Source: Halobellus sp. MBLA0158 | Lineage (GTDB): Archaea; Halobacteriota; Halobacteria; Halobacteriales; Haloferacaceae | DNA length: 64,000 nt | Direction: 5' to 3' | Assembly: GCF_041477585.1 (NCBI RefSeq) | Contig: NZ_JBGNYA010000001.1 | Location: 1,426,001 to 1,490,000, forward strand | Shown: positions 1 to 64,000 of the stretch, one piece after another | Position numbering within the stretch: position 1 is the stretch's first letter | Layout of the letters: each line of letters opens with the position of its first letter | The notes under the pieces: model-generated | Seen by the model: the letters and a program-made list of their open reading frames with translations, nothing else | Told to the model about the DNA's origin: nothing | The model's database searches: none | Made by a program: the position numbers and the translations under genes

Positions 1-132
1 CCGGACGAGGCCGTCGGCGACTCTGTGTGCGTGCTCGTCCGCGACACCGCCTTCGGTGAGCACCGTTTCGACGAACGATCGCAGTGACTCGCTATCGACG
101 TGAACTGGACTATCTGCTTTCGGTTCGGACAT
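1..132 (-). CDS. Ldh family malate/L-lactate dehydrogenase-like oxidoreductase (N-terminal fragment)
   Basis: The reading frame starts at the ATG complementary to 130-132 and runs off the left edge, so only about 44 N-terminal residues are visible. They read as acidic residues followed by a helix with SLRSFVETVL, then GVADEHAHRVADGLVR. This is the typical opening of the Ldh_2 family (NAD(P)-dependent malate, L-sulfolactate or ureidoglycolate dehydrogenases), where a GVP-x-x-HA-x-x-VAD-x-LV pattern starts the first helical domain. It lies 111 bp downstream of, and co-directional with, the SDR gene, so the two may form one operon. The substrate cannot be told from the fragment. Confidence 0.7.
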   Translation of the reverse strand, partial: MSEPKADSPVHVDSESLRSFVETVLTEGGVADEHAHRVADGLVR

Positions 133-243
133 ACTCCCTCGCGACTTGCTCGGTTGAACTCATGTGTTCTTTCGCTCCGTGTTCTCGGGGGCTGGTCTGA
201 TGGCGTCTCCCGGTGCTGGGACGTCGTGGACGGTCGCGGTCTT

Positions 244-1008
244 CTACTGCGCGGTCGTTCCCCCGTCGATGTTCACGACGGCGCCGTTGACGTTCCGGGC
301 GCCCTCCGATGCGAGGTACGTGGCCAGTTCCGCGATGTCGCTGGGTTCGTTCAGCCGGCGGATCGGGATTGCCTCCCGTCGCTCTTCCACCCACTCGGGG
401 TTTTCCTCTCTGACTTCCTCGTTTATCGCCGTCTTCGTGGTGCCTGGGGCGATCGCGTTCACGTTGACGCCTTTGGGTCCGAACTCCACGGCCAGCTGGC
501 GGGTCAACGCGTTGACGCCACCCTTGCTCGAACAGTAGACGGGGAGATTCTCGATGCCGCGCTCGCCCGCCTCCGAGGAGATGTTGATGAGCGTCCCGTC
601 GGTCTCGACGAGCGACGGGAGCGCGGCCTTGGCGAGCCGCATCGGCCCGGTGAGATTGACGTCGATCACCAGTTCGATGTCCGATTCGTCCGTCTCGGTG
701 ATCGGTCCCCGCGTCATCGCGCCGGCGCTGTTGAATGCGATGTCCAACGGACCGAACTCTTCGATCGCGGCCTCGACAGCGGCATCCACCGTAGACTGAT
801 CGGTCAGATCACACTCGACGAAGGCGGCCTCGCCGCCGTCCTCCCGGATGACCTCGTGAGTCGGTGTTCCGCCGGACCGCGGCTCCTCGCGGATGTCCCC
901 GACGACGACCTTCGCGCCTTCCCGACCGAACCGTTCGGCAACTGCCCGTCCGATTCCCGAGGAAGCGCCGACTACGAACGCTACGTCACCGTCTAGCTGA
1001 TCAACCAT
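244..1008 (-). CDS. SDR family NAD(P)-dependent oxidoreductase
   Basis: A 254-residue classical short-chain dehydrogenase. The N-terminal Rossmann motif GASSGIGR follows the first strand, NSAG stands at the usual NNAG position, and the catalytic Ser and YCSSK (Tyr-x3-Lys) are present. The C terminus GAVVNIDGGTTAQ is typical of the FabG-like subgroup. I chose the start at MVDQLDGD because it begins directly at the Rossmann strand and lies about 20 bp after a TATA-like element; an upstream in-frame ATG adds 20 untypical residues. It is divergent from the IclR regulator at 1527 and precedes an Ldh-type dehydrogenase. Likely role: oxidation of an alcohol intermediate in the local catabolic pathway; substrate unknown. 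Confidence 0.88.
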   Translation of the reverse strand: MVDQLDGDVAFVVGASSGIGRAVAERFGREGAKVVVGDIREEPRSGGTPTHEVIREDGGEAAFVECDLTDQSTVDAAVEAAIEEFGPLDIAFNSAGAMTRGPITETDESDIELVIDVNLTGPMRLAKAALPSLVETDGTLINISSEAGERGIENLPVYCSSKGGVNALTRQLAVEFGPKGVNVNAIAPGTTKTAINEEVREENPEWVEERREAIPIRRLNEPSDIAELATYLASEGARNVNGAVVNIDGGTTAQ

Positions 1009-1028
1009 ACCCGGGCTATTGAGATAGA

Positions 1029-1041
1029 AATATAAATATCT
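1029..1041 (-). promoter_or_regulatory. TATA-like promoter element of the SDR gene
   Basis: On the minus strand this reads GATATTTATATTT, 21-33 bp before the SDR start codon at 1008. That spacing suggests a leaderless or nearly leaderless transcript, which is common in haloarchaea. The first IclR-type palindrome lies about 46 bp further upstream, a position compatible with activation. Confidence 0.5.
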
Positions 1042-1086
1042 TACCCGGACTCCGTCGAGCGGTCTCATAGCTGTCCCGAGCAGTTG

Positions 1087-1101
1087 TCCAACACTGTTGG
1101 A
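1087..1101. promoter_or_regulatory. IclR-type operator candidate, site 1
   Basis: TCCAAC-ACT-GTTGGA is a perfect 6-bp inverted repeat with a 3-nt spacer. The same arms recur at 1335 and 1462 in the control region shared with the divergent IclR gene. It is closest to the SDR promoter. Confidence 0.6.
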
Positions 1102-1334
1102 AGATGTGTGTGATTAATCATCAGAGACATCTCGCCGCAGACGCCGCAAACGGGCCTCTGTGTCTGAATCTTCCGAATTGAGGCGTTCTCCGACCACGGG
1201 AGAAAGCATCACCATCGTTTACCAGCCGATTCATCCGTTTAGCTCCTGTCAATCCCTTCGGGATACTTGACTGCGCCGTCGAACGGGCTCCGAAGACGGT
1301 GAAGAGTGCGGCAAAACCCCGGCAGAATCGGCCG

Positions 1335-1349
1335 TCCAACGACGTTGGA
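1335..1349. promoter_or_regulatory. IclR-type operator candidate, site 2
   Basis: TCCAAC-GAC-GTTGGA is a perfect 6-bp inverted repeat with the same arms and spacer length as site 1, near the middle of the SDR-IclR control region. No gene is apparent in the surrounding 518 bp (1009-1526). Confidence 0.6.
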
Positions 1350-1461
1350 TCGAGTGATCGTCGAATTCGGCGGAAGTGTTCTATCTTTCAAGAACAGTAT
1401 ATAACGAATGATCGCTGTGGTTTGTCGCCGACCGTTCCGTTCGATTTCCTCGGTGTCGTAA

Positions 1462-1476
1462 TCCAACAATGTTGTA
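1462..1476. promoter_or_regulatory. IclR-type operator candidate, site 3 (one mismatch)
   Basis: TCCAAC-AAT-GTTGTA has the same architecture with one mismatch in the right arm. It sits about 20 bp upstream of a T/A-rich element (1498-1507) that precedes the IclR start codon at 1527. This fits autoregulation by the adjacent regulator. Confidence 0.55.
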
Positions 1477-1526
1477 TCGATTCACCGGATCATAACCTAT
1501 TTTTATGCAGGTATCGATCATCGCGT

Positions 1527-2309
1527 ATGGCAAAGAAAGAGAATCAGGGTGGCTCACGAAACCGCATCAAAGCCATCAGTACGATGTTCACGATCGTCGA
1601 CGGCCTGCGGGAGTTGGAAACGGCCGGCGTGTCGGAACTCGCTGACCACCTGGATATGCCGTCGAGCACCGTCCACATCTATCTGAAGACCTTGGAGGAG
1701 GAGGGATTCGTCCTCAACGACGACGGCCAATACCGTTCCAGTCTGCGGTTCTTGGAACTCGGCGGGGACATCCGGCAGCGGATGAGCATCTTCCGCACCG
1801 TTCGTCCTCAGGTCGACGAGCTTTCGGCCCAGACGAACGAGGTCGCCAACCTCGGAATCGAAGAGGACGGCAAACGGGTCCTGTTGTACACCTCGGAACC
1901 CTCGGAGGGCGTGTTCGACAATTCACCCGTCGGACAGTACACGCATATGCACTGGACCGCGCTCGGAAAAGCGCTCCTCGCGCAGTTGCCCGACCAGCGA
2001 ATACACGACATCGTCGATCGACACGGGCTTCCGGAAGCGACCGACCGAACGATCACGGACCGGGAAACGCTCTTCGAACGAATCGAGACCATTCGCGACC
2101 GCGGCTTCTCCATCGAGGACGAAGAGCGACGCCGGGGAATCAAGGCGCTCGCCGTCCCCATACAGTACGACAGCAATCCGTCGCCTCCGGCCGCGGTTTC
2201 CATCTCGGGACCGAAGCGACGGATCGGTGAGGAGAGTTACGACGGACTGCTCGATGCGATCAAGAACGCGGTCAACGTCAGCGAACTTCGGTACAAGCAC
2301 TACCAGTGA
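1527..2309 (+). CDS. IclR family transcriptional regulator
   Basis: A 260-residue regulator. The N-terminal winged helix-turn-helix (about residues 12-75) contains ISTMFTIVDGLRE, VSELADHLDMPSSTVHIYLKTLEEEGFV and YRSSLRFLELG. It is followed by the IclR effector-binding domain, with HMHWTALGKALLAQLP and the C-terminal RGIKALAVPI and AVSISGPKRR motifs. The ATG at 1527 is preferred because it gives the normal IclR N terminus and follows a T/A-rich promoter. It is divergent from the SDR gene, and three matching palindromes fill the space between, so it probably controls that operon and itself. The effector is unknown; in haloarchaea IclR proteins often act as activators of catabolic genes. Confidence 0.92.
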   Translation: MAKKENQGGSRNRIKAISTMFTIVDGLRELETAGVSELADHLDMPSSTVHIYLKTLEEEGFVLNDDGQYRSSLRFLELGGDIRQRMSIFRTVRPQVDELSAQTNEVANLGIEEDGKRVLLYTSEPSEGVFDNSPVGQYTHMHWTALGKALLAQLPDQRIHDIVDRHGLPEATDRTITDRETLFERIETIRDRGFSIEDEERRRGIKALAVPIQYDSNPSPPAAVSISGPKRRIGEESYDGLLDAIKNAVNVSELRYKHYQ

Positions 2310-2496
2310 CGCCGGCACTCGAGTCGATTACCGCGGATGCATCTCGACTGCGGCTGTCCTGCGACGCCCTCTATATAACTAGTGTACGTATGTTATCTCG
2401 TTGTTTCCTCGAACGTGTTCGTCAGAGCACGTTCTCTGGACTGAAAGACGGCGACTGAGATCCAACCCTCGGACACGAGCCCTTGACACAGAGACG

Positions 2497-3276
2497 TTAC
2501 GCCATATCGGAACCGTGGACGAGGTTGAGTTCGACTTCGTTCGTCGCCGCGAGCACCCGATCTGCGATCTCGTTCCGGCACCTCGACTCGGGCATCCGAT
2601 GCGCCGCGCCGGCGACGCTGATCGCCCCACGGACGCCCTCCTCGTCGACGATGGCGGCGCCGACGGCGTGGAGCCCGTCGATCGACTCCTCGAAGTTCAA
2701 CGCGTAGCCCCGCTCGCGGATCTCGTCCAGCTCGGCGAACAGCTGCTCCCGCGACGAGAGCGTGTGGTCAGTTCGCTGTGAGAGCCCGCGCTGTTCGATT
2801 ATCTGTTCGACTCGGGCGTCCGGTAGCTCTGCGAGTATCGCTTTGCCCCCAGAAGTCGTGTGTAACGGGACGTGCCGGCCGATACGGGCGTCCGTCGCCA
2901 CGACGTTCTCGCCGATCGCTCCGTGAATGAACACGCCCTGCCCCCGCTCTTCGACGTGACACCATGCGCGCTCGTCGACGTCCGCGGCGAGCGCCTCCAC
3001 CTTCGGTCGAGCGATCTGATACAGTTCGTTTCGGTATTGCCGGTAGACCCCGTAGTCCAGAAATCGCAGGCTGAGTCGGTACACGCCGTCGGACTTCGTC
3101 GCGTATCCGCACTCGTGGAGCGTCTTGAGATACCGGTGGACCGAGCCCTTGGACGCGTCGAGGCGCTCTGCCACCTCCGACACGCGCAGGCCGTCGTGTT
3201 CCTTGAGCAGCGTGACGATGCGGAGCAGTTTGGCCCCCGATTTGACCGTGCCCGACGGGAGCGCGTCGTTTCGCAT
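2497..3276 (-). CDS. IclR family transcriptional regulator
   Basis: A 259-residue IclR protein, convergent with the preceding IclR gene. The N-terminal wHTH shows LRIVTLLKEHDGLRVSEVAE, DASKGSVHRYLKTLHECGYA and YRLSLRFLDYG. The effector domain has PLHTTSGGKAILAELPD, GLHAVGAAIVDEEG and GAISVAGAAHRMPE. The start at MRNDALPSG is chosen because upstream in-frame residues are not IclR-like. It is divergent from the amidohydrolase-Rieske-dioxygenase operon at 3742, which it most plausibly regulates. The effector is not deducible. Confidence 0.92.
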   Translation of the reverse strand: MRNDALPSGTVKSGAKLLRIVTLLKEHDGLRVSEVAERLDASKGSVHRYLKTLHECGYATKSDGVYRLSLRFLDYGVYRQYRNELYQIARPKVEALAADVDERAWCHVEERGQGVFIHGAIGENVVATDARIGRHVPLHTTSGGKAILAELPDARVEQIIEQRGLSQRTDHTLSSREQLFAELDEIRERGYALNFEESIDGLHAVGAAIVDEEGVRGAISVAGAAHRMPESRCRNEIADRVLAATNEVELNLVHGSDMA

Positions 3277-3710
3277 ACCGAAACCATTCGCCCAGTATGT
3301 AATGAATATTTCGACGAGACCGCCATCGGCTTCGGCGCGATCTGGTGTCCTCATTCTCTCCGATTGGCAGCGATGCGTTGGCCCGTGGTGAGGATAGATG
3401 AGACGACCAATCGGTTTCACGATCGAGAACCGTTTGAGTCGTCAATAACAAATGTACGGATGTGAGCCGGTTGGTTCCTCACGTCGGATTTGCCACGCTG
3501 ATCGGTTCGGAAAACGCACGTGTTCGGCGAATATGTACCCGAAATCGGTTTTTGACGTATATCGGGTATTTTCTGTCGATCCATCGCGACACCCCGATCG
3601 TTTCTCATTCCGGAACTCGGCGAATGGACCGTCCGTGGAGACGGTGTTCGATACTCCCGGGCCCTCGGTCGTCGTGTGGAAATCGGCTGACAAACCGAGT
3701 GCATCCAAAT

Positions 3711-3720
3711 CTATATGTAT
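3711..3720 (+). promoter_or_regulatory. TATA-like promoter of the amidohydrolase-Rieske-dioxygenase operon
   Basis: CTATATGTAT lies 22-31 bp before the ATG at 3742, the spacing expected for a leaderless haloarchaeal transcript. The remainder of the 465-bp divergent region 3277-3741 is non-coding. I see no repeat of the TCCAAC-N3-GTTGGA palindromes found upstream of the other IclR gene. Confidence 0.5.
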
Positions 3721-3741
3721 TATTAGATCCACGCCGAGCAT

Positions 3742-4881
3742 ATGGGATCGTCAATCCAGCGGTTAGACTCGGCTGCCGAGGTCCCCGAGGAGGCGTTCGA
3801 GACCGAGGTGATCGATCTGGACTTCCACGTGAATCCGCTCGAAGAGGAACTCGAGCCATATATCGAGGACGAGCGGGCGCTCGATCGGCTCACGACGGAG
3901 TTCGGGATGTGGCCGATCCCCGACAAGTGGGACGCCGCGTACGCCATCGCCGAGGGCAACGAGGGCCTGTTCACACAGGGCCGCGCGGAGTACCCCGAGG
4001 ACGTCTGGGAGGCCTGCGAGAAGTTCGGTATCGACACGCCGATCGTCAACGCCGCGCTCAATATGCTACCCCAGCAGCACCACCCGGTGCTGAAGAACGC
4101 GGTGCTGAAGGCCGGAAACTCCTATATGCTCGATAACTTCGTCGACGAGGGCATCCCGACCGCGCTCTCGATCGCGAAGTGGGACGTCGACCACGCGCTC
4201 GCGGAACTGGACCGCTGGGGCGAGGAGGACGACGTCGTCGCGGTGTACAGTTGGTTCGACCCGCGGAAGCCCTGGGGCGTCGAGAAGTTCGATCCCGTCT
4301 TCGAGAAGCTCGAATCCCTCGGGCTGCCGCTCTTGCTCCACGGCTCGCTCGCGTTCTGGCCGCAGCACTCCTACGTCGGCGACGAGATGTTGACCTGGAC
4401 CGAGGTGTTGGGGCTCGACTGGCCCTTCCACGGGATGGTGAACACGGCCAATATGATTATGCGCGGCGTGTTCGATCGGTACCCCGATCTGAACGTGGTC
4501 TTCCAGGAGGCCGGCCACTGGTGGATTCCGTTTATGCGGTACCGGATGGACGAGTTCTACGAGATGCACCCCGAGGACATCCAGATCACGCCGCGGAAGT
4601 TCGACGCTGGCGAACACTACCTCGACCGCGCCCCAAGCGAATACCTCCGCGACAACATCTACGTCTGCACACAGCCGATGGCGCTCCCGCGCCGGGCGGG
4701 CGAGGCCGAGAGTATGCTGGATCTCAGTATGGCCCGGGACACCTTCCTCTACTCGTCGGACTGGCCGCATCAGACGCTCGATCCCCCGACGTGGTTCTTC
4801 ACGAGCCGGGCGTTCCGCGAGGACGAGGAGCTCCGCGACAACGTCCTCCACCAGAACGCGAAAGACATCCTGAGGTTCTGA
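3742..4881 (+). CDS. Amidohydrolase-family (amidohydrolase_2, decarboxylase-like) protein
   Basis: A 379-residue member of the metal-dependent amidohydrolase_2 superfamily, which contains ACMSD, gamma-resorcylate decarboxylase and related C-C lyases. Visible elements are the N-terminal metal motif D-L-D-F-H-V-N (residues 25-31, the DxDxH variant rather than HxH), LPLLLHGSLAF with a second metal His, QEAGHWWIPFMRYRMDEFY with a third His region, and the C-terminal FLYSSDWPHQ carrying the conserved Asp. It heads an operon with a Rieske protein (2-bp gap) and an extradiol dioxygenase, so decarboxylation or hydrolysis of an aromatic acid or ring-cleavage product is plausible. The exact reaction cannot be assigned. 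Confidence 0.82.
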   Translation: MGSSIQRLDSAAEVPEEAFETEVIDLDFHVNPLEEELEPYIEDERALDRLTTEFGMWPIPDKWDAAYAIAEGNEGLFTQGRAEYPEDVWEACEKFGIDTPIVNAALNMLPQQHHPVLKNAVLKAGNSYMLDNFVDEGIPTALSIAKWDVDHALAELDRWGEEDDVVAVYSWFDPRKPWGVEKFDPVFEKLESLGLPLLLHGSLAFWPQHSYVGDEMLTWTEVLGLDWPFHGMVNTANMIMRGVFDRYPDLNVVFQEAGHWWIPFMRYRMDEFYEMHPEDIQITPRKFDAGEHYLDRAPSEYLRDNIYVCTQPMALPRRAGEAESMLDLSMARDTFLYSSDWPHQTLDPPTWFFTSRAFREDEELRDNVLHQNAKDILRF

Positions 4882-4883
4882 GT

Positions 4884-5276
4884 ATGTCCGAATCGACGAA
4901 TCCGACCACGACCATCGACGGCGACGAGTACACGAAAGTGGCCGAGACCGACGACATCGACGTCGGTCGCGGCATCGCGGTGGACGTAGACGGTATCGAG
5001 GTCGCCGTGTTCAACGTCGACGGCGACTTCTACGCGATCAGCAACCGCTGTTCCCACCAGCACGCGCCGATGTGCAAGGCCGGCGAGCGGAAGATCAACG
5101 CCGATCACACCTGGACCGAATCCCGCGGCGGCGTCAACGCCGAAGACTGCACCGTCTCGTGCCCGTGGCACCTCTGGGAGTGGGACCTCGAAACCGGCGA
5201 GAACGAGGCCTCGGGCCAGCGCATCGCCACGTTCGACGTGACCGTACGCGACGGGGAAGTCTGGGTCCGAGTGTGA
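4884..5276 (+). CDS. Rieske [2Fe-2S] ferredoxin-like protein with an enlarged cluster-binding loop
   Basis: A 130-residue soluble Rieske domain protein. The first cluster pair is C-S-H in ISNRCSHQHAPMC and the second is C-P-W-H in VSCPWHLWEWDLETG; both Cys-x-His and Cys-x2-His are intact. The spacing between the two boxes is about 34 residues, where Rieske ferredoxins usually have 15-17. The extra segment carries two more Cys and KINADHTWTESRGG. The strand after the second box matches biphenyl-dioxygenase-type ferredoxins. It starts 2 bp after the amidohydrolase stop. Likely an electron carrier or small redox subunit for the neighbouring catabolic enzymes. Confidence 0.85.
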   Translation: MSESTNPTTTIDGDEYTKVAETDDIDVGRGIAVDVDGIEVAVFNVDGDFYAISNRCSHQHAPMCKAGERKINADHTWTESRGGVNAEDCTVSCPWHLWEWDLETGENEASGQRIATFDVTVRDGEVWVRV

Positions 5277-5315
5277 TCCGGCCCCGAACAACGATCCAAC
5301 ACCAACGAGACACCA

Positions 5316-6215
5316 ATGAGTGACCTGCAACGAATCGAACACGCGAAGCTGGCGGTGACCGACCTGGAAGACGCACGGCGATTCTACACCGACGCGATGG
5401 GACTCGTCGAACGCGGCGAAACGGACGGAACCGTCTATTTCGGCCGTGGGTACGACAGCAACTTCGACCTGGCCGTCACCGAAGGCGGGACCGGGATCGA
5501 GCACTTCGCCGTCCGCGCTATCGACTCGGCGGCCGTCGACGGCTACGAGGAGCGACTCCGTGATCGGGGCGTCGACACGGCCCGAGTCGACGGCGCCGAA
5601 CCGGGACAGCGGGCCGGGATCCGATTCGAGCTGCCCGGCGGGGTCCCGATGGAGATCGTCGCCGTCGAGGACGAGGCGTACCCGCACTCGAACGTCTCGG
5701 CGACGGATCGCGCGGGACACGCGCCCTCCGCGGTCGACCACATCCAGTTCTTCACGCCCGATCTCGACGCGGATCTGGCGTTCCTCCGGGACGCCGTGGG
5801 ACTGCACGTCTCCGATCTGGTCGGTCCCCGGGACGACCCGGAGAATGCCTTCCTCCGGTGTAACACGCTGCATCACGACATCGCACTGAAGCACAAGCCG
5901 GAACTGTCCGAGACCAGTCTCCATCACTTCGCGTGGGGATACGACAGCATCGAACATATGAAGCTCTTCCTCGATACGGTGGTCGGACGCGGCGCGGACT
6001 TCGAGCGCGGCATCGGCCGCCACTTCGCCGGGGACAACCTCTACGCGTACTTCTGGGAACCGGGCGGGAACCGATTCGAGATGTGTGCGGAGATGGCCGA
6101 GGTGAAGACGACGGAGCCGAACCACGTCGTCGATTACGAGACTGCGACGACCGCGTGGGGGCCGGGCGCTCCCGAGTCATTCGACGAGGGGTCGGGATTG
6201 GCGAGCGAAGACTGA
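5316..6215 (+). CDS. VOC-family extradiol ring-cleavage dioxygenase-like protein
   Basis: A 299-residue two-module vicinal-oxygen-chelate protein. The N-terminal module begins IEHAKLAVTDLEDARRFY, and the catalytic C-terminal module begins AVDHIQFFTPDLDADLAFL. Candidate Fe(II) ligands are H142 (VDHIQF), H204 (LHHFAW) and E255 (RFEMCAEM). Their spacing matches the His-His-Glu triad of type I extradiol dioxygenases such as BphC and catechol 2,3-dioxygenase. It is the third gene of the amidohydrolase-Rieske operon, after a 39-bp gap. Likely role: O2-dependent meta cleavage of a catechol-like ring. Other VOC functions are possible, but the C-terminal triad makes a dioxygenase the best call. Confidence 0.85.
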   Translation: MSDLQRIEHAKLAVTDLEDARRFYTDAMGLVERGETDGTVYFGRGYDSNFDLAVTEGGTGIEHFAVRAIDSAAVDGYEERLRDRGVDTARVDGAEPGQRAGIRFELPGGVPMEIVAVEDEAYPHSNVSATDRAGHAPSAVDHIQFFTPDLDADLAFLRDAVGLHVSDLVGPRDDPENAFLRCNTLHHDIALKHKPELSETSLHHFAWGYDSIEHMKLFLDTVVGRGADFERGIGRHFAGDNLYAYFWEPGGNRFEMCAEMAEVKTTEPNHVVDYETATTAWGPGAPESFDEGSGLASED

Positions 6216-6308
6216 TACCCCTCACCCGCCGGCGCCACCTTCGTCCGACGAGGAACGCAGAAAACCCAAACAATAATAATGATGGAGTTGACAACCCTAC
6301 GAGAAGGT

Positions 6309-7619
6309 ATGACAAGCGAGGAGTACGGCGTCGACCGTCGCACAGTGCTAAAAATCGGGGCTACGTCCGGACTGGCGGGTCTCGCGGGGTGTACCACCGG
6401 TTCCTCCGGTTCCGACGAGGGCGGTTCGGACGGATCGGGAGCCACGACCGGCACCACGATGAGTTCCCAAGGCGGGTCGAGCGAACCGATCACGATCGGG
6501 ACGACGCTCCCGGAGAGCGGGTCGTACTCGTCGATGGCCAAACACATCCGCGCCGGCTACGAGATGGGCGTCCAGTACGTCAACGACAACGGCGGCATCG
6601 ACGGCCGGCCGCTCGAACTGATCATCAAGGACGACGAGAGCGAGGCCCAGAAGACCCGCTCGGGGCTCAACGAGATCGTCTCCAACAACGACGTAGCGAT
6701 GCTGTGGGGGAGCTTCTCCAGCCTCCTCGTCACCGCCGGCAGCGCGTTCGCCGAATCCCAGGAACTTCCGTTCATCGGCACCACCTTCGCCTACCAGGAG
6801 CCCCACCAGGAGAAGAACTACAAGTGGACGTTCGCGCCGTTCCCCAAGAGCCGGGACCAGGTCCGCACCACGAAGAGCTGGTTCGACGCCCTCGACGACG
6901 GCCCCGAGCGCATCGCCATCTGGGAGCTCAACTCCGGGTGGGGCGAGGAGCTGGCCAATCTGTGGGAGCAGTCGTTCAAGGGGACGGACTACGAGGTCGT
7001 GCTCCGCCAGAAGTACCAAATCGGGAACAGCGACTTCACGACGCTCATCTCGCAAACTCAGGACGCGGACGCCGACGCCATCCTCTCGAATCCGGTCCCG
7101 CCGGACGGCATCACCGCGGCCAAGCAGATGAAACAACAGGGCTACACGCCGAACCTCGTGAACTTCATCCGCGCGACCGACCCGCGAGCGTGGACGACGG
7201 CGCTCGGGGGGACCGGCGACTACTTCGCCAGCACCGGCGTCGGGTGGCTCGCCGGACTCGATACCACCGGGACGGGCGCTCTCATCGAACGGTATCACGA
7301 CCGTCAGGGCGTCTCGGGCGACGCCGTGCCGGTGAACTCTGTCGGCGCCGCGTTCACGGTCGTCCAGGTCGCGGCCAGCGCGCTCCGAACGGCCGGCTCG
7401 ACGGACCCGTCGGCCGTCCGGGACGCACTCTTGAATCAGCAGTTCGATACGGTGATGGGGCAGTTCGGCTTCGACGACACCGGGATGCCGAAGGAGGGCG
7501 AGATGGTCCCTGCGGTCAGGCAGTGGCAAGACGGCAAACAGATGCTCGTCCATCCCGAGCCCAGCGGTGACTACGCGATGGAACCCGAGTATCCGATGCC
7601 GACTTTCGATAGCCGCTAG
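6309..7619 (+). CDS. ABC transporter substrate-binding lipoprotein (branched-chain amino acid/aromatic type)
   Basis: A 436-residue type I periplasmic-binding-fold protein of the LivJ/LivK (Peripla_BP_6) family. The N terminus carries a Tat signal (DRRTVLKIG) and the lipobox LAGC with the lipidated Cys at residue 28, then a Ser/Gly/Thr-rich linker. Mature hallmarks are ITIGTTLPESGSYSS, GVQYVNDNGGIDGRPLELIIKDD and AMLWGSFSSLL. An in-frame ATG at 6279 would add ten residues; the ATG at 6309 places the Tat twin arginine at the usual distance. It follows the dioxygenase by 93 bp. No permease or ATPase genes of this importer are in the window. Members of this family also bind aromatic acids, which would suit the operon. 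Confidence 0.9.
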   Translation: MTSEEYGVDRRTVLKIGATSGLAGLAGCTTGSSGSDEGGSDGSGATTGTTMSSQGGSSEPITIGTTLPESGSYSSMAKHIRAGYEMGVQYVNDNGGIDGRPLELIIKDDESEAQKTRSGLNEIVSNNDVAMLWGSFSSLLVTAGSAFAESQELPFIGTTFAYQEPHQEKNYKWTFAPFPKSRDQVRTTKSWFDALDDGPERIAIWELNSGWGEELANLWEQSFKGTDYEVVLRQKYQIGNSDFTTLISQTQDADADAILSNPVPPDGITAAKQMKQQGYTPNLVNFIRATDPRAWTTALGGTGDYFASTGVGWLAGLDTTGTGALIERYHDRQGVSGDAVPVNSVGAAFTVVQVAASALRTAGSTDPSAVRDALLNQQFDTVMGQFGFDDTGMPKEGEMVPAVRQWQDGKQMLVHPEPSGDYAMEPEYPMPTFDSR

Positions 7620-7632
7620 CCAAATATATCAT

Positions 7633-7652
7633 ATTTCAATATAATTTGAAAT
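7633..7652 (+). terminator. Small hairpin downstream of the binding-protein gene
   Basis: ATTTCAA-TATAAT-TTGAAAT forms a 7-bp inverted repeat 14 bp after the stop codon, inside A/T-rich sequence. It could end the catabolic operon transcript, although archaeal termination usually relies on T-tracts more than on hairpins. Confidence 0.3.
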
Positions 7653-7999
7653 TCTGTAATATTAGTGGTCGTACTATGATTCAGGTAGAAATATGCAGAT
7701 CTCGATGGATGAATCTGGCGTAGTAATGTGAAAATAACCCGGTATTGAACATAGTTTGTTTGGAAATACCTGTATTAGTAGTGAGTTCTTATATATTCTA
7801 ATATAATACCGGTCGGATCACTGCTGCGGTCAGCAAACAAAAACTTCAGAATCCGTTCAAGACATCATACCTATGTGGTAATAATAACAAAATAAATTTT
7901 ATCTGGTACTTATACAGAGATGGTTGCCGATCGACCGAACCGAAATGCGAATCCAGCCGCTGGGATTCCCACTATTGGCCCGGCAGCCGCGACGCGCTC
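7653..7999. other. AT-rich gene-free spacer
   Basis: About 350 bp of markedly A/T-rich sequence with many stop codons in all frames, unlike the GC-rich surroundings. I see no coding frame, tRNA or transposase remnant. It separates the ring-cleavage cluster from the iron-uptake genes and may mark an old integration or rearrangement junction. Confidence 0.6.
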
Positions 8000-8170
8000 T
8001 CAGCGTCGGACTTTCATCGGGCGCTCGGCGGTGATGAAGGAGTCGTCGCCGGCGGTGAAGGTGATCCCCCCGTAGTCGGGGCGGTCCACGTGCCAGTCGG
8101 GTAGTTCCGGGATGTCGTAGTCCGCCGGCGTCCCGTACGCGGCCGCGATCGCCCACTCTCTGGCTCGCAT
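8000..8170 (-). CDS. Small conserved-looking protein of unknown function downstream of the siderophore-binding protein
   Basis: A 56-residue frame starting 2 bp after the stop of the iron-siderophore binding-protein gene, which implies translational coupling. It is rich in Trp, Tyr, Asp and Pro (TPADYDIPELPDWHV, RPDYGGITFTAGDDSFITAERP) and ends in basic residues. It has no signal peptide or membrane segment. The composition does not look like random frame, but I do not recognise a family. It could be a genuine small protein of the iron operon or the surviving C-terminal end of a larger gene whose 5' part was lost. Confidence 0.55.
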   Translation of the reverse strand: MRAREWAIAAAYGTPADYDIPELPDWHVDRPDYGGITFTAGDDSFITAERPMKVRR

Positions 8171-8172
8171 CC

Positions 8173-9369
8173 TCAGAACGCTCCAGTGACGATGTCCGCT
8201 ACGGCCTGCCGATCGAACAGTTCCTCGTCGCCGGTCACGTCGCCGAACGTCTCGGGGTAGAGCTGTTTGGCGGCCCGCTCTGTCAGGAAGAGGTTGTGAA
8301 TCGGGCCCTGATAGAGATACCCGCCGCGGTAGACCCGGCCGTTCTGGACGGCGCGCAGTTCGCTTCCGACCGGGTGATCCTCCATATACGCGAGGACGGT
8401 CTCGCGGAACTCCGTGGCGGACTTCCGTTCGTGGCCGCGCACGAGGATCACCTCGGGGTCGATCTCCAGGAGGTTCTCGTAGTCGAATTCGCCCCGGTTC
8501 GTCGTGCTGAGGTTCTCGATATCCGTGCCAGAGAGGGCGTCTGTCACGCCGAGGTCGCGCCACTGCTTCTTGCTGGTCCCGCGGTCGTTGAGGCGGTAGG
8601 GCGAGAACGTCTCCGGGGAGTTCGTCCCCTCGTAGGTCAGGAACACGTCCGGGCGCTCGTCGGCCGGGGGGAGCCGCTGCTGGATCGAAGCGATGAACTC
8701 GTCGTGCAGCGCCGCGAACGCCTCGTAGCGCTCCCGTTCTTGGAACAGCGTGGCCATCTTCTCGAAGGCCTCATAGAGCGTGTAGAACCGGTAGTCGTGC
8801 CAGTCGTCCGAGCGCCGGAAGATGAGGTTGCCGACGAACGGCCCGACGTTCTCGGCGATCTCGTCGACGTCGGACTGCTCCCAGTCGAACCAGTTTTTGA
8901 GCATCTCCGGGTCGTACAGGTGGACGTCGCTGTCGAGCGCGTAGAACTGCTCTTTGGTCCGCACCTCGGGGTGTTCCTCGATGCGGTCGCGGTCGACGCT
9001 CACGCCGGGGAGTTCGTCGTAGACGTAGGTGTAGTACCGATCCGCGCCGCCGATCCCCGTGATGCCGTCGGCCCGTCCGAGCGCGACCGCCATATCGGCG
9101 TAGTCGCCGCTGTAGGGGACCCACGTCTCGGGGACCGACTCGAACGTGACCTCGCCGACCGGCTCCATCGAGACCGAGTACGACCGGTCCTCGGCCGTCC
9201 GGGTCGCCGTCGTCGTCGATTCCGTCTCTGTTTCGGTACTGCTCTCGGTCGGCGTCGACTCGTCGCCGCCGGCGCAGCCGGCGAACAGTCCGCCGCCGAG
9301 GACCGCGCCGCCGTACTTGACGTACTCCCGCCGCGTCGGCCCGGCGAGGTCGTCCGTGTCTGGTGCCAT
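8173..9369 (-). CDS. ABC transporter substrate-binding lipoprotein, iron-siderophore type (FepB/BtuF fold)
   Basis: A 398-residue Tat-exported lipoprotein. The N terminus has TRREYVKYGG and the lipobox FAGC (Cys32), followed by a Ser/Thr/Glu-rich linker typical of haloarchaeal surface lipoproteins. The mature part has the Peripla_BP_2 pattern: ETWVPYSGDYADMAVALGRADGITGIGG, a central helix with EIAENVGPFVGNLIF, then VILVRGHERK and the C-terminal LFLTERAAKQLYPE. This family binds ferric siderophores, cobalamin or haem. Two DtxR/Idr-like palindromes overlap its promoter, supporting an iron role. The cognate permease and ATPase are not in the window. Confidence 0.88.
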   Translation of the reverse strand: MAPDTDDLAGPTRREYVKYGGAVLGGGLFAGCAGGDESTPTESSTETETESTTTATRTAEDRSYSVSMEPVGEVTFESVPETWVPYSGDYADMAVALGRADGITGIGGADRYYTYVYDELPGVSVDRDRIEEHPEVRTKEQFYALDSDVHLYDPEMLKNWFDWEQSDVDEIAENVGPFVGNLIFRRSDDWHDYRFYTLYEAFEKMATLFQERERYEAFAALHDEFIASIQQRLPPADERPDVFLTYEGTNSPETFSPYRLNDRGTSKKQWRDLGVTDALSGTDIENLSTTNRGEFDYENLLEIDPEVILVRGHERKSATEFRETVLAYMEDHPVGSELRAVQNGRVYRGGYLYQGPIHNLFLTERAAKQLYPETFGDVTGDEELFDRQAVADIVTGAF

Positions 9370-9373
9370 ACGA

Positions 9374-9389
9374 TTTAGGCTCGCCTAAA
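9374..9389. promoter_or_regulatory. DtxR/Idr-type iron-box palindrome, proximal site
   Basis: TTTAGGC-TC-GCCTAAA is a perfect 7-bp inverted repeat with a 2-nt centre, 5-20 bp upstream of the siderophore-binding-protein ATG. It resembles the TTAGGnTnnCCTAA-type sites of metal-dependent DtxR/IdeR repressors, whose haloarchaeal members include Idr1/Idr2. Binding here would block initiation when iron is plentiful. Confidence 0.7.
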
Positions 9390-9398
9390 CAAATAAAG
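9390..9398 (-). promoter_or_regulatory. TATA-like element of the siderophore-binding-protein gene
   Basis: On the minus strand CTTTATTTG lies about 21-29 bp before the ATG at 9369, between the two iron-box palindromes. The arrangement lets a repressor dimer on either side cover the promoter. Confidence 0.45.
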
Positions 9399-9409
9399 CG
9401 CTTTCGAAA

Positions 9410-9425
9410 TTTAGGCGAACCTAAA
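9410..9425. promoter_or_regulatory. DtxR/Idr-type iron-box palindrome, distal site
   Basis: TTTAGGC-GA-ACCTAAA matches the proximal site with one mismatched arm position. The two centres are 36 bp apart. The site also lies 76 bp upstream of the divergent Gfo/Idh/MocA gene and could influence it. Confidence 0.68.
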
Positions 9426-9500
9426 ATTGAAGCTCGCGCGACAGGAGTTACACCGACGTGTCGCCGGAGTTATTTCGACGCCCGCCGTCGGACGTCGGAT

Positions 9501-10598
9501 ATGGAGGACGCCCTCGCCGACTACCTCGATGAGTTCACGCGCCGCGACTGGCAGACGCTCGACCCCGACGACGTCGACGACCCCGTCCGGGTCGCGGTCG
9601 TCGGACTCGGATGGTTCGCCCGCGAGTGGGCGCTCCCGGGCATCGCGCGCTCGGCGTTCACCGAGGCGACCGTCGTCACCGACGTCGACGCGGACGCCGT
9701 CGAGACCGTCGCCGTCGAACACGACGTCCGCGGAGTCACGCCCGACGAACTCCGGTCCGGCGCCGTCGCCGACGAGTACGACGCGGTCTATGTCGCCACG
9801 CCGAACGCGACCCACCTGGTGTACGTGCGGGCCGCCGCCGAGCAGGGGAAGGCGATCCTCTGTGAGAAGCCACTGGAGGCGACGGTCGACCGCGCCCGGG
9901 AGCTCGTGGCCGCCTGCCGCGACGCCGACGTCCCGCTGATGGTCGGCTACCGGATGCAGACCGATCCCGCGGTGCGGCGGCTGCGGGACCTCCTAGAGGC
10001 GGGCTTCGCCGGCGACGTCGTCCACGTCCACGCGACGATGTCGCAGACGATGCTCGGCGAACTCGGCAGCGACCACGACCAGTGGCGGCTCGACCCCGAT
10101 CTCTCGGGCGGCTGTGCGCTGATGGACATCGGCGTCTACCCGCTGAACACGACCCGGTTCGTCCTCGGTTCGGACCCGGTTCGGGTGTCGGGGCGGACCC
10201 GGACGGAACACGAGGCGTTCGCGGGCGTCGACGAACACGCGACGTTCAGATTAGAGTACCCCGGCGGCGTCGACGCGATGTGTACGGTGAGCCAGAACGC
10301 CCAGCACGCCAGCCGGCTCGAAGTCACCGGGACCGACGCCCGATTGATCCTCGATCCGGCGTTCTACGAGCGCGAGGACCGGGGCTTCGCGGTCGTTCGC
10401 GAGGGGACCCGCGTCGACGTCGACTTCGACCAGGTCCACCAGATCGAAGAGGAGTTCGCCTACTTCGGGCACCAGCTGCTGGCAGAGGAACCGTTCTACC
10501 CGGACGGCGACCACGCGCTGGGCGATATGCGCGTCCTCGACGCCCTCTACGAGTCGGCCGAGATGGGCCGAGCGGTCGCTCTCGGCGACGACGCGTAG
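9501..10598 (+). CDS. Gfo/Idh/MocA family oxidoreductase (sugar 1-dehydrogenase-like)
   Basis: A 365-residue NAD(P)-dependent dehydrogenase. The N-terminal Rossmann domain has VAVVGLGWFAREWALPGIA, then AVYVATPNATH and the family signature ILCEKPLE carrying the catalytic Lys. The C-terminal domain has SGGCALMDIGVYPLNTTRFVLG. The N-terminal leader DYLDEFTRRDWQTLDPDD resembles haloarchaeal glucose/xylose dehydrogenases of this family. The ATG at 9501 is chosen because it begins that leader. It is divergent from the iron-binding-protein gene and convergent with an aldo/keto reductase. Likely oxidises an aldose or cyclitol; substrate not certain. Confidence 0.88.
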   Translation: MEDALADYLDEFTRRDWQTLDPDDVDDPVRVAVVGLGWFAREWALPGIARSAFTEATVVTDVDADAVETVAVEHDVRGVTPDELRSGAVADEYDAVYVATPNATHLVYVRAAAEQGKAILCEKPLEATVDRARELVAACRDADVPLMVGYRMQTDPAVRRLRDLLEAGFAGDVVHVHATMSQTMLGELGSDHDQWRLDPDLSGGCALMDIGVYPLNTTRFVLGSDPVRVSGRTRTEHEAFAGVDEHATFRLEYPGGVDAMCTVSQNAQHASRLEVTGTDARLILDPAFYEREDRGFAVVREGTRVDVDFDQVHQIEEEFAYFGHQLLAEEPFYPDGDHALGDMRVLDALYESAEMGRAVALGDDA

Positions 10599-10616
10599 GG
10601 CTCGGTGCCCCTCGCG

Positions 10617-11453
10617 CTACGGCTCGATGCCGTAGACGTCGCCCGTCCAGTCGCGTGCGGGGTGGTCGTACACCGGCTGGTCGCGGTCGCGCTCGTCGAG
10701 TCGCCTGCGGTCTTCGTCGTCGAGCGACCAGTCGAGGTCGGCGTTGGCCCGCACGTGCTCGGGGGTCGACGAGCGCGGCAGGGCCACGATGTCGCGGTCG
10801 AGCGCCCAGCGGAGGATCACCTGTGCGGGGTGTTTGTCGTACGTCTCGGCCAGTTCTTGGACCACCTCGTCGTCGAAGACATCCGTGCGCGCCAGCGGCG
10901 CCGCCGCCTCGATCACGGTGTCGGACTCGCGGCAGTACTCGACGAGGTCGGGCCGCTGGAGCCACGGGTGGAACTCGATCTGGTTGACCGCGATCGGGAC
11001 GTCGGCGATGTGGTGCGCACAGCTCAGCTGGTACGCGCTGAAGTTCGAGACGCCGACGTTGCGGACGAGCCCGCGATCGTGGAGCCGCTCCATCGCCTGC
11101 AGCGACTCCCGCAGCGAGATCGCGGGGTTCGGCCAGTGGATGAGATAGAGGTCGAGGTAGTCGGTCCCCAATCGATCCAGGGACGCCTCGCACGACCGGA
11201 TCAGCGACTCGTAGTCGAGGTTCTTCGCGAGCACCTTCGAGGTGAGAAACACCTCGTCGCGGTCGTACTCGGCGAGGACGTCGCCGATGACGGCCTCGTT
11301 TTGGTACCCCTCGGCGGTGTCGATGTGGGTGTAGCCCGCCTCCAGGGCCGCGCGGACGCTGGCTTCGGTCTCCTCGTCGCTCAGGTCGTAGGTGCCCAAC
11401 CCGAGCGCGGGCAGCTCGTCGCCGCTCGGGAGGGTGTGGGCTGGGATGCTCAC
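10617..11453 (-). CDS. Aldo/keto reductase
   Basis: A 278-residue AKR with the complete catalytic tetrad Asp45, Tyr50, Lys73 and His106, seen in HIDTAEGYQNE, TSKVLAKN and YLIHWPNP. Later strands VGVSNFSAYQL, VNQIEFHPWLQ and the cofactor-binding end ALPRSSTPEHVRAN are intact. It is closest to bacterial 2,5-diketo-D-gluconate reductase-like and prostaglandin F synthase-like AKRs. It converges on the Gfo/Idh/MocA gene with an 18-bp gap. It reduces aldehydes or keto sugars with NADPH; physiological substrate unknown. Confidence 0.9.
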   Translation of the reverse strand: MSIPAHTLPSGDELPALGLGTYDLSDEETEASVRAALEAGYTHIDTAEGYQNEAVIGDVLAEYDRDEVFLTSKVLAKNLDYESLIRSCEASLDRLGTDYLDLYLIHWPNPAISLRESLQAMERLHDRGLVRNVGVSNFSAYQLSCAHHIADVPIAVNQIEFHPWLQRPDLVEYCRESDTVIEAAAPLARTDVFDDEVVQELAETYDKHPAQVILRWALDRDIVALPRSSTPEHVRANADLDWSLDDEDRRRLDERDRDQPVYDHPARDWTGDVYGIEP

Positions 11454-11485
11454 GGGCGTATGTCATCGGATCGCAGATTCAAAGT

Positions 11486-11503
11486 GTCGCTTCCGGAAGC
11501 GAC
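11486..11503. promoter_or_regulatory. Perfect 18-bp palindrome between the AKR and LOV-kinase genes
   Basis: GTCGCTTCCGGAAGCGAC is a perfect palindrome, 33 bp upstream of the aldo/keto reductase start and 103 bp before the kinase start. Its core TTCCGGAA resembles the arms of the TTCCGG-N5-CCGGAA repeats at 27.8-28.3 kb but without the spacer. It may be an operator or simply a chance GC-rich palindrome. Confidence 0.35.
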
Positions 11504-11605
11504 GCCCGGCCGCCGTTGAGCTGCCGTTCGCGCTGACTCCCCCGAATATTAGGAAAAGAGCTTTCTATCTACTGAACGACGTAATACTACGGTTGAGGCC
11601 CTAAT

Positions 11606-12856
11606 ATGCAGATTCGCTCGTCGGTGTCGCAGTACGTGTCCCCGCTCCAGATTACGCTGCTGTATCTCCTCTTCGGGTTCGTCGCGCTGTTCATCTCCGA
11701 CATCCTCTTTCCGATCGTCCTCGACGGGCCGCGCCTCCGCCTGATCCAGAGCATCAAGGGCGCCGTCGAGATCCTGCTCACCGCGATCTTCATCTACCTG
11801 ATCGTCTGGTACAGCTGGCGCGATCTGCGCCTGAAAGAGCGGGCGATCGACGAGGCTCCGATCGGGGTCGTCATCACCGACGACCGCGACGACGACAACC
11901 CCGTGATCTTCGCCAACGAGCGCTTTCAGGACCTGACCGGCTACGACAAATCGGAGATCGTCGGCCGCGACTGCCGGATCCTGCAAGGCGAACAGACCGA
12001 TCCCGAGTCCCGCGCGGAGATCCGGGCCGCCATCGACGACGACCGCCCCGTCTCGGTCGACATTCGGAACTACCGCAAGAACGGCGGAGTCTTCTGGAAC
12101 AAGGTCGACATCGCCCCGGTCAGGACCGACGACGAGGTCACACACTACGTGGGGTTCCAGACGGACATCACGGATCGGAAGATCAGGGAACAGCGCCTGG
12201 AGGTCCTGAACCGGGTGCTGCGGCACAACTACCGGAATCAGATGAACATCATCCAGGGCTACGTCTCCCGCCTCGCCGACGAGGAGACGGCGGACGCCGA
12301 TACGATCGGTCGGATCCAGCGCGCCATCGACCAGACGCTTTCGGTGACCGAGAGCGCCCACCGGACCGAGCGCGTTCTCGACACCGCCGTTACCGGCCGG
12401 AATCCGGTCGAACTCGACGCCCGACTCCGGGCAATCGTCGACGAGGCCCGCGAGGAGCATCCGGACGCCACCGTGACGCTCTCTTGCCCCGACGACGGGC
12501 CGATTCTCGTGGGCACCGCGGGTATCGAAGCGGCCGTCGAGGAGGCGGTCACGAACGCGCTGACGCACCACGGCGGCGACGACCCGACCGTCGAGGTACG
12601 AATGACGAGACCGCGCGAGGGGCGGGTCTCGATCGCGGTCCGCGACGACGGCCCGGGCATCCCCGACGAGGAGATCACCGCGGTCCGGCGAGGGGAGACC
12701 CAACTCTCCCACGGGACGAATATGGGACTGTGGATGATCCAGTGGCTCGTCACCTACGCCGGCGGGACGTTCTCGATCACCCAGAGCGACGCGTCGGGGA
12801 CGCTGATCGAACTGACGCTCCCGACGGTGGCTCCCTCCGCGGACCGCCAGCGGTAG
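11606..12856 (+). CDS. Membrane-bound LOV-domain histidine kinase (putative blue-light sensor)
   Basis: A 416-residue sensor kinase. Two membrane helices (about residues 14-38 and 50-70) precede a PAS/LOV domain (about 78-190), a dimerisation/phosphoacceptor helix with RHNYRNQMN (His207) and a HATPase domain with VTNALTHH, RDDGPGIP and GTNMGLWM. The PAS domain shows LOV hallmarks: GRDCRILQG with the adduct-forming Cys123, NYRKNGGVFWN with flavin-contacting Asn residues, and GFQTDITDR with the conserved Gln185. It should therefore bind FMN and form a light-driven cysteinyl adduct. No response regulator is adjacent. The kinase core is the haloarchaeal type with a diverged H-box. Light sensing is inferred from motifs only. 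Confidence 0.88.
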   Translation: MQIRSSVSQYVSPLQITLLYLLFGFVALFISDILFPIVLDGPRLRLIQSIKGAVEILLTAIFIYLIVWYSWRDLRLKERAIDEAPIGVVITDDRDDDNPVIFANERFQDLTGYDKSEIVGRDCRILQGEQTDPESRAEIRAAIDDDRPVSVDIRNYRKNGGVFWNKVDIAPVRTDDEVTHYVGFQTDITDRKIREQRLEVLNRVLRHNYRNQMNIIQGYVSRLADEETADADTIGRIQRAIDQTLSVTESAHRTERVLDTAVTGRNPVELDARLRAIVDEAREEHPDATVTLSCPDDGPILVGTAGIEAAVEEAVTNALTHHGGDDPTVEVRMTRPREGRVSIAVRDDGPGIPDEEITAVRRGETQLSHGTNMGLWMIQWLVTYAGGTFSITQSDASGTLIELTLPTVAPSADRQR

Positions 12857-12917
12857 CGACGCGTCGCTCGAAAGTATACGCGAAAAATAATAGTAATTTT
12901 ATTTTTACTTCTCGGGA

Positions 12918-13766
12918 TTAGCTGGTGTCTTCGACCACCGGATTCCGCAGCGTCCCGATCCCTTCGATCTCGACTTCGACCGTATCGCCCGGTTCGAGCA
13001 GTTCCGGCGGCTCTCGGAAGATACCGACGCCGCCCGGCGTCCCGGTGGAAATCACGTCACCCGGCCGGAGCGTCGTGATGCCGCTGATGTACTCGATCAG
13101 CTCCTCGACGCCGAAGATGAACTCCGCGGTGTTCGACGCTTGTTTCTGCTCGCCGTTGACCCGACATAATACCTCGACGCTTGATGGATCGAAGAAATGG
13201 TCAGGAACGAGAGTTGGACCCATCGGCGCGAACGTGTCGTAGCTCTTCCCGCGGAAGAACTGTTCGTCGGCGAACTGTGCGTCCCGCCCGCTGACGTCGT
13301 TGATGGCGGTGTAGCCAGCGACGTACTCGCGGGCGTTCGCCGCCGAGACGTCCTTCGCCGTCCGGCCGACGACGACGCCGAGTTCGACCTCGTAGTCCAC
13401 CTCCTCCAGTTCGGCGGGGTGGACGATGGGATCGGTCGGGTTCGTGACGGCCGTCCCCGCTTTTCCGAACAACAGCGGCCGCTCGGGGACGTCTTCGTCC
13501 TGTTCCTCGGCGTGGTCGTGGTAGTTGAGACCGACGCAGACGATCTTCCCCGGCCGCGGGACCGGCGCGAGTACCGACGCCTCGGCGGCGGGGATCGCGT
13601 CCTCGGAGGCCGCCTCGACGGCGTCTTCGACGACCCGGAGGAAGCCCGGATCGGTCAGCTGCTGGTAGGTCACTTCCTCGCGGAGCCCCGCGAGCGGGAC
13701 GATCGCCTCGTCGCGACGGACGCCCCACTGGGGGCTCCCGCCGGTGGTGTAGCGGACGAACTGCAT
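12918..13766 (-). CDS. Fumarylacetoacetate hydrolase (FAH) family protein, candidate 2,4-diketo-3-deoxy-acid-sugar hydrolase
   Basis: A 282-residue FAH-family enzyme. KIVCVGLNYHDHAEE opens the catalytic domain, followed by the metal-binding LEEVDYEVELGVVVGRT (E-x-E pattern), GYTAINDVSGRD, the substrate-contacting FFRGKSYDTFAPMGP, and the C-terminal RPGDVISTGTPGGVGIF. These proteins hydrolyse or dehydrate 2-keto acids using a divalent metal. In the diketo-hydrolase pathway of L-rhamnose, a FAH-family hydrolase cleaves 2,4-diketo-3-deoxy-L-rhamnonate to pyruvate and L-lactate, and the neighbouring genes fit that role. Alternative: a 2-keto-3-deoxy-pentonate dehydratase as in pentose pathways. 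Confidence 0.87.
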   Translation of the reverse strand: MQFVRYTTGGSPQWGVRRDEAIVPLAGLREEVTYQQLTDPGFLRVVEDAVEAASEDAIPAAEASVLAPVPRPGKIVCVGLNYHDHAEEQDEDVPERPLLFGKAGTAVTNPTDPIVHPAELEEVDYEVELGVVVGRTAKDVSAANAREYVAGYTAINDVSGRDAQFADEQFFRGKSYDTFAPMGPTLVPDHFFDPSSVEVLCRVNGEQKQASNTAEFIFGVEELIEYISGITTLRPGDVISTGTPGGVGIFREPPELLEPGDTVEVEIEGIGTLRNPVVEDTS

Positions 13767-13815
13767 CGTGTGCGGTTCGAAACGCGACTGACCTAACTGT
13801 TGTGCTCGCCGCCCG

Positions 13816-14574
13816 TCAGGAGTAGGTCAGGTTCACTTCGATGACGTTCGCGCTCCGGAGGATCTGTTCGATGATCTCGTCGGCGAACTCGTCGTCGCGC
13901 ATCCGGCTCTTGGGTTCGGAGACGCTCACCGCGGCGAGCGCGCGCCCGTTCTGGTCGGTGATCGGGGCCGCGACGCACCGCATTCCCTTCACCCGCTCCT
14001 CGTCGTCGAAGGCGTATCCGCGGTCGCGGACGCGCTCTAATTCCGCGAACAGCTCCTCCCTGTCGGTGACGGTGCGTTCCGTGACGGCCGGGAGCCCGTG
14101 CCGGTCGAGGATCGACTCGACCTCCTCTGTGGGCCGGAACGCCATGATCGACTTCCCGAGCGCCGTGGTCTGGAGCGGGACCCGCATCCCGGCGTGGGTG
14201 TCCAGTTGCACGGCGTCGGACCCTCGGGCCTTGTACAGGAACACCCCGAGGCCGTGCTCTTCGATCATCAGATTGGCGTGCTCGCCGGTCGTCTCGGCGA
14301 GCTCGTCGATCACCGACCGGGCGACGGTGAACACCTTCTGCCGGGACCGGGCCTGATTCCCCAGCTGCAGGAAGCGAGTGCCGACGTAGTACGTCTCGTC
14401 TTCCTTGACGAGGTACTCCTCGCGTTCGAGCGTCTGGAGGTGGTCGTAGACGGTGCTTGTCGGCCGGTCGAGATGCGCCGCCACCTCGGAGACGCCACCG
14501 CCGTCGATCTCGCGGAGCGCCTCGACGATCTCGAACGAGATCTTCGCCGCTTTGACCGGGACCGTCGTGCTCAT
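13816..14574 (-). CDS. IclR family transcriptional regulator of the sugar cluster
   Basis: A 252-residue IclR protein. The N-terminal wHTH has ISFEIVEALREIDGG, VSEVAAHLDRPTSTVYDHLQTLEREEYLV and YYVGTRFLQLG. The effector domain has VPLQTTALGKSIMAFRP, KGMRCVAAPITDQNG and AVSVSEPKSRMR. It sits inside the run of minus-strand sugar-catabolic genes, between the FAH enzyme (49 bp) and the LLM oxidoreductase (92 bp). It is the obvious candidate regulator of the pathway and importer. Haloarchaeal pentose pathways are activated by IclR-type XacR, which is a precedent for this arrangement. Confidence 0.92.
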   Translation of the reverse strand: MSTTVPVKAAKISFEIVEALREIDGGGVSEVAAHLDRPTSTVYDHLQTLEREEYLVKEDETYYVGTRFLQLGNQARSRQKVFTVARSVIDELAETTGEHANLMIEEHGLGVFLYKARGSDAVQLDTHAGMRVPLQTTALGKSIMAFRPTEEVESILDRHGLPAVTERTVTDREELFAELERVRDRGYAFDDEERVKGMRCVAAPITDQNGRALAAVSVSEPKSRMRDDEFADEIIEQILRSANVIEVNLTYS

Positions 14575-14666
14575 ACCTCACGCGTGGGGCGGCGGGATAA
14601 TAAGCGCTTCCGCTATGACCGGATAGCGATCCGGCAACGCAGTCCCTCGGATCGTCGACCCGCCGG

Positions 14667-15698
14667 CTACCGGAACTGCGGGATGACCTCGTCGGCGAAC
14701 AGCTCCATTCCGCTCGTGTCCGGGAAGTCGACGAACCAACACTGGAACTTCGTGACGCCGGCCTCGATCCGGCGCTCGATCGCTTCGGCGCACTCCTCGG
14801 GCGTCCCCATCACGAAGAACTCCCGGGCGTCTTCCTCGGTGCGGATCGGCGCCTGGTCCTGATACTCCTCTTCGAACTGGATCGGCGTCATCAGATCGAG
14901 CAGGCGGTCGAACTTCTCCTCGTCGCGCGTGCAGATGACGTGGCCGTCCCACGAGTACTCGATCTCGTCTGGGTCGCGGCCCACGGTCTCGCAGTGGTCT
15001 TCGATCACGCCGATCTTGTGTTCGAGCGTCTCCACGTCGCCGTTGAAGACGTCGGTGTTCCAGACGTCGGCGTGCTTGGCGACGAGCTTGAGCGTCACCT
15101 CCTCGCCCTGCCCGCCGACGAGGATGTCCGGATGCGGCTCTTGGACCGGCGCGGGCGCGCAGGGGGCGTCCTCAATCTGGTAGTGGTCGCCGTCGAAGCT
15201 CGCGCCGTCGCTTCCGGCCTCCCACATCCGCTTGATCAGGCGGATCGACTCGTCCAGCCGCATCAGCCGCTCGAAGCCGTCCCGGTACTCCCAGCCGTAC
15301 GCGTCGTACTCGGGCTCGTGCCAGCCGGCGCCCAGACCGAGTTCGAGCCGCCCGTCCGAGACGACGTCCAGGGTCGCCGCCATCTTGGCGACGAGCGCGG
15401 GATTCCGGTAGTCGTTACAGAGCACGAGCGAGCCGACGTTGACGTCCTCGGTGAACCCGGCGATCGCCGAGAGCAGCGTCCAGCACTCGTACTCGGCGCG
15501 GTCGCGGCCCAGTAACAAATGATCGGGCGCCCACACCGCATCGAAGCCGAGCTCTTCGGCCCGCTCGATCCCGGCGCGGGTCGTCTCCCAGTCGAGGCGC
15601 TCGTACTCGGGCGTGTCGCGGTGGACCGGCTCGGAGCCGTCTCCGGTCGGCGCGCCGGCGAAGACCGGCACGTTGTATTCGAAGCTGATCTCCGACAT
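14667..15698 (-). CDS. LLM class (luciferase-like, F420/flavin-dependent) oxidoreductase
   Basis: A 343-residue luciferase-like monooxygenase superfamily protein. Features are ISFEYNVPVF at the first strand, AEELGFDAVWAPDHLLLG, LSAIAGFTEDVNVGSLVLCNDYRNPALVAKMAATLDVVSDGRLELGLGAGWHEPEYDAYG split across the conserved core, and DILVGGQGEEVTLKLVAKHADVWN near the cofactor site. Haloarchaea make F420, and the LLM family includes F420-dependent sugar-phosphate and alcohol dehydrogenases. The gene starts 3 bp after the RhmD-like dehydratase stop, so it is translationally coupled to a sugar-acid pathway. A role as the sugar or lactol dehydrogenase is possible but unproven. Confidence 0.85.
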   Translation of the reverse strand: MSEISFEYNVPVFAGAPTGDGSEPVHRDTPEYERLDWETTRAGIERAEELGFDAVWAPDHLLLGRDRAEYECWTLLSAIAGFTEDVNVGSLVLCNDYRNPALVAKMAATLDVVSDGRLELGLGAGWHEPEYDAYGWEYRDGFERLMRLDESIRLIKRMWEAGSDGASFDGDHYQIEDAPCAPAPVQEPHPDILVGGQGEEVTLKLVAKHADVWNTDVFNGDVETLEHKIGVIEDHCETVGRDPDEIEYSWDGHVICTRDEEKFDRLLDLMTPIQFEEEYQDQAPIRTEEDAREFFVMGTPEECAEAIERRIEAGVTKFQCWFVDFPDTSGMELFADEVIPQFR

Positions 15699-15700
15699 CG

Positions 15701-16906
15701 TCACTCGACGGCGAAGTGTTCGACGGCCTCGCGATTGAGTTCGGCGCTCAGCCCCACGCCGTCGGGGAGGGGAATGACCCCGTCGTTCGCGTCCGGCGGG
15801 TGCTGGTAGATCGCGTCGGCGTACGTCGACTCCTTGTCCTCCTGCTGTTCTTTGTACCACTCGGGGATCGGGAAGTACTCCGCCATCGGCGCGTTCGTCG
15901 ATGCCGCGATGAAGTGGAGGTGCGGATTGGTCCCCGAGTGGGGGATCACCGGCACGTCGTGGGTGCTCGCAAGCGCGTCGATCCGCTGGAGCTCGGTCAG
16001 CCCCCCGCATCGATGCACGTCGGGCTGGAGGATGTCGACGGCCTCGCGTTCGAGGAGTTCCTTGTGTCCCCAGCGGGTGAATTCGTGTTCGCCCCCCGAG
16101 ATCGGCACGTCGGTCGACGCGCGGATCTCCGCGTACCCGTCGATGTCGTCGGGGATGACCGGCTCTTCGACCCACTTCAGGTCGTACTTCTCCAAACGCC
16201 CGAGCATCTTCTTGGCGTACCGGACGTTCCAGCCCATGTACACGTCGGCGGCGATCTCGATGTCGTGACCGACGGCCTCCCGGACGGTCCTGACGATCTC
16301 CTCGTTCCGCTCCATCCCCCGGCGCCCGGCCTCGGGGCCGTACTGGAAGCGGAGCTTCATCGCCTCGAACCCCTGTTCGACGTAGTCGAGGGCCTCCCGT
16401 TCGAGCGTTTCGAGGTCGACCGGGTGGAGGTTGCTCGCGTAGGCCGGAATCTCGTCGGTCACCGGGCCGCCCAGCAGTTCGTAGACCGGCTTTCCGGCCT
16501 CCTTTCCGGCGATGTCCCACAGCGCGAGGTCGACCGCGCTGATCGCCTCGACGGCCGCGCCCTTCCGGCCGAACGGGATCGTCGCCCGGTACATTATGTC
16601 CCACAGCCGCTCCCGCTCGCGCGGGTCCTCGCCGACGACGAGCTTCGACAGCGTCTCGTCGACGATGGTCTCGATCGCGCCCGTCGCCCAGTTGCCGTGG
16701 CCGACTCCCGTGATGCCCGCGTCGGTCTCGACCTCGACGACGACGTCGCCGACGGGCCCCATCCACTTCCGCCGGGCCTGGGGGTTGTCGCCCTCGGCGT
16801 TGTTGTACTCCTCGTACTTGCTCATCACCGTGACCAGCGGGAACTCGACGAACTCGCCCCACGAGTCGGTGCTGATCTTGGTCGCAGAGACGTCTGTGAT
16901 CTCCAT
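15701..16906 (-). CDS. rhmD: Enolase-superfamily acid-sugar dehydratase, L-rhamnonate dehydratase (RhmD)-like
   Basis: A 401-residue mandelate racemase/muconate-lactonising-enzyme family protein. VTVMSKYEEY near the N terminus, MKLRFQYGPEAGRRG in the barrel, and ILQPDVHRCGGLTELQRI resemble L-rhamnonate dehydratase. Metal ligands are Asp221 (AADVYMGW), Glu247/248 (WVEEP) and Glu273 (SGGEHEF). The general base candidate is His323 (IPHSG), as in RhmD-type dehydratases that lack the Lys-x-Lys pair. It removes water from a 6-deoxyhexonate to give the 2-keto-3-deoxy acid. It is coupled to the LLM oxidoreductase and followed upstream by a zinc dehydrogenase and the importer. L-Fuconate or a related acid is an alternative substrate. 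Confidence 0.85.
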   Translation of the reverse strand: MEITDVSATKISTDSWGEFVEFPLVTVMSKYEEYNNAEGDNPQARRKWMGPVGDVVVEVETDAGITGVGHGNWATGAIETIVDETLSKLVVGEDPRERERLWDIMYRATIPFGRKGAAVEAISAVDLALWDIAGKEAGKPVYELLGGPVTDEIPAYASNLHPVDLETLEREALDYVEQGFEAMKLRFQYGPEAGRRGMERNEEIVRTVREAVGHDIEIAADVYMGWNVRYAKKMLGRLEKYDLKWVEEPVIPDDIDGYAEIRASTDVPISGGEHEFTRWGHKELLEREAVDILQPDVHRCGGLTELQRIDALASTHDVPVIPHSGTNPHLHFIAASTNAPMAEYFPIPEWYKEQQEDKESTYADAIYQHPPDANDGVIPLPDGVGLSAELNREAVEHFAVE

Positions 16907-17076
16907 CGTGTATCAGTCGCGTGGTTCTCTCGGCGGGTATAAAATGCTTCTGTCGGTCCCGTGCGCGCCGAATCCCGGCGACTCCACTCGGTCCCTCGCT
17001 GACTTCCCGTTCGCTCCGCTCCGGGAATCCCGGCGATGCCTCTCCCCGCCGACCTCGTGGCCGGGCCGGCGCACGG

Positions 17077-18114
17077 TCAGTCCGCGAACTGGAAGATGGG
17101 TTTGCAGGTCTCGGAGCTCAGGAACGCCTCGAACGCCCGTTCCGGGTCGTCGACGCTGAACGAGGTGTCGACGATCTCGTCGACCGCGATCTCGCCGCGC
17201 TCCATCAGCCGGAGCGCCTGCTCGAAGTTCGTCCACGTCGAGCCGTAGGAGGTGTTGACATCGACCTCCCCGCGGACGACGTTCGTGAACGTCACCTCGC
17301 TCGCGCCGTTGGGGATCCCGACCATCACGACCTGCCCGCCCTTCCGCACGTGGTCGAGAGCGGTCCCGACGCCGGTGTGGTGGCCCGTCGAATCGAACAC
17401 GACGTCGAAGCCGACCCCGTCGGTGAACGACTCGGCGCGCGCGTCGAGGTCGTCCGACTGGGCGTTGATCGTCTCGATGCCGAGGTCGTCGAGGAGCGGC
17501 AGCCGATAGGCCGTGTCCTGATCGAGCCCCGAGACGACGACGTTCGCGCCCAGCGAGTCGGCGACGGCGGCCACGAGGACGCCGATGGGCCCCGGTCCCT
17601 CGACGAGGACGTTGTCGCCCGGCGTCGCCTCCGACTGCGTGAGCACGGCGCGGGTGGCGATGCTCGTCGGCTCGGTGATCGCGGCGTGGCGCAGCGGGAC
17701 CTCCTCGGGCACCCGGTGGAGGTGCTCGGGCGCGACGGCGACGTACTCGGCGTAGGCCCCGTCCCGGTGCATTCCCGTGATCGAGAAGTTCTGGCAGACG
17801 TTCGGCTGGCCGTTCTTGCACTGGAAGCACTGGCCGCAGTCGTGGATGGGCTCTTCGATGATCTTGTCGCCGGGCGCGAAGTCGTCGACGGCGCCCCCGA
17901 CTTCGACGACTTCGCCGGCGTACTCGTGGCCCATGATCCGCGGGATCGGGATCCACTCGTAGCCGCCGTCGTACTTGTAGGCGTGCGCGTCGCTCCCGCA
18001 GAGCCCCGCGGTGTGAACGCGCACGAGCACCTCGTCGGCGTCGATCGACGGGCGGTCTCGCTGCTGTGCTTCTACCTCTCGCGGTCCTGTCTGAACGATG
18101 GCTTTCATACTCAT
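17077..18114 (-). CDS. Zinc-dependent MDR-family alcohol/polyol dehydrogenase
   Basis: A 345-residue medium-chain dehydrogenase. Catalytic zinc residues are Cys39 (GLCGSD) and His63-Glu64 (MGHEYAG). The structural zinc site is Cys93, 96, 99 and 107 (CGQCFQCKNGQPNVC). The nucleotide-binding motif GPGPIGVLVAAVADSLGA follows, then FDSTGHHTGVGTAL. It resembles sorbitol, threonine and galactitol dehydrogenases. A second in-frame ATG at 18108 would drop two residues. In this cluster it could oxidise the C4 hydroxyl of the 2-keto-3-deoxy sugar acid to the 2,4-diketo acid, or oxidise the sugar itself. The 170 bp between it and the dehydratase hold only GC-rich non-coding sequence. Confidence 0.9.
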   Translation of the reverse strand: MSMKAIVQTGPREVEAQQRDRPSIDADEVLVRVHTAGLCGSDAHAYKYDGGYEWIPIPRIMGHEYAGEVVEVGGAVDDFAPGDKIIEEPIHDCGQCFQCKNGQPNVCQNFSITGMHRDGAYAEYVAVAPEHLHRVPEEVPLRHAAITEPTSIATRAVLTQSEATPGDNVLVEGPGPIGVLVAAVADSLGANVVVSGLDQDTAYRLPLLDDLGIETINAQSDDLDARAESFTDGVGFDVVFDSTGHHTGVGTALDHVRKGGQVVMVGIPNGASEVTFTNVVRGEVDVNTSYGSTWTNFEQALRLMERGEIAVDEIVDTSFSVDDPERAFEAFLSSETCKPIFQFAD

Positions 18115-18140
18115 ACGCTGTCGGAGTGTCTGCCGGTCGG

Positions 18141-19304
18141 TTACGCCTCGATGCTGTCTGTCGCCTGGTCGGCCGCCCGCTCGCTCACGAGGCGGCCCTT
18201 GAGGAGCTCCTCTGTCGCCGCGTCGAAGAGGTACACGTGCTCGGGCGCGATCGTGAGCGCGATCTCGTCGTCGGTCGCGAGCCCGTGGAAGTCGCCCACC
18301 TTCGCGGTCACGTCGCCGATCGCGGCCGTCCCGTGGACGATCGCCTCGGTCCCGACGGGCTCGACGATCCGGACGTCGGTGTCGAACGCCGGACCGCTCG
18401 AATCGCGGTTGCGGGCCTGATAGAGGTCCTGCGGGCGGAACCCGACGAGCACGTCCTCGGTCGTGATCTCCCGCTCGACGTATTCCTTCGGGATCTCGAA
18501 GGACAGTCCCTCGGAGTCGACCTGGTAGGCGTCGGCCGTCTCGCCGAGCCGCGCCTCGAAGAGGTTCATGTCGGGGCTCCCCACGAACTGGGCGACGAAC
18601 AGGTTCGCCGGCTCGTTGAACACCTCGTCCGGCGAGCCGAGCTGCTGGAGCTCGCCGTGGTTGAGCACCGCGATCCGGTCGGCGATGGTCATCGCCTCCT
18701 CCTGGTTGTGTGTGACGTACGCCGAGGTGATCCCGACCTCCGACTGGAGCTCGTCGATTTCGGTCCGCATCGTCTTGCGGAGCTTCGCGTCGAGGTTCGC
18801 GAGCGGCTCGTCGAACAGGAAGATGCGCGGCTCCCGGATGATGGCCCGACCCAGCGCGACCCGCTGCTTCTGCCCGCCGGAGAGCTGTGACGGCTTGTTG
18901 CCCAACAGCTCCTCGATCTCGAGCATCTCGGCCACTTCTCGCACCCGGTCTTTGATCTCGGAGTCGGTCATTCCGTTGTCCTCCCGGCGGAGGCCGAAGC
19001 CGAGGTTCTGCTCGACGGTCATGTGGGGATACAGCGCGAAGTCCTGGAAGACCATCGCGACGTCGCGGTTCCGCGCCTTCACGTCGTTGACGACGGTCCC
19101 GTCGAACCGGATCTCGCCTTCGGTCGGGTCCTCCAGCCCGCCGATCATCCGGAGCGTCGTCGTCTTCCCGCACCCGCTCGGCCCGAGGAGGACCAGGAAG
19201 TCGCCGTCCGGCACGTCGATGTTCAGGTCGTCGACGGCGACGACGCCGGATGCGTCCGGGTCGCCGAAGACCTTCGTGACACTATCTAGTTCGAGGTGTG
19301 TCAT
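18141..19304 (-). CDS. ABC transporter ATP-binding protein, CUT1 sugar type (UgpC/MsmK-like)
   Basis: A 387-residue ATPase. Walker A is GPSGCGKTT, the Q-loop is VFQDFALYPHMTV, the signature is LSGGQKQR, Walker B is IFLFDEPLANLDAKLR and the switch His is in YVTHNQEEA. A C-terminal TOBE/MalK-type regulatory domain (about residues 240-380) contains VLVGFRPQDLY. It energises uptake of the sugar recognised by the binding protein at 21317. It lies 26 bp downstream of the zinc dehydrogenase start on the same strand and 60 bp after the permeases, so importer and enzymes are co-transcribed or closely linked. Confidence 0.95.
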   Translation of the reverse strand: MTHLELDSVTKVFGDPDASGVVAVDDLNIDVPDGDFLVLLGPSGCGKTTTLRMIGGLEDPTEGEIRFDGTVVNDVKARNRDVAMVFQDFALYPHMTVEQNLGFGLRREDNGMTDSEIKDRVREVAEMLEIEELLGNKPSQLSGGQKQRVALGRAIIREPRIFLFDEPLANLDAKLRKTMRTEIDELQSEVGITSAYVTHNQEEAMTIADRIAVLNHGELQQLGSPDEVFNEPANLFVAQFVGSPDMNLFEARLGETADAYQVDSEGLSFEIPKEYVEREITTEDVLVGFRPQDLYQARNRDSSGPAFDTDVRIVEPVGTEAIVHGTAAIGDVTAKVGDFHGLATDDEIALTIAPEHVYLFDAATEELLKGRLVSERAADQATDSIEA

Positions 19305-19364
19305 TGGAAAGTGCTACCGTCCACCGCATCTTAAAGCTAGCGTCCGAGCCGGACGAGTGTCCGG

Positions 19365-20330
19365 CTATCCCTTGATGGCGCCGCCGGTGAGCCCCTGGAC
19401 GAAGTACCGCTGGATGTACGCGAGTCCGGCCAACACCGGGATCGAGACGATGATCGAGGCCGCCGCGACCACGTTCCACTGGGTGTTGAACCCCTGCACG
19501 AAGGTCAAGAGCCCGGGGGGAACGGTGTACTTCGCGTTGTCGAGGAGCGTCAGCGCGAAGACGAGCTCGTTCCACGCGAGCAGGAACGCGAAGATGAACG
19601 ACGCGATGAGCGAGTTGCGCGCCATCGGCACGAGCACGTACCAGAACGTCTCGAAGGCGCTACACTGGTCGATCCGCGAGGCCTCGATGATGGAGTCCGG
19701 GAAGTCGTCGAAGAAGCCCTTCATCAGCCAGACGACGAACGGCGCCGTCATCGCGCCGTAGATGAGGATCAGCGCGAGGTGGGTGTTGAACAGCCCGAGC
19801 GTCGAGATCAGTTCCCACTCGGGGACCATAATCGCGGTCCCGGGGAACATAAGCGACGCCAGGAGGAGGCTCATCAGGAGGTTCTTGCCCGGGAACTCCC
19901 GCCGCGAGAGCACGTAGGAGGCCCCGGTTCCGAGGACGACCGCGATGAGGCCGGCCCCGACGGCGACCTTGAGACTGTTGACGACGAGCCCCAGCAGGTC
20001 GATGTCGATCGCCGAGGTGACCGTGTATCCGAGGACGTCGTTCACGAGGTCGGAGTAGCCGCCGGCCTGGATCGACGACTCGACCACGAGCCGGAAGCCC
20101 TCCAGCGAGAAGTCCTGCGGGAACACCGTCGGCGGGATCCGCTGGATCTCGGCGGTCGTCTTGAACGCGGTCACGACCATCCAGTACAGCGGGAACAGGA
20201 CGAACACCGCGACGACGAGCGTCAGCAGCCCGATCGCGGCCTTCCGAACGTACGTTCCCGCCGCGGTGTCGTACAGCCACGAGCGGTTCTTGGCGAATTC
20301 CTCGGTCGACGTCGAGTCTGCTTGTGCCAT
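19365..20330 (-). CDS. ABC sugar transporter permease, MalG/UgpE-like
   Basis: A 321-residue inner-membrane subunit with a cytoplasmic N terminus and six predicted membrane helices. These include IGLLTLVVAVFVLFPLYWMV at the start, VLGTGASYVLSRREF, and LNTHLALILIYGAM variants in the core. The EAA-loop contact with the ATPase is visible as EASRIDQCSAFETFWYVLVP. The C terminus QRYFVQGLTGGAIKG is the MalG-type tail. Its ATG overlaps the stop of the upstream permease by one base, so the pair is translationally coupled. Confidence 0.94.
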   Translation of the reverse strand: MAQADSTSTEEFAKNRSWLYDTAAGTYVRKAAIGLLTLVVAVFVLFPLYWMVVTAFKTTAEIQRIPPTVFPQDFSLEGFRLVVESSIQAGGYSDLVNDVLGYTVTSAIDIDLLGLVVNSLKVAVGAGLIAVVLGTGASYVLSRREFPGKNLLMSLLLASLMFPGTAIMVPEWELISTLGLFNTHLALILIYGAMTAPFVVWLMKGFFDDFPDSIIEASRIDQCSAFETFWYVLVPMARNSLIASFIFAFLLAWNELVFALTLLDNAKYTVPPGLLTFVQGFNTQWNVVAAASIIVSIPVLAGLAYIQRYFVQGLTGGAIKG

Positions 20331-21256
20331 CAGTAGTCACCTCGGACTTTGTCGTAGAACTGGATGTAGTAGTACGAGAAGACGAGCAAGACGACGAACA
20401 GCATCACCGACAGGGCCGACGCGAAGCCGACCTCGAAGTCGATGAACGCCGCCCGGTAGATCATCACCGGAAGCGTACTGCTGGAGACCCCGGGGCCGCC
20501 TTTCGTCATCACCCACACCATCGAGAAGTTCCGCACGTTGTAGATGAGCATCAAAAGGAAGCCGATGGCGAGGTTGTACTTCATCATCGGGATGGTGATG
20601 TAGCGGAACCGCTCCCACGGCGTCGCGCCGTCCATCTTCGCCGCCTCGTAGAGGTGCTCGTCGATCCCCTGCAGGGAAGTCAGCGTCAGGAGCGCAAACA
20701 GCGGCGCGAGCCGCCAGATCATCCCGATGATCGGCGGCCACAGCGACAGGTCCGTCGACCCGAGCATCACGATGTACTCGTCGATGACGCCGAGCTGCAC
20801 GAGCAGTTCGTTGATGATGCCCTGGGAGCCGCCGAACATGAACTGCCAGATCGACGCGCCGACGACGCGGGGGAGCACCCACGGGATCAGGACGATCGCG
20901 CTCGCGACGCTCGTGTACGGGAGCTTCTCGTTGAGGAGCCAGCCCATCAGGAACCCGAGCACGATCGCGACCAGGCTGCCGACGGTCACCCACACGAACG
21001 TGTTCCAGAGCACCTGATGGATGTCGGGGTCGGTCCAGATCTCGACGTAGTTGGCGACGCCGACGAACTCCGCCTCCTCCGGGGACAGCAGGCTCTTCTC
21101 GAAGAAGCTCGAATAGATCGCCTGAGCGATCGGATAGAGGATGAACACCCCGACGAGCGCCATCACCGGGAGGATGGGCAGGTAGACCCGAACGCTCTCG
21201 GGAATCCGGTTGCTGGCCCGCTTGTACGACGACCGGGCGTTGTCTACGTAACTCAT
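20330..21256 (-). CDS. ABC sugar transporter permease, MalF/UgpA-like
   Basis: A 308-residue permease with six membrane helices. VYLPILPVMALVGVFILYPIAQAIYSSF forms the first helix. The EAA motif is YEAAKMDGATPWERFRYITIPMM. The last helix lies in the segment SALSVMLFVVLLVFSYYYIQFY. It belongs to the carbohydrate uptake transporter 1 group and pairs with the following MalG-like gene through an ATG/TGA overlap. The binding-protein gene is 60 bp upstream on the same strand. Confidence 0.94.
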   Translation of the reverse strand: MSYVDNARSSYKRASNRIPESVRVYLPILPVMALVGVFILYPIAQAIYSSFFEKSLLSPEEAEFVGVANYVEIWTDPDIHQVLWNTFVWVTVGSLVAIVLGFLMGWLLNEKLPYTSVASAIVLIPWVLPRVVGASIWQFMFGGSQGIINELLVQLGVIDEYIVMLGSTDLSLWPPIIGMIWRLAPLFALLTLTSLQGIDEHLYEAAKMDGATPWERFRYITIPMMKYNLAIGFLLMLIYNVRNFSMVWVMTKGGPGVSSSTLPVMIYRAAFIDFEVGFASALSVMLFVVLLVFSYYYIQFYDKVRGDY

Positions 21257-21316
21257 TGTTGATGAGGATCTGCCTGCGGCTTCACTACCAGCTATAAAAA
21301 GTATTTCGACGCCGGA

Positions 21317-22795
21317 TCAGGCGATCTGCTCGTCGACGACTTCCTGCACCGCGGAGTTGGCCTCGCTACACGCCTCTTCGGCGGTCGCGTTGCCGAGGAC
21401 GACCGGCTGGATGACCTGCGTGTTGATGATGCTCTGGATCTGGGCGATCCCCGAGAACGAGGGGAACCGCGAGGTCCGCGTGAACAGATTGTCGTTCTCG
21501 TAGAGCGTCAGCAGGTCGCCGAACTGGCTCTCGAACAGTTCGGATGGGTCCTCGAACGCGCTCTGGAGCGTCGGCACCCGACCGCGGATGCCCACGTCGT
21601 CCGCCTCGGAGTACGTCCACGGTGCGAGCCGATCGGGCTGATTCCACCAGCCGATGTAGTCGAAGGCGGCCGACCGCTCGGCGGAGCTCTCGGTTCCGTT
21701 GCCCATCATGAAGCCCTGGGCGTTCTGCAACAGGAGGTCCAGGGGCTGGAACTGTCCGGACGGGCTGTCCGGGAGCGGGGCCCGAGTGACCGTGTGGCCC
21801 TCGCCGTCGAGCCACGGCTGCGGGGCGCCGGTGGTCTGGTACACCGCGTTCGCGTGCGAGTACGTGATGAAGATGCCCGATTCTCCCTCCCGCAGGAGCC
21901 GGCCGGCGGCGATGTGGTTGTTCTCCGCCATCGAGTTGGGGAAGAGCCCGGCCTCGGCGATGTCCTGATAGAGCCTGACCGCGTCGACGAATCCGGGCTG
22001 GTCGACGGTCGCCTCCATCGTCTCGGGATCGAAGTACCGTCCCCCGTTGGCGTACACGAAGCCGATGAAGTACCCCGTCGTCAGGCCGAAGTCCGTCCCC
22101 GGCGCCGTGATCGCCGCCGAGACGTCGTCGATCTCCTGCATCTCCTCGCCCAGCTGGATCAGTTCGGGCCAGTTACGCGGCGGGCGATCGAAGCTCGTCT
22201 GTTCGAGGTAGTCCGTCCGGATGTCGATGAACGGACCGAGGTCGGCGTACCCGCCGGGGAGCCCCCACTGGTGCTCGCCGTCGGTGTCGCCCAGGCCCTC
22301 GTACATCATCGTATCGATGTTGGCCTGGATGAAGTGGCTGTTAATCTCTTCCAACTGGTCGGCGAACTCGGACTGGTCGAGCGGTTGGATCGCGTCCGCG
22401 CCGACGTAGTCGGGGATCTGCTGGCACTGGCCCGCCATCACGTCCGGGAGGTTGTCGTTGGCGGCGGCCGAGGCGATGATCTGATACTTCTGTCCCCACT
22501 CCTGGTGCTGGTAACTGACGCTGTGTGTGCCGTAGCTGTCGTAGTTGCCGCTGATGTACTCCCGCTCGGCCGGGATGCCGCCGAACAGCCAGAAGTCGAG
22601 GTTCTGCTGGCTCGATCCGCCGTCCCCGCCGGAGCCGCCGCCGTCGGAACCGCCGCTCCCGTCGGAGCCGCCGTTGCCGCCGCCACCGTTGCCGCCGCCC
22701 CCGCCACAGCCGGCGAGGCCCGCGGCCATCGCGGTTCCCAGTCCAGTCAGATACCGTCGCCTGCCGATCCCCGTCTTCGAACTGTCGTCTGTCAT
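21317..22795 (-). CDS. ABC transporter sugar-binding lipoprotein (CUT1, SBP_bac_1)
   Basis: A 492-residue extracellular solute-binding protein. The N terminus has a Tat twin arginine (GRRRYLTGLG) and the lipobox LAGC with Cys30. A strikingly Gly-rich linker with GGGGG runs, Ser and Asp follows, then the mature domain beginning NLDFWLFGGIPAE. Later parts typical of type 1 solute-binding proteins include NLPDVMAGQ and GESGIFITYSHANAVY. It is the first gene of the importer-dehydrogenase operon, divergent from the LutC gene across 141 bp. Ligand inferred to be a 6-deoxyhexose such as L-rhamnose, from the enzymes nearby. Confidence 0.93.
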   Translation of the reverse strand: MTDDSSKTGIGRRRYLTGLGTAMAAGLAGCGGGGGNGGGGNGGSDGSGGSDGGGSGGDGGSSQQNLDFWLFGGIPAEREYISGNYDSYGTHSVSYQHQEWGQKYQIIASAAANDNLPDVMAGQCQQIPDYVGADAIQPLDQSEFADQLEEINSHFIQANIDTMMYEGLGDTDGEHQWGLPGGYADLGPFIDIRTDYLEQTSFDRPPRNWPELIQLGEEMQEIDDVSAAITAPGTDFGLTTGYFIGFVYANGGRYFDPETMEATVDQPGFVDAVRLYQDIAEAGLFPNSMAENNHIAAGRLLREGESGIFITYSHANAVYQTTGAPQPWLDGEGHTVTRAPLPDSPSGQFQPLDLLLQNAQGFMMGNGTESSAERSAAFDYIGWWNQPDRLAPWTYSEADDVGIRGRVPTLQSAFEDPSELFESQFGDLLTLYENDNLFTRTSRFPSFSGIAQIQSIINTQVIQPVVLGNATAEEACSEANSAVQEVVDEQIA

Positions 22796-22936
22796 GGTAC
22801 GCTATTACAAATCAGACAGGTAGTGGATGATAAATGTACCGGTTTATCGGACCCCGTCTCCGTAACCGTCGACCGCTTCGGCGGGCACCGGCCAACCAAA
22901 AATACATAGCGCGGTAGTCCGATCGAGTAGATACCG
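22796..22936. promoter_or_regulatory. Divergent promoter region between sugar importer and lactate-utilisation genes
   Basis: A 141-bp non-coding region carrying promoters in both directions. A TATA-like AAAAATACATA at 22898-22908 lies about 29 bp before the LutC ATG, and TTGTAATAGC-like A/T sequence precedes the importer start on the other strand. The shared region suggests co-regulation of sugar uptake and lactate oxidation. I see no clear palindrome in it. Confidence 0.5.
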
Positions 22937-23458
22937 ATGTCAGCCTCTCGCGCGACTTTCGAGGCCGCCCTCGACGATCTCGGCGTGACGGTCTCAAGCA
23001 CGGTCCCGGCGGAGTTGCCCGCGCACCTCTCGGAGGTGGTGACGCCGCCGGCGGTCGGCGTGCCCCCCGACGGCGTGTTCGACCGACCGGAGTCGGCGCT
23101 CGCAGAGACGCCGATCGAGGCGGACCCGACGCCCGCCGCCGTCCGCGAGGCGGCCACGGGAGTCACGGGGGCCGACCTCGGCGTCGCCGACTACGGGTCG
23201 CTCGTGCTCACCCCGACCGGACAGGGGAGCGAACTGATCAGCCTGTTTCCCGATCGCCACGTCGCCGTCGTCCGGGCGTCGGACATTCTGGACGATATGG
23301 ACGCGGCGGTCGAGGCGATCGACGAACGGACAGCGGCGGCCGGAGGAAGTGCGATCATCGCCACGGGCCCGAGTGCGACCGCGGACATGGGCGCGCTCGT
23401 CCGGGGCGTCCACGGGCCCGAGTCGGTCCACGTCGTGATCGTCGAGGGGGACGACTGA
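22937..23458 (+). CDS. lutC: LUD domain protein, LutC-like lactate utilisation subunit
   Basis: A 173-residue LUD-domain protein. The conserved core GVTGADLGVADYGSLVLTPTGQGS, then SLFPDRHVAVVRAS and the C-terminal IIATGPSATADMGALVRGVHGPESVHVVIVEGDD segments (given here in part) match LutC/YkgG proteins. With LutA and LutB it oxidises L-lactate to pyruvate in Bacillus. It is followed after one base by the fused LutB-LutA gene, so the three functions are made from one transcript. In this locus it would consume lactate released by the predicted diketo-hydrolase pathway. Confidence 0.85.
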   Translation: MSASRATFEAALDDLGVTVSSTVPAELPAHLSEVVTPPAVGVPPDGVFDRPESALAETPIEADPTPAAVREAATGVTGADLGVADYGSLVLTPTGQGSELISLFPDRHVAVVRASDILDDMDAAVEAIDERTAAAGGSAIIATGPSATADMGALVRGVHGPESVHVVIVEGDD

Positions 23459-23459
23459 G

Positions 23460-25640
23460 ATGGCGAGCGCGGACGAGCTCCGAGAGCTGATGCGGAGCGA
23501 GGGGGCGGCGGTCGCCGCGAACACTCAGGGATTCAACGAGGGCCGATACGAGTCCGTCGCCCGGCTCGAAGACTACGAGGAGCTCAAGCGCGAGGCGCGG
23601 GCGATCAAGGAGGACGCCATCGAGCGGCTCCCCGAACTGCTCGACCGACTCCGGGAGACCGTCGAGGCGAACGGCGGCACCGTCTACGTCGCCGACGACG
23701 CCGACGACGCGAACGAGTACATCCGATCGGTGACCCGCGAGCGCGACGCCGACCGCGTCGTCAAGAGCAAGTCGATGACGAGCGAGGAGATCGACGTCAA
23801 CGAGGCGCTGGCCGACGACGGCGTCGACGTCCTGGAGACCGACCTCGCGGAGTGGGTGCTCCAGGTCGCCGACGAGACGCCGTCGCACATCGTCGTCCCG
23901 GCCGCCCACAAGTCCCGCGAGGAGATCGCCGCGCTGCTCAACGAACGGTTCGACCCCGACGAGCCGCTGGAGACGCCGCAGGAACTGACGCGGTTCGCCC
24001 GGGAGCACCTCGGCGACCGGATCGCCGACGCCGACGTCGCCCTGACGGGAGCGAACTTCATCGCCGCGGAGACCGGCACGATGGCGCTCGTCACGAGCGA
24101 GGGCAACGCCCGCAAGTGTATCGCCGCCACCGACACGCACGTCGCGGTCGCGGGCATCGAGAAGATCGTCGAGCGCGTCGCGGACTTCCACCCGTTCATC
24201 GAGCTCATCGCCCGCTCGGGCACGGGCCAGGACATCACCTCCTACGTCTCCCTCCTGACGCCGCCGCTCGATACCCCCGTCGTGGACTTCGACGACGACG
24301 AGACGCCGCTCTCGGCGTTCGAGGCCGACCGCGACTTCCACCTCGTCCTCATCGACAACGGCCGGACGGAGATGCGCGAGGACGACCAGCTCCGGGAGAC
24401 GCTGTACTGCATCCGGTGTTCGGCCTGCTCGAACTCCTGTGCGAACTTCCAGTCGGTCGGCGGCCACGCCTTCGGCGGCGAGACCTACTCCGGGGGCATC
24501 GCGACCGGCTGGGAGGCCGGGATCGAGGGGCTGGACGTCGCCGCCGAGTTCAACGACCTCTGTACGGGCTGTTCCCGCTGTGTGAACGCCTGCCCGGTGA
24601 AGATCGACATCCCGTGGATCAACACCGTCGTCCGCGACCGGATCAACCGCGAGGGCGAGACGCCGGCGGAGTGGCTGGTCGACGGGCTCGTCCCCGACAC
24701 CGAAGACGAGGGCGCGCCGCTCCAAAAGCGGTTCTTCGGCAACTTCGAGACCGTGGCGAAACTCGGAAGCGCGACGGCGCCGCTGTCGAACTGGCTGGCA
24801 GACGCGGGGCCCACGCGCCGACTGCTCTCGCGGGCGCTCGGGATCGACCCGCGCCGCGAGCTTCCGAAATTCCAGCGCGAGACCTTCCGCGAGTGGTTCG
24901 CCGCCCGCGAGCGGACCGTCGACGACCCCGTCCGTCGGGTCGCGCTGTACCCGGACCTCTACACGAACCACGTGCAGGTCGAGCGGGGCAAGGCCGCCGT
25001 CCGCGTCCTCGAAGCGCTCGGCGTCGACGTCGTCGTTCCGGACGCGCCCTCCAGCGGCAGGGCCCCGCTCTCACAGGGGATGGTCGCGACGGCGACCCAA
25101 CACGCCGAGGACGTCGTCGCGGCGTTGGGCCCGGAGATCCGCGACGGTCGCGACGTGGTCGTCATCGAGCCCAGCGACCACGCGATGTTCCAGCGCGAAT
25201 ACGAGAGGCTCGTCGAGCAGGAGGCCTTCTCCGAACTGGCCACGAACAGCTACGAACTGTTCGAGTACGTCTACGGCCTCTCGGAGAACGGCGCGGATCT
25301 CGACTCGCTGCGGACCGCCGACGGCCACGAGGTCGCGTACCACAGCCACTGCCAACAGCGGACCCTCGGCCTCGAAGCCCACACCGTGGCCGTGCTCGAA
25401 GCCTGCGGCTACGACGTCCGCACCTCCGACGTGGAGTGTTGCGGAATGGCGGGAAGCTTCGGCTACAAGACGGACTACTACGAGCTGAGTATGGACGTCG
25501 GCGAGCGCCTCCGGACGCAACTCCGCGACGACGACGCGCGCGACCGGGACGTCGTCGCCAGCGGGACGTCATGTCTCGAACAGATCGACGCGCTCCTCGA
25601 ACGCCGACCGCGACACCCGGTCGAACTCCTCGCGCCCTGA
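23460..25640 (+). CDS. Fused LutB-LutA lactate-oxidation iron-sulfur protein
   Basis: A 726-residue fusion. The first 300 residues are a LUD domain (ALTGANFIAAETGTMALVT, HVAVAGIEKIVER). Next comes a two-cluster ferredoxin domain: YCIRCSACSNSCANF and LCTGCSRCVNACPVKIDIP, the C-x2-C-x2-C-x3-C pattern twice. The last 250 residues match the LutA/GlpC cysteine-rich domain, with VALYPDLYTNH, YHSHCQQRTLG and VECCGMAGSFGYK (CCG motif). LutB and LutA are separate proteins in Bacillus; here they are one chain, as reported for some archaea. It should pass electrons from L-lactate to the membrane quinone pool. Haloarchaeal homologues are usually annotated FeS/LUD protein. Confidence 0.88.
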   Translation: MASADELRELMRSEGAAVAANTQGFNEGRYESVARLEDYEELKREARAIKEDAIERLPELLDRLRETVEANGGTVYVADDADDANEYIRSVTRERDADRVVKSKSMTSEEIDVNEALADDGVDVLETDLAEWVLQVADETPSHIVVPAAHKSREEIAALLNERFDPDEPLETPQELTRFAREHLGDRIADADVALTGANFIAAETGTMALVTSEGNARKCIAATDTHVAVAGIEKIVERVADFHPFIELIARSGTGQDITSYVSLLTPPLDTPVVDFDDDETPLSAFEADRDFHLVLIDNGRTEMREDDQLRETLYCIRCSACSNSCANFQSVGGHAFGGETYSGGIATGWEAGIEGLDVAAEFNDLCTGCSRCVNACPVKIDIPWINTVVRDRINREGETPAEWLVDGLVPDTEDEGAPLQKRFFGNFETVAKLGSATAPLSNWLADAGPTRRLLSRALGIDPRRELPKFQRETFREWFAARERTVDDPVRRVALYPDLYTNHVQVERGKAAVRVLEALGVDVVVPDAPSSGRAPLSQGMVATATQHAEDVVAALGPEIRDGRDVVVIEPSDHAMFQREYERLVEQEAFSELATNSYELFEYVYGLSENGADLDSLRTADGHEVAYHSHCQQRTLGLEAHTVAVLEACGYDVRTSDVECCGMAGSFGYKTDYYELSMDVGERLRTQLRDDDARDRDVVASGTSCLEQIDALLERRPRHPVELLAP

Positions 25641-25664
25641 CCTCGGCCCGGCTTCGTCCTGACC

Positions 25665-26537
25665 TCAGTCGGTCAGCCCGACGTGCCGCGCGAACGACTT
25701 TTCGGTGATCCACTCGCGGTCTTTCGCCGAAAGCCCGTCGACGTGTCGGAGCCACGTGTGCGTCTCCGGGTACGCGGTGATGTCGCTCACGTTCGGGTAG
25801 TCCGAGCCCCACACGACCCGCTCCCGGCCGAAGGTGTCGAGGAACCACCGGACGTGGTCGTGCATATCGGCGTAGGGGAACGCCGACTCGGATATGTGCG
25901 GGACCTCCGAGACCTTCACGGCGACCGAGTCGAACGCCGCCAGCTCCTCGAAGCGCGCGAACGTCCCGCGATCGGTCGGCGTCTTCGGGCCCGCGTGCGC
26001 GAAGTGATCGAACAGGTAGGACAGTTCGGGGTACGCCTCGACGAGTTCGATCGCCTGGTCCAGTTGGCGGTGATCACAGAGGATCTGGACCGCCGCGTCG
26101 GTCTCGACTGCCGCCTCCCAGAAGTCGGTCTCCTCGACGGCGTCGCGGAGCCACGTGACGTCCGGATCGAACGTCTCCCACATCCGGTCGTAGGGGCAGG
26201 CGGCGCCCAGGCGGACCCCGAGGATCCCGTCGGTCTCCATACACCTGCGGAGTTGCGCCGCCGCGTCGTCGGCGAAGGGATCGAGCATCACGATCCCGTA
26301 GAGCCGGTCGTGTTCGGCGGCGGCCCGGAGGGTGTACCAGTTGTCCGTCCAGTCGCAGATCGGATAGCCGACGACGACCGCCTCGTCGACGCCGGCGCGG
26401 TCCATATCGTCGAGGAGGCGGTCGGCGGTGTAGACCGTATGGACGTCGAATCCGTCGACCAGATCCAGGATCGGACCGTTCACCCACGGATGCGCCTCGC
26501 TGGCGGGTCCCCACGCGTGCGTGTGTGAATCGAGCAT
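25665..26537 (-). CDS. Amidohydrolase_2 family lactonase, candidate L-rhamnono/L-fucono-lactonase
   Basis: A 290-residue TIM-barrel amidohydrolase. The metal motif HTH is at residues 5-7 (MLDSHTHAWGP). Then come GVRLGAACPYDRMWE, LCDHRQLDQAIELVEAYPELSYLFDHFAHAG with barrel His residues, and the C-terminal VVWGSDYPN carrying the catalytic Asp. This subgroup includes L-rhamnono-1,4-lactonase and L-fucono-1,5-lactonase, which hydrolyse the lactone made by the aldose dehydrogenase. It is divergent from an RhaM-type mutarotase by 75 bp and convergent with the Lut fusion. The context supports the lactonase role over other amidohydrolase activities. Confidence 0.85.
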   Translation of the reverse strand: MLDSHTHAWGPASEAHPWVNGPILDLVDGFDVHTVYTADRLLDDMDRAGVDEAVVVGYPICDWTDNWYTLRAAAEHDRLYGIVMLDPFADDAAAQLRRCMETDGILGVRLGAACPYDRMWETFDPDVTWLRDAVEETDFWEAAVETDAAVQILCDHRQLDQAIELVEAYPELSYLFDHFAHAGPKTPTDRGTFARFEELAAFDSVAVKVSEVPHISESAFPYADMHDHVRWFLDTFGRERVVWGSDYPNVSDITAYPETHTWLRHVDGLSAKDREWITEKSFARHVGLTD

Positions 26538-26612
26538 ACCGGGCGAATAACCGTGTGAGTACTAAACTGTACCTGCGGAAGAATTATGAATCGCGCATCT
26601 GAGGACTGGGGT

Positions 26613-26915
26613 ATGCCGCGAATCGCGTTCCACCTCAGAATCCGGGACGGACAGCGAGAGGCGTACCGCGAGGAACACGAGGACGTCCCGGCGGCGCTGG
26701 AGTCGGCGTATCTCGACTCGGGGGCCGGCATCGAGACCTACAGCGTCTTCGAGAAGGACGGCCACGTGTTCGGATTCCTCGAAGTCGAAGACCCCGAGCG
26801 AATCAAGGAGGTAATGAGCGACAGCGACGCGCAAGCCGACTGGGACGAGGTGATGGATCCGATCCTCGTCGACGAGGACGACCCCTGGATGGACGAGGTC
26901 TATCGGATGGTCTGA
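26613..26915 (+). CDS. rhaM: L-rhamnose mutarotase (RhaM) family protein
   Basis: A 100-residue dimeric alpha-beta barrel protein. MPRIAFHLRIRDGQREAY and EEHEDVP show Tyr18 and His22 at the exact positions of the catalytic pair in E. coli RhaM. FLEVEDPERI and the C-terminal DDPWMDEVYRM keep the conserved Trp region. RhaM interconverts alpha and beta L-rhamnose for the dehydrogenase. The ATG at 26613 gives the family N terminus; an in-frame ATG at 26586 would add nine residues. It lies divergent from the lactonase and convergent with the SDR dehydrogenase (5-bp gap). It is the most specific pointer to a 6-deoxyhexose substrate. Confidence 0.85.
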   Translation: MPRIAFHLRIRDGQREAYREEHEDVPAALESAYLDSGAGIETYSVFEKDGHVFGFLEVEDPERIKEVMSDSDAQADWDEVMDPILVDEDDPWMDEVYRMV

Positions 26916-26920
26916 TCCGC

Positions 26921-27736
26921 TCAGGCCTTCAGGTAGCCGCCGTCGACGGCGATGGATTCGCCCGTGATCCACGAGCCCTCCTCGGAGAGCAGGAGGACCG
27001 CGACGTGTCCGATCTCGGCGGGTCGTCCCGGACGATCTAGGATGTGCGTGGACATCGCCTCCTCCAAGACCTCGTCGCTCGTGACGCCCTTCGCTTCGGC
27101 CTTCTCGTCGGCCCACTCTTCGACCATCGGGGTGTCGACGGTCCCCGGCTTGATCGCGTTGGCCGTGATGCCGTGCGCTTTGAGTTCTTTCGCGAGCACC
27201 GTCGTCAGCGCCAACACCGCGGCCTTCGAGGCGCCGTAGGCCCCCTGTCCGCTGAACGGCCGCTCGGCGCCGACCGAGGAGACGTTCACGATGCTCCCCT
27301 CGATCCCGTCGTCGATCATCTGTTCGGCCACCCGCTTCGAGACGAGGAACGGACCCTTCGCGTTGACGGCGAAGTGCCGATCCCACTCGGCTTCGCTCGT
27401 CTCCAAGAGCGGGACCGACCGCTGGATGCCGGCGTTGTTGACGAGCCCGTGGATCGGGCCCAGTTCGGCCGTCGCCGTCTCGATCGCCGCGTCGATGGCC
27501 TCCTGGTCCGTGACGTCGGTCTCGACCACAACGGCCTCGCACCCGAGGTCTCTGATCCGGGAGGCCGTCTCGGCTGCGGCCGCGCTGTCGACGTCGAGGA
27601 TGGTCACGTCGGCGCCCGAGCGCGCACAGCGGATGGCGATACCTCGGCCGATTCCCTGCGCGCCGCCGGTGACGACGATGTGGTGATCTGCCAGCCGCTC
27701 GTCGGTCTGCTCAGCTGATGACTGCGGTGCGGACAT
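26921..27736 (-). CDS. SDR family dehydrogenase of the sugar cluster (candidate L-rhamnose or keto-deoxy-rhamnonate dehydrogenase)
   Basis: A 271-residue classical SDR. Hallmarks are TGGAQGIGRG, LVNNAGIQR, INVSS-type NVSSVGAERPF with the catalytic Ser, AYGASK (Tyr-x3-Lys) and NAIKPGTVDTPM. The C terminus GESIAVDGGYLKA is FabG-like. The start at MSAPQSSAEQ is chosen; in-frame upstream residues are not SDR-like and span the promoter region. Convergent with rhaM. In L-rhamnose oxidation both the sugar 1-dehydrogenase and the keto-deoxy-rhamnonate 4-dehydrogenase can be SDR enzymes, so either step is possible. Confidence 0.9.
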   Translation of the reverse strand: MSAPQSSAEQTDERLADHHIVVTGGAQGIGRGIAIRCARSGADVTILDVDSAAAAETASRIRDLGCEAVVVETDVTDQEAIDAAIETATAELGPIHGLVNNAGIQRSVPLLETSEAEWDRHFAVNAKGPFLVSKRVAEQMIDDGIEGSIVNVSSVGAERPFSGQGAYGASKAAVLALTTVLAKELKAHGITANAIKPGTVDTPMVEEWADEKAEAKGVTSDEVLEEAMSTHILDRPGRPAEIGHVAVLLLSEEGSWITGESIAVDGGYLKA

Positions 27737-27823
27737 CGGTGGCAGTAGCGGGCGGGACACCGTAAATGATCGGGTACACGCCGAATCCGCGCCGACGAGG
27801 GCCCGATCCGCGATCTCACACTG

Positions 27824-27842
27824 TTTCCGGCAGGGCCGGAAA
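27824..27842. repeat. TTCCGG-N5-CCGGAA palindrome, copy 1
   Basis: TTTCCGG-CAGGG-CCGGAAA has perfect 7-bp arms and a 5-nt centre, 88 bp upstream of the SDR start. It is followed by AGCGTC, as is copy 2. Confidence 0.65.
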
Positions 27843-28001
27843 GCGTCGTTGACGCCACGTCGAATCGGACTGTGAAATCTGGCGTGCGGGATCACTCGGT
27901 GGAGATTGCGTTCTCACTCTCAGGTGAGAACATCAAATACGGGCCGATCGACGAGACGCACGATCCCGCCTCACAAGCGAGTGCTGCGCGAGCAGCAAAG
28001 C

Positions 28002-28018
28002 TTCCGGCAGCACCGGAA
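28002..28018. repeat. TTCCGG-N5-CCGGAA palindrome, copy 2
   Basis: TTCCGG-CAGCA-CCGGAA with the flanks GC and AAGCGTC. It shares a 19-base block (GCTTCCGGCAGCACCGGAA) with copy 3. Confidence 0.65.
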
Positions 28019-28265
28019 AGCGTCCTTCTTCGATTACTTCCTCACGTGCCATTCGCACGAATCCACCGACGAAAATCTGAAGCGTCGATACTGAGGAGAT
28101 TACTCCGATTTACGTGAAATGGTACCACACCAATACAGACAGATCTCGCTGTGATCAGATATCGGTGCTCGAAGAATACACAATTCTACACCATATATTA
28201 TAAAATATAGGGCGCCAAATTCGTATACACTCAATAAACGTAAATAATATCGAATAACTCTGTGC

Positions 28266-28282
28266 TTCCGGCAGCACCGGAA
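28266..28282. repeat. TTCCGG-N5-CCGGAA palindrome, copy 3
   Basis: TTCCGG-CAGCA-CCGGAA, identical in core and centre to copy 2 and lying inside the AT-rich block, where such a GC-rich motif stands out from its background. Confidence 0.65.
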
Positions 28283-28678
28283 AAGGAGTGTGGGATCGAC
28301 GCAGTTACTCTGTGCTCTCACTGAACGACTATCCCGATGATGCAAACTGGATCCTCTATACATAACACACGTACGACCGTTATTTTGGTCTGGGTGTTTT
28401 CTTTTTGCGACCGCTACGAATACTCCAAATTCTGTCTTATAGTTATTATACTCAAAAATATTTGGTTTAGTATTCTCGTGTATTTGATTCTATTAGCCCT
28501 GAAACGATTTATGAAGCCGTTTTACAAAAATATACTTCAAATATAGTATAATATATTATATAAATTCTAATCCTATCTACAATTAATTGAATATTTTATC
28601 CGGGCTCGCTGTCGAGGATTGTGCGATTCCCGTTCGGGATTTCCAGCGAGACCCGAGCCAAAACGAGCGAAGGCCGAT

Positions 28679-29560
28679 TTAACGGAGCTCTCGTGCCGCC
28701 GCTAACGCCTCACTCTCCCCGATGTCTCCGGCGGCGAGCGGCGGACGGACGTCCGGGGTCGCGATCAGGTCACGCTCCGCGAGGAGCGCCTTCGTCGCCG
28801 GGGCGAATCCCTCGTCCAGACACCGGTCGAACAGCGGCTCGACCACCTCGCGGTGAATCCGCTCGGCGCGCTCGCTCGACGGCTCCGCGACCAGGTTCGC
28901 GTACGCCTCCGGCACCGCGTTCGAGAGGGCGTTGATGCCGCCGTCGAAGCCCATCCGGAGCGACGGCAGCAACAGCGCGTCGTACCCCTGGAACAGCGCG
29001 AAGTCGTCGGGCGTGCTGTGCATCGCGCGGAGCCCGTACGCGAGGTCGCCGCTGGAGTCCTTCAGCCCGAAGACCGCCTCGTGGTCGGCCACGGCTGCGA
29101 CTGTCTCGGCGGGGATCGGCTCGCCCACGCAGGCGGGGATGTTGTAGAGACACAGCGGCAGCGGGCTCGCGTCGGCGACCGCCTCGAAGAAGCGCCGGAG
29201 CCCCGGCTCGCGGTTGGAGTTGTGGAAGTACGGCGCCGTCAGGACCGCGGCGTCGACGCCCAGGTCGTCGAGGGTCTCGATCCACTCGACCGTCTCGCGA
29301 ACGCTGGTCCCGGTCCCGCCGGCGATCACCGGGACCTCGTCGCCGACGCGGTCGACGGTGTGCTCGACGAGTCGGCGCCGCTCCTCGCGGGTCAGGCTCG
29401 CGGCCTCGCCGGTGGTCCCGCAGGGGAAGACCCCGGTCACGCCGCCGTCGACGACGTGGGTCAGTAGGTCGTCGAACGACTCCCAGTCGATGTCGGTGCC
29501 GTCGAACGGCGTCGCCAGCGGCGGCGTCACGCCGTCGAGCGCGGGCGGGTCTCTCGTCAT
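28679..29560 (-). CDS. Dihydrodipicolinate synthase/N-acetylneuraminate lyase family aldolase
   Basis: A 293-residue class I aldolase barrel. The pyruvate-binding motif is FPCGTTGEAASLT, the Schiff-base lysine is Lys167 (FGLKDSSGD), and the catalytic tyrosine is Tyr139 (CLYNIPACVG). Phe and His residues in APYFHNSN line the active site. True DapA, KDG/KDPG aldolases and 2-keto-3-deoxy-sugar aldolases share this fold. Haloarchaea use a family member as 2-keto-3-deoxy-(phospho)gluconate aldolase. The gene stands alone beside the AT-rich spacer; a sugar-acid aldolase is as likely as DapA. Confidence 0.85.
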   Translation of the reverse strand: MTRDPPALDGVTPPLATPFDGTDIDWESFDDLLTHVVDGGVTGVFPCGTTGEAASLTREERRRLVEHTVDRVGDEVPVIAGGTGTSVRETVEWIETLDDLGVDAAVLTAPYFHNSNREPGLRRFFEAVADASPLPLCLYNIPACVGEPIPAETVAAVADHEAVFGLKDSSGDLAYGLRAMHSTPDDFALFQGYDALLLPSLRMGFDGGINALSNAVPEAYANLVAEPSSERAERIHREVVEPLFDRCLDEGFAPATKALLAERDLIATPDVRPPLAAGDIGESEALAAARELR

Positions 29561-29604
29561 ACGCTCTCCTCCCCGCCGCCGACCCTAAAAATTCCGGCGT
29601 GGGG

Positions 29605-30291
29605 TCAGCGATCGATGCCGAGTTCGTCCAGCAGCGTCGCGGCCGCCGCCGCCGAGGAGCCGGGGCCGCGCGCCGTGATCAGATCGCCATCGACGGTGAC
29701 GGAGGTGTCCGCGTCGAGTTCGGCGTCCCAGTCCGCGCCGGCGGCTTTGACCTCGTCTTCGACCCAGTAGGGGAGCTTCCGGCCGTCGGGCATCAGGTCC
29801 TGCTCGTCGACGATGCCCTCCTCCCACTCGTTGGGGAAGCCCGTGACCGACCGGCCCTCGACGAGGTGGCTGCCGTCCGCCTCGCGGGTGAACGCGAGGA
29901 TCCCGACGGCGTGACAGACGACGAGCGCCTTGCCCTGGCCGCCGCCGACGGCGCTCAGGAGGGCCTGGCGGGCGTGGCGGTCCTGATTCACGTCCCACTC
30001 GGTCCCGTGGCCGCCGGGGAAGACGACGGCGTCGTAGTCGGTCGCGTCGACCGTCGCGAGCGGCTCGGGATCGTTCAGGCGGTCGTCGTTCTCGTCGACC
30101 TCCCTGACGCGCGCCGCGGTCTCCTCGCCGACGTTCTCGGGGTCGACCGAGCGCTCGTCGACGACCGGCGGCCCGCCCGTCGGCGTCGCGACCGTGATGT
30201 CGACGCCGGCCTCCGAGAGCGTGGTCAGCGGCTCGATACATTCCTCGCCCCAGTACCCCTCTTCGCTGACGATGAACAGCGCTGACGTCAT
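29605..30291 (-). CDS. DJ-1/PfpI family protein (type 1 glutamine amidotransferase-like)
   Basis: A 228-residue protein of the DJ-1/PfpI superfamily, closest to the Hsp31/YhbO-like branch by its long insert. TSALFIVSEEGYWGEECIEPL carries the conserved Glu17, YDAVVFPGGHGTEWD the oxyanion region, and ALVVCHAVG the nucleophile-elbow Cys126 followed by His. RSVTGFPNEWEEGI matches the TGF-x-N-x-EE pattern of glyoxalase-III/Hsp31 types. Possible roles are methylglyoxal detoxification or protein deglycation. Encoded 44 bp upstream of the aldolase on the same strand, divergent from mscS. Confidence 0.85.
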   Translation of the reverse strand: MTSALFIVSEEGYWGEECIEPLTTLSEAGVDITVATPTGGPPVVDERSVDPENVGEETAARVREVDENDDRLNDPEPLATVDATDYDAVVFPGGHGTEWDVNQDRHARQALLSAVGGGQGKALVVCHAVGILAFTREADGSHLVEGRSVTGFPNEWEEGIVDEQDLMPDGRKLPYWVEDEVKAAGADWDAELDADTSVTVDGDLITARGPGSSAAAAATLLDELGIDR

Positions 30292-30423
30292 GCGTGGTCG
30301 CATTGTCGATCCGCGCGATAAGGTCTTTCCATCCCGGAAGGCCGCGGAACGACCGGGGCAGAGGCGTCGTGTCGGGGGAAGCCGCCCAGAAACGGTTAAT
30401 CCGCTCGGTCGCCTCGCGGTCGT

Positions 30424-31566
30424 ATGCCTCCCGTCCCGTTCGTCCGCCTCTTCGCGGGGCTCTCGGCCGTCGAGGCGACGGCCCTCGTGCTCGCGCTCTC
30501 CCTCGTCAGCGCCGTCGCGATGGAGTTCGTCGTCCTCCGGATCGCCCGGCGGTACGTCTCCACGACGGCGACCGAGTACGACAACATCGTCATCGCGACG
30601 CTGCGCCCGCCGCTCGTCGTCACCGCGGCGCTCGCCGGCGTCTACGCGCTCACGCAGGTCCCCGCGGTGCGCTCGTCTGTCCTCCTCGACCCGGCGACGC
30701 TGGACACGGTCTTCGGCCGGCCCTCGCTGTCGGTGATCGTCCTCGTGTGGGCCTACGCCGCCAACGAGGTGGTGAACCGCGTCGTCGCCGCCGTCAACGA
30801 CGAGGGCGGCCGCTTCGACTTCGCGCCGGTGTTCTCGAACGTCTGGACACTCGCCGTCCTGCTCGGGAGCGTCGGCACGCTCCTGTGGCTGTGGGGGATC
30901 GAGATCACGCCACTCCTCGGGGCCGCGGGCGTCGCCGGCATCGCCGTCGGCTTCGCCGAAAAGGACACGGTCGCGAACTTCTTCGGCGGGATCGCGCTGT
31001 ACGTCGACGACACCTACAAGCTCGGCGACTACATCGTCCTCGAAGACGGGACCGCGGGCACGGTCGTCCAGGTCGGCGTCCGCTCGACGACGCTCCTGAC
31101 CCGCGACGAGGTGATGGTCACCGTCCCTAACGCGACGCTCAACGCCGGCAAGGTGACGAACGAGTCGGCGCCCCAGCGCCGGCGGCGCGTCCGGGTGCCC
31201 GTCGGCGTCGCCTACGGGACCGACATCGACGCCTTCGAGGCGCTCGCGGTCGAGGTCGCGCTCGCCGAACCGATCGTCCTCGACTCGCCGAAACCCCGGG
31301 CGCGCTTCCGCGCCTTCGGCGACTCGGCGCTCCAGTACGAACTCCTCTGCTGGGTCGACGGCCCGACGCGTCGGCGCCGCGCCCAGCACGAACTCAACCG
31401 CGCGCTGTACGCGGCGCTGAACGACGCCGGCATCGAGATCCCCTTCCCGAAGCGCGACGTGACCGTCGCGACGGTCGACGACTCGGAGCCGGCGCCGAGT
31501 GGCGCTCCCGCGTCGGCGACATCCTCGCCCGCTCCCGAGGATCCGGACAAAGCGGGTACGACGTAG
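30424..31566 (+). CDS. Mechanosensitive ion channel, MscS family
   Basis: A 380-residue membrane protein with four predicted helices (about residues 12-38, 60-80, 100-122 and 138-165). The pore-lining TM3 region follows, LGAAGVAGIAVGFAEKDTVANFFGGIAL, then the beta domain with YKLGDYIVLEDGTAGTVVQVGVRSTTLLTRD and VTVPNATLNAGKVTN. The C-terminal alpha-beta vestibule precedes a Ser/Pro/Ala-rich tail. It would open under membrane tension during hypo-osmotic shock. Monocistronic-looking, divergent from the DJ-1 gene. Confidence 0.93.
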   Translation: MPPVPFVRLFAGLSAVEATALVLALSLVSAVAMEFVVLRIARRYVSTTATEYDNIVIATLRPPLVVTAALAGVYALTQVPAVRSSVLLDPATLDTVFGRPSLSVIVLVWAYAANEVVNRVVAAVNDEGGRFDFAPVFSNVWTLAVLLGSVGTLLWLWGIEITPLLGAAGVAGIAVGFAEKDTVANFFGGIALYVDDTYKLGDYIVLEDGTAGTVVQVGVRSTTLLTRDEVMVTVPNATLNAGKVTNESAPQRRRRVRVPVGVAYGTDIDAFEALAVEVALAEPIVLDSPKPRARFRAFGDSALQYELLCWVDGPTRRRRAQHELNRALYAALNDAGIEIPFPKRDVTVATVDDSEPAPSGAPASATSSPAPEDPDKAGTT

Positions 31567-31635
31567 CACGTCCGATCGTGCCCCGATCGCGGCATCGACG
31601 CAAGCACCATTAGGCGTCGGCGTGTCGCTTCGGCT

Positions 31636-32166
31636 ATGCTCAGGCAGGCCCGCGAGTACGGTCCGGCGCTCCTCGTGCCGCTCGCGTGGGGGTTCGTCGC
31701 GGCCGCCCACCTCGGCGCCGTCGCCGACTCGACGCTGTTCGTCGCCCACGTCGTGATGACGGTCCTCCTCGCCGTCTTCGCCGTCACCGGCCGGGCGGAG
31801 ATGCGCGAGGGGACGCTCCGCGTCTGGTGGTGGATCGTCGCGGTCGGCTTCGTCGTGACACTCCTCGGAACCGTCGGCTTCCGCCTCGGCGACGCCGGCG
31901 CGCCGTTGCAGGCCGTCGCCCTTTTCGGCTGGATGGTGCTCCCCGCCGCCGGCTTCGTCGACACCGCTCGGCGGGGCGCCGACCGGGCGTGGCTCTACTA
32001 CGGCGCGGCCGTCGGCTCCGTGGTCGGCGCGGGCGTCTACGTCTTCGGGGCGACCATGTACTTCCTGGGCGTCGACGGGTCGCTCTCGGCGGTCCCGGTC
32101 GTCGGCCTCGGGCTCGTCGGCGTCGGCCAGACCGCCGCGATCCTCGACGCGGCGTTCGGCTACTGA
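31636..32166 (+). CDS. Uncharacterised five-helix membrane protein
   Basis: A 176-residue integral membrane protein with about five to six hydrophobic segments (ALLVPLAWGFVAAAHL, VVMTVLLAVFAVTG, WWWIVAVGFVVTLLGTVGF, ALFGWMVLPAAGFV, GAAVGSVVGAGVYVFG, VVGLGLVGVGQTAAIL). Loops are short and mostly charged at the cytoplasmic side. It starts 69 bp after mscS on the same strand. I do not recognise a family; it looks like a typical haloarchaeal hypothetical membrane protein. Confidence 0.75.
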   Translation: MLRQAREYGPALLVPLAWGFVAAAHLGAVADSTLFVAHVVMTVLLAVFAVTGRAEMREGTLRVWWWIVAVGFVVTLLGTVGFRLGDAGAPLQAVALFGWMVLPAAGFVDTARRGADRAWLYYGAAVGSVVGAGVYVFGATMYFLGVDGSLSAVPVVGLGLVGVGQTAAILDAAFGY

Positions 32167-32176
32167 TCCGCCTCGA

Positions 32177-32896
32177 TCAGACGAACTCGGTGTTCTGCGG
32201 ACCGTTCGTGATGTGGACCTCGAACGGCTGCGTCCCGACGTCGTCCTGCTCGACGAGGTGCCAGTAGGTCTCGGCCATCGCGTCGGGATCGAGGAAGGTG
32301 TCGTCCTCGCGGTCGGGGAGTCGCTCGCGCGTCCGCGGATTGTCGATCTGCCCGTCGATGACGACGTGGGCGACGTGGATGCCCTCCGGCCCGTACTCCT
32401 GGGCGATGTCCATCGCCATCCCGCGGGCGGCGAACTTCGCGGCGGTGAAGCCGATCGTCCCGCCCGTGCTCCGGACCGCGGAGGTCGCCCCGGTGAAGAG
32501 CACCGTCCCGCCGCCGGTCTCCACCATATCGCCGACGGCCTCCTGGGAGGCGACGAAGGCGCCGCGGCCGCCGACCTCCCAGGCGCGCTCGAACTCCGCG
32601 ACGCTCGAATCCAAGAGCCCCTGCCAGGACGCGGCGCTCGCGTGGTTGACGAGCACGTCGATCGGGCCGAACGCCTCCCGGACGGCCTCGAAGGCCTCGC
32701 GAACCCCCTCGACGTCTCGGAGGTCCACCTGGACGGCGAGCCCCTCGCCCGGTTCCGGGAGGTCGTCGGCGAGGTCCTCGATGAAGTCGGTCGTCCGCGC
32801 GAACAGCGCGACCTGACAGCCCTCCTCGGCGAACTTCCGCGCGATCGACGCCCCGAGTCCGGGGCCGACGCCGGCGATGACGGCCGTGCGTGTCAT
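32177..32896 (-). CDS. SDR family oxidoreductase
   Basis: A 239-residue short-chain dehydrogenase-like protein. The cofactor motif is IAGVGPGLGASIARKFAEEG, a variant of TGxxxGIG with GPGLG. VLVNHASAAS replaces NNAG, and the Ser of TVLFTGATSAVR and the Lys of FTAAKFAARGMA are visible. The usual catalytic Tyr before that Lys is Phe/Thr-like (GFTAAKF), so this may be an atypical or non-canonical SDR. The C terminus carries EVHITNGPQ. Convergent with the membrane protein, divergent from the Cys-containing gene at 32993. Confidence 0.85.
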   Translation of the reverse strand: MTRTAVIAGVGPGLGASIARKFAEEGCQVALFARTTDFIEDLADDLPEPGEGLAVQVDLRDVEGVREAFEAVREAFGPIDVLVNHASAASWQGLLDSSVAEFERAWEVGGRGAFVASQEAVGDMVETGGGTVLFTGATSAVRSTGGTIGFTAAKFAARGMAMDIAQEYGPEGIHVAHVVIDGQIDNPRTRERLPDREDDTFLDPDAMAETYWHLVEQDDVGTQPFEVHITNGPQNTEFV

Positions 32897-32992
32897 ACCG
32901 GCGCGTCGACCGCGGGACGCAAAACCGTGGCGGCTGTCGCTCCGTCTCGGCTCCGCATCGGGACTTTTGTCGCTCCGCCCCTACTCGTGCCT

Positions 32993-33769
32993 ATGGCGGG
33001 CCCCGATCCCGACGAACTCCGGCGGGTCGTCGCCGACTTCCCGGCGCCGCCGGACGGCGACCGCTTCGACCGCGCTGACGACCTCCTCGACGGCGCCTAC
33101 GGCGCGATGGCCGAGTCCTGGCATCCCGAACTGGAGCGGGTGACCGCGGCGTACGCCGACGGCGACGTGCTCCGCGAGCGCGTCCTCGAACACGTCGAGT
33201 CGGTGCCGTCGGTCCGGCTCTCCGACGGCGCCGCGCCGCTCCCGCGCCGCCGCGAGGCGTTGGCGGCGGCGGCGTCTATTCTGGACGAGGTCGCGGCGGT
33301 CTCGGCGTGGTACTCCGAACTCCGGGCGCTCCTCGGCGACGACCCCGACGAACTGACGCGGTTCGAGCGCCTCCTGCACGACGTCGGCTACGCGCTGGCG
33401 CACGTCCTGTTTCTCGGCGCCTCGACGCCCGAACAGGTCGTCAGCCGGCTCCGGGTCGCCTACCGTTCCGTGGGCGTCGACATCGACGACACCGATTCCG
33501 AAAGAGGCGCCGAGCGGACGACGTTCACCTGTCCGTACCGGGACGTCGCGGCCGGCCGGTACGGCGAGCGCTGGGTCTGCCACGAGAAACTGGACCGCGT
33601 CGACGACGGCTACGTGACCTACCTCGCAGAGCGCGGCATCGACTACCAGCGGCCGCGCGCCTGTCCGCGCGGCGGGCAGTGTTACTCGACGGTCGCCCGC
33701 GACGCTCTGGAGCAGTGGTGGCCGAAGACCGCACCCGAGGCCGTCGCCGACGGGGTCGACCGACCGTGA
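32993..33769 (+). CDS. Uncharacterised protein with a C-terminal four-cysteine motif
   Basis: A 258-residue soluble protein of unknown function. The N-terminal 165 residues are mostly helical (DELRRVVADFP, ILDEVAAVSAWYSELRALLG, LLHDVGYALAHVLF). The C-terminal third has four Cys at 180, 196, 224 and 230, in TFTCPYRDVAAGRYGERWVCHEKL and RACPRGGQCYSTV, suggesting a metal or Fe-S site. Its stop overlaps the GTG start of the following methyltransferase by four bases, so both are co-translated. The context hints at a shared redox or modification function, but I cannot name one. Confidence 0.8.
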   Translation: MAGPDPDELRRVVADFPAPPDGDRFDRADDLLDGAYGAMAESWHPELERVTAAYADGDVLRERVLEHVESVPSVRLSDGAAPLPRRREALAAAASILDEVAAVSAWYSELRALLGDDPDELTRFERLLHDVGYALAHVLFLGASTPEQVVSRLRVAYRSVGVDIDDTDSERGAERTTFTCPYRDVAAGRYGERWVCHEKLDRVDDGYVTYLAERGIDYQRPRACPRGGQCYSTVARDALEQWWPKTAPEAVADGVDRP

Positions 33770-34476
33770 CAGATCCCGATTCCGACCCCGACCCCGACCG
33801 CCCGACCGAGGGTGTCGCCTTCACGGTCGAACAGGCCCGCCGGATCCAGCGCGAGTACGGGACCTGGGCGCCGCTCTACGACTGGTTCGCGCGCGCGACG
33901 GCCTCCGTCGGCGGCGTCCGCGCGGCCTGCGTCGAGGCGCTCGACCTCGATCCGGGCGACACCGTCGTCGACTTCGGCTGCGGCCCCGGCGTGAACCTCC
34001 CGGCGCTCCGCGAGGCCGTCGGCCCCGCGGGCCGCGTCGTCGGAGTCGACATCACCGGCCCGATGCTTGCCCGCGCCCGGCGGCGCGTCCGCAACCGCGG
34101 CTGGGAGAACGTCGACCTCCTCCGCGCCGACGCCACCGACCCGCCGATCGAGGGCGTCGACGCCGCGCTCTCGACGTTCGTGACGTCCCTGTTCTCGGAC
34201 CCCTACGCGGTCGTGAGCCGTTGGTGTGAGATCGCAGACCGCGTCGTCGTGACGAACTTCGCGCCGCGCGGGAGCACGCCGGCGAACGCGGCCCTCCGCG
34301 CGTTCGCCCGCCTGAACGCCCGCCTCTTCGACGTCGACGACGAGGGAGTGCTCCGACAGCTCGACGAGCGCACCGCCGCGTCCCGGCGCGCGCTCGACGA
34401 GGGGATGGACGCCGTCGCGAGCGAGACCTACGTCTTCGGGACGATCGAACTGAACGTCGGCCGCCGATCGGCGTGA
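33766..34476 (+). CDS. Class I SAM-dependent methyltransferase
   Basis: A 236-residue methyltransferase starting with GTG inside the previous gene's stop (GTGA overlap). After an acidic Asp/Pro leader it shows IQREYGTWAPLYDWFAR, the SAM motif VVDFGCGPGVNLPALRE, VVGVDITGPMLARARRR, then LLRADATDPP and ALSTFVTSLFSDP. The pattern is UbiE/COQ5-like (methyltransferase_11 or _25). The substrate is unknown; the coupled Cys-motif protein may be partner or substrate. Confidence 0.88.
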   Translation: MTDPDSDPDPDRPTEGVAFTVEQARRIQREYGTWAPLYDWFARATASVGGVRAACVEALDLDPGDTVVDFGCGPGVNLPALREAVGPAGRVVGVDITGPMLARARRRVRNRGWENVDLLRADATDPPIEGVDAALSTFVTSLFSDPYAVVSRWCEIADRVVVTNFAPRGSTPANAALRAFARLNARLFDVDDEGVLRQLDERTAASRRALDEGMDAVASETYVFGTIELNVGRRSA

Positions 34477-34563
34477 TTTTGTATCGCCGTATTCGGTTTA
34501 TTTCTCGGTCTGCTCCTCGAAGCGAATCGACACGTTGATACTCGAATCCGTGGATTTCCAGGT

Positions 34564-34728
34564 ATGCAGGGCCTCCAGTACAGTCGCGACCGCGGTCGCG
34601 ACGTCCTCGAATGCCGACACTGCGACGCGACGTTCCCCGAGGGGAAGGCGACGACCGACGGCTGGCACTACGTCTGCCCCGAGTGCGGCGAGGGCCGGGG
34701 GATCGGCGAGGGCCTGCGCCGGCTCTGA
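34564..34728 (+). CDS. Small zinc-finger protein (54 residues)
   Basis: A 54-residue protein with two CxxC knuckles: LECRHCDATFPEGK and HYVCPECGEGRG. Spacing and the Tyr-Val before the second pair match the small haloarchaeal zinc-finger proteins described in Haloferax, several of which affect motility and biofilm. It has its own ATG and stop, and lies in the 300 bp between the methyltransferase and gatE, co-directional with both. Likely binds one Zn(II) and acts in nucleic-acid or protein interaction. Specific role unknown. Confidence 0.75.
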   Translation: MQGLQYSRDRGRDVLECRHCDATFPEGKATTDGWHYVCPECGEGRGIGEGLRRL

Positions 34729-34779
34729 ACCGAACGCGGACTGAATCATTTTTACGCCGGGCGCCCGCACGCTCTCGTA

Positions 34780-36648
34780 ATGACTGCGTACGACTACGAC
34801 GATCTCGGCCTCGTCGCGGGGCTCGAAATCCACCAGCAGCTCGACACCGCGACGAAGCTGTTCTGTGGCTGTCCGACCGAAGAGCGCGACCCCGAATCGG
34901 CGACGCGCTCGTTCACGCGGTTCCTCCACCCGACGAAGAGCGAACTCGGCGAACTCGACGAGGCGGCGCTCGAAGAGAGCCAGGTCGAACGCGAGTTCGA
35001 GTACCTCGCCTACGACACGACCTGCCTCGTCGAAGAGGACGAAGAGCCGCCGCACCGGCTTGACGAGGAAGCCCGCGAGGTCGCCCTCCAGATCGCCGAC
35101 CTCCTGGAGATGGAGCCGGTCGACCAGGCGCACGTGATGCGGAAGCTCGTCATCGACGGCTCGAACACCTCCGGCTTCCAGCGGACGGCGCTCGTCGCCC
35201 AGGACGGCGTGATCGAGACCGACGACGGCCCGGTCGGGGTCGAGGACCTGCTCCTCGAAGAGGAGTCCGCCCAGCGCGTCGAAGAGCGCGGCGACGACGT
35301 GACCTTCTCCCTGGACCGCCTCGGCGTCCCGCTCGTCGAGATCGGCACCCGACCGGACATCGACTCGCCCGCGCAGGCACAGGAGGCCGCCGAGACGATC
35401 GGGATGCTCCTCCGCTCGACCGGCGCGGTCAAGCGCGGGCTCGGGACCATCCGCCAGGACGTCAACGTCTCCATCGCCGCGGGCGCGCGCGTCGAGATCA
35501 AGGGCGTCCAGGCGCTGGACCAAATCGCCGAGATCGTACGGGAGGAAGTGGGCCGGCAGGTCGAACTGCTCGCGATCCGCGACGAACTGGCGGAGCGGGA
35601 CGCGAGCGTCGGCGACGTGCAGGACGTCTCGGAGGTCTTCGCCGACACCGACTCCGGCGTCATCGGCGGCGCGCTCTCTGACGGCGGCGTCGTAAAGGCT
35701 GTGCCGCTATACGAATTCGACGGTCTGGTGGGCCGAGAGATCCAGCCCGACCGCCGGCTCGGCACCGAACTCTCCGATCACGCCAAGCGCCGCGGCGCGG
35801 GCGGCATCTTCCACACCGACGAACTGCCCGCCTACGGCGTCACCGAATCCGAAGTGGACGCCCTCCGCGAGGCCGTCGGCGCGGGCGAGGACGACGCGGT
35901 CGCCATCGTCGCCGACGACCCCGAGACCGCCTCGGGCGCCATCGAGGCGGCTGCCGAGCGGGCCCGGACCGCGATCGAGGGCGTCCCCGAGGAGACCCGC
36001 GGCGCCAACGACGACGCCACGACGCGCTACCTCCGGCCCCTGCCCGGCGCGGCGCGGATGTACCCCGAGACGGACGTCCCGCCGGTCGAACTCGACGTCT
36101 CGGACGTCGAGACGCCCGAACTGCTGACCGAGAAGGTCGATCGGTACCAGTCCGAGTACGGCCTCGACGCCGGCCTGGCCGAACAGGTCGCGTTCGGTCG
36201 CCGGATGCCGCTGTTCGAGCGGGCCGTCGACGAGGGCATCGACGCGACGTTCGCGGCGGGGCTGCTGGAGTCGACGCTGACGGAGCTCCGCCGGGACGAC
36301 GTCGCGATCGGGAATCTGACCGACGAGCACCTGCTTGCGGTGATGCGCCTCGTCGAGGACGGCGACCTGGCGAAGGAGGGCGTCGGCGACGTCCTGACGA
36401 CGCTCGCCGACGATCCGTCGCTCTCCGCCGAGGCGGCGGTCGAGGAGGCCGGCCTCTCGGGCGTGAGCGAGGACGAGGTCCGCGAGGCCGTGAGCGAGGT
36501 CGTCGAGCGGAACGCGGCGCAGGTCCAAGACGAGGGGATGGGCGCGTTCTCGGCGCTGATGGGCGAGGCGATGGGCGCCCTGCGCGGGAAGGCCGACGGG
36601 GAAGTCGTCAGCGACGTCCTCCGCGAGGAGATCCAAAAGCGGGCCTGA
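34780..36648 (+). CDS. gatE: Glutamyl-tRNA(Gln) amidotransferase subunit E
   Basis: A 622-residue GatE, the archaeal tRNA-dependent amidotransferase subunit that, with GatD, converts Glu-tRNA(Gln) to Gln-tRNA(Gln). The N terminus LGLVAGLEIHQQLDTATKLFCGCPT is the GatB/GatE signature. PLVEIGTRPDIDSPAQA, GLGTIRQDVNVSIA and IKGVQALDQI are kinase/amidotransferase-core motifs. The C-terminal 130 residues form the YqeY-like helical tail that contacts tRNA. Length equals the family norm. The ATG at 34780 follows a T-rich stretch (ATCATTTTTACG) suitable as promoter. Confidence 0.97.
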   Translation: MTAYDYDDLGLVAGLEIHQQLDTATKLFCGCPTEERDPESATRSFTRFLHPTKSELGELDEAALEESQVEREFEYLAYDTTCLVEEDEEPPHRLDEEAREVALQIADLLEMEPVDQAHVMRKLVIDGSNTSGFQRTALVAQDGVIETDDGPVGVEDLLLEEESAQRVEERGDDVTFSLDRLGVPLVEIGTRPDIDSPAQAQEAAETIGMLLRSTGAVKRGLGTIRQDVNVSIAAGARVEIKGVQALDQIAEIVREEVGRQVELLAIRDELAERDASVGDVQDVSEVFADTDSGVIGGALSDGGVVKAVPLYEFDGLVGREIQPDRRLGTELSDHAKRRGAGGIFHTDELPAYGVTESEVDALREAVGAGEDDAVAIVADDPETASGAIEAAAERARTAIEGVPEETRGANDDATTRYLRPLPGAARMYPETDVPPVELDVSDVETPELLTEKVDRYQSEYGLDAGLAEQVAFGRRMPLFERAVDEGIDATFAAGLLESTLTELRRDDVAIGNLTDEHLLAVMRLVEDGDLAKEGVGDVLTTLADDPSLSAEAAVEEAGLSGVSEDEVREAVSEVVERNAAQVQDEGMGAFSALMGEAMGALRGKADGEVVSDVLREEIQKRA

Positions 36649-36844
36649 GACGGCTCCCCGTCGCTCCTGGCTCGCTGACGAAGCCGTCCGGCGTCGGCTG
36701 CGACGTCCGAAAAGGGTTTGCTTGCCGGCCGCGATGCTCTCGTATGTTCGACACCGAGGGCACGCGCGCCGCGTCGATCGATCGAGGCTGTTCCGGTCCG
36801 GTCGGTACGGACCGCGCCGGCGACGCTCCCCGAGCGCGATAACG

Positions 36845-37186
36845 ATGGTCGAAGAGATCACCACCGAGGAACTCCACGAGCGCATCGAGTCGGGCGACCC
36901 GCCGCAGATCATCGACATCCGCAACCCCGACCAGTACGAGCGGGGCCACATCCCGGGCGCGATCAACGTCCCGATGCACGAGCTCCCGGGCCGGATCGAC
37001 GAGATCGACTGGGGGGACGACGTCGTCGTCGCCTGCCCCATCGGCCAGTCGTCGGTTCAGGCGGCGCGGCTGATCGGCAGCTACGAGGACGTCGAGGACG
37101 CCGCGAACGTCCGGAGTATGGCCGGCGGCTACCAAGCCTGGGAGTACGACCTCGAATCGGGCGCCGAGGCCGCGGCCGAGGAGTGA
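36845..37186 (+). CDS. Rhodanese-like domain protein
   Basis: A 113-residue single-domain rhodanese. ISTEEL-type opening ITTEELHERIESGDPPQIIDIRNPDQYERGHIPGAINVP is seen in parts, and the active-site loop VVACPIGQSS holds the nucleophilic Cys64. It should carry a persulfide for sulfur transfer. The ATG at 36845 is chosen since upstream in-frame sequence is Arg-rich and not rhodanese-like. It is followed after one base by a JAMM-type protease gene, suggesting a shared function in sulfur-carrier (SAMP/MoaD-like) metabolism. Confidence 0.9.
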   Translation: MVEEITTEELHERIESGDPPQIIDIRNPDQYERGHIPGAINVPMHELPGRIDEIDWGDDVVVACPIGQSSVQAARLIGSYEDVEDAANVRSMAGGYQAWEYDLESGAEAAAEE

Positions 37187-37187
37187 C

Positions 37188-37622
37188 GTGACCGGTCCGT
37201 CTCTCGTTCTCGCGCGGGACGCCTACGACGACATCGTCTCTCAGGGCTACGACGGCGGCGACGAGGAGATCTGCGGGGTTCTCGCGGGCGAGTACGGCGA
37301 CGACGAGAGCGTCGTCCGCGACGTCCGCCGAGTGCCGAACGCCGCCGAGACCCCGCAGATCCGGTACGCGATGGCCCCCGAGGCCCAACTGGCGGCCATC
37401 GAGGGGATCGAGGACGACGGCCTCGACGTGGTCGGGTTCTACCACACCCATCCGACCGGGCCCGCCCACCCCAGCGACACCGACGTCGAGCGCGCGACCT
37501 GGCCGGGCTACTCCTACGCCATCTGCGCGTTCGACGGCTACCCGTACCTCGGTTCGTGGCGCTGGACCGGCGAGGCGTTCGAACGCGAGACCGTCCGGCT
37601 GGTCGACGACGTCGAATCGTAG
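37188..37622 (+). CDS. JAMM/MPN+ metalloprotease (desampylase-like)
   Basis: A 144-residue JAB1/MPN/Mov34 protein starting with GTG one base after the rhodanese stop. The zinc motif H-x-H-x7-S-x2-D is intact (His86, His88, Ser96, Asp99 in FYHTHPTGPAHPSDTD), and the catalytic Glu27 is in DEEICGVLAG. In Haloferax, HvJAMM1 of this family cleaves ubiquitin-like SAMP from conjugates. Bacterial relatives process sulfur-carrier proteins. The linkage to a rhodanese supports removal or maturation of a C-terminal Gly-Gly sulfur carrier. Confidence 0.88.
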   Translation: MTGPSLVLARDAYDDIVSQGYDGGDEEICGVLAGEYGDDESVVRDVRRVPNAAETPQIRYAMAPEAQLAAIEGIEDDGLDVVGFYHTHPTGPAHPSDTDVERATWPGYSYAICAFDGYPYLGSWRWTGEAFERETVRLVDDVES

Positions 37623-37737
37623 GTCTCGGTCCGTCCGGTACCAAAGCATCTCTCCGCGCCGGCACGCGCGACCTTAGATTATTTAGTCTGATAATTGGTG
37701 GCTAAGGGTTTTTACCGTGGTTTACGGGGTAGGTGGT

Positions 37738-39717
37738 ATGGCAGAGAGCACGGTCGGATCTCGGGGAGGGCGCTTCGGGACCGACAATTGGGGGGACAAA
37801 CTCCGCGAGTTCGTCAGGTACATTCCGAGCGGGGATACGATCCCCGACGACACCTGGCGGGCGCGGCACCGAAACATCGTACTGGCGCTCTTCGCGCACA
37901 TTCCGTTTCTGATCGCGCTCGGTCTCTATGAGGGGACCGAGCCGTTCTCGGGCGCCCAGATCCCGGAGATCCCGACGACGATGCTCGTCTCGCGCGTCGG
38001 CATCGTCGCCGCGATCGGGCTGTTGGCGGTGTGGCCGCGGTTCAGCCGACGGATCCGCACGTCGCTCGCGACCGTCGGACTGGTGATGTCCTCGGCGGTG
38101 TTGGTGTACTTCTCGGGGGGGTACATCGAGGCGCACTTCCACTTCTTCGTGGTGATGGGGATCGTCGCCGTCTACGAGGACTGGGCGCCGTTCCTCGTCG
38201 GCATCGTCTTCGTCGCGCTCCAGCACGCGGTCTTCGGATTCTACATGCCGGAGATGGTGTACAACCACAACGCGGGCGCGACCCGTCCGTTCGTGTGGGC
38301 GGGGATCCACGCCGCGTTCGTGCTGATGCTCGCCTCGGCGCTGATGACGAACTGGGTCTCGATCGAGCGCTCCCGCGAAGAGGCGCGGAACCAACTCGCT
38401 GAGACCGAAGAGGCGGAGGAACTGAAGGCCGAGGCCGAGGCCCGGCAGCGCGAGGTCGAGGAGATGAACGACCACCTCGAACGGAAGGCCGACGACTTCA
38501 GCGCCAAGATGACCCGCGCGGCCGACGGCGACCTCGGCGTCCGACTCGACAGCGACGCAGACAGCGAGGCGATGGCCCAGATCGCCGAGGACTTCAACGG
38601 GATGATGGACGAGATGGAGTCCGCGGTGCAGAACATCCAGGCGTTCGCCCAGGAGGTCACCGCCGCGAGCGAGGAGGCCAACGCGGGCGCCGGCGAGGTC
38701 AAGCAGGCCAGCGAGGAGGTGAGCGAGGCCGTCCAGGAGATCTCCCGCGGCACCAACGAACAGCGCGAGATGCTCGAAGACGTCTACGACGAGATGACAG
38801 ACCTCTCGGCGGCGGTCGAGGAGGTCGCCTCCTCGGCCGAAACCGTCGCGAAGACCTCCCACGAGACGGCCCAGATCGCCGACGCGGGCGAAGACACCGC
38901 CCGCGGCGCCATCGACGACGCCCAGGAAGCCAAGAGCGCGATCGGCTCGACCCGCGACAACGTCGAGCACCTCGAAGACCAGATGACCGAGATCGGCGAG
39001 ATCGTCGAGCTCATAAGCGACATCGCAGAGCAGACGAACCTCCTCGCGCTGAACGCCAACATCGAGGCGGCCCGCGTCAGTTCGACCGGGAACGGCGACG
39101 GCGACGGATTCGCCGTCGTCGCCGACGAGGTCAAACAGCTGGCCGAGGAGACGCAGGAGTCCGCGACCGAGATCGAGGAACTCATCGAGGAGACCCAGGC
39201 CCAGACCGCCCGGACGGTCGAGGAGGCGCGGACCGCCGAGGAACACATGGAAGAGGGCGTCGAGGCCGTCCAGGACGTCCTCGACGCGTTCACGCAGGTC
39301 TCCGAGAACACCGACGAGACCGACAGCGGCATCCAGGAGATCAGCGACGCCACCGACGACCAGGCCAAGAGCGCCGAGCAGTCGGTCTCGGTGGTCGAAG
39401 AGGTCGCAGACATCAGCCGGAACACCGCCGACGAGGCCGAGGGCGTCTCCGCGGCGGCCGAACAGCAGGCGGCGTCGATCTCGCAGGTGAGCTCGAACGT
39501 CGAAGCGCTCACCGACCAGGCCGAGCAGCTACAGTCGCTCCTCGCCCGGTTCGAGGTCAGCGCCACGAAGACGCAGGTCCCGACGCCGGGTCCGGAGGAC
39601 GGCTCCGGCTCCGGGCGGAACCTCGCGCTGAACGACGGCGGCCGGCTCGAATCCCCCGATTCGGAGGCTCGCCCCAACTCCGGATCCGAGTCCGGGTTCG
39701 AGTTCGACGCCGAATAG
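37738..39717 (+). CDS. Methyl-accepting chemotaxis transducer with multi-helix membrane sensor
   Basis: A 659-residue halobacterial transducer. The N-terminal 210 residues have about six membrane helices, including [18 protein letters not shown] and [26 protein letters not shown], a His-rich element shared with some haloarchaeal sensor proteins. A coiled coil and HAMP region (about 215-290) leads to the long helical signalling domain, whose hairpin tip is [22 protein letters not shown]. The C-terminal tail is Gly/Ser-rich and acidic. Glu/Gln pairs in the helices are likely methylation sites. The ATG at 37738 is preferred; an upstream ATG at 37717 adds seven residues. Stimulus unknown. Confidence 0.92.
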
Positions 39718-39734
39718 CGGCCCTGCAACTCCCG

Positions 39735-40748
39735 TCACTCGATCGGCACCCGAACGCTCCCGTTTTCGGACCACTCGGCCATCGCACGGAGCCGCGCGAT
39801 CCGGTCTTCGATCGGCGGATGCGTCGAGAAGTACTCCCTGAGCCGCCGCTCCTCTTCGGACTCGACCTCGCCGTGCGTCCACAGCAGCGAGCGGGATCCG
39901 AACGTCGGCGACGACGCCCGATCGAGCTTTCCCAGCGCCCGAGCGAGCGCGAGCGGACGGCCCGTCACCTCGGCGGCGCGGGCGTCGGCGCCGAACTCCC
40001 GCCGCCGCGCGTACGCCCGGAGCAGCAGCGTCGCCGCCATGCCGACGAGCGCGACGCCGGACTCGACGCGCCGCCTGAGCCGCCCCGGCAGCGTCTCCGC
40101 CCACGCGCCGGGATCGCGCCGCGCCCACGCGAGACACAGCGCCGCCCCGGTCAGGAGGAACACCGCCGGCGAGAGCAGGAGTTCGAGCCCGACGACGACG
40201 AGCTGGGAGACCGCGAGCGCGAACGTCCCGACCAGCCCGTCGCGGCGCTCCAGGTGCGCGAGCTCGTGGGCGAAGAGCGCCCGCAGCTCGTCGCGGTCGA
40301 GCAGTCGCAGGAGCGCCGCGTCGACGACGACCGTCTTGCGCCCGGGCGTTTCGAGCGCGAACGCGTTCGGAACCTCCAGGCGCGCCACCAACAGCCGGGG
40401 GCGCTCGACCGACATCGACGCCGAGAGGTCGTCGAGCAGGGCGTACACGCCGGGGAGGCGGGACTCGGGGACCTCCCGCGCGTCGAGGTGCGAGAGGAGC
40501 CGGCGCGTCCCCAGCCGGACCGAGACGTACACCGCCAGCAGCGTCCCGACGGCGAGGCCGAGGCCGGCCGCGACGGGATCGAGCCGGACCTGCCACAGCG
40601 CCGCGAGGACGAGCAGGCTCAGCCCGGCCAGCGCGCCGTAAAAGGCGAGCGCGACGAGGCCGACGAGCACCGGCCACAGCCGACTTCCCCGGCGGTCGCG
40701 GCCGCGGTCGTCGGGGCGGGGACGGGAGCGTGAGGGCGGGCGTGACAT
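39735..40748 (-). CDS. M48 family (HtpX-like) membrane metalloprotease
   Basis: A 337-residue zinc protease. Two N-terminal helices (about 25-50 and 58-80) precede the peptidase domain. The catalytic motif is HELAH (His161-Glu162-x2-His165) in LRALFAHELAHLERRD. A third ligand Glu lies in RREFGADARAAEVTG, and STHPPIEDRIARL is the M48 end motif. VPNAFALETPGRKTVVV is characteristic of HtpX. It degrades damaged membrane proteins. It ends 18 bp from the transducer stop (convergent) and lies 20 bp downstream of trmJ on the same strand. Confidence 0.93.
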   Translation of the reverse strand: MSRPPSRSRPRPDDRGRDRRGSRLWPVLVGLVALAFYGALAGLSLLVLAALWQVRLDPVAAGLGLAVGTLLAVYVSVRLGTRRLLSHLDAREVPESRLPGVYALLDDLSASMSVERPRLLVARLEVPNAFALETPGRKTVVVDAALLRLLDRDELRALFAHELAHLERRDGLVGTFALAVSQLVVVGLELLLSPAVFLLTGAALCLAWARRDPGAWAETLPGRLRRRVESGVALVGMAATLLLRAYARRREFGADARAAEVTGRPLALARALGKLDRASSPTFGSRSLLWTHGEVESEEERRLREYFSTHPPIEDRIARLRAMAEWSENGSVRVPIE

Positions 40749-40768
40749 CCGTGCGGCGGTGGGGAGGG

Positions 40769-41611
40769 TCAGTCGGGCGTCGATTCCGGAGTCGATTGGG
40801 ATTGGGACTGAGATTGCGATTGCGAGTTCGACTCTGCCGACGACTCCGCGGCCTCCTCGCCGGTGTGGTCACCGAACGAGCGGTCCCCCAGCAGTTCGTT
40901 CGCGCGCCGGAAGATGCCCGTGAGCGTGGTGATCTCCCGCTCTGTCGGATGCGCCCGGCCGAGGAGCCGCCGCATCATCACGCGCGTCTTCTCGCGCTTG
41001 TGCTCGCGGTTCTCGATCGCGCGGTGGAACTCCTCGAAGAAGTCGTAGAAGCGGTCGATCTCCGCCTCGTCGGCGCGCTCGCGCTCGACGTCGGGGAGCT
41101 GCGTCTCCTCGACGGTCAGCGAGCGGAACTCGTACAGCAGGATCGTCGCCGCCTGACCGAGGTTCAAGACGGGGTACTCCGCGCTCGCGGGGATCGAACA
41201 CACCTCGTCCAACTGCTTCAGCTCCGCGTTGTCGAGGCCGGTCCCCTCGCGGCCGAACACGAGCGCGGTCCTCGTGTCGACGGTTTCGAGGCTCTCTCTG
41301 ACCTCCACGGGCGTCTTGAACGGGAACCGCGTGTGCTTTCTGCTGTCCTCGTTCGTGATCGCCGTCGTGCCGATGGTGTGGTACTCGGAGACGACCGCCT
41401 CGAAGGTCACCTCCTCGGCGTTGGGGAGGACGTCCTCGCGGGCGTGGCCGGCGAAGCCGTACGCCTCGCCGTCCTCGTCTAGATCTGGTGGATTCACGAG
41501 CTTCAGCTCCGAGAGCCCGAAGTTCTTCATCGCGCGGGCGATGGTGCCGACGTTCCCGGGCGTCTTCGGGTCGACCACGACGACGACGGGGTCGCGACTG
41601 CGCGGCGCCAT
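40769..41611 (-). CDS. trmJ: tRNA (cytidine/uridine-2'-O-)-methyltransferase TrmJ (SPOUT family)
   Basis: A 280-residue SPOUT methyltransferase. VVVVDPKTPGNVGTIARAMKNFGLSEL opens the domain, with ALVFGREGTGLDNAEL and NLGQAATILLYEF forming the knotted SAM site, as in TrmJ/TrmH proteins that 2'-O-methylate tRNA position 32. A helical extension follows, as in TrmJ. The C-terminal tail is a run of Ser-Gln dipeptides encoded by an imperfect hexanucleotide repeat at about 40,790-40,830, probably disordered. It follows a hypothetical gene with a 2-bp gap. Confidence 0.92.
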   Translation of the reverse strand: MAPRSRDPVVVVVDPKTPGNVGTIARAMKNFGLSELKLVNPPDLDEDGEAYGFAGHAREDVLPNAEEVTFEAVVSEYHTIGTTAITNEDSRKHTRFPFKTPVEVRESLETVDTRTALVFGREGTGLDNAELKQLDEVCSIPASAEYPVLNLGQAATILLYEFRSLTVEETQLPDVERERADEAEIDRFYDFFEEFHRAIENREHKREKTRVMMRRLLGRAHPTEREITTLTGIFRRANELLGDRSFGDHTGEEAAESSAESNSQSQSQSQSQSTPESTPD

Positions 41612-41613
41612 CG

Positions 41614-42204
41614 TCACTTCGTGGGGTACTCGCGGGAGAGGTCCGCCTCGTCCAGCGACGGGAGGTCGTCCTCGTCGTCGCCTTCGTCGACGGTCGTGAT
41701 CTCTCCGGTCTCCAGATTGATCCGCTTGCGCTCGCCCTCGTACTGCTCGTTGAGCCGACGGTTGAGCTCCTCGGGCTCTGGCGGCGTCGGCAGGCCGCCG
41801 GGGTCGGTCTCGACGTGTTCGAGCCCGCCGTAGCCCTCCGGCGCGCGGTTGCCCGCCGCGAACCACTCGTGGAACTCGTCGCGGAACGTCTCTGTGCCGG
41901 CGGCGTCGCTGCCGCCCGCCTCGCGGAACCAATAGAGGAAGTCGGCCTCGTGCTCCGCACAGAGGAGGACCTCCTCCATCGGCTCGCCGTAGACGATCTC
42001 CGCCTGGTTCGCTCGCTTTTTCTCCGCCTCTCCGTGGACCAGGTAGCACGCGTCGCAGGGCTTGCTCTGGAGGTACGTCAGCCGAATGAGTCGCCGCCGC
42101 GTGTCGTCGGGTACCTCGTCGAGCGGGCGGAACTCCCCCTCGTCGGTGAACACCTCGCGCTCGTCGAAGCGCCACCCGCGGAGCCCGATACTGACTTTGG
42201 CCAT
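41614..42204 (-). CDS. Conserved haloarchaeal protein of unknown function upstream of trmJ
   Basis: A 196-residue acidic protein beginning MAKVSIGLRGWRFDE. It has one CxxC (SKPCDACYLVHGE) and a later Cys-x2-His (LLCAEHEADFLYWF), together a possible zinc site. The C-terminal third is Pro/Glu/Arg-rich and ends in an Asp/Glu-rich tail. It is coupled to trmJ by a 2-bp spacing, suggesting a link to tRNA modification or translation. Family not recognised. The ATG at 42204 is chosen because upstream in-frame sequence is low-complexity Arg/Gly. Confidence 0.82.
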   Translation of the reverse strand: MAKVSIGLRGWRFDEREVFTDEGEFRPLDEVPDDTRRRLIRLTYLQSKPCDACYLVHGEAEKKRANQAEIVYGEPMEEVLLCAEHEADFLYWFREAGGSDAAGTETFRDEFHEWFAAGNRAPEGYGGLEHVETDPGGLPTPPEPEELNRRLNEQYEGERKRINLETGEITTVDEGDDEDDLPSLDEADLSREYPTK

Positions 42205-42288
42205 TACGAGTCGGTTGCGCGCCGGCGAATAAAAGCGGCGTGTCTCGTATGGCGAACAATCAAGACGCGCGGCGGCGAAGGCCCGAGT

Positions 42289-42759
42289 ATGCCCGCCGAC
42301 GACCCGGCCGCCGCCGAGACGCCGTCGCCGTACCCCGACGCGCTCCCGCTGTCGCCGCGGGCCGAGCGGCTCCTCCTCGGTCCCGACCCCGCGACGGCGG
42401 TCCGCCTGTCGGCGGTCGCCGGCGTCCTCTTCGTCGTCACCTTCGTCGTCCACCTGCCGCCGCGTCTCGTCGGCGGCCTCTCGTTTCCGTTCGGGCTGTT
42501 GCTCCCCCTCTTGGTCGGCGTCGCCTTCGTCGCCGCCGCGGTCGGCGCGTACCGCAACGACGGGCTCTTCGTCTGTCTCGCGCTCGCCGGCGGCCCGAGC
42601 TTCGGCTTCTACCTCCCGCTCGGGCTCTTCGATCTCACGTATCCGAGCGCGACGATGCTGAACGCGCTGGCGATCGGCGTGACGCTCTCGGTCGTCGTCG
42701 GAACGGCCGGCTTCGTCGTCGGTGCGGGCGGTCGGCGGCTGGTCGAGCAGGTCGCGTAG
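42289..42759 (+). CDS. Uncharacterised four-helix membrane protein
   Basis: A 156-residue protein with an acidic-Pro leader of about 38 residues and four hydrophobic helices (LSAVAGVLFVVTFVVHLP, FPFGLLLPLLVGVAFVAAAVGA, LFVCLALAGGPSFGFYLPLGLF, LNALAIGVTLSVVVGTAGFVVGAG). No motif identifies a transporter or enzyme. Divergent from the trmJ pair by 84 bp and 101 bp before rqcH. Confidence 0.72.
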   Translation: MPADDPAAAETPSPYPDALPLSPRAERLLLGPDPATAVRLSAVAGVLFVVTFVVHLPPRLVGGLSFPFGLLLPLLVGVAFVAAAVGAYRNDGLFVCLALAGGPSFGFYLPLGLFDLTYPSATMLNALAIGVTLSVVVGTAGFVVGAGGRRLVEQVA

Positions 42760-42860
42760 GCCGCGGGTCGCCGTCCGTCCCGTCGGCCGCGGTTTCCCTC
42801 CCGGCGCGCCGCGGACCCCGGAACGTGCGCCTTTTCCTTCCCCCGCGAGAACGGAGGGGT

Positions 42861-44969
42861 ATGGATCCGAAGCGGGAGCTCACGAGCGTCGATCTGGCCG
42901 CCCTCGTCACCGAACTGAACCGGTACGAGGGGGCGAAAGTCGACAAGGCCTACCGCTACGGCGACGACCTGCTCCGCTTTCGGATGCGCGACTTCGACCG
43001 CGGGCGCGTGGAACTGCTTCTCGAAGTCGGCGAGGTGAAGCGCGCCCACGTCGCCGACCCCGAACGCGTCCCCGACGCGCCCGGCCGCCCGCCGAACTTC
43101 GCGATGATGCTGCGGAACCGCCTGTCGGGCGCCGACTTCGCGGGCGCCGAGCAGTTCGAGTTCGACCGCATCCTCGTCTTGGACTTCGAGCGCGACGACG
43201 AGAACACCCGGATCGTCGTCGAGCTGTTCGGCCAGGGCAACGTCGCCGTCCTCGACGAGTCCGGCGAGGTCGTCCAGAGCCTAGAGACCGTCCGCCTGAA
43301 GTCGCGAACGGTCGCGCCCGGCTCTCAGTACGAATTCCCGGCGTCCCGCTTGAATCCGCTGACGGTCGGCTACGAGGCGTTCAAGCGGAATATGGACGAC
43401 TCCGACACCGACGTGGTGCGGACGCTCGCGACGCAGCTGAACCTCGGCGGCCTCTACGCCGAGGAGCTCTGTACCCGGGCGGGCGTCGAGAAGACGACGC
43501 CGATCGAGGAGGCCGGCGACGAGGAGTACCGCGCGATCCACCACGCCATCGAGGAACTGCGCACGCGGCTCCGCGCCGGCGACTTCGACCCGCGGGTCTA
43601 CCTCGACGACGGCGCGGTCGTCGACGTGACGCCGTTCCCGCTCGAAGAGCGCGAGCGAGAGGGCCTCGACAGCGAGGCCTACGACAGCTTCAACGACGCG
43701 CTCGACCGGTACTTCTACCGCCTGGAGCTCGAAGACGACGAGCCCGAGGACACGGGGAGACAGCGCCCGGACTTCGAGGCCGAGATCGAGAAGAAACAGC
43801 GAATCATCGACCAACAGCAGGGCGCGATCGAGGACTTCGAGGCGCAGGCCGAGGCCGAGCGCCGCCGCGCCGAACTGCTGTATGCGAACTACGACCTGGT
43901 CGACGAGGTGCTCTCGACCGTCCGCGACGCGCGCGAGGAGGGCGTCGGCTGGGACGAGATCCGCGAGACCCTCGCCCAGGGCGCCGAGCGGGGCATCCCC
44001 GAAGCCGAGGCCGTCGTCGACGTCGACGGCGCCGAGGGGACGGTCACGATCGAACTCGACGACACCGAGGTCGCAGTCGAGGTCGACACCGGCGTCGAGA
44101 AGAACGCCGACCGCCTCTACACGGAGGCAAAGCGCATCGAAGAGAAGAAGGAGGGCGCGCTGGCCGCCATCGAGGACACCCGCGAGGAACTGGCCGCGGT
44201 CAAGCGCCGCCGCGAGGAGTGGGAGGAAGACGACGCAGAAGAGACGGACGACGAAGAGCCCGACGAGCGCGAGGAGCGCGACTGGCTGTCGATGGAGTCG
44301 ATTCCGATCCGGCAGTCGGATCACTGGTACGAGCGCTTCCGGTGGTTCCGCACCTCCGACGGCTTCCTCGTGATTGGCGGCCGCAACGCCGACCAAAACG
44401 AGGAGATCGTCACGAAGTATCTCGATCAGCACGACCTCTTCTTCCACACGCAGGCCCACGGCGGGCCCGTGACGATCGTGAAGGCGACCGGTCCCTCCGA
44501 GCCGTCCGAGGCCGTCGACTTCCCCGAGCGGACGAAGGAGGAAGCCGCCCAGTTCGCGGTCTCGTACTCCTCGATCTGGAAGGAGGGGCGGTACGCCGGC
44601 GAGGCGTACATGGTGACGCCCGATCAGGTCTCGAAGACGCCCGAGTCCGGCGAGTACATCGAGAAGGGCTCGTTCGTCATCCGCGGCGACCGGACGTACT
44701 TCCGCGACGTCGAGGCCGAGGTCGCGGTCGGGATCCAGTGCGAGGGCGAGACGCGCGTGCTCGGCGGGCCGCCGTCGGCGATCGAAGACCGCGTGGAGAC
44801 CTCCGTCCGGCTCCAGCCGGGTCGCTACGCCCAGAACGACGCCGCGAAGATGCTCTACCGAAAATTCAAGGAGCGCTTCGCCGACCAGTCGTTCCTCCGG
44901 AAGGTGGCGACCGCAGACAGGATCCAGGAGTTCCTCCCGCCCGGCGGGAGCGAGATCGTCGAAGACTGA
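42861..44969 (+). CDS. rqcH: Ribosome rescue/quality-control protein RqcH (NEMF/Rqc2/FbpA family)
   Basis: A 702-residue NFACT protein. The N-terminal NFACT-N domain begins ELTSVDLAALVTELNRYEGAKVDKAYRYG and contains the MMLRNRLSGAD segment. Helix-hairpin-helix and long coiled-coil regions (about 300-460) follow, then the NFACT-R domain with FRTSDGFLVIGGRNADQNEEIVTKYL and DLFFHTQAHGGPVTIVK. Homologues bind 60S/50S subunits with peptidyl-tRNA and, in bacteria, add Ala tails. Archaeal RqcH lets Ala tailing mark stalled chains. It lies 1.6 kb upstream of pelota on the same strand. An acidic low-complexity insert (EEDDAEETDDEEPDE) is haloarchaeal. Confidence 0.94.
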   Translation: MDPKRELTSVDLAALVTELNRYEGAKVDKAYRYGDDLLRFRMRDFDRGRVELLLEVGEVKRAHVADPERVPDAPGRPPNFAMMLRNRLSGADFAGAEQFEFDRILVLDFERDDENTRIVVELFGQGNVAVLDESGEVVQSLETVRLKSRTVAPGSQYEFPASRLNPLTVGYEAFKRNMDDSDTDVVRTLATQLNLGGLYAEELCTRAGVEKTTPIEEAGDEEYRAIHHAIEELRTRLRAGDFDPRVYLDDGAVVDVTPFPLEEREREGLDSEAYDSFNDALDRYFYRLELEDDEPEDTGRQRPDFEAEIEKKQRIIDQQQGAIEDFEAQAEAERRRAELLYANYDLVDEVLSTVRDAREEGVGWDEIRETLAQGAERGIPEAEAVVDVDGAEGTVTIELDDTEVAVEVDTGVEKNADRLYTEAKRIEEKKEGALAAIEDTREELAAVKRRREEWEEDDAEETDDEEPDEREERDWLSMESIPIRQSDHWYERFRWFRTSDGFLVIGGRNADQNEEIVTKYLDQHDLFFHTQAHGGPVTIVKATGPSEPSEAVDFPERTKEEAAQFAVSYSSIWKEGRYAGEAYMVTPDQVSKTPESGEYIEKGSFVIRGDRTYFRDVEAEVAVGIQCEGETRVLGGPPSAIEDRVETSVRLQPGRYAQNDAAKMLYRKFKERFADQSFLRKVATADRIQEFLPPGGSEIVED

Positions 44970-45113
44970 GGCCAGATCTCTCCGGCTCCCTCCTGTGATT
45001 CACTCGCCCCGTGCGACCGGCCAGCACGCGTCAGTGCGGCTTTATCTCCGTGGTCGGCGTATCTCTCCCGAGCGACCATCCGGCTCCGTCCGTCTCCCTC
45101 GCTCGGTGATACA

Positions 45114-45869
45114 ATGATTCAACAATCCCTGCAGTACCTCCGCAACGACGAGGACTCGTGGCTCACCACGGTCCTCATCGGCGGGGTCCTCAGCCTGCTC
45201 GGCGCGCTCGTGATCCCCGCGATCCTCGTCCTCGGCTACCTCGTCCGCGTCGTCCGCGAGACGATGCGCGGAAACGAGCACCCGCCCGCGTTCGACGAGT
45301 GGGGCGACCTCCTCGGCGACGGCCTCCGGGCCTTCGCGGTCGTGGTCGTCTACGGCCTCGTGCCCGCCGTCGTCTCCGCGGTCGTGATCGGCGGCGGCGT
45401 CCTCTCGTTCGTCGTGGTCGGCGGCTCGACCGCGGGGATGTCCGGTCCGGGGGCCGTCGGGCCGCAGAGCGGCCTCGGCCTCGGGATCGGCCTCCTCGTG
45501 ATCCTCGTCGGGGGCGTGCTCGCGCTCGTGCTGACGCTCCTGGCCGCCTATATCGTGCCCGCCGCGATCGCGACGATCGCCGAGCACGACGACCTGAGCC
45601 GGGCGTTCTCGGTCGGCGAACTCCGCCCCGTGCTGACCTCGGGGACGTACGCCACCGCGTGGCTCTCGGGCTTCGCGATCGTCCTCGCGGCCGGCCTCGT
45701 CGCGGGCGCGCTCAACGCGATCCCGCCGGTCGGCTTCCTCGCCGGGGGCTTCCTCGGCTTCTACGCCGCGGTCGCCGCGTACTACCTGATCGGGACCGCC
45801 TGGGGCGAGATCCACCCGGTCGAGGTGCGCGACGGCGGCGACGCGGCCGACGAGCGGCCGGCGGTCTGA
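45114..45869 (+). CDS. DUF4013 domain membrane protein
   Basis: A 251-residue membrane protein. The opening IQQSLQYLRNDEDSWLTTVLIGGVLSLLG and the conserved loop GYLVRVVRETMRGNEHPPAFDEWGDLLGDGLRAF (seen in parts) match DUF4013 proteins, which are abundant in haloarchaea. About six helices follow, the last ones being FAIVLAAGLVAGALN and GFLGFYAAVAAYYLIG. No function is known. It lies between rqcH and pelA on the same strand. Confidence 0.85.
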   Translation: MIQQSLQYLRNDEDSWLTTVLIGGVLSLLGALVIPAILVLGYLVRVVRETMRGNEHPPAFDEWGDLLGDGLRAFAVVVVYGLVPAVVSAVVIGGGVLSFVVVGGSTAGMSGPGAVGPQSGLGLGIGLLVILVGGVLALVLTLLAAYIVPAAIATIAEHDDLSRAFSVGELRPVLTSGTYATAWLSGFAIVLAAGLVAGALNAIPPVGFLAGGFLGFYAAVAAYYLIGTAWGEIHPVEVRDGGDAADERPAV

Positions 45870-46000
45870 GCGACAGCTCCGACCACCGCGCCGATCGGCG
45901 CGTACGCCCCTGAGACGCACTCTATGCTCTCGGGCGTGACTTTATTGCTAATGAGACACGATCACACACAGAGCGGCAACTCCAGCCCGCCCGTGAGGCA

Positions 46001-46534
46001 ATGTCCCCTACGTCCCGGCGCGGCCTCGCCGACGAGGTCACCCGCGTCTCCGCGGTGTCGTACCTCCAGGGCGCCACCGGCCATGGCGTCGGCAGCCTCG
46101 CCTTTCTCCTCGTGGGCGTCGTCGGCTTCGCCGTGACGGACTCGCCCGCGGTCGGCTTCGGCGGCGTGGCGTCGGCCTGTCTGATGAGCGGGAACGGGCT
46201 CTCGCTCTACCTCTGGGACCGGGTCAGAGACGCCGCCGTCGCGGGCGACTCAGCCGCTTCGGATCGCGGCCGACGCGACGACGACTCGGGCGGCGCGGAC
46301 GGCTCTGGCGACGCGGTCGATCGCACGCTCTCGCCGCCGTCGCTGTCGGCGGAACACCGGGCGGAGCTGGCGAGCGGGCTGGTCCAGGTCGTCGGGCTCG
46401 TGGTCGTCCTCGCCGCCGTGTTCTTCGTCTTCCGCCGGCTGGGCGTGACGTACGGCTCGTACCTCCTGGGCGGCGTCCTCGCCGTCGGCAACCTCGCGGC
46501 GCTGGCGCTCGCCTGGCGGCGCACGGACGGATAA
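46001..46534 (+). CDS. Uncharacterised membrane protein
   Basis: A 177-residue protein with helices at about 27-45 ([16 protein letters not shown]), 50-70, 127-145 ([17 protein letters not shown]) and 155-173. A hydrophilic Ser/Gly/Asp loop of about 45 residues separates two helix pairs. I do not recognise a family. It is 34 bp upstream of pelA on the same strand and may be co-transcribed with it. Confidence 0.72.
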
Positions 46535-46568
46535 CAGGACCTTTCTTCCCCGACGCTCCAGTCCCGAT

Positions 46569-47636
46569 ATGCGAATCTCCAGTCGCGGCCGCGGCGAGGA
46601 GGGCCGCGAGCGGATGACGGTGGTCCCCGAGAACGTCGACGACCTCTGGCACCTCTCGCACGTCCTCGAAACGGGGGACCTCGTCTCCGGCGACACCACC
46701 CGCCGGATCCAGCGCGACGACGAGAACCTCCGCGACACCGGCGGCCAGCGCGAGCACCTCTTCGTGACGATCGAGGTCGCGGACGTCGAGTTCGCGCGCT
46801 TCGCGAACCGCCTGCGGGTCGGCGGCGAGATCGTCGACTGCTCGCGCGAGGACCAGCTCGGCCACCACCACACGATCAACGTCGAGGAGCACGACGAGCT
46901 CACCATCGAGAAGCACTTCAAGCCCGATCAGGTCGAGCGGATCGAGGCCGCCGAGGAGGCCGCCGAGAACGCCGACGTCGCCATCGCCACCGTGGAAGAG
47001 GGCGAGGCGCACATCCACACGGTCGCGCAGTACGGGACCGAAGAGCGATTCTCGTTCACCGCCCCCACCGGAAAGGGCGAGTACGCCCGGCCGCGGTCCG
47101 AACTGTTCGCCGAACTCGGCGACGCGCTCGCGCGGATGGACGTCGACGCGATCATCCTCGCGGGCCCGGGCTTCACGAAGCAGGACGCCCGCGACCACAT
47201 CGCGGAAAGTCACCCCGAAACCGCCGACCTGATCACGATGGTCGACACCGCCGGCGTCGGCGACCGCGGGGTCCACGAGGTGCTCAAGCGCGGCGCCGTC
47301 GACGAGGTACAGACCCAGACCAGGATCTCGAAGGAGGCCGAACTGATCGACGAGCTGACGGAGGGCATCGCGACGGGCGAGAAGGTCGCCTACGGGATCG
47401 ACGAGGTCGCAGAAGCCGCGGAGTTCGGCGCTGTCGAAGAGCTGCTCGTCGTCGACGACCGCCTGCGACAGGAGCGCCAGGGCGAGGGCGACTGGGACGT
47501 CGACGTCAACGACGTCATTCAGTCGGTCGAGCGCCAGGGCGGCGAGGTCACGGTCTTCTCCGGGGAGTTCGACCCCGGCCGCCAGCTGAAGAACCTCGGC
47601 GGGATCGCGGCGCTTCTCAGATATCGACTCCAGTGA
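46569..47636 (+). CDS. pelA: mRNA surveillance protein pelota (Dom34)
   Basis: A 355-residue archaeal pelota. The N-terminal Sm-like domain begins [29 protein letters not shown] in part and has [15 protein letters not shown]. The central domain has [19 protein letters not shown], and the C-terminal eRF1_3-like domain has [11 protein letters not shown]. No GGQ peptide-release motif is present, as expected for Dom34. With aEF1A or ABCE1 it dissociates stalled ribosomes. Its nearness to rqcH places two steps of ribosome rescue in the same 5-kb stretch. Convergent with the cyclodeaminase-like gene. Confidence 0.96.
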
Positions 47637-47639
47637 GCC

Positions 47640-48638
47640 TCACTCGCCGGTGAGCGCCTCGCTGCCAGGCGAGACGTCGATCGTCGTGCCCAGGTCCTCC
47701 TCTCGGGCCTTCTCGTAGAGCAGGTACGCTCCGGCGACCGTCTCGATGCCCGTCCCGCCGCTGTCGAAGACGGTGATCTCCTCGGCGTCCTCGCGGCCGG
47801 GGGCCTCGCCGGCGACGACCTCGCCCAGTTCGGCGTGGATGTGGTCCTCGTCGACGACGCCCGCATCGAGGGCGTGGAGGAACGAGCCCGCGTCCTGGAA
47901 GGCCCGCTCGCGGAGGTCGGGGACGTACGTCGCGCGCTCGATCGTCGCGTCGTCGAGTTCGCGCTTCTCGGGGTTGTACTGGCCCATCGCCGTGACGTGC
48001 GTCCCGGGTTCGAGCGCGTCGCCGTCGAACACCGGCTCGTCGGCGTTCGTCGCGGTCACGACGACGTCGGCGTCCTCGATGGCCGCGGCGGCGGACGCGA
48101 CGGCCGCGACGCTGGCGTCCAGCCGGCGGTCCATCTCGCCCGCGAACGACTCGCGGTGCTCCTTGGTCGGCGAGTACACCCACACGGTTTCGAGATCGCG
48201 GACGGTCGCGAGCGCGCGGAGCTGGCCCTTCGCCTGCGGGCCGCTGCCGATGATCGCCGCCGAGGTCGCGTCCGCGCGAGCGAGTTCGTCGGCCGCGACC
48301 GCGCCGGCTGCGCCGGTCTTGTAGGGGTTCATACTCGCGCCGTCGACGAGCGCGAGCGGCTCGCCGGACTCGGCGTCGAACAGCGGCGTCATGAACCACG
48401 CGTCCTCGGCGCCGAAGCCCGCGGAGTACATATAGCCGCCCATCGCGCCCGTCTCGGGGAGCACGGCGGCGTAGGCGGTGAAAAAACCCGGCGGCTCGGC
48501 GTTCGTGAGCTTCGTCCGGGGCTCCGCGGGCGCGCCCTCGCCCCGCTGTCGGTAGGCCTCGCGGACGGCGTCGACGAACTCCGCGGGCGTCGCGAGCCCG
48601 TCGACCTCGGCACTGTTCAGAAACACCGTCTCGGTCAT
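47640..48638 (-). CDS. Ornithine cyclodeaminase/mu-crystallin family protein
   Basis: A 332-residue NAD(P)-dependent enzyme. The N-terminal part has EPRTKLTNAEPPGFFTAYAAVLPE with substrate-contacting Arg/Lys, and LVDGASMNPYKTGAAGAVAADEL. The Rossmann motif IIGSGPQAKGQLRAL and later VVTATNADEPVFDGDALEPGTHVTAMGQYNPEKRELDD segments follow the family pattern. Members include ornithine cyclodeaminase, archaeal alanine dehydrogenase and ketimine reductases, so the substrate is open. Three bp separate its stop from that of pelA (convergent). Confidence 0.9.
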   Translation of the reverse strand: MTETVFLNSAEVDGLATPAEFVDAVREAYRQRGEGAPAEPRTKLTNAEPPGFFTAYAAVLPETGAMGGYMYSAGFGAEDAWFMTPLFDAESGEPLALVDGASMNPYKTGAAGAVAADELARADATSAAIIGSGPQAKGQLRALATVRDLETVWVYSPTKEHRESFAGEMDRRLDASVAAVASAAAAIEDADVVVTATNADEPVFDGDALEPGTHVTAMGQYNPEKRELDDATIERATYVPDLRERAFQDAGSFLHALDAGVVDEDHIHAELGEVVAGEAPGREDAEEITVFDSGGTGIETVAGAYLLYEKAREEDLGTTIDVSPGSEALTGE

Positions 48639-48757
48639 ACCCGCCGGTTCGGGGGGCAGCGATAAGAACCTGGGGAAGGCGTCACCGGCCGACTACCGGG
48701 CCGAGAGCAGAATCGAGACGGAACTGACCGAAAAGACGCCCGCGACAGGGGCCGATT

Positions 48758-49000
48758 TCAGTCGGCGTTCTGGACGCCGATGTTCTGGCTCTGGGTCGAC
48801 TCCGTTCCGGTGAGGCCCGAGCGGGGCCCGCGGCTCACCGGCGAGCGGACGAACATCGCGTGGCCGATGATCCCGGCGGCGACCGCCGCGGCGATCGGGA
48901 CCGCCTGCGTGAGCGTGAGGCTCGTCTGGACGAGCCCACCAGTGAGACCGAACAGCGCGAGCGGGATGAGGCCGAGAACGTAGTCGTAGTACCCTGTCAT
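48758..49000 (-). CDS. Small two-helix membrane protein
   Basis: An 80-residue protein starting MTGYYDYVLGLIPLALFGLTGG, with helices at about 8-25 and 30-50 (AVPIAAAVAAGIIGHAMFV) and a short polar C-terminal tail. The compact two-helix form is common in haloarchaeal genomes, with unknown function. An upstream in-frame ATG at 49048 would add 16 residues across the apparent promoter (ACTACGAGTGTAGGGAATATAATTC region), so the inner ATG is preferred. Confidence 0.7.
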   Translation of the reverse strand: MTGYYDYVLGLIPLALFGLTGGLVQTSLTLTQAVPIAAAVAAGIIGHAMFVRSPVSRGPRSGLTGTESTQSQNIGVQNAD

Positions 49001-49275
49001 AATACACTGTATACTACGAGTGTAGGGAATATAATTCTTTCCCATCAATAACGGGTGAATTCGTAATTGGCTCTCCGATGGATTTCTATAACTTATGAAA
49101 CGAAATTCGTGTTAGAGGCTCTCAGGCATAGAACTTCGACGAAATCGGAGTCAGAGTGCCGAGCGATCGGAATCCGTCGACCACTGCGGCAGAGCCGGCG
49201 ATTCGCACAGGCCGGCGCGCGCGAGCGTGCCCCGCGGGAGACATCGGAGCGTTGAACTGATCACCCCGTCGAACG
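49001..49275. other. Non-coding divergent spacer
   Basis: 275 bp between the small membrane protein and the MFS gene. The first 110 bp are A/T-rich and hold the minus-strand promoter. The rest is GC-rich and shows no gene, palindrome or RNA I can recognise. Confidence 0.5.
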
Positions 49276-50607
49276 GTGGACGTGAACGGGAACGACCGGT
49301 CGATCGTCGCGCTTGTGAGCCTGGCCCACGGGATGGTCCACACCTACGAGCTCTCGATCCCGATCTTCGTCTCCATCTGGCTCGCCGAGTTCGACGTCCT
49401 CCCGCTCGGCGTGGTCGAGGTCGAGGTGACCGCCGCCACGCTCGGGCTCGTCGTGACCGCGGGCTACGGGCTCTTCGGCGTCGGCGCGCTCCCCGGCGGC
49501 GTCCTCGTCGACCGCGTCGGCTCCGCGCGGCTCATCACGCTGTGTCTGTTCGGGATGGCCGGCTCGTTCCTCCTCCTCGGCGTCTCGCCGAATCTGCTCG
49601 TCGTCACGCTCGCGCTCCTGCTGTGGGGCGCGGCCGCCAGCGTCTATCACCCCGCCGGGCTGACGCTCATCTCCAAGGGCGTCCGCGAGCGCGGCACCGG
49701 CTTCGCGTACCACGGCATCGCGGGGAACGTCGGGACGGGCCTCGGCCCGCTCCTCACCGCGATCCTCCTCCTCTTCGTCGACTGGACGGTCGTGGCCGTC
49801 GTGCTCGCGGTGCCGGCGCTGGCGGCCGGCGCGTACGCGCTCCGGGCGCAGTTCGACGAGACCGCGGCCGTCGACCCCGACGACGCGAACGAGGGAGCGC
49901 CTCGCGGCGACGGCGGCGACTCGCGGACCGACAGCGTCGATTCGCTGGCGGAGTTCGCCTCCGAGTCGCGGCGGCTCTTCGCCGGGGCGTTCGCGCTCGT
50001 CTTCGTGGTCGTGATGTGCTCGGGGCTCTACTACCGCGGCGTCCTGACGTTCCTGCCGAACCTGCTCGAATCGTTCCCGGCGTTCGAGCCGGTCCCGATC
50101 ACCACGCTCCTCCCGCCCGCGGTGACCGACGCGCTCGGCGTCGACCCCGACGCGACGCGGACGCTCAACCCCGAGCGGTACTTCTACTCGGGGCTCCTGA
50201 TCGTCGGCGTCTTCGGGCAGTACGTCGGGGGGAAACTGACAGACCGGATCCCGGTCGAGTACGGGCTCGTCGGCGGCTTCGGCCTGCTCGCGGTCCTCGC
50301 GGTCGTCTTCCTCCCGGCCGCGAGCGCGGGGCTCGCTCCCCTCCTGATCATCGGGGCGGTGCTGGGCGCCGCGCTCTTTCTCGTCCAACCCCTGTATCAG
50401 GCCACCGTCGCGGAGTACTCGCCGCCAGGGACGCGCGGGCTCTCCTACGGCTACACCTACCTCGGCGTGTTCGGCGTCGGCGCGCTCGGCGGGGCCATCG
50501 CGGGCGGGATCCTGACCTACGCGACGCCGCCGGTGCTGTTCGCCGTCCTGGCCGGGTTCGCGGCCGTCGCCTCGGGCGTCGGGATCGCGCTCGCCCGGTA
50601 TCTCTGA
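49276..50607 (+). CDS. Major facilitator superfamily transporter
   Basis: A 443-residue, 12-helix MFS carrier starting at GTG (an in-frame second GTG is two codons later). The first half includes GMVHTYELSIPIFVSIWLAEF, then GYGLFGVGALPGGVLVDRVGSARLI (the loop 2-3 MFS motif), and LWGAAASVYHPAGLTLISKG. A hydrophilic central loop rich in Asp/Glu/Ser separates the halves. The second half ends VGALGGAIAGGILTYATPP. It resembles the fosmidomycin-resistance/CynX-like group of MFS proteins. Substrate unknown. Its stop codon is the first triplet of an 87-bp repeat. Confidence 0.88.
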   Translation: MDVNGNDRSIVALVSLAHGMVHTYELSIPIFVSIWLAEFDVLPLGVVEVEVTAATLGLVVTAGYGLFGVGALPGGVLVDRVGSARLITLCLFGMAGSFLLLGVSPNLLVVTLALLLWGAAASVYHPAGLTLISKGVRERGTGFAYHGIAGNVGTGLGPLLTAILLLFVDWTVVAVVLAVPALAAGAYALRAQFDETAAVDPDDANEGAPRGDGGDSRTDSVDSLAEFASESRRLFAGAFALVFVVVMCSGLYYRGVLTFLPNLLESFPAFEPVPITTLLPPAVTDALGVDPDATRTLNPERYFYSGLLIVGVFGQYVGGKLTDRIPVEYGLVGGFGLLAVLAVVFLPAASAGLAPLLIIGAVLGAALFLVQPLYQATVAEYSPPGTRGLSYGYTYLGVFGVGALGGAIAGGILTYATPPVLFAVLAGFAAVASGVGIALARYL

Positions 50608-50691
50608 TAGAGATTACTCTCGTCTCTTACCGCCGAACGCCACCCCCGGTGACGGCATTCGACGGGAAACAGTGAGAGTAATCACTATGAG
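50605..50691. repeat. Near-palindromic ~87-bp repeat, copy A
   Basis: A long imperfect hairpin. The 15-bp terminal arms ATAGAGATTACTCTC and GAGAGTAATCACTAT differ at one position, and inner arms CGAACGCC and GGCATTCG pair partly. A second copy lies inverted at 55,732-55,816. The copies share TGATAG at one end, CTCTCGTCTCTTA, CCGAACGCC, TGACGGC and a perfectly conserved 25-base end. The first TGA is the stop codon of the MFS gene. It fills the gap between two convergent genes. Confidence 0.85.
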
Positions 50692-50743
50692 TCACCTGCG
50701 TCGGCCGACGCGTCTGGATCGCGATCGCGACCGCGCTACCGGA

Positions 50744-51172
50744 CTATCCGAAGAGCTTGAAGAAGAGCCAGCGCCCGGCGACGAGCGCCGCGCCGCCGAA
50801 GAGCAGGACGACGACGCCGAAGATGGGCTGGAAGCCGCCCGAGAAGAGCGGCGAGGCCCGGAGCGCGAAGCCGACGATCGCCCCCGGCACCCACGCCCGG
50901 ACGGCGAGCGGGATCGCGGCCTTTGCCGATTCCGCCGCGCCGGCGGAGTACGCCCCGACGAGCGGCCCCGCGACGCCCCAGCCGACGAGGAAGGGAACGA
51001 GCGTCAGAACCCAGCCGACGGGGTCCGCAGAGAGGTACTCGACGCCGTTGTGGTTGATCACGCCGATCGTCAACACCGCCGAGAGCGCCAGGACGTCGAC
51101 CGCGGCGAGGGGGGCCGCGGCGGCGTCGATGCGTCGCGCGAGGAACGACTCCTGCGAAGCCGATGGTGCCAT
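50744..51172 (-). CDS. DUF3054-like membrane protein
   Basis: A 142-residue protein with four helices (about 20-40, 50-78, 88-105 and 112-135). The first has VDVLALSAVLTIGVINHNGVEYL and the second VLTLVPFLVGWGVAGPLVGAYSAG, which matches the PF-x-x-GW pattern of DUF3054 proteins. Function unknown. It is encoded 21 bp downstream of a methyltransferase on the same strand and converges on the MFS gene across the repeat. Confidence 0.78.
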   Translation of the reverse strand: MAPSASQESFLARRIDAAAAPLAAVDVLALSAVLTIGVINHNGVEYLSADPVGWVLTLVPFLVGWGVAGPLVGAYSAGAAESAKAAIPLAVRAWVPGAIVGFALRASPLFSGGFQPIFGVVVLLFGGAALVAGRWLFFKLFG

Positions 51173-51193
51173 ACCGGTGGATTCGAACGCTCC

Positions 51194-51808
51194 CTAATGG
51201 CTCTCTCGGAATCCGCTCGATCGCTCCGGGACGCGGCCGACGACCACGTAGTCGAATCCCTCGCGGGCGATCCGAGGCTCGAAGCCGGCCGCCGCGAGGC
51301 GCTCGCAGAGCTCCGCGGGCCTCCAGAACGTCGAGTCGAAGCCGACGGCGCGCTCGGCCGCGACGAGCGCGCGCCCGCGGAGGCCGCGCGGGTGGAACTC
51401 CTGCACCACGAGCACGCCGCCGGGCCGGACGACGCGAGCGGCCGCTTCCAGCGCCGCGTCCGGGTCGGGGACGTGGTGGAGCGCGTCGACGACGACGGCG
51501 GCGTCGACCGCGTCGGTCCGGACCGGCAGGCGCGTCACGTCGGCGCAGACGGTCGGGTGCCCGGCGTCGCGGGCGCGGGCGAGCATCCCCGCCGAGGCGT
51601 CGACGACGACGGCGTCGACCCCGAGCGCGGCCAGCCCCCGCGAGGCCCGTCCGGTGCCGCCGGCCAGGTCGAGGACGCGCTCGATCGGCCGGTCCGCGAA
51701 GGCGAACGCGTCCGCGAACGGACCGACGCGCGCCCGGGGCATCGCGGCGTCGTAGAGGCGCGCCACGCGGTCGAAAAAGCGGACGTCGCCGGAGCCGAAT
51801 CGGGGCAT
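51194..51808 (-). CDS. Class I SAM-dependent methyltransferase (UbiE-like)
   Basis: A 204-residue methyltransferase. The start MPRFGSGDVRFFDRVARLYDAAMP leads to the SAM motif VLDLAGGTGRASRGLAALG, then VVVDASAGMLARARD, and VVVDALHHVPDPDAALEAAARVVRPGGVLVVQEF segments typical of methyltransferase_11. An upstream in-frame ATG (51865) would add 19 Arg-rich residues and is not used. The substrate may be a quinone or lipid precursor; not determinable. Confidence 0.88.
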   Translation of the reverse strand: MPRFGSGDVRFFDRVARLYDAAMPRARVGPFADAFAFADRPIERVLDLAGGTGRASRGLAALGVDAVVVDASAGMLARARDAGHPTVCADVTRLPVRTDAVDAAVVVDALHHVPDPDAALEAAARVVRPGGVLVVQEFHPRGLRGRALVAAERAVGFDSTFWRPAELCERLAAAGFEPRIAREGFDYVVVGRVPERSSGFRESH

Positions 51809-51904
51809 ACTCCGAGTACGTTCGGGGCCGAAAAGGGCCTGTCGGCGGGCCGGCATCGCTCTCACACCGCCGGACTCTTGCCGGTCGGCGTCCCACTTCG
51901 ATCG

Positions 51905-52648
51905 ATGGAATTCGCCGTCCTGGGCTGGCCGCCGGAGGGGCCACAGCTCAGACTCGACTACCGGCGCTTCGCCTACGCCGGGAAGTTCGTGATGTCGAAC
52001 ACCGGGAAGGCGGTCGTCCGGGAGGCGGAGGAATCGGCGGCTGACGATATGATCGACGACGATTCGACTGCCGGCGACACGGCCGCTGCCGACACGGTCG
52101 CCGACGATGCGACCGCCGGCGCCGACGCGGACTTCGACGTGGGAGTCGCGGCCGCGCTGGCGTTCAACGCGGACCGGACCGAGGACGCGACGCTCTGGTA
52201 CCGGTACGTCACCGTCCGCGACGACGCGAAGGGAAACGGCCTGGGCCCGCGCCTCGCCGCGTTCGTCGCGCCGCGGGCGGCCGACCGCGGGTACGACCGC
52301 CTCCGGATCGCCGTCAACAACCCCTTCGCGTACGAGGCGATGTACAAGGCGGGCTTCGCCTGGACCGGCCGCGAGACCGGCGTCGCCGAACTCGTCCTCG
52401 AACGGCCCGCCGACCCCGCCGCGGCGGCTGGGCGCGATCGCTCCGGGGACCGATACCGCGCCGGTCTAGACCGCTTCCGCGCCCGCGACTCCGCGGATCC
52501 GGAAGCGTCGTTCCTGGCCGCGCGAGAGGGTGCGGATCCTCCCGCGATCCTCGCCGATCTCGCCGACCCGACGGTGGACGCCGTCGAGCGGCCGTCGACG
52601 GAGGCCGACCCGAGCGACCCGCCGGCCGACGTCGACCCGGACGGTTAA
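51905..52648 (+). CDS. GNAT family N-acetyltransferase
   Basis: A 247-residue protein. The N-terminal 45 residues are [38 protein letters not shown] in part. An Asp/Ala-rich, low-complexity insert (about 46-78) follows. The GNAT core shows [35 protein letters not shown], with a G-x-G-L/G acetyl-CoA loop, and [22 protein letters not shown]. The C-terminal region is acidic and Pro-rich. Substrate unknown. It ends 26 bp before fen and may share its transcript. Confidence 0.85.
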
Positions 52649-52674
52649 CTCTCCGCGGCACCGACACCGGGATA

Positions 52675-53655
52675 ATGGGCAACGCAGATCTACGCAGTCT
52701 CGCGGTCCTCTCGGAGATCGGGTTTGACGAGGTCGCGGGCAGCGTCGTCGCCGTCGACGCGCACAACTGGCTGTATCGCTACCTCACGACGACGGTCAAG
52801 TTCACGCGCGAGGGCGCCTACACGACCGACGCGGGCGAGGAGGTCGCGAACCTCATCGGCCTCGTCCAGGGGCTACCGAAGTTCTTCGAGCACGACCTCA
52901 CGCCCGTGTTCGTCTTCGACGGCGGCGTGACCGACCTGAAGGACGAGGAGGTCGCCGAGCGGCGCGAGGCCCGCGAGCGCGCCGAAGAACAGCGGAAGGC
53001 CGCCGAGGAACGCGGCGACGACGTGGCCGCCGCCCGGCTGGAAGCCCGCACGCAGCGCCTGACCGACGTGATCCACGAGACGACGCGGGAGCTCCTCGCC
53101 CTGCTCGACGTGCCGATCGTCGAGGCGCCCGCCGAGGGCGAGGCGCAGGCGTCGTATATGGCCAAGCGCGGCGCCGTCGACTACGTCGGCAGCGAGGACT
53201 ACGACACGCTGCTGTTCGGCGCGCCCTACACGCTCCGGCAGCTCACCTCGAAGGGCGATCCCGAGCTGATGGATCTCGACGCCACCCTCGCCGCGCACGA
53301 CCTCACCCGCGAACAGCTCGTCGACGTCGCGATCCTCTGCGGGACCGACTTCAACGACGGGCTCTCGGGGGTCGGCCCGAAGACGGCGCTGTCGGCCGTC
53401 CGCGAGCACGGCGACCTCTGGGCGGTGCTCGACGACCGCGAGGCCTACATCGAGAACGCCGATCGGGTCAGGGAGCTGTTCTTGGACCCGCCGGTGACGG
53501 ACGACTTCGACTTCGGGACGGACCTCTCGCCGGACGTCGAGGCCGCGCGGGCGTACGTCACAGACGAGTGGGAGGTCGACGCCGACGAGGTCGCCCGCGG
53601 CTTCGAGCGGATCGAGTCCTCGCTGGTCCAGACTGGCCTCGACGACTGGACCTGA
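52675..53655 (+). CDS. fen: Flap endonuclease FEN-1
   Basis: A 326-residue structure-specific nuclease of the XPG/FEN family. The N-nuclease domain has [14 protein letters not shown], and VFVFDGG supplies metal-binding Asp. The I-nuclease domain has [18 protein letters not shown] and [13 protein letters not shown]. The helix-hairpin-helix-2 motif is [19 protein letters not shown]. The extreme C terminus QTGLDDWT is a PCNA-interacting peptide (Q-x2-L-x2-aromatic). It removes 5' flaps during Okazaki fragment maturation and repair. Length and motif order are normal for archaeal FEN-1. Confidence 0.97.
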
Positions 53656-53752
53656 GTTACGGATCGGCGCCGGTCCCGGACGCCCGCGGTAACTCAAACG
53701 CGCGTTCCACCTATCCCAACGGGTATGGTACGGTCCGCCGTACGCCGAGGTA

Positions 53753-54364
53753 ATGCGTCGCCGCGAGCTGCTCTCGTTCGTCCCCGCCCTCCTCGCTGGC
53801 TCCCTCTCCGGCTGTCTCGACGGCGTGGGCGCCGGGACGCCGTCGACCGGAACGACCCCCGAGCCCCTCCCGCCCAGCGGCTACGGCAGCCTCTCCGAGT
53901 TCGACGCGGGCGACCCCTTCGAGACCCGGCAGATCGGCGAGCCGTCGCCGGCACACCACCACCGGATCGTGGTCTGGAACGACGACTCCGAGCGGCGGCC
54001 GGTCTCGCTCCGCCTCCGCGACGTCTCGACCGACGACGTCGTGTTCGCGTTCGAACCGACGTTCCCGGCGTACGGAACGCTCCTCGTCGAGGTGTTCCGC
54101 CGGTCCGACTACGTGCTGGACGTCGATCCCCCTACCGACGACGGCCGCCTCCTGGGCATCCGCCGGGACTTCGTCGACTGCAACGACTCGGCGACCCACG
54201 TCGCGGTCCGCCCCGACAGCAGCGTCCGGGCGCGCGTCGTCTCCACCGCCGTCGCCTGCGACGTCGGCTCCGCGACCGTCGAGGAGAGCGATTCGGAGTC
54301 TCAGACCGGATCGACGTCGGCGCCGGCAGAGCCGTCGGGGACGCCGACCCCGACCCCGCGGTAG
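53753..54364 (+). CDS. Tat-exported haloarchaeal lipoprotein of unknown function
   Basis: A 203-residue lipoprotein. The N terminus MRRRELLSFVPALLAGSLSGC has the twin arginine and the lipobox LSGC with Cys21. The mature part is a predicted beta-rich domain (HHHRIVVWNDDSERRPVSLRLRD in part, YGTLLVEVFRRSDYVLDV) of the kind seen in many haloarchaeal surface lipoproteins. The tail is Ser/Thr/Pro-rich. Two Cys (VDCND and VACDV) could form a disulfide. Family not recognised. Confidence 0.8.
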   Translation: MRRRELLSFVPALLAGSLSGCLDGVGAGTPSTGTTPEPLPPSGYGSLSEFDAGDPFETRQIGEPSPAHHHRIVVWNDDSERRPVSLRLRDVSTDDVVFAFEPTFPAYGTLLVEVFRRSDYVLDVDPPTDDGRLLGIRRDFVDCNDSATHVAVRPDSSVRARVVSTAVACDVGSATVEESDSESQTGSTSAPAEPSGTPTPTPR

Positions 54365-54395
54365 ACTTTTGGTTCGTCGCGGTCCCTGATTCGGT

Positions 54396-55673
54396 ATGTC
54401 CGTTCCCGAGTTGGACCGCTCGCGGCTCTCCTGGTGGCTGGGCGGGGCCGCGCTCGGGGTGGGGCTCGCGTACGTGATCTACTCGTTTATCGGCACGTTC
54501 GTCTTCGGCATCTTCCTCTACTACTCGACGCGGCCGATCTACCGGCGGATCAAAAAACGCGTCCGGCCGCCGAGCCTCGCGGCCGCCGTCGCCCTGTTCG
54601 TCCTGGCGCTGCCGGCGCTCGTCCTCATCGCGTACACGGGCGCGATCGCCGTCAGCGAGCTGACTCGGCTCACGAATCAGGGCGTCTTCGACCTCTCGCA
54701 GTACCCGATCACCCAGGCGCAGTTGGCCCGCCTGACCGACGTAGAGCAGCTGCTGGCGTTCGATCCCGAGACGATCACTACTGAGCAGATCCGGCGACTC
54801 TTCGCCTCGATCGGCTCGGCCGGCAACGTCCTGGCGTTCGTCGGCGTCGGCCTCGTTCACCTCTTTGCGATGATCGCGCTGGCGTTCTACCTGCTCCGGG
54901 ACGACCGGAAGCTCACCGCCTGGGTCAGGAGACAGGTCGGCGACGACCGGGGCGTGATGGAGGCGTTCCTGGCCGGCGTGGACCGCGACTTCACCCACAT
55001 CTTCTTCGGCAACATCCTGAACGCGGTCCTCACGGGGACGATCGGCGTCGTCGCGTACGCGCTGTTGAACGCCATCTCGCCGCCCGGCGTCTCGATCCCG
55101 GCGCCGGAGCTCATCGGGCTCCTGGCCGGCATCGCGAGCCTGGTCCCCGTCGTCGGGATGAAGCTCGTCTACGTCCCCGTCGCGGCGTATCTCGGCGTCA
55201 CGTCGTACCTGTTCGATCCGGCGACGCTGTGGTTCACGGCCGTCTTCGTCGCCGTCTCGTTCGTCGTGGTGGACACGATTCCGGACCTCGTGCTCAGGCC
55301 GTACGTGTCGGGGCGGAACCTCCACGTCGGCGCGGTGATGATCGCCTACACGCTGGGCCCGCTGCTCTTCGGCTGGTACGGGATCTTCCTCGGGCCGATC
55401 CTGCTCGTCCTCGTCGTGAACTTCGCGCGGCACGTCCTTCCCGTGCTCATCAAGAGGCAGCCGCTCACGCCCTACGCCGTCGATCCGGCCGTGATGCAAC
55501 CGGACGAGCCGACGACCGGAACGATCCACGACCGGGCCGTCGCCGCCGACGGGGCGCCCGCCGCTTCCGCCGACGACGTCGGTGGCGAGTCCGACCGGGA
55601 CGCGTCGGACGGCGAGAGCGGGTTCACCTTCGGCGCTCGGATCGTCGGCGACGACGACGCGTCCACGGAGTGA
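54396..55673 (+). CDS. AI-2E family transporter (TqsA/PerM-like permease)
   Basis: A 425-residue membrane protein with about eight helices. Family features are FGIFLYYSTRPIYRRIKKRV after the first helices, ALAFYLLRDDRKLTAWVRRQ, the long cytoplasmic/extracellular loop with DRDFTHIFFGNILNAVLTGTIGV, and LLAGIASLVPVVGMKLVYVP. The segment VVDTIPDLVLRPYVSGRNLHVGAVMIAY matches the conserved D-x-x-x-x-P-x-x-x-G-R motif. The acidic tail is haloarchaeal. Members export autoinducer-like molecules or act as Na+/H+ antiporters; the substrate here is unknown. Confidence 0.92.
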   Translation: MSVPELDRSRLSWWLGGAALGVGLAYVIYSFIGTFVFGIFLYYSTRPIYRRIKKRVRPPSLAAAVALFVLALPALVLIAYTGAIAVSELTRLTNQGVFDLSQYPITQAQLARLTDVEQLLAFDPETITTEQIRRLFASIGSAGNVLAFVGVGLVHLFAMIALAFYLLRDDRKLTAWVRRQVGDDRGVMEAFLAGVDRDFTHIFFGNILNAVLTGTIGVVAYALLNAISPPGVSIPAPELIGLLAGIASLVPVVGMKLVYVPVAAYLGVTSYLFDPATLWFTAVFVAVSFVVVDTIPDLVLRPYVSGRNLHVGAVMIAYTLGPLLFGWYGIFLGPILLVLVVNFARHVLPVLIKRQPLTPYAVDPAVMQPDEPTTGTIHDRAVAADGAPAASADDVGGESDRDASDGESGFTFGARIVGDDDASTE

Positions 55674-55731
55674 CGGTCCAGCGCCGTCGCTGATCGCGGG
55701 AACGAACGCAGGAACTGGTGGACCGGTTGGC

Positions 55732-55816
55732 CTCATAGTGATTACTCTCACTGTTTACCGCCGAACGCCGTCAGTGGGAGGCGTTCGGTGCTAAGAGACG
55801 AGAGTGATCGCTATCA
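55732..55816. repeat. Near-palindromic ~85-bp repeat, copy B (inverted relative to copy A)
   Basis: Reverse complement of copy A at 50,605 with a few substitutions and a 2-bp difference in the loop. Terminal arms are ATAGTGATTACTCTC and GAGAGTGATCGCTAT, and the inner arms CCGAACGCC and GGCGTTCGG pair perfectly. On the minus strand the repeat begins with TGATAG, whose TGA is the stop codon of the PadR gene. Like copy A it fills a convergent gene junction, here between the AI-2E permease and padR. Confidence 0.85.
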
Positions 55817-56113
55817 GTCGTCGTCGATACCTTCGAAAGAGACGTTGATGTAGGTGCTCTCCCAGTCCTTCCGCGCCGCGATCTCGCGGCGGCCGCGACG
55901 GGTGAGCGTGTAGTAGTTCGTCCGGCGGTCGCGCTGTCCCTTGTCGACGAGGCCCTTCTCGACGAGCGTGTCGAGGTTGGGATACAGCCGGCCGTGGTGG
56001 ATCTCCTTTTCGTAGTACTCTTCGAGTTCTTCCTTGATCGCGAGTCCGTGCGGTTCGTCGAGCCCCGCGATGACGTACAGCAGGTCACGCTGGAATCCTG
56101 TCAGGTCATACAT
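55814..56113 (-). CDS. PadR family transcriptional regulator
   Basis: A 99-residue winged-helix regulator. LTGFQRDLLYVIAGLDEPHGLAIKEELEEYY forms the first helices, the recognition helix and wing are HHGRLYPNLDTLVEKGLVDKGQ and RRTNYYTLTRRGRREI. It lacks a C-terminal effector domain, as in short PadR proteins. Its stop codon lies in the inverted repeat. Haloarchaeal PadR proteins often act as autorepressors; the targets here are unknown. Confidence 0.93.
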   Translation of the reverse strand: MYDLTGFQRDLLYVIAGLDEPHGLAIKEELEEYYEKEIHHGRLYPNLDTLVEKGLVDKGQRDRRTNYYTLTRRGRREIAARKDWESTYINVSFEGIDDD

Positions 56114-56399
56114 CCGTGGAATCTATTCGGATGTTAGTGTTCTCCAAAATAAACATATCGGCCTGAATCGACCCCGACGGTACCCGAAATGGATGATAGC
56201 CGAATATCTGGCAGATGAGTGACCGCGAACATATATTTCAGTTTACTATTTCCGAGTCAAAAGACGAATATGTCAACGTGTTTTATTTTCCGGACTGTGG
56301 TCGGTCCTGTTGCCACTCCGTGATCGAGCCAGCGGTCGACGATTGAACGTCGCAACGACGAAGACGGCCGTTGCTCGTCGATCACTTCGCGAAAAGGAA

Positions 56400-56431
56400 G
56401 CAAGCCGCGTGAAAAACACGCGGAAGCTTGC
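56400..56431. other. Stem-loop with a 12-bp bulged stem in the padR intergenic region
   Basis: GCAAG-CCGCGTG, loop AAAAA, CACGCGG, a 3-nt AAG bulge, then CTTGC. The inner 7 bp are perfect. It lies in the 515-bp gene-free region 56,114-56,628, of which the first 180 bp are A/T-rich and hold the padR promoter. Confidence 0.55.
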
Positions 56432-56451
56432 CGCCCTGAATTGGTCCCCGC

Positions 56452-56482
56452 TGACGCTTCGGCCCTCCAAAGCGAAGCGTCA
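56452..56482. other. Perfect 10-bp stem-loop
   Basis: TGACGCTTCG and CGAAGCGTCA pair perfectly around an 11-nt loop (GCCCTCCAAAG). It lies 20 bp after the previous stem-loop, and A/T-rich CATAAATATG follows at about 56,508. The pair could belong to a small structured RNA or a decayed mobile element end. Confidence 0.55.
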
Positions 56483-56628
56483 CCCGATGCTTGCCGATTG
56501 CCCCACATAAATATGTCGACTACGGCGAAGCGTGCGCCGTCCGTCCATTCGCCCGCGGTCGAAACGAGACGTTCGCCCGCTAACGGCGTCGCGACGCGCT
56601 TTTGGGCGTCGGCCGCGACGTTTCGGGT

Positions 56629-57342
56629 ATGCGCATCCGTGGCCGGCGCCGCTGTACGGACTGTGGCCGGGAGTGGTCGTACTTCGAGACGGGGCGAGTG
56701 GCGTGCCCGGACTGCGGGAGTCTCCGGAGCGTCGGGACCGGCGACCGCGAACGCCACACCGACAGCCCGGCGGAACTGGACCTCTCGGAACACCGGAACG
56801 CGCTCGATTCGGCCACCGGGATCGGCGACGTCGCCGACGGGCTGAAGTCGACCCTCCGGGACTACGTCCGCCAGCGGGGGTTCGTGCGCGGCGGCGACCT
56901 CCGGACGGTCGACGACACGGTGCTCGCGGCCGCGGAACTGCTGCACGCGGTCGACGTGTACGAGCGGACGCGGGACCCGACCGACGAGATGCGGCTCTAC
57001 GTCCTCTCGCTCCTGCGCGGGGCCGACGGCGGCGACCGCTCGGCGCCGGAGGAGGTCCCATCGGAGATGACCGACGCTCGCGGGCTGGCGTACGCCGAGG
57101 TGCTCGACGGCTTCTGTTCGGACCTCGGCGTGTGGCTGGAGGACCACCCCGACCCGAGCGCTCGGGCGGTCCGGGAGACGCTCGAAACTCACATCGCGCG
57201 CGTGGACGCCCTCTACGGCGACGTTCCGCCCGCGGAGTCGGAGTCGCTCGTCCGCGCCGCGCGCGAGCTCGCGACGTACCTCAGAGACGACGACGAGGCG
57301 GCGCTGGCGACCGCGCGCGACCGCCTCTCGCGGCTGGAGTGA
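56629..57342 (+). CDS. Haloarchaeal zinc-ribbon protein of unknown function
   Basis: A 237-residue protein starting MRIRGRRRCTDCGREWSYFETGRVACPDCGS in part, with two CxxC knuckles (residues 9-12 and 26-29 region) forming an N-terminal zinc ribbon. The remainder is helical and acidic: GIGDVADGLKSTLRDYVRQRGF, TVLAAAELLHAVDVY, ARELATYLRDDDEAAL. The pattern matches a widespread haloarchaeal family annotated as TFIIB-type zinc-ribbon-containing. Function unknown. The upstream in-frame ATG at 56602 adds nine residues and is less likely. Probably co-transcribed with the next gene (55 bp). Confidence 0.85.
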   Translation: MRIRGRRRCTDCGREWSYFETGRVACPDCGSLRSVGTGDRERHTDSPAELDLSEHRNALDSATGIGDVADGLKSTLRDYVRQRGFVRGGDLRTVDDTVLAAAELLHAVDVYERTRDPTDEMRLYVLSLLRGADGGDRSAPEEVPSEMTDARGLAYAEVLDGFCSDLGVWLEDHPDPSARAVRETLETHIARVDALYGDVPPAESESLVRAARELATYLRDDDEAALATARDRLSRLE

Positions 57343-57397
57343 CCGCGTCGGTCCGCCGACGGAACGGCTTTGTCGCCGGCGGGCCGACCGCCCCGTG

Positions 57398-57634
57398 ATG
57401 GCCGACCGCTTCGACCAACACGCCGTCCGGCACCGGATGAAGCTCCTCAGCGACGACGGCGACACCACGCTCTACGAGAACCGCGACGAAGTCGACTGCC
57501 CGGCCTGCGGCGAGCCGTTCTCCCGGCTGCTCCTCACCGAGCGCCGGGCGCACTCCTTCGACGTCGACGGCGCCGGGCGGCTCTGTGTCGTCCACGAGGA
57601 CGAGCGGTTGGTCGTCTGTCTCCATCGTCCGTAG
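57398..57634 (+). CDS. Small conserved haloarchaeal protein with a CPxC motif
   Basis: A 78-residue protein, MADRFDQHAVRHRMKLLSDDGDTT in part, followed by DCPACGEPFSRLLLTERR and later Cys residues in RLCVVHED and VVCLHRP. One CxxC plus later Cys/His could bind zinc. Similar small proteins are common in haloarchaea, and function is unknown. A GTG directly before the ATG is an alternative start. Confidence 0.78.
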   Translation: MADRFDQHAVRHRMKLLSDDGDTTLYENRDEVDCPACGEPFSRLLLTERRAHSFDVDGAGRLCVVHEDERLVVCLHRP

Positions 57635-57904
57635 TCCGCGCGTCCGCCCCCGCTCTCGCCGCCCGGCGGCCGGGGAGGTTTATATACGAAGGCGAGGCCA
57701 CGCCCGCCGTGCGGTGAGTACGGTCCGCGGGGGTCAGGGCGGGTGCGCGGCGCGCCCTCGCGGGTATCGGAGCGGTTGCACGTCTTCGCTCATCCGATCG
57801 TACGAGAGCGCGCGCGGACGAGCGATAGATTGCGGCCGCTCCTGTGGCAACCGAGCACGCGCCGCCTGTTCGCCCCACGCGGTGGATCGAGCCAGGAGCG
57901 AACG
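57635..57904 (+). ncRNA. Candidate structured RNA or control region next to rtcB, with a strong TATA box
   Basis: 270 bp without a protein gene. TTTATATA at 57,679-57,686 is a strong TATA box on the plus strand, yet no coding frame follows. The predicted transcript from about 57,710 is GC-rich and full of short stems (GCGG/CCGC at its start, GTTCGC at 57,868 with GCGAAC at 57,898 near its end, enclosing CCAC/GTGG). It ends against the 3' end of rtcB on the opposite strand. It does not match SRP RNA, RNase P RNA or tRNA as I know them. Confidence 0.3.
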
Positions 57905-59425
57905 CTATCCCTTGATGTTGCAGACGGGGTACGTGCGCGCCACCTTGTCGCCGATGCCGAGTTCGTCCGAGACGCGGACCACCTCGTCGACGTCCTTGTA
58001 GACGCCGGGGGCCTCCTCGGCCACGGTCGCGCCCGACTGGGCCTTCACGTAGATCTTCTCCTGGTCGCGGAGCTCGTCCTGGACGGTCTCGCCCCAGAAC
58101 TCGTTTTTCGCCTGCGTGCGGCTCATCGTCCGTCCGGCGCCGTGAGCCGTCGAGCCGAAGGACAGTTCGAGCGAGCGCTCGCCGCCGCGCAGGACGTACG
58201 AGCCCGCGCCCATACTGCCCGGGATGATGATCGGCTGGCCGACGTCCCGATACGCCTTCGGGACCTCCGGCCGCCCGGCCGGGAACGCGCGCGTCGCGCC
58301 CTTGCGGTGGACGTAGAGCTCCCGCTCTGCGGTGTCGACGGCGTCGCCGACGGCCGTCGGCTGGCCGCGCTCGTTGACGGGGACCTCGTGGACCTCCCGC
58401 TTGCCGATGTTGTGGGCGACGTCGTAGAGGAGTTCCATCTCCATCGCCTCCCAGTCGCGGTCGAAGACGCGCTCGAACACCCGGCGCGTCCGGTGCATGA
58501 TCAGCTGTCGGTTCACCCACGCGAAGTTGATCGCCGCACACATCGCGCCGTAGTACTCCTCGGCCAGCGCGGAGCCGGCCGGGGCGGCGGCCAGTTCCTT
58601 GTCCGGCAGCGACTCCAGGAGGTCGCCGTGGGTCTCTTCGATCCGACGGAGGTAGTCCGAGCAGATCTGGTGGCCCAGCCCGCGGGACCCGCAGTGGATG
58701 AGGACGACGATCTGGTCCGGTTCGAGTCCGAACGCCTCGGCGACGTCCGGCCGGTAGACGTCGGTGACGCGCTGCACTTCGAGGAAGTGGTTCCCGGAGC
58801 CGAGGCTCCCGATCTGATTTTTGCCCCGGTCTTTGGCCTTCTGGGAGACGGCCTCGGGGTCGGCGTCGTGGCGCATCCCCTCGTCCTCGCAGTGTGCGAG
58901 GTCGTCCGCGACGGCGTAGCCGTGTTCGAGCGCCCAGTCGACGCCGCGGGCGAGGATGGCCTCGATCGTCTCGCGGTCGCCCTCGACGATCCCGCCGCCG
59001 CCGAGCCCCGAGGGCACGTTCGCGAACAGGGACTCGACGAGCTCTTCCTCCCGGCCCTCGACGTCGTCGTAGGTGAGGTTCGTCCGCATCATCCGGACGC
59101 CGCAGTTGATGTCGTAGCCGATCCCGCCGGGCGAGATGCAGCCGGTCTCGGCGTCCGTCGCGGCGACGCCGCCGACGGGGAAGCCGTACCCCTGGTGGCC
59201 GTCCGGCATGCAGATCGCCCGGCCGACGACCCCCGGGAGGTGCGTCGCGTTCCGGAGCTGCTGGAGCGTCTTGTCGTCGGCGATCTGTTCGAGCAACTGC
59301 TCGCTCGCGAACACCCGCGCGGGGGCGTTCATCCTCCCCTCGCGTGGGATCTCCCAGACGTTCTCGCGGACGCGTTCGAGCCGGACGTCGCCGAAGGTAC
59401 GAACGTCGTCGCCGTCGTGAGTCAT
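57905..59425 (-). CDS. rtcB: RNA-splicing ligase RtcB
   Basis: A 506-residue RtcB, the GTP/Mn-dependent ligase that joins tRNA exon halves (2',3'-cyclic phosphate to 5'-OH). Metal-binding Cys108 is in GIGYDINCGVR, and the His that forms the GMP adduct is His428 in STAHGAGRTMSR. Other core motifs are CMPDGHQGYGFPVGG, GSLGSGNHFLEVQ and IHCGSRGLGHQI. The C terminus YPVCNIKG is canonical. No intein interrupts it, unlike in some archaea. The start fits the family length. Confidence 0.97.
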   Translation of the reverse strand: MTHDGDDVRTFGDVRLERVRENVWEIPREGRMNAPARVFASEQLLEQIADDKTLQQLRNATHLPGVVGRAICMPDGHQGYGFPVGGVAATDAETGCISPGGIGYDINCGVRMMRTNLTYDDVEGREEELVESLFANVPSGLGGGGIVEGDRETIEAILARGVDWALEHGYAVADDLAHCEDEGMRHDADPEAVSQKAKDRGKNQIGSLGSGNHFLEVQRVTDVYRPDVAEAFGLEPDQIVVLIHCGSRGLGHQICSDYLRRIEETHGDLLESLPDKELAAAPAGSALAEEYYGAMCAAINFAWVNRQLIMHRTRRVFERVFDRDWEAMEMELLYDVAHNIGKREVHEVPVNERGQPTAVGDAVDTAERELYVHRKGATRAFPAGRPEVPKAYRDVGQPIIIPGSMGAGSYVLRGGERSLELSFGSTAHGAGRTMSRTQAKNEFWGETVQDELRDQEKIYVKAQSGATVAEEAPGVYKDVDEVVRVSDELGIGDKVARTYPVCNIKG

Positions 59426-59506
59426 ACGCGTGAGAAAGACAGCCCGGGAGGAAAGCGTTCTCCTCGACGGTCGCCCGCCCGGTCTGGCGCCGACAGCGCT
59501 ACGGGA

Positions 59507-59953
59507 TTACTCCTGGTAGGCGATCCGGACCTGCTCCCACTTGTTCTTCGATTCGAGGTGGTCCTGGAGCGCGTCCGCGTAGGCCTGGGTGAGCCGCTCG
59601 GCGGCGTCCAGCCGCTCCTGGTCGTTGCCGCCCGTCCCGTTCCCGAGGCCGAGCGCGCCCTTCAGCGAGTCGACGATGCCGGCACCGGAGTCCGAGTCCT
59701 CGCCGGGCGCGCCGCCCATCTGCGCCATCTGGGAGCGGACGTTGTCGAGCTCGGGCATAATCTGCGGGAGCTTCTCCGTGTCCGCGACGATCCGCGCCCG
59801 CTCAGGGTCGTCGGCGTGTTCGATCTCCAGTTCCGTCGCCGTCATGATGAGTCCCCACTCCTGACTCGTGAACCGCGAGTTCTCCACGCGGTCGTTGAAC
59901 TCCCGATCGACAGTCATCCGGTCTCCGACGATGCTGTCGGTCCAGTCTGCCAT
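59507..59953 (-). CDS. DUF5799 family haloarchaeal protein
   Basis: A 148-residue acidic protein beginning MADWTDSIVGDRMTVDREFNDRVE in part. SRFTSQEWGLIMTATELEIEHADDPERARIVADT is the conserved core. A Gly/Asp-rich linker precedes a C-terminal helix LTQAYADALQDHLESKNKWEQV. The order matches the haloarchaeal DUF5799 family. Function unknown. It lies upstream of rtcB on the same strand with an 81-bp gap. Confidence 0.85.
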   Translation of the reverse strand: MADWTDSIVGDRMTVDREFNDRVENSRFTSQEWGLIMTATELEIEHADDPERARIVADTEKLPQIMPELDNVRSQMAQMGGAPGEDSDSGAGIVDSLKGALGLGNGTGGNDQERLDAAERLTQAYADALQDHLESKNKWEQVRIAYQE

Positions 59954-60062
59954 ACCCCGCTGTAAGACACACCCGGGTTTGAGCGTTTCCCTGGCCGCGC
60001 GGCCGAGCCGACGCGGATTCGATCGGAGGTGCGTTTTTACCGCCGGCCGACGGCGTTGTGGT

Positions 60063-61346
60063 ATGGACCGGTACGACCTCCTGTATCGCCTCTACGAGGA
60101 CTACGAGACCGACACGCTCTACGATCTCCAGAACTTCGTCGACCTCTTTCCGCCCGTCGACTCCCGCGTCGCGCTCGGGTACTGGCAGGACGCCAGCGAC
60201 GACCTCACAGAGCGGAAAGCCGACGTCTCGGAGGCCTTCGCCGCCGGCGAGACGATGGCCGAGATCGCCGCGCACGCGACTCGCGAGCAGACCTTCACCG
60301 CGCTCGATCTCTACGCCGAGTACGGCCGCGCGGTGAACGCGCTCGTCCTCGACGTCGACGAGACGCTCCGCTCTGCCGGCCGGACGGACAACGAGATCCC
60401 CCGCGAGACGCTGCACCTCCTCACCGAACTCCACGAGTCGGGCGTCCCGATCGTGATCTGCACCGGCCAGACCCTCGAAAACGTGAAGGGATTTATGATC
60501 CAGGGGCTCGGCACCGAACTGGTCCACTCGGGGTCGTTCAGCATCGTCTACGAGGCCGGGACCGGGGTGTTCACGCCCGGCCACGGCTCCGACACGAAGC
60601 GGCTCCTCTACGAGTCGCTCGACGACGAGATCCGGGACGTCTTCGCCCGCGTCCGCTCGCGCGTCCTCACGGGGGCGGACGCCGAACTCCGCCGCTCGGC
60701 CCACCTCCAGGGCAACGAGTTCAACGTCACGCTCAAGCCGAACTTCGACGTCGGCAGCGACGCGGCCGCCGAGGTCATCGACGCGGGGCTCGTCCACCTC
60801 GTCGACCTCCTCGGGGGCGCCGTCGTCGAGAGCGTCGAGGGTGTCGGCGACGTCGGGATCGAGACGCGGGACGGCGACCGCGAGGGTCCGGCCGACTCCG
60901 CCGACTGGGCCCGGGCGTACTACGCCGACGCCGACCCGGAGATCGACGCGGTGCTCGCGCGTGAAGACGCCGCGCCGACCTGCGGGGTCGAGGCGATCCC
61001 CGAGGCCGTGCGCGATCGGTTCGATCGGATCGACGTGGCGTACTACCACGCCGACGCCGCCGAGATCGGCTCGCTCGACCTCGACAAGCCCACGGGCGTC
61101 CGCGAGGCGCTCGACGTCCTGGGGATCGACGACCCGTTCGTGCTCGTGATGGGCGACAGCAAGTCCGACCTCCGCGTGATGGAGTGGGCCGACGAGGCCG
61201 ACGCCGGCGTCGCCGCCGCGCCCGAACACGCCTCGGCGTCGGTGCTCGACCACGTCCGCGACACCGACGACCTGGTGTACGGCCCCGGCGACGCGGGCTC
61301 TGTGCTCCGCATCGTCTCCGTGCTGAATCGCCTGGCCGAGTGGTGA
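60063..61346 (+). CDS. HAD superfamily hydrolase
   Basis: A 427-residue protein. The helical N-terminal 90 residues precede HAD motif I (VLDVDETLRSAG, nucleophile and acid Asp), motif II (VICTGQT), and motifs III/IV (LDKPTG with Lys, then VMGDSKSDLRVM with the acidic pair). A central insert includes HLQGNEFNVTLKPNFDVGSD. It is a Cof-type/MPGP-like phosphatase arrangement. Substrate unknown. The gene stands 70 bp upstream of gad on the same strand, which might hint at a sugar-phosphate substrate. Confidence 0.87.
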   Translation: MDRYDLLYRLYEDYETDTLYDLQNFVDLFPPVDSRVALGYWQDASDDLTERKADVSEAFAAGETMAEIAAHATREQTFTALDLYAEYGRAVNALVLDVDETLRSAGRTDNEIPRETLHLLTELHESGVPIVICTGQTLENVKGFMIQGLGTELVHSGSFSIVYEAGTGVFTPGHGSDTKRLLYESLDDEIRDVFARVRSRVLTGADAELRRSAHLQGNEFNVTLKPNFDVGSDAAAEVIDAGLVHLVDLLGGAVVESVEGVGDVGIETRDGDREGPADSADWARAYYADADPEIDAVLAREDAAPTCGVEAIPEAVRDRFDRIDVAYYHADAAEIGSLDLDKPTGVREALDVLGIDDPFVLVMGDSKSDLRVMEWADEADAGVAAAPEHASASVLDHVRDTDDLVYGPGDAGSVLRIVSVLNRLAEW

Positions 61347-61415
61347 GCGCCGACGGAATCGGGGGTCGATCGCGGTTCTCCAAAGATTTACCTCCTATCG
61401 AGTAAATCACGCGGT

Positions 61416-62654
61416 ATGGGAATCGACTACGCCGACTTACACGACCCGAACGCGGAGTACACGATGCGGGAGCTCTCCGCGGAGACCATGGGCGCGACGG
61501 CCGAGCGGGGCGGCGGCCGGGACGTCGAGATCACGGACGTCCAGACCACGATGATCGACGGCAACTTCCCGTGGACCCTGGTGCGCGTCTACACCGACGC
61601 GGGCGTCGTCGGCACCGGCGAGGCCTACTGGGGCGCGGGCGTCCCCGAGCTCGTCGAGCGGATGAAGCCGATGATCGTCGGGGAGAACCCCCTCGACATC
61701 GACCGGCTGTACGAGCACCTGATCCAGAAGATGTCCGGCGAGGGAAGCGTCGAGGGCGTCACCGTGACGGCGATCTCGGGCATCGAGGTCGCGCTCCACG
61801 ACCTCGCGGGGAAGATCCTCGACCTCCCGGCGTATCAACTGCTGGGCGGGAAGTACCGCGACGAGGTGCGGGTCTACTGCGACTGCCACACCGAAGAGGA
61901 GGCCGACCCCGAGGCCTGCGCCGACGAGGCCGAACGCGTCGTCGAGGAACTGGGCTACGACGCCCTGAAGTTCGACCTCGACGTGCCCTCCGGGCTGGAG
62001 AAGGACCGCGCGAACCGCCACCTCCGACCCGGTGAGATCCGCCACAAGGCCGAGATCGTAGAGCGGGTCACAGAGCGCGTAAAGGACCGCGCGGACGTCG
62101 CCTTCGACTGTCACTGGACCTTCTCGGGCGGGTCGGCCAAGCGCCTCGCCGCCGAGATCGAGGAGTACGACGTCTGGTGGCTCGAAGACCCCGTGCCGCC
62201 GGAGAACCTCGACGTCCAGGAGGAAGTCACGAAGTCGACGACGACGCCGATCGCCGTCGGCGAGAACCGCTACCGAGTCACAGAAGAGCGCCGCCTCATC
62301 GAGAATCAGGCGGTCGACATCGTCGCGCCGGACCTCCCGAAGGTCGGCGGGATGCGCGAGACGCGGAAGATCGCCGACGTCGCCAATCAGTACTACGTCC
62401 CCGTCGCGATGCACAACGTCGCCTCGCCCGTCGCGACGATGGCCGCCGTCCACGTCGGCGCCGCGATCCCGAACGCGCTGGCGGTCGAGTACCACTCCTA
62501 CGAACTGGGGTGGTGGGAGGACCTCGTCGAGGAGGACGTCATCGAGGATGGCTCGATCGCCGTCCCCGAAGAGCCCGGCCTCGGCGTCACGCTCGATATG
62601 GACGCCGTCGAGGCGCATATGGTCGACGGGGAAGAGCTGTTCGACGCAGCGTAG
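61416..62654 (+). CDS. gad: D-gluconate/galactonate dehydratase (enolase superfamily)
   Basis: A 412-residue enolase-superfamily dehydratase whose N terminus (DLHDPNAEYTMRELSAETMG) and core closely resemble the characterised haloarchaeal gluconate dehydratase of the semiphosphorylative Entner-Doudoroff pathway. Catalytic-region motifs are ALKFDLDVPSG, VAFDCHWTF (metal Asp), WWLEDPVPPEN (metal Glu), PIAVGENRYR (metal Glu) and PVAMHNVASP with the general His. It converts gluconate to 2-keto-3-deoxygluconate in glucose catabolism. A candidate KD(P)G aldolase of the DHDPS family is at 28.7 kb. Confidence 0.93.
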   Translation: MGIDYADLHDPNAEYTMRELSAETMGATAERGGGRDVEITDVQTTMIDGNFPWTLVRVYTDAGVVGTGEAYWGAGVPELVERMKPMIVGENPLDIDRLYEHLIQKMSGEGSVEGVTVTAISGIEVALHDLAGKILDLPAYQLLGGKYRDEVRVYCDCHTEEEADPEACADEAERVVEELGYDALKFDLDVPSGLEKDRANRHLRPGEIRHKAEIVERVTERVKDRADVAFDCHWTFSGGSAKRLAAEIEEYDVWWLEDPVPPENLDVQEEVTKSTTTPIAVGENRYRVTEERRLIENQAVDIVAPDLPKVGGMRETRKIADVANQYYVPVAMHNVASPVATMAAVHVGAAIPNALAVEYHSYELGWWEDLVEEDVIEDGSIAVPEEPGLGVTLDMDAVEAHMVDGEELFDAA

Positions 62655-62709
62655 CTTCGTCGTGCTCGCCGGACCTTGTCCGGCGGCGTTCGACGCAGCC
62701 TAAAGCCAG

Positions 62710-63354
62710 TCACTCCTCGACGTCGGGATCGATCTCCAGCGACCGCAGCGCGTCGGCGGTGTCGTCGCCGGCGACCCGGATCGTGTAGCCCGCGACCATC
62801 CGCACGGTCTCCCAGTCTTCGTCGCCCGCGCACCGATCGTCCAAGAGCGCCAGCCCCTCGTCCAGCACCGCGGCTGTCTCCGCGCGGAGGTCCCGGAAGA
62901 GGTCGGCACGGCGGGCCGCGACGTCGCCGTCGCGGCCTTCGAAGAAGGCGATCAGCCGCCCGTGCGTCCGGAGCGTGACGAGCGGGCGGCCGACCATCCC
63001 GCCCGCGATCCGCTGGACCGTGGCGTCGCGGCCGCGGAGGTACGCGTGCATCGGTCCGGCTCCGCCGTCGTCGGGCGCCCAGCCGTCGAGTTCGGCGGCG
63101 ACCCGCTCGCGGTGGTCGTGCTCCTGGTCGACGACGGACTCGAAGGCGGCGCGCGCTTCGGCGTCCGACTCGTCGGCGACCCACGCCCGAAAGGTCTCGC
63201 GGGCGGCGTGTTCGCTCTCGGCGGCGGCGTCCAAGAGCGGTTCCGGCGCGGGGTCGCCGCCGGCCGCGGCACGGAGAAACCGCGGCGATCCGAGGAGCGA
63301 CAGCGACGCCGACTCGTCGGTTTCGAGCCGGCCGCGGAGCGTCTCGCCGTCCAT
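62710..63354 (-). CDS. Ferritin-like/rubrerythrin-like helical protein
   Basis: A 214-residue, almost fully helical acidic protein. Glu/His clusters AAESEHAARETF, then VVDQEHDHRERV (E-x2-H and EHDH), resemble di-iron sites of rubrerythrin-like four-helix bundles. Later helices include GMVGRPLVTLRTHGRLIAFFEGR. The di-iron role is inferred from these patterns only; many haloarchaeal members have no known function. Convergent with gad. Confidence 0.6.
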   Translation of the reverse strand: MDGETLRGRLETDESASLSLLGSPRFLRAAAGGDPAPEPLLDAAAESEHAARETFRAWVADESDAEARAAFESVVDQEHDHRERVAAELDGWAPDDGGAGPMHAYLRGRDATVQRIAGGMVGRPLVTLRTHGRLIAFFEGRDGDVAARRADLFRDLRAETAAVLDEGLALLDDRCAGDEDWETVRMVAGYTIRVAGDDTADALRSLEIDPDVEE

Positions 63355-63473
63355 ACCCGAGCTTCCAGCCGAATTTACGTAACCGTTGCCGTCCGCGATT
63401 CGCGGGCCGTCCGGTATCAGCGCTGATAGCGGGGAGATAACAGTCTTATGGCCGACACGCCCCCGTTCTGGTA

Positions 63474-64000
63474 ATGAGCGGAGACAGCGTCGCTGTGACC
63501 GACGAGGACCGATCTCTCGTCGACGGCCGCAGGCTACTCGAGGATCTGGACATCGACCGCGAGGAGATGGAGTGGCGGAAGTCGTTCGTCCGCCTGGACG
63601 AGGCGGACAGAGAGCGGATGCGGGACCTGGAGCCGACGTTCGACGCCGTCGCCGACGACATCGTCGAGGATTTCTACGACCACCTGACGGGCGATCCCGC
63701 CTCGAACGAGATCTTCGGTCGCTCCTCCAAGGGAATGCAGCGGCTGAAGGCGGACCAGGCGGCCTACCTGCGATCGCTCGCCGACGGCGAGTACGGCGAG
63801 GACTACTTCGCCCGCCGCGCGCGGGTCGGAAAGCTCCACGAGATGCTCGATCTCGGGCCGAAGTTCTACCTTGGCGCGTACAGCATCTACTACGACGGAC
63901 TGCTCGATGCGATCGGCGAGGAGGTGAAATCCGAGTTCGCCGGCGCGGCGCGCGACGCAGACGGGCGCGGGTCCGGTGGAGACGCGGCCGACGGCCGATC
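63474..64000 (+). CDS. Globin-coupled sensor (HemAT/protoglobin-like), N-terminal part
   Basis: The gene starts at 63,474 and continues past the window edge; 175 residues are visible. They form a globin-coupled-sensor domain: EEMEWRKSFVRLDEADRERM as the A helix region, FYDHLTGDPASNEIFG, and RVGKLHEMLDLGPKFYLGAY, where His122 is the expected proximal haem ligand (HemAT uses His123). After about residue 150 the sequence is acidic and Gly-rich and likely leads to a signalling domain, for example a chemotaxis transducer. It should sense O2 or another gas. Confidence 0.88.
   Translation, partial: MSGDSVAVTDEDRSLVDGRRLLEDLDIDREEMEWRKSFVRLDEADRERMRDLEPTFDAVADDIVEDFYDHLTGDPASNEIFGRSSKGMQRLKADQAAYLRSLADGEYGEDYFARRARVGKLHEMLDLGPKFYLGAYSIYYDGLLDAIGEEVKSEFAGAARDADGRGSGGDAADGR

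Follow-up and report, generated by a model that had tools for sequence, protein, structure and literature searches.

The 64,000-nucleotide stretch of the Halobellus sp. MBLA0158 genome analysed here (the window) contains four adjacent genes that bring together a Rieske protein and an extradiol dioxygenase, raising the question of which enzyme the Rieske protein serves and in what kind of chemistry. A sequence-only reading had described a ring-cleavage operon comprising an amidohydrolase/decarboxylase, the Rieske protein, the dioxygenase and an aromatic-type binding protein, divergent from a dedicated IclR regulator. The four genes lie where that reading had placed them. All frames are open and co-directional (+ strand), the successive gaps measuring 2, 39 and 63 nt. 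The four Pfam families scored above their cut-offs (Amidohydro_2, 67.6 against 26.4 bits; Rieske, 54.6 against 20.3; Glyoxalase/dioxygenase, 85.8 against 20.6; Peripla_BP_6, 183.9 against 31.7). The locus contains the following features:

2497..3276, - strand: IclR-family regulator, divergent from the operon (IclR_C).
3711..3719, + strand: TATA-like CTATATGTA, about 27 nt 5' of the ATG of gene 1, at a position that fits a leaderless haloarchaeal transcript (read by eye).
3742..4881, + strand: gene 1, predicted amidohydrolase-related dinuclear oxygenase (ARO), 379 aa (PF04909; profile matches to SfbO, TruffO and AibH2; six ligands; tree; AlphaFold2 model with Foldseek and VIA-align).
4884..5276, + strand: gene 2, small Rieske [2Fe-2S] ferredoxin, 130 aa, probable electron donor of the ARO (PF00355; motif; 2-nt gap; ARO-Rieske pairing in its own genome).
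5316..6215, + strand: gene 3, type I (VOC) extradiol ring-cleavage dioxygenase (EDO), 299 aa (TIGR03211, below cut-off; best PDB match 3hpv; catalytic residues).
6279..7619, + strand: gene 4, ABC-type substrate-binding lipoprotein of the HAAT/LivJ family, 446 aa (Peripla_BP_6; 47% identity to an ARO-adjacent binding protein of Halobellus limi).

A Pfam search of the annotated genes in positions 1-12000 of the window retrieved no Ring_hydroxyl_A alpha subunit in the operon, and the genome encodes two Rieske oxygenase alpha subunits, both far from it. The proposal that the Rieske protein needs a partner other than a Rieske oxygenase alpha subunit is supported. Neither a reductase gene nor later meta-pathway genes adjoin the operon.

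The published diagnostic for AROs is a set of six metal ligands, which in AibH2 are D25, H27, H211, E265, D337 and H340 (PMC10401708). We aligned every PF04909 protein encoded at the loci retrieved and found the full set in gene 1 (D27, H29, H200, E256, D340 and H343). The signature DHHEDH was shared by all ARO-type proteins aligned, except that of locus L124, with Glu for Asp, and a few truncated frames without the first two positions. In contrast, 14 non-ARO PF04909 proteins showed xHHHDF or xHHHDY at the ligand positions and had no Rieske gene of their own. A maximum-likelihood tree separated the two groups with 100/100 support, and the solved AROs fell together with gene 1. In profile searches of the PDB, the best matches of gene 1 were 8sm7, 8sm9, 8sm6 and AibH2 (E 1e-65 to 1e-87), whereas decarboxylases were retrieved at E 1e-31 or weaker; PtmU3 ranked lower than 8sm6-8sm9 and AibH1H2. 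When the AlphaFold2 model of gene 1 (mean pLDDT 84) was compared with known structures, Foldseek ranks 1-20 consisted only of AROs or AibH1H2, and VIA-align scored AROs at Z 35-39 and PtmU3 at 31, with no decarboxylase exceeding 30.

On the basis of ligands, tree, profile and fold, the assignment of gene 1 as a PF04909 decarboxylase was rejected. The amidohydrolase/decarboxylase label gives way to that of an amidohydrolase-related dinuclear oxygenase, predicted from sequence and modelled fold, in the family of AibH2, SfbO and PtmU3. Gene 1 shares the PF04909 fold and the six metal ligands with AibH2/AibG (Rhodococcus), SfbO, the TruffO proteins and PtmU3. It differs from the solved AROs in being archaeal and only ~21-27% identical to them.

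Gene 2 carries the Rieske motif C56-x-H58...C93-x2-H96 and starts 2 nt downstream of the ARO stop codon. A PF00355 search retrieved nine Rieske proteins in the window genome: two in Rieske oxygenase alpha subunits, two respiratory-looking and five small. All five small Rieske genes adjoin an ARO, and each of the five AROs of the genome has one. The same pairing was found across loci from a public-genome scan. A small adjacent Rieske protein has been proposed as the electron donor of AROs (PMC10811679). Because all five AROs of this genome have an adjacent small Rieske gene, the Rieske protein almost certainly works with gene 1. As for a Rieske oxygenase encoded elsewhere being the sole partner of gene 2, the ARO-Rieske pairing in the window genome disfavours it. 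The operon resembles those of characterised AROs in encoding a small Rieske ferredoxin next to the ARO (a feature not reported for PtmU3) and in its catabolic layout with a transport component (PMC10811679, PMC10401708); unlike them, it includes an extradiol dioxygenase, and neither an AibH1-like partner nor a reductase gene is adjacent.

Given that gene 1 is a predicted ARO, the question moves from the partner of the Rieske protein to what a haloarchaeal ARO oxygenates. The EDO encoded two genes downstream offers context. As had been noted, it has a BphC-spaced His-His-Glu triad: the metal ligands H142/H204/E255 are accompanied by the BphC-type second shell H187/H236/Y245, so that six of the six catalytic residues are present. 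It shares the two-domain VOC architecture, the 2-His-1-Glu triad and this second shell with the type I extradiol dioxygenases (catechol 2,3-dioxygenase, HpaD and BphC), and its best PDB match is a catechol 2,3-dioxygenase, 3hpv. It differs from these enzymes in belonging to a haloarchaeal clade and in scoring under every NCBIfam equivalog cut-off, including that for catechol 2,3-dioxygenase (TIGR03211, 136.9 against 320.2 bits). The composition of the gene (GC 65.8%, third-position GC 83%) gave no foreign-gene signal.

Haloarchaeal relatives of this EDO at 40-48% identity adjoin Rieske dioxygenase alpha/beta genes (loci L131, L137, L138 and L088), and one at 36% identity adjoins a flavin hydroxylase (L139). 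The slot beside related EDO genes is normally held by a diphenol-making enzyme; in the window, the ARO/Rieske pair holds it. The closest parallels are the haloarchaeal Rieske oxygenase and extradiol operons of Halopenitus malekzadehii (L131) and of a further genome, G207 (L137/L138), in which an EDO 46-47% identical to ours lies beside a ring-activating oxygenase. In those operons the neighbouring oxygenase is of the Rieske alpha/beta dioxygenase type; the window has an ARO instead, with its Rieske ferredoxin encoded separately.

We examined whether ring-cleavage genes are found near other AROs. Halopenitus malekzadehii encodes an 83% identical ARO orthologue 12.4 kb from its 46% EDO relative, in an island that also contains Rieske dioxygenase alpha/beta genes, a short-chain dehydrogenase, a class II aldolase and a Tct-like transporter (the latter recognised by eye). 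A second ARO-EDO island exists in the window genome itself (L118), where an ARO of a different ARO lineage, found in Halobellus, lies beside a catechol-2,3-dioxygenase-like gene, together with an HpaI-type aldolase, a LIV-type transporter and a syringate/vanillate O-demethylase relative. In the tree, EDO-linked AROs fell at two or more distinct positions, probably three: the window, the L118/L120-L123/L126 group and L124, the latter on a long branch. The directly adjacent ARO-Rieske-EDO arrangement, with the binding-protein gene following the EDO, was found only in the window among the loci examined. No adjacent EDO was present at the closest ARO orthologues, 85-89% identical (L095-L097), and for most other AROs the neighbourhood contains no ring-cleavage gene.

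Other ARO neighbourhoods contain a different type of ring-cleavage gene. AROs ~70% identical to gene 1 (L033, L037, L041 and the Haloarcula locus L145) neighbour a gentisate-dioxygenase-like cupin, in part also with an FAA hydrolase and an arylmalonate-decarboxylase/racemase-family gene, and next to alphaproteobacterial AROs (L053-L055) lies a cupin gene similar to gentisate/5-aminosalicylate dioxygenase. The neighbours of the ~70% identical AROs recall the salicylate 5-hydroxylase/gentisate pathway, in which the hydroxylase is a Rieske oxygenase, whereas the cleavage enzyme of the window is extradiol rather than gentisate-type. Across 292 haloarchaeal genomes, EDO genes lay at most 5 kb from an ARO in 5 cases against 0.43 expected, and gentisate-dioxygenase-like genes at most 30 kb away in 10 against 1.2 expected; these distance tests count orthologous islands as independent, which makes their P values too small to be taken literally. 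The presence of AROs also correlated across genomes with that of EDOs (Fisher 6e-7) and of gentisate-dioxygenase-like genes (Fisher 6e-11). Because lifestyle and phylogeny are confounders, co-occurrence does not serve as our main evidence.

The N-terminus of the binding protein is twin-arginine-like, and its start may be the ATG at 6309. The aromatic-type label is not supported for this protein: its best PDB sequence matches, at low similarity, are amino-acid/amide binding proteins, and the operon's substrate may thus not be a simple aromatic acid. It is 47% identical to one adjoining the ARO of H. limi, a species that keeps only the binding protein from the downstream set, in the order IclR-ARO-Rieske-binding protein without an EDO, so the binding protein tracks the ARO and not the EDO. 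The divergent IclR gene is present as described (IclR_C, 116 bits), and the protein scored 143.9 bits against the PcaR/PcaU/PobR model TIGR02431, below the cut-off of 284.75. Its role as a conserved dedicated regulator was not upheld: ARO orthologues have a different IclR, ~36% identical, encoded upstream in tandem. A search for an IclR DNA site in the 465-bp divergent region found only weak, unremarkable inverted repeats. Overall, the ring-cleavage operon reading stands as regards a compact operon with an EDO and a Rieske protein, and is not supported as regards the decarboxylase, the aromatic-type binding protein and the conserved dedicated regulator.

From its context, aromatic chemistry is likely for this operon. 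We favour, with moderate confidence, a model in which an aromatic substrate is oxygenated by the ARO/Rieske pair and the product is ring-opened by the EDO. The binding protein would capture the substrate for import, and the Rieske ferredoxin would relay electrons to the ARO from a reductase. The ARO, assigned to its family by sequence and predicted fold, would activate O2 at an Fe2 or Mn/Fe centre and oxygenate the aromatic substrate, yielding a ring-cleavable ortho-diphenol (catechol-type). The EDO, whose catalytic residues are present, would then open the ring of this putative substrate. The ARO would thereby stand in for the Rieske alpha/beta dioxygenase or flavin hydroxylase found beside related haloarchaeal EDO genes. 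More tentatively, the reaction may be ring hydroxylation specifically, carried out by a haloarchaeal amidohydrolase-fold dinuclear, possibly Mn/Fe, oxygenase with its Rieske ferredoxin and feeding ring-cleavage dioxygenases; we regard this narrower version as plausible without leaning towards it.

AibH2 hydroxylates 2-aminoisobutyrate with a Mn/Fe centre (PMC7782822, PMC10401708), and SfbO, with Mn/Fe or Fe2, catalyses the N-dealkylation of a surrogate substrate (PMC10811679). The AROs characterised so far attack aliphatic C-H bonds or carry out N-dealkylation (PMC7782822, PMC10401708, PMC10811679), which counts against the model. Literature searches on aromatic AROs, haloarchaeal extradiol enzymes and PF04909 plus Rieske yielded nothing relevant beyond the work on AibH2 and SfbO, and no ARO acting on an aromatic ring.

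An unlikely alternative is that the ARO/Rieske pair oxidises an unrelated substrate delivered by the binding protein, for example an aliphatic or amino-acid-like one, and that the EDO belongs to another pathway and is in the operon by chance. The aliphatic substrates of known AROs (PMC7782822, PMC10401708), the EDO-free H. limi locus and the amino-acid/amide matches of the binding protein would all fit, but the linkage of AROs to EDO and gentisate-dioxygenase-like genes exceeds chance and is found in several lineages, and the ARO-Rieske-EDO-binding protein order is tight. A sub-case of oxygenation followed by cleavage, which we consider rather improbable, is that gene 1 is an ARO that hydroxylates the methyl carbon, not the ring, of a guaiacyl-type aromatic and thereby removes its O-methyl (or N-alkyl) group, giving a catechol for the EDO. 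AROs do hydroxylate sp3 C-H bonds, SfbO performs an O2-dependent N-dealkylation (PMC10811679), and a syringate/vanillate O-demethylase relative is present in the second ARO-EDO island. With a folate-type demethylase already present in that island, however, its ARO would be redundant for the step, and ring hydroxylation is a better match for the ARO relatives found near gentisate-dioxygenase-like genes.

Two other readings would detach the Rieske ferredoxin from gene 1, and both appear very improbable. Gene 1 could be an ordinary metal-dependent decarboxylase of the gamma-resorcylate, LigW or 2,3-dihydroxybenzoate type, with the ferredoxin serving one of the two distant Rieske oxygenases whose alpha subunits the genome encodes. 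The PF04909 decarboxylases, which also include ACMSD, do share the Pfam family and TIM-barrel fold with gene 1, but they match it less well in sequence and fold, and the non-ARO PF04909 proteins examined have neither the dinuclear set nor a Rieske partner. Gene 1 has the six-ligand set and is placed with AROs by tree, profile and fold, and the Rieske gene follows it by 2 nt in a genome where every ARO has its own. Alternatively, the ferredoxin could mainly keep the EDO iron reduced, in the way that the plant-type ferredoxin XylT reactivates catechol 2,3-dioxygenase. The position of its gene between gene 1 and the EDO would suit this role, but XylT is not a Rieske protein, and AROs without an extradiol gene in their vicinity also keep the adjacent Rieske gene.

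AROs form a widespread family, and for hundreds of predicted members no substrate is known; a 2023 study described their neighbourhoods as holding few genes indicative of function, and haloarchaeal members were anticipated (PMC10401708). AROs are thus already known; the new part is their coupling to ring-cleavage enzymes, and an aromatic role is, as far as we found in the searched literature, undescribed. Together with its relatives, the operon connects an ARO group of haloarchaea and alphaproteobacteria with ring-cleavage enzymes, giving a concrete and cheaply testable substrate class. If the model is correct, a new kind of oxygenase that activates aromatic rings would be added, and genes routinely annotated as amidohydrolase/decarboxylase would be oxygenases. 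In the narrower, ring-hydroxylating version, the enzyme would take the place of Rieske dioxygenases and flavin hydroxylases, and it would be the first ARO with an aromatic role as well as the first from archaea with an assigned one. The operon suggests a probable aromatic function for an enzyme family in which hardly any substrates are known.

The Rieske protein paired with the amidohydrolase-related dinuclear oxygenase (ARO) of the window operon (4884-5276, plus strand) carries its two ligand pairs separated by a long insert of 34 residues, whereas the insert comprises 18 residues in the protein from an alphaproteobacterial ARO locus (L055). A long insert is also present in other haloarchaeal ARO-linked Rieske proteins; the insert is possibly a docking feature. 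Several genes flank the operon in the window:

244-2309: short-chain dehydrogenase, together with a second IclR gene; they lie upstream of the IclR gene that belongs to the operon
8173-9369, opposite strand: FecB/BtuF-type substrate-binding lipoprotein, immediately past the operon; no adjoining permease was seen
12918-14574: FAA hydrolase, 5 kb away from the operon and adjoining a further IclR gene

The closest NCBIfam to this FAA hydrolase is 2,4-didehydro-3-deoxy-L-rhamnonate hydrolase/HpaG, and its role may lie in sugar-acid or ring-fission metabolism.

On a single Halopenitus contig (L034, 8001-12933), two ARO-Rieske pairs were found inside 5 kb; of the two ARO frames, the second is short, at 201 aa. 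Islands or clusters containing AROs, among them a second ARO-Rieske-EDO island in the window's own genome (EDO, extradiol dioxygenase), had the following composition:

L131 (Halopenitus malekzadehii contig), 330-19683, an aromatic island: Rieske dioxygenase alpha/beta, SDR, EDO, class II aldolase with weak likeness to 3,4-dihydroxyphthalate decarboxylase, Tct-like transporter, ARO-Rieske pair
L145 (9220-17435), L033, L037 and L041, on plasmids or contigs: ARO, Rieske, gentisate-dioxygenase-like cupin, FAA hydrolase, arylmalonate-decarboxylase/racemase-like protein
L118 (G000:C1:2252000-2271000), 45-13304: ARO, Rieske, EDO, syringate/vanillate O-demethylase relative, MTHFR, HpaI-type aldolase, LIV transporter

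The clusters of L145, L033, L037 and L041 plausibly encode a gentisate-type pathway, and the L118 island, which the genome carries besides the window operon, probably serves methoxyaromatic catabolism in this haloarchaeon.

Follow-up and report, generated by a model that had tools for sequence, protein, structure and literature searches.

Two of the elements that meet in this locus were already known: F420-dependent LLM-class sugar-phosphate dehydrogenases, and the L-rhamnose (rhc) diketo-hydrolase pathway of Haloferax, the latter reportedly characterised by Reinhardt and colleagues in 2019. The bacterial L-rhamnose diketo-hydrolase pathway (LRA1-6, Sphingomonas) has a comparable set of a 1-dehydrogenase, lactonase, dehydratase, 4-dehydrogenase and FAH hydrolase; its 1-dehydrogenase is an SDR and we know of no LLM-class enzyme in it. 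To our knowledge, the TIGR03560 (Rv1855c) family of LLM-class proteins has no characterised sugar function. Among other F420-dependent LLM enzymes, some form the lactone of glucose-6-phosphate by oxidation, and FSDs have very weak activity towards free D-xylose and mannose (PMC6279831). The characterised members of this FGD/FSD group (F420 glucose-6-phosphate and sugar-6-phosphate dehydrogenases) are actinobacterial.

Here we analysed a 64,000 nucleotide stretch of the Halobellus sp. MBLA0158 genome (the window), in which an LLM-class gene lies among genes resembling those of the Haloferax pathway. The window has RhcC, RhcD, RhcE and RhcF types, an IclR regulator and a CUT1 transporter in common with Haloferax, but its LLM has no rhc name in PGAP. 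The encoded protein shares the LLM TIM-barrel with FGD/FSD and would share pyranose C1 oxidation with F420, yet it falls outside TIGR03554/TIGR03557 and its proposed substrate is a non-phosphorylated 6-deoxyhexose. It scores just past the cut-off of TIGR03560, but differs from that family in being tied to a defined catabolic pathway.

Gene content of the locus

The region at 12918-27736 appears from its gene content to be a complete L-rhamnose diketo-hydrolase cluster, to which genes for L-lactate oxidation have been added, with mutarotase, lactonase, dehydratase, keto-deoxy-acid dehydrogenase and FAH hydrolase all clustered. The features are as follows (genome counts are out of 292 Halobacteria genomes, or the 36 of these that encode the LLM):

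12918..13766, minus: FAH-family hydrolase, RhcF-type (2,4-diketo-3-deoxy-L-rhamnonate hydrolase); NF053535 is the best model, below cut-off; PGAP rhcF for orthologues; 33/36 genomes
13816..14574, minus: IclR-family regulator, located where RhcR would be expected; PF01614/PF09339
14667..15698, minus: LLM-class oxidoreductase (TIGR03560), proposed F420-dependent L-rhamnose 1-dehydrogenase; ORF, Pfam, NCBIfam, AlphaFold
15701..16906, minus: dehydratase of the enolase superfamily, from the clade sister to RhcD (L-rhamnonate dehydratase); NCBIfam, identity, tree
17077..18114, minus: Zn-ADH, RhcE-type (keto-deoxy-rhamnonate dehydrogenase); PGAP rhcE for orthologues; Pfam; 35/36 genomes
18141..19304, minus: ABC transporter ATP-binding protein (MalK/UgpC type); NCBIfam, Pfam
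19365..20330, minus: sugar ABC permease 2; ORF, orthologues annotated sugar permease
20330..21256, minus: sugar ABC permease 1; ORF, annotation of orthologues
21317..22795, minus: extracellular sugar-binding protein; PF13416/PF01547
22937..23458, plus: LUD-domain protein (LutC-like), L-lactate oxidation; PF02589
23460..25640, plus: LUD/Fe-S/CCG protein (LutB/LdhH-like), L-lactate oxidation; PF02589 and Fe-S domains; NF045670 454 bits, below cut-off
25665..26537, minus: Amidohydrolase_2 lactonase, RhcC-type (L-rhamnono-1,4-lactonase); PF04909; PGAP rhcC for orthologue; 37/292 genomes
26613..26915, plus: L-rhamnose mutarotase RhaM; PF05336 53 bits against a cut-off of 23; 32/36 genomes
26921..27736, minus: SDR dehydrogenase that may be an NAD(P)-dependent L-rhamnose 1-dehydrogenase; exact start codon uncertain; PF13561; 16/292 genomes

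NCBI names of the orthologues in named relatives are rhcC lactonase, rhcD dehydratase, rhcE keto-deoxy-rhamnonate dehydrogenase and rhcF diketo hydrolase, whilst the minus-strand genes at 18141-22795 make up a CUT1-type sugar transporter. RhcR is the IclR regulator described for the Haloferax rhamnose genes (PMC11519228), and deletion of a Haloferax LUD pair impaired growth on rhamnose (PMC8305020). A GH78 alpha-L-rhamnosidase adjoins 8 of 32 loci (domains checked for one); together with RhaM, these neighbours favour rhamnose over L-fucose, which was also considered, as the substrate. The host is haloarchaeal, with acidic proteins and with orthologues found in Halobacteria. A promoter and terminator scan with sigma-70 and intrinsic-terminator consensus sequences, which are ill suited to archaea, found nothing above chance.

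Further genes were noted outside the cluster. A Gfo6-type D-xylose 1-dehydrogenase (9363-10598; NF041392, 455.6 against 350 bits) has an AKR beside it, and a PAS histidine kinase gene lies between this region and the rhamnose operon. Just past the SDR is a DapA-family aldolase (28679-29560), possibly a keto-deoxy-acid aldolase, and an extradiol-dioxygenase-like VOC protein (5316-6215; catechol 2,3-dioxygenase model below cut-off) adjoins a gene for a branched-chain-type substrate-binding protein.

The LLM protein and its cofactor

The LLM open-reading frame starts with ATG and encodes 343 amino acids, matching Pfam PF00296 (Bac_luciferase, 5e-55). Among the matches listed, TIGR03560 ("F420_Rv1855c") is the sole NCBIfam model above its cut-off, by a marginal 0.3 bit (231.7 against 231.4 bits; 232.9 bits in the genome search). 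FGD-type models were not reached (TIGR03557, 89.2 against 210 bits; TIGR03554, 53.5 against 420 bits), and neither were the FMN monooxygenase equivalogs SfnG (107/383 bits), SsuD (67/518) and RutA (67/498). The AlphaFold model, built on a 47-sequence alignment, is a TIM-barrel (pLDDT 90.8), whose Foldseek matches are a mix of FMN monooxygenases (SfnG, MsuD) and the F420 enzyme Adf, along with the unassigned Bacillus cereus 3rao; a PDB profile search mixed FMN and F420 enzymes likewise. Neither sequence nor fold thus discriminates between F420 and FMN, and both the distance below the FGD cut-offs and the presence of FMN monooxygenases among the structural matches are points against an F420 sugar dehydrogenase.

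A link to F420 is nonetheless plausible, because the family is labelled F420-dependent, the genome encodes CofD (376.9 bits against a cut-off of 257) and Fno/NpdG (253 against 150), and close plasmid relatives are confined to two groups: in a collection of 72,556 plasmids, relatives at E<=1e-30 occurred only in haloarchaea and Actinobacteria. Both are F420-making lineages. Relatives in taxa lacking F420 reached only E ~1e-22 or worse among the matches listed.

Distribution and linkage to the dehydratase

LLM orthologues (79-91% identity, next best matches <50%) are present in 36 of 292 Halobacteria genomes and share a mean identity of 88% across genera. The dehydratase (>=73% identity) is present in the same 36 genomes and always adjacent, on the same strand, with 4-18 nt between match ends, stop codon included. 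Fisher's test of this co-occurrence gave p ~6e-47 with genomes taken as independent and ~2e-18 by genus, both optimistic owing to relatedness; the adjacency is far beyond chance. At the minus-strand junction in the window (...GAG TGA cg ATG...) 2 nt separate stop from start, so the sequence-only reading, which had the LLM starting 3 bp after the dehydratase stop, was correct in substance.

The lactonase is found in the 36 LLM genomes plus one, whilst the RhcE-type ADH (all but one LLM genome, G225) and RhcF-type hydrolase are slightly less universal than LLM, lactonase and dehydratase; with the LLM as 1-dehydrogenase, this universal set would cover the first three steps. The SDR orthologue occurs in 16 genomes, all among those with LLM, and is absent from the other 20; for 17 of these, a search of the surrounding 10 kb likewise found no SDR. 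In compact clusters, such as those of Halostagnicola larsenii and Halobonum, mutarotase, lactonase, dehydratase, ADH and hydrolase are present and the LLM is the sole pathway oxidoreductase without a step. Within the window's own genus the rhamnose module is found in one of nine sampled genomes; its occurrence is thus patchy, and transfer between lineages is probable. In Haloarcula pelagica, PGAP names rhcC, rhcE and rhcF (~82-84% identity to Haloferax) but not the LLM, which is closer to Haloferax still (87-89%), and this naming gap suggests that no function had been assigned to it.

In a second collection, the dehydratase was adjacent in 37 of 39 haloarchaeal LLM loci, and the two exceptions (L132 and L143) have RhaM by the LLM. 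In one of these, Salinigranum salinum (L143), the LLM is still accompanied by RhaM and the lactonase, and the adjacent RhcD orthologue is gone. The gene order there (L143:10001-13579) is LLM, RhaM, another enolase-superfamily protein (36% identical) and an SDR.

A second LLM clade (45-48% identical) is found at L072:18984-28759, L076:18576-24760, L064 and L066 with an SDR, a RhaM-domain mutarotase and an SMP-30 lactonase; an AKR is present in some of these loci and a ribose-type transporter adjoins. If the window LLM does oxidise a free sugar, the proximity of this clade to sugar lactonase and mutarotase genes would point to a family of such dehydrogenases.

Exchange of the dehydratase beside a single LLM lineage

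Of the NCBIfam models, L-rhamnonate dehydratase (NF011968) fits the window dehydratase best, with a score of 256 bits against a cut-off of 393, and the protein shares 73-76% identity with RhcD-named proteins. In the tree, the dehydratases fall into two fully supported clades, the RhcD-named and the window type, the window protein being placed in the sister clade outside the RhcD-named one. The two clades alternate next to a single LLM lineage (window 15701-16906 and its 36 orthologues): the dehydratase-clade label requires eight changes on the LLM tree, of which at least five swaps are forced by well-supported branches. The dehydratase was repeatedly replaced whilst the LLM remained beside it, or the reverse, and this recurrent swapping implies that the pairing is selected rather than merely inherited.

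Proposed role of the LLM in rhamnose catabolism

Occurrence in the same 36 genomes, always adjacent to the dehydratase and within an L-rhamnose diketo-hydrolase cluster, places the LLM almost certainly in this catabolic pathway. The sequence-only reading had proposed a possible new role for F420 in sugar catabolism, with the LLM as a sugar or keto-acid dehydrogenase coupled to the dehydratase gene; membership of a sugar pathway is borne out, whilst the keto-acid option fares poorly as an RhcE-type enzyme is already there. The coupling stands in all 36 genomes, but the natural partners of the LLM include mutarotase and lactonase as well as the dehydratase, a set which argues for C1 oxidation of rhamnose over a keto-acid dehydrogenase. 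The LLM may well be the F420-dependent L-rhamnose 1-dehydrogenase, the first oxidoreductase of the haloarchaeal diketo-hydrolase pathway, a reading for which we infer the reaction, cofactor and electron recycling and to which we give slightly less than even odds.

In this scheme, RhaM would present L-rhamnopyranose to the LLM, which would oxidise the anomeric carbon to give L-rhamnonolactone and pass the hydride to F420. Lactonase and dehydratase would convert the lactone to 2-keto-3-deoxy-L-rhamnonate, the Zn-ADH would oxidise this at C4, the FAH hydrolase would split the product into pyruvate and L-lactate, and oxidation of the lactate would fall to the LUD proteins. Fno (NpdG) would reoxidise F420H2 to yield NADPH. 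The SDR, which alone is a candidate for an NAD(P)-dependent enzyme at this initial oxidation, would provide a second, NAD(P)-linked route in 16 of the 36 genomes, that of the window among them.

The SDR also bears on the case against a 1-dehydrogenase. All 16 SDR genomes retain the LLM, those of Haloferax included (species other than Haloferax volcanii), so the two are not simply interchangeable, and a non-orthologous 1-dehydrogenase may be encoded elsewhere in the 20 genomes without the SDR. The LLM could instead be an accessory oxidoreductase of rhamnose metabolism acting on another substrate (e.g. a side product, or a 6-deoxyhexose that is O-methylated or epimeric), whilst oxidation of L-rhamnose itself falls to the SDR or to some unrecognised dehydrogenase; each genome has 31-73 SDR candidates, among which such an enzyme could lie. 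We consider this unlikely, though it is a serious contender: the SDR orthologue is missing from over half of the LLM genomes, and the LLM is never absent where RhcD and RhcC types co-occur, which fits a core step better. The second oxidation, of 2-keto-3-deoxy-L-rhamnonate at C4 with F420, would be an alternative to the Zn-ADH, and the position of the LLM directly downstream of the dehydratase predicted to make this compound, along with the lack of an RhcE-type orthologue in G225, would suit it. The ADH is however found in every other LLM genome, Salinigranum salinum keeps its LLM with no RhcD orthologue beside it, and the sugar 1-dehydrogenase step would be left unfilled in 20 genomes, making such a role improbable.

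Somewhat less improbable, if still a poor prospect, is an FMNH2-dependent monooxygenase acting on a rhamnose derivative, by opening or demethylating it, with a flavin reductase encoded elsewhere. Profile and fold searches place SfnG, MsuD and 3rao among the closest solved structures, and the PGAP label of most orthologues is "flavin-dependent"; against this, the scores to the FMN monooxygenase models are under cut-off, no flavin reductase annotation was found in the named clusters inspected, all pathway steps are accounted for without an oxygenase, and relatives in F420-less bacteria are only distant among the matches listed. Neighbouring genes can also be preserved by tight linkage and translational coupling, and the LLM might be held in this way with no pathway role. 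The conservation across genera, perfect co-occurrence with the dehydratase and repeated replacement of the latter next to a retained LLM leave very little room for such a passenger, and the swapping on the LLM tree argues against simple hitch-hiking.

Implications for F420 in haloarchaea

The role of F420 in halophiles "remains undetermined" according to a 2021 review (PMC8498797), and haloarchaeal F420 has been called "currently enigmatic" (PMC8305020). With an LLM so tightly bound to the rhamnose pathway, growth of the genetically tractable Haloferax would provide a convenient phenotype and bring the F420 question within reach of direct tests. It is possible, although we lean towards doubting it, that the LLM is the first F420-dependent dehydrogenase with a free (non-phosphorylated) sugar as its physiological substrate, acting as an obligatory L-rhamnose 1-dehydrogenase that yields NADPH via Fno. 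If so, free-sugar oxidation would be added to F420 biochemistry, which could aid cheap F420H2 regeneration, and haloarchaeal F420 would gain its first defined catabolic role, in sugar metabolism.
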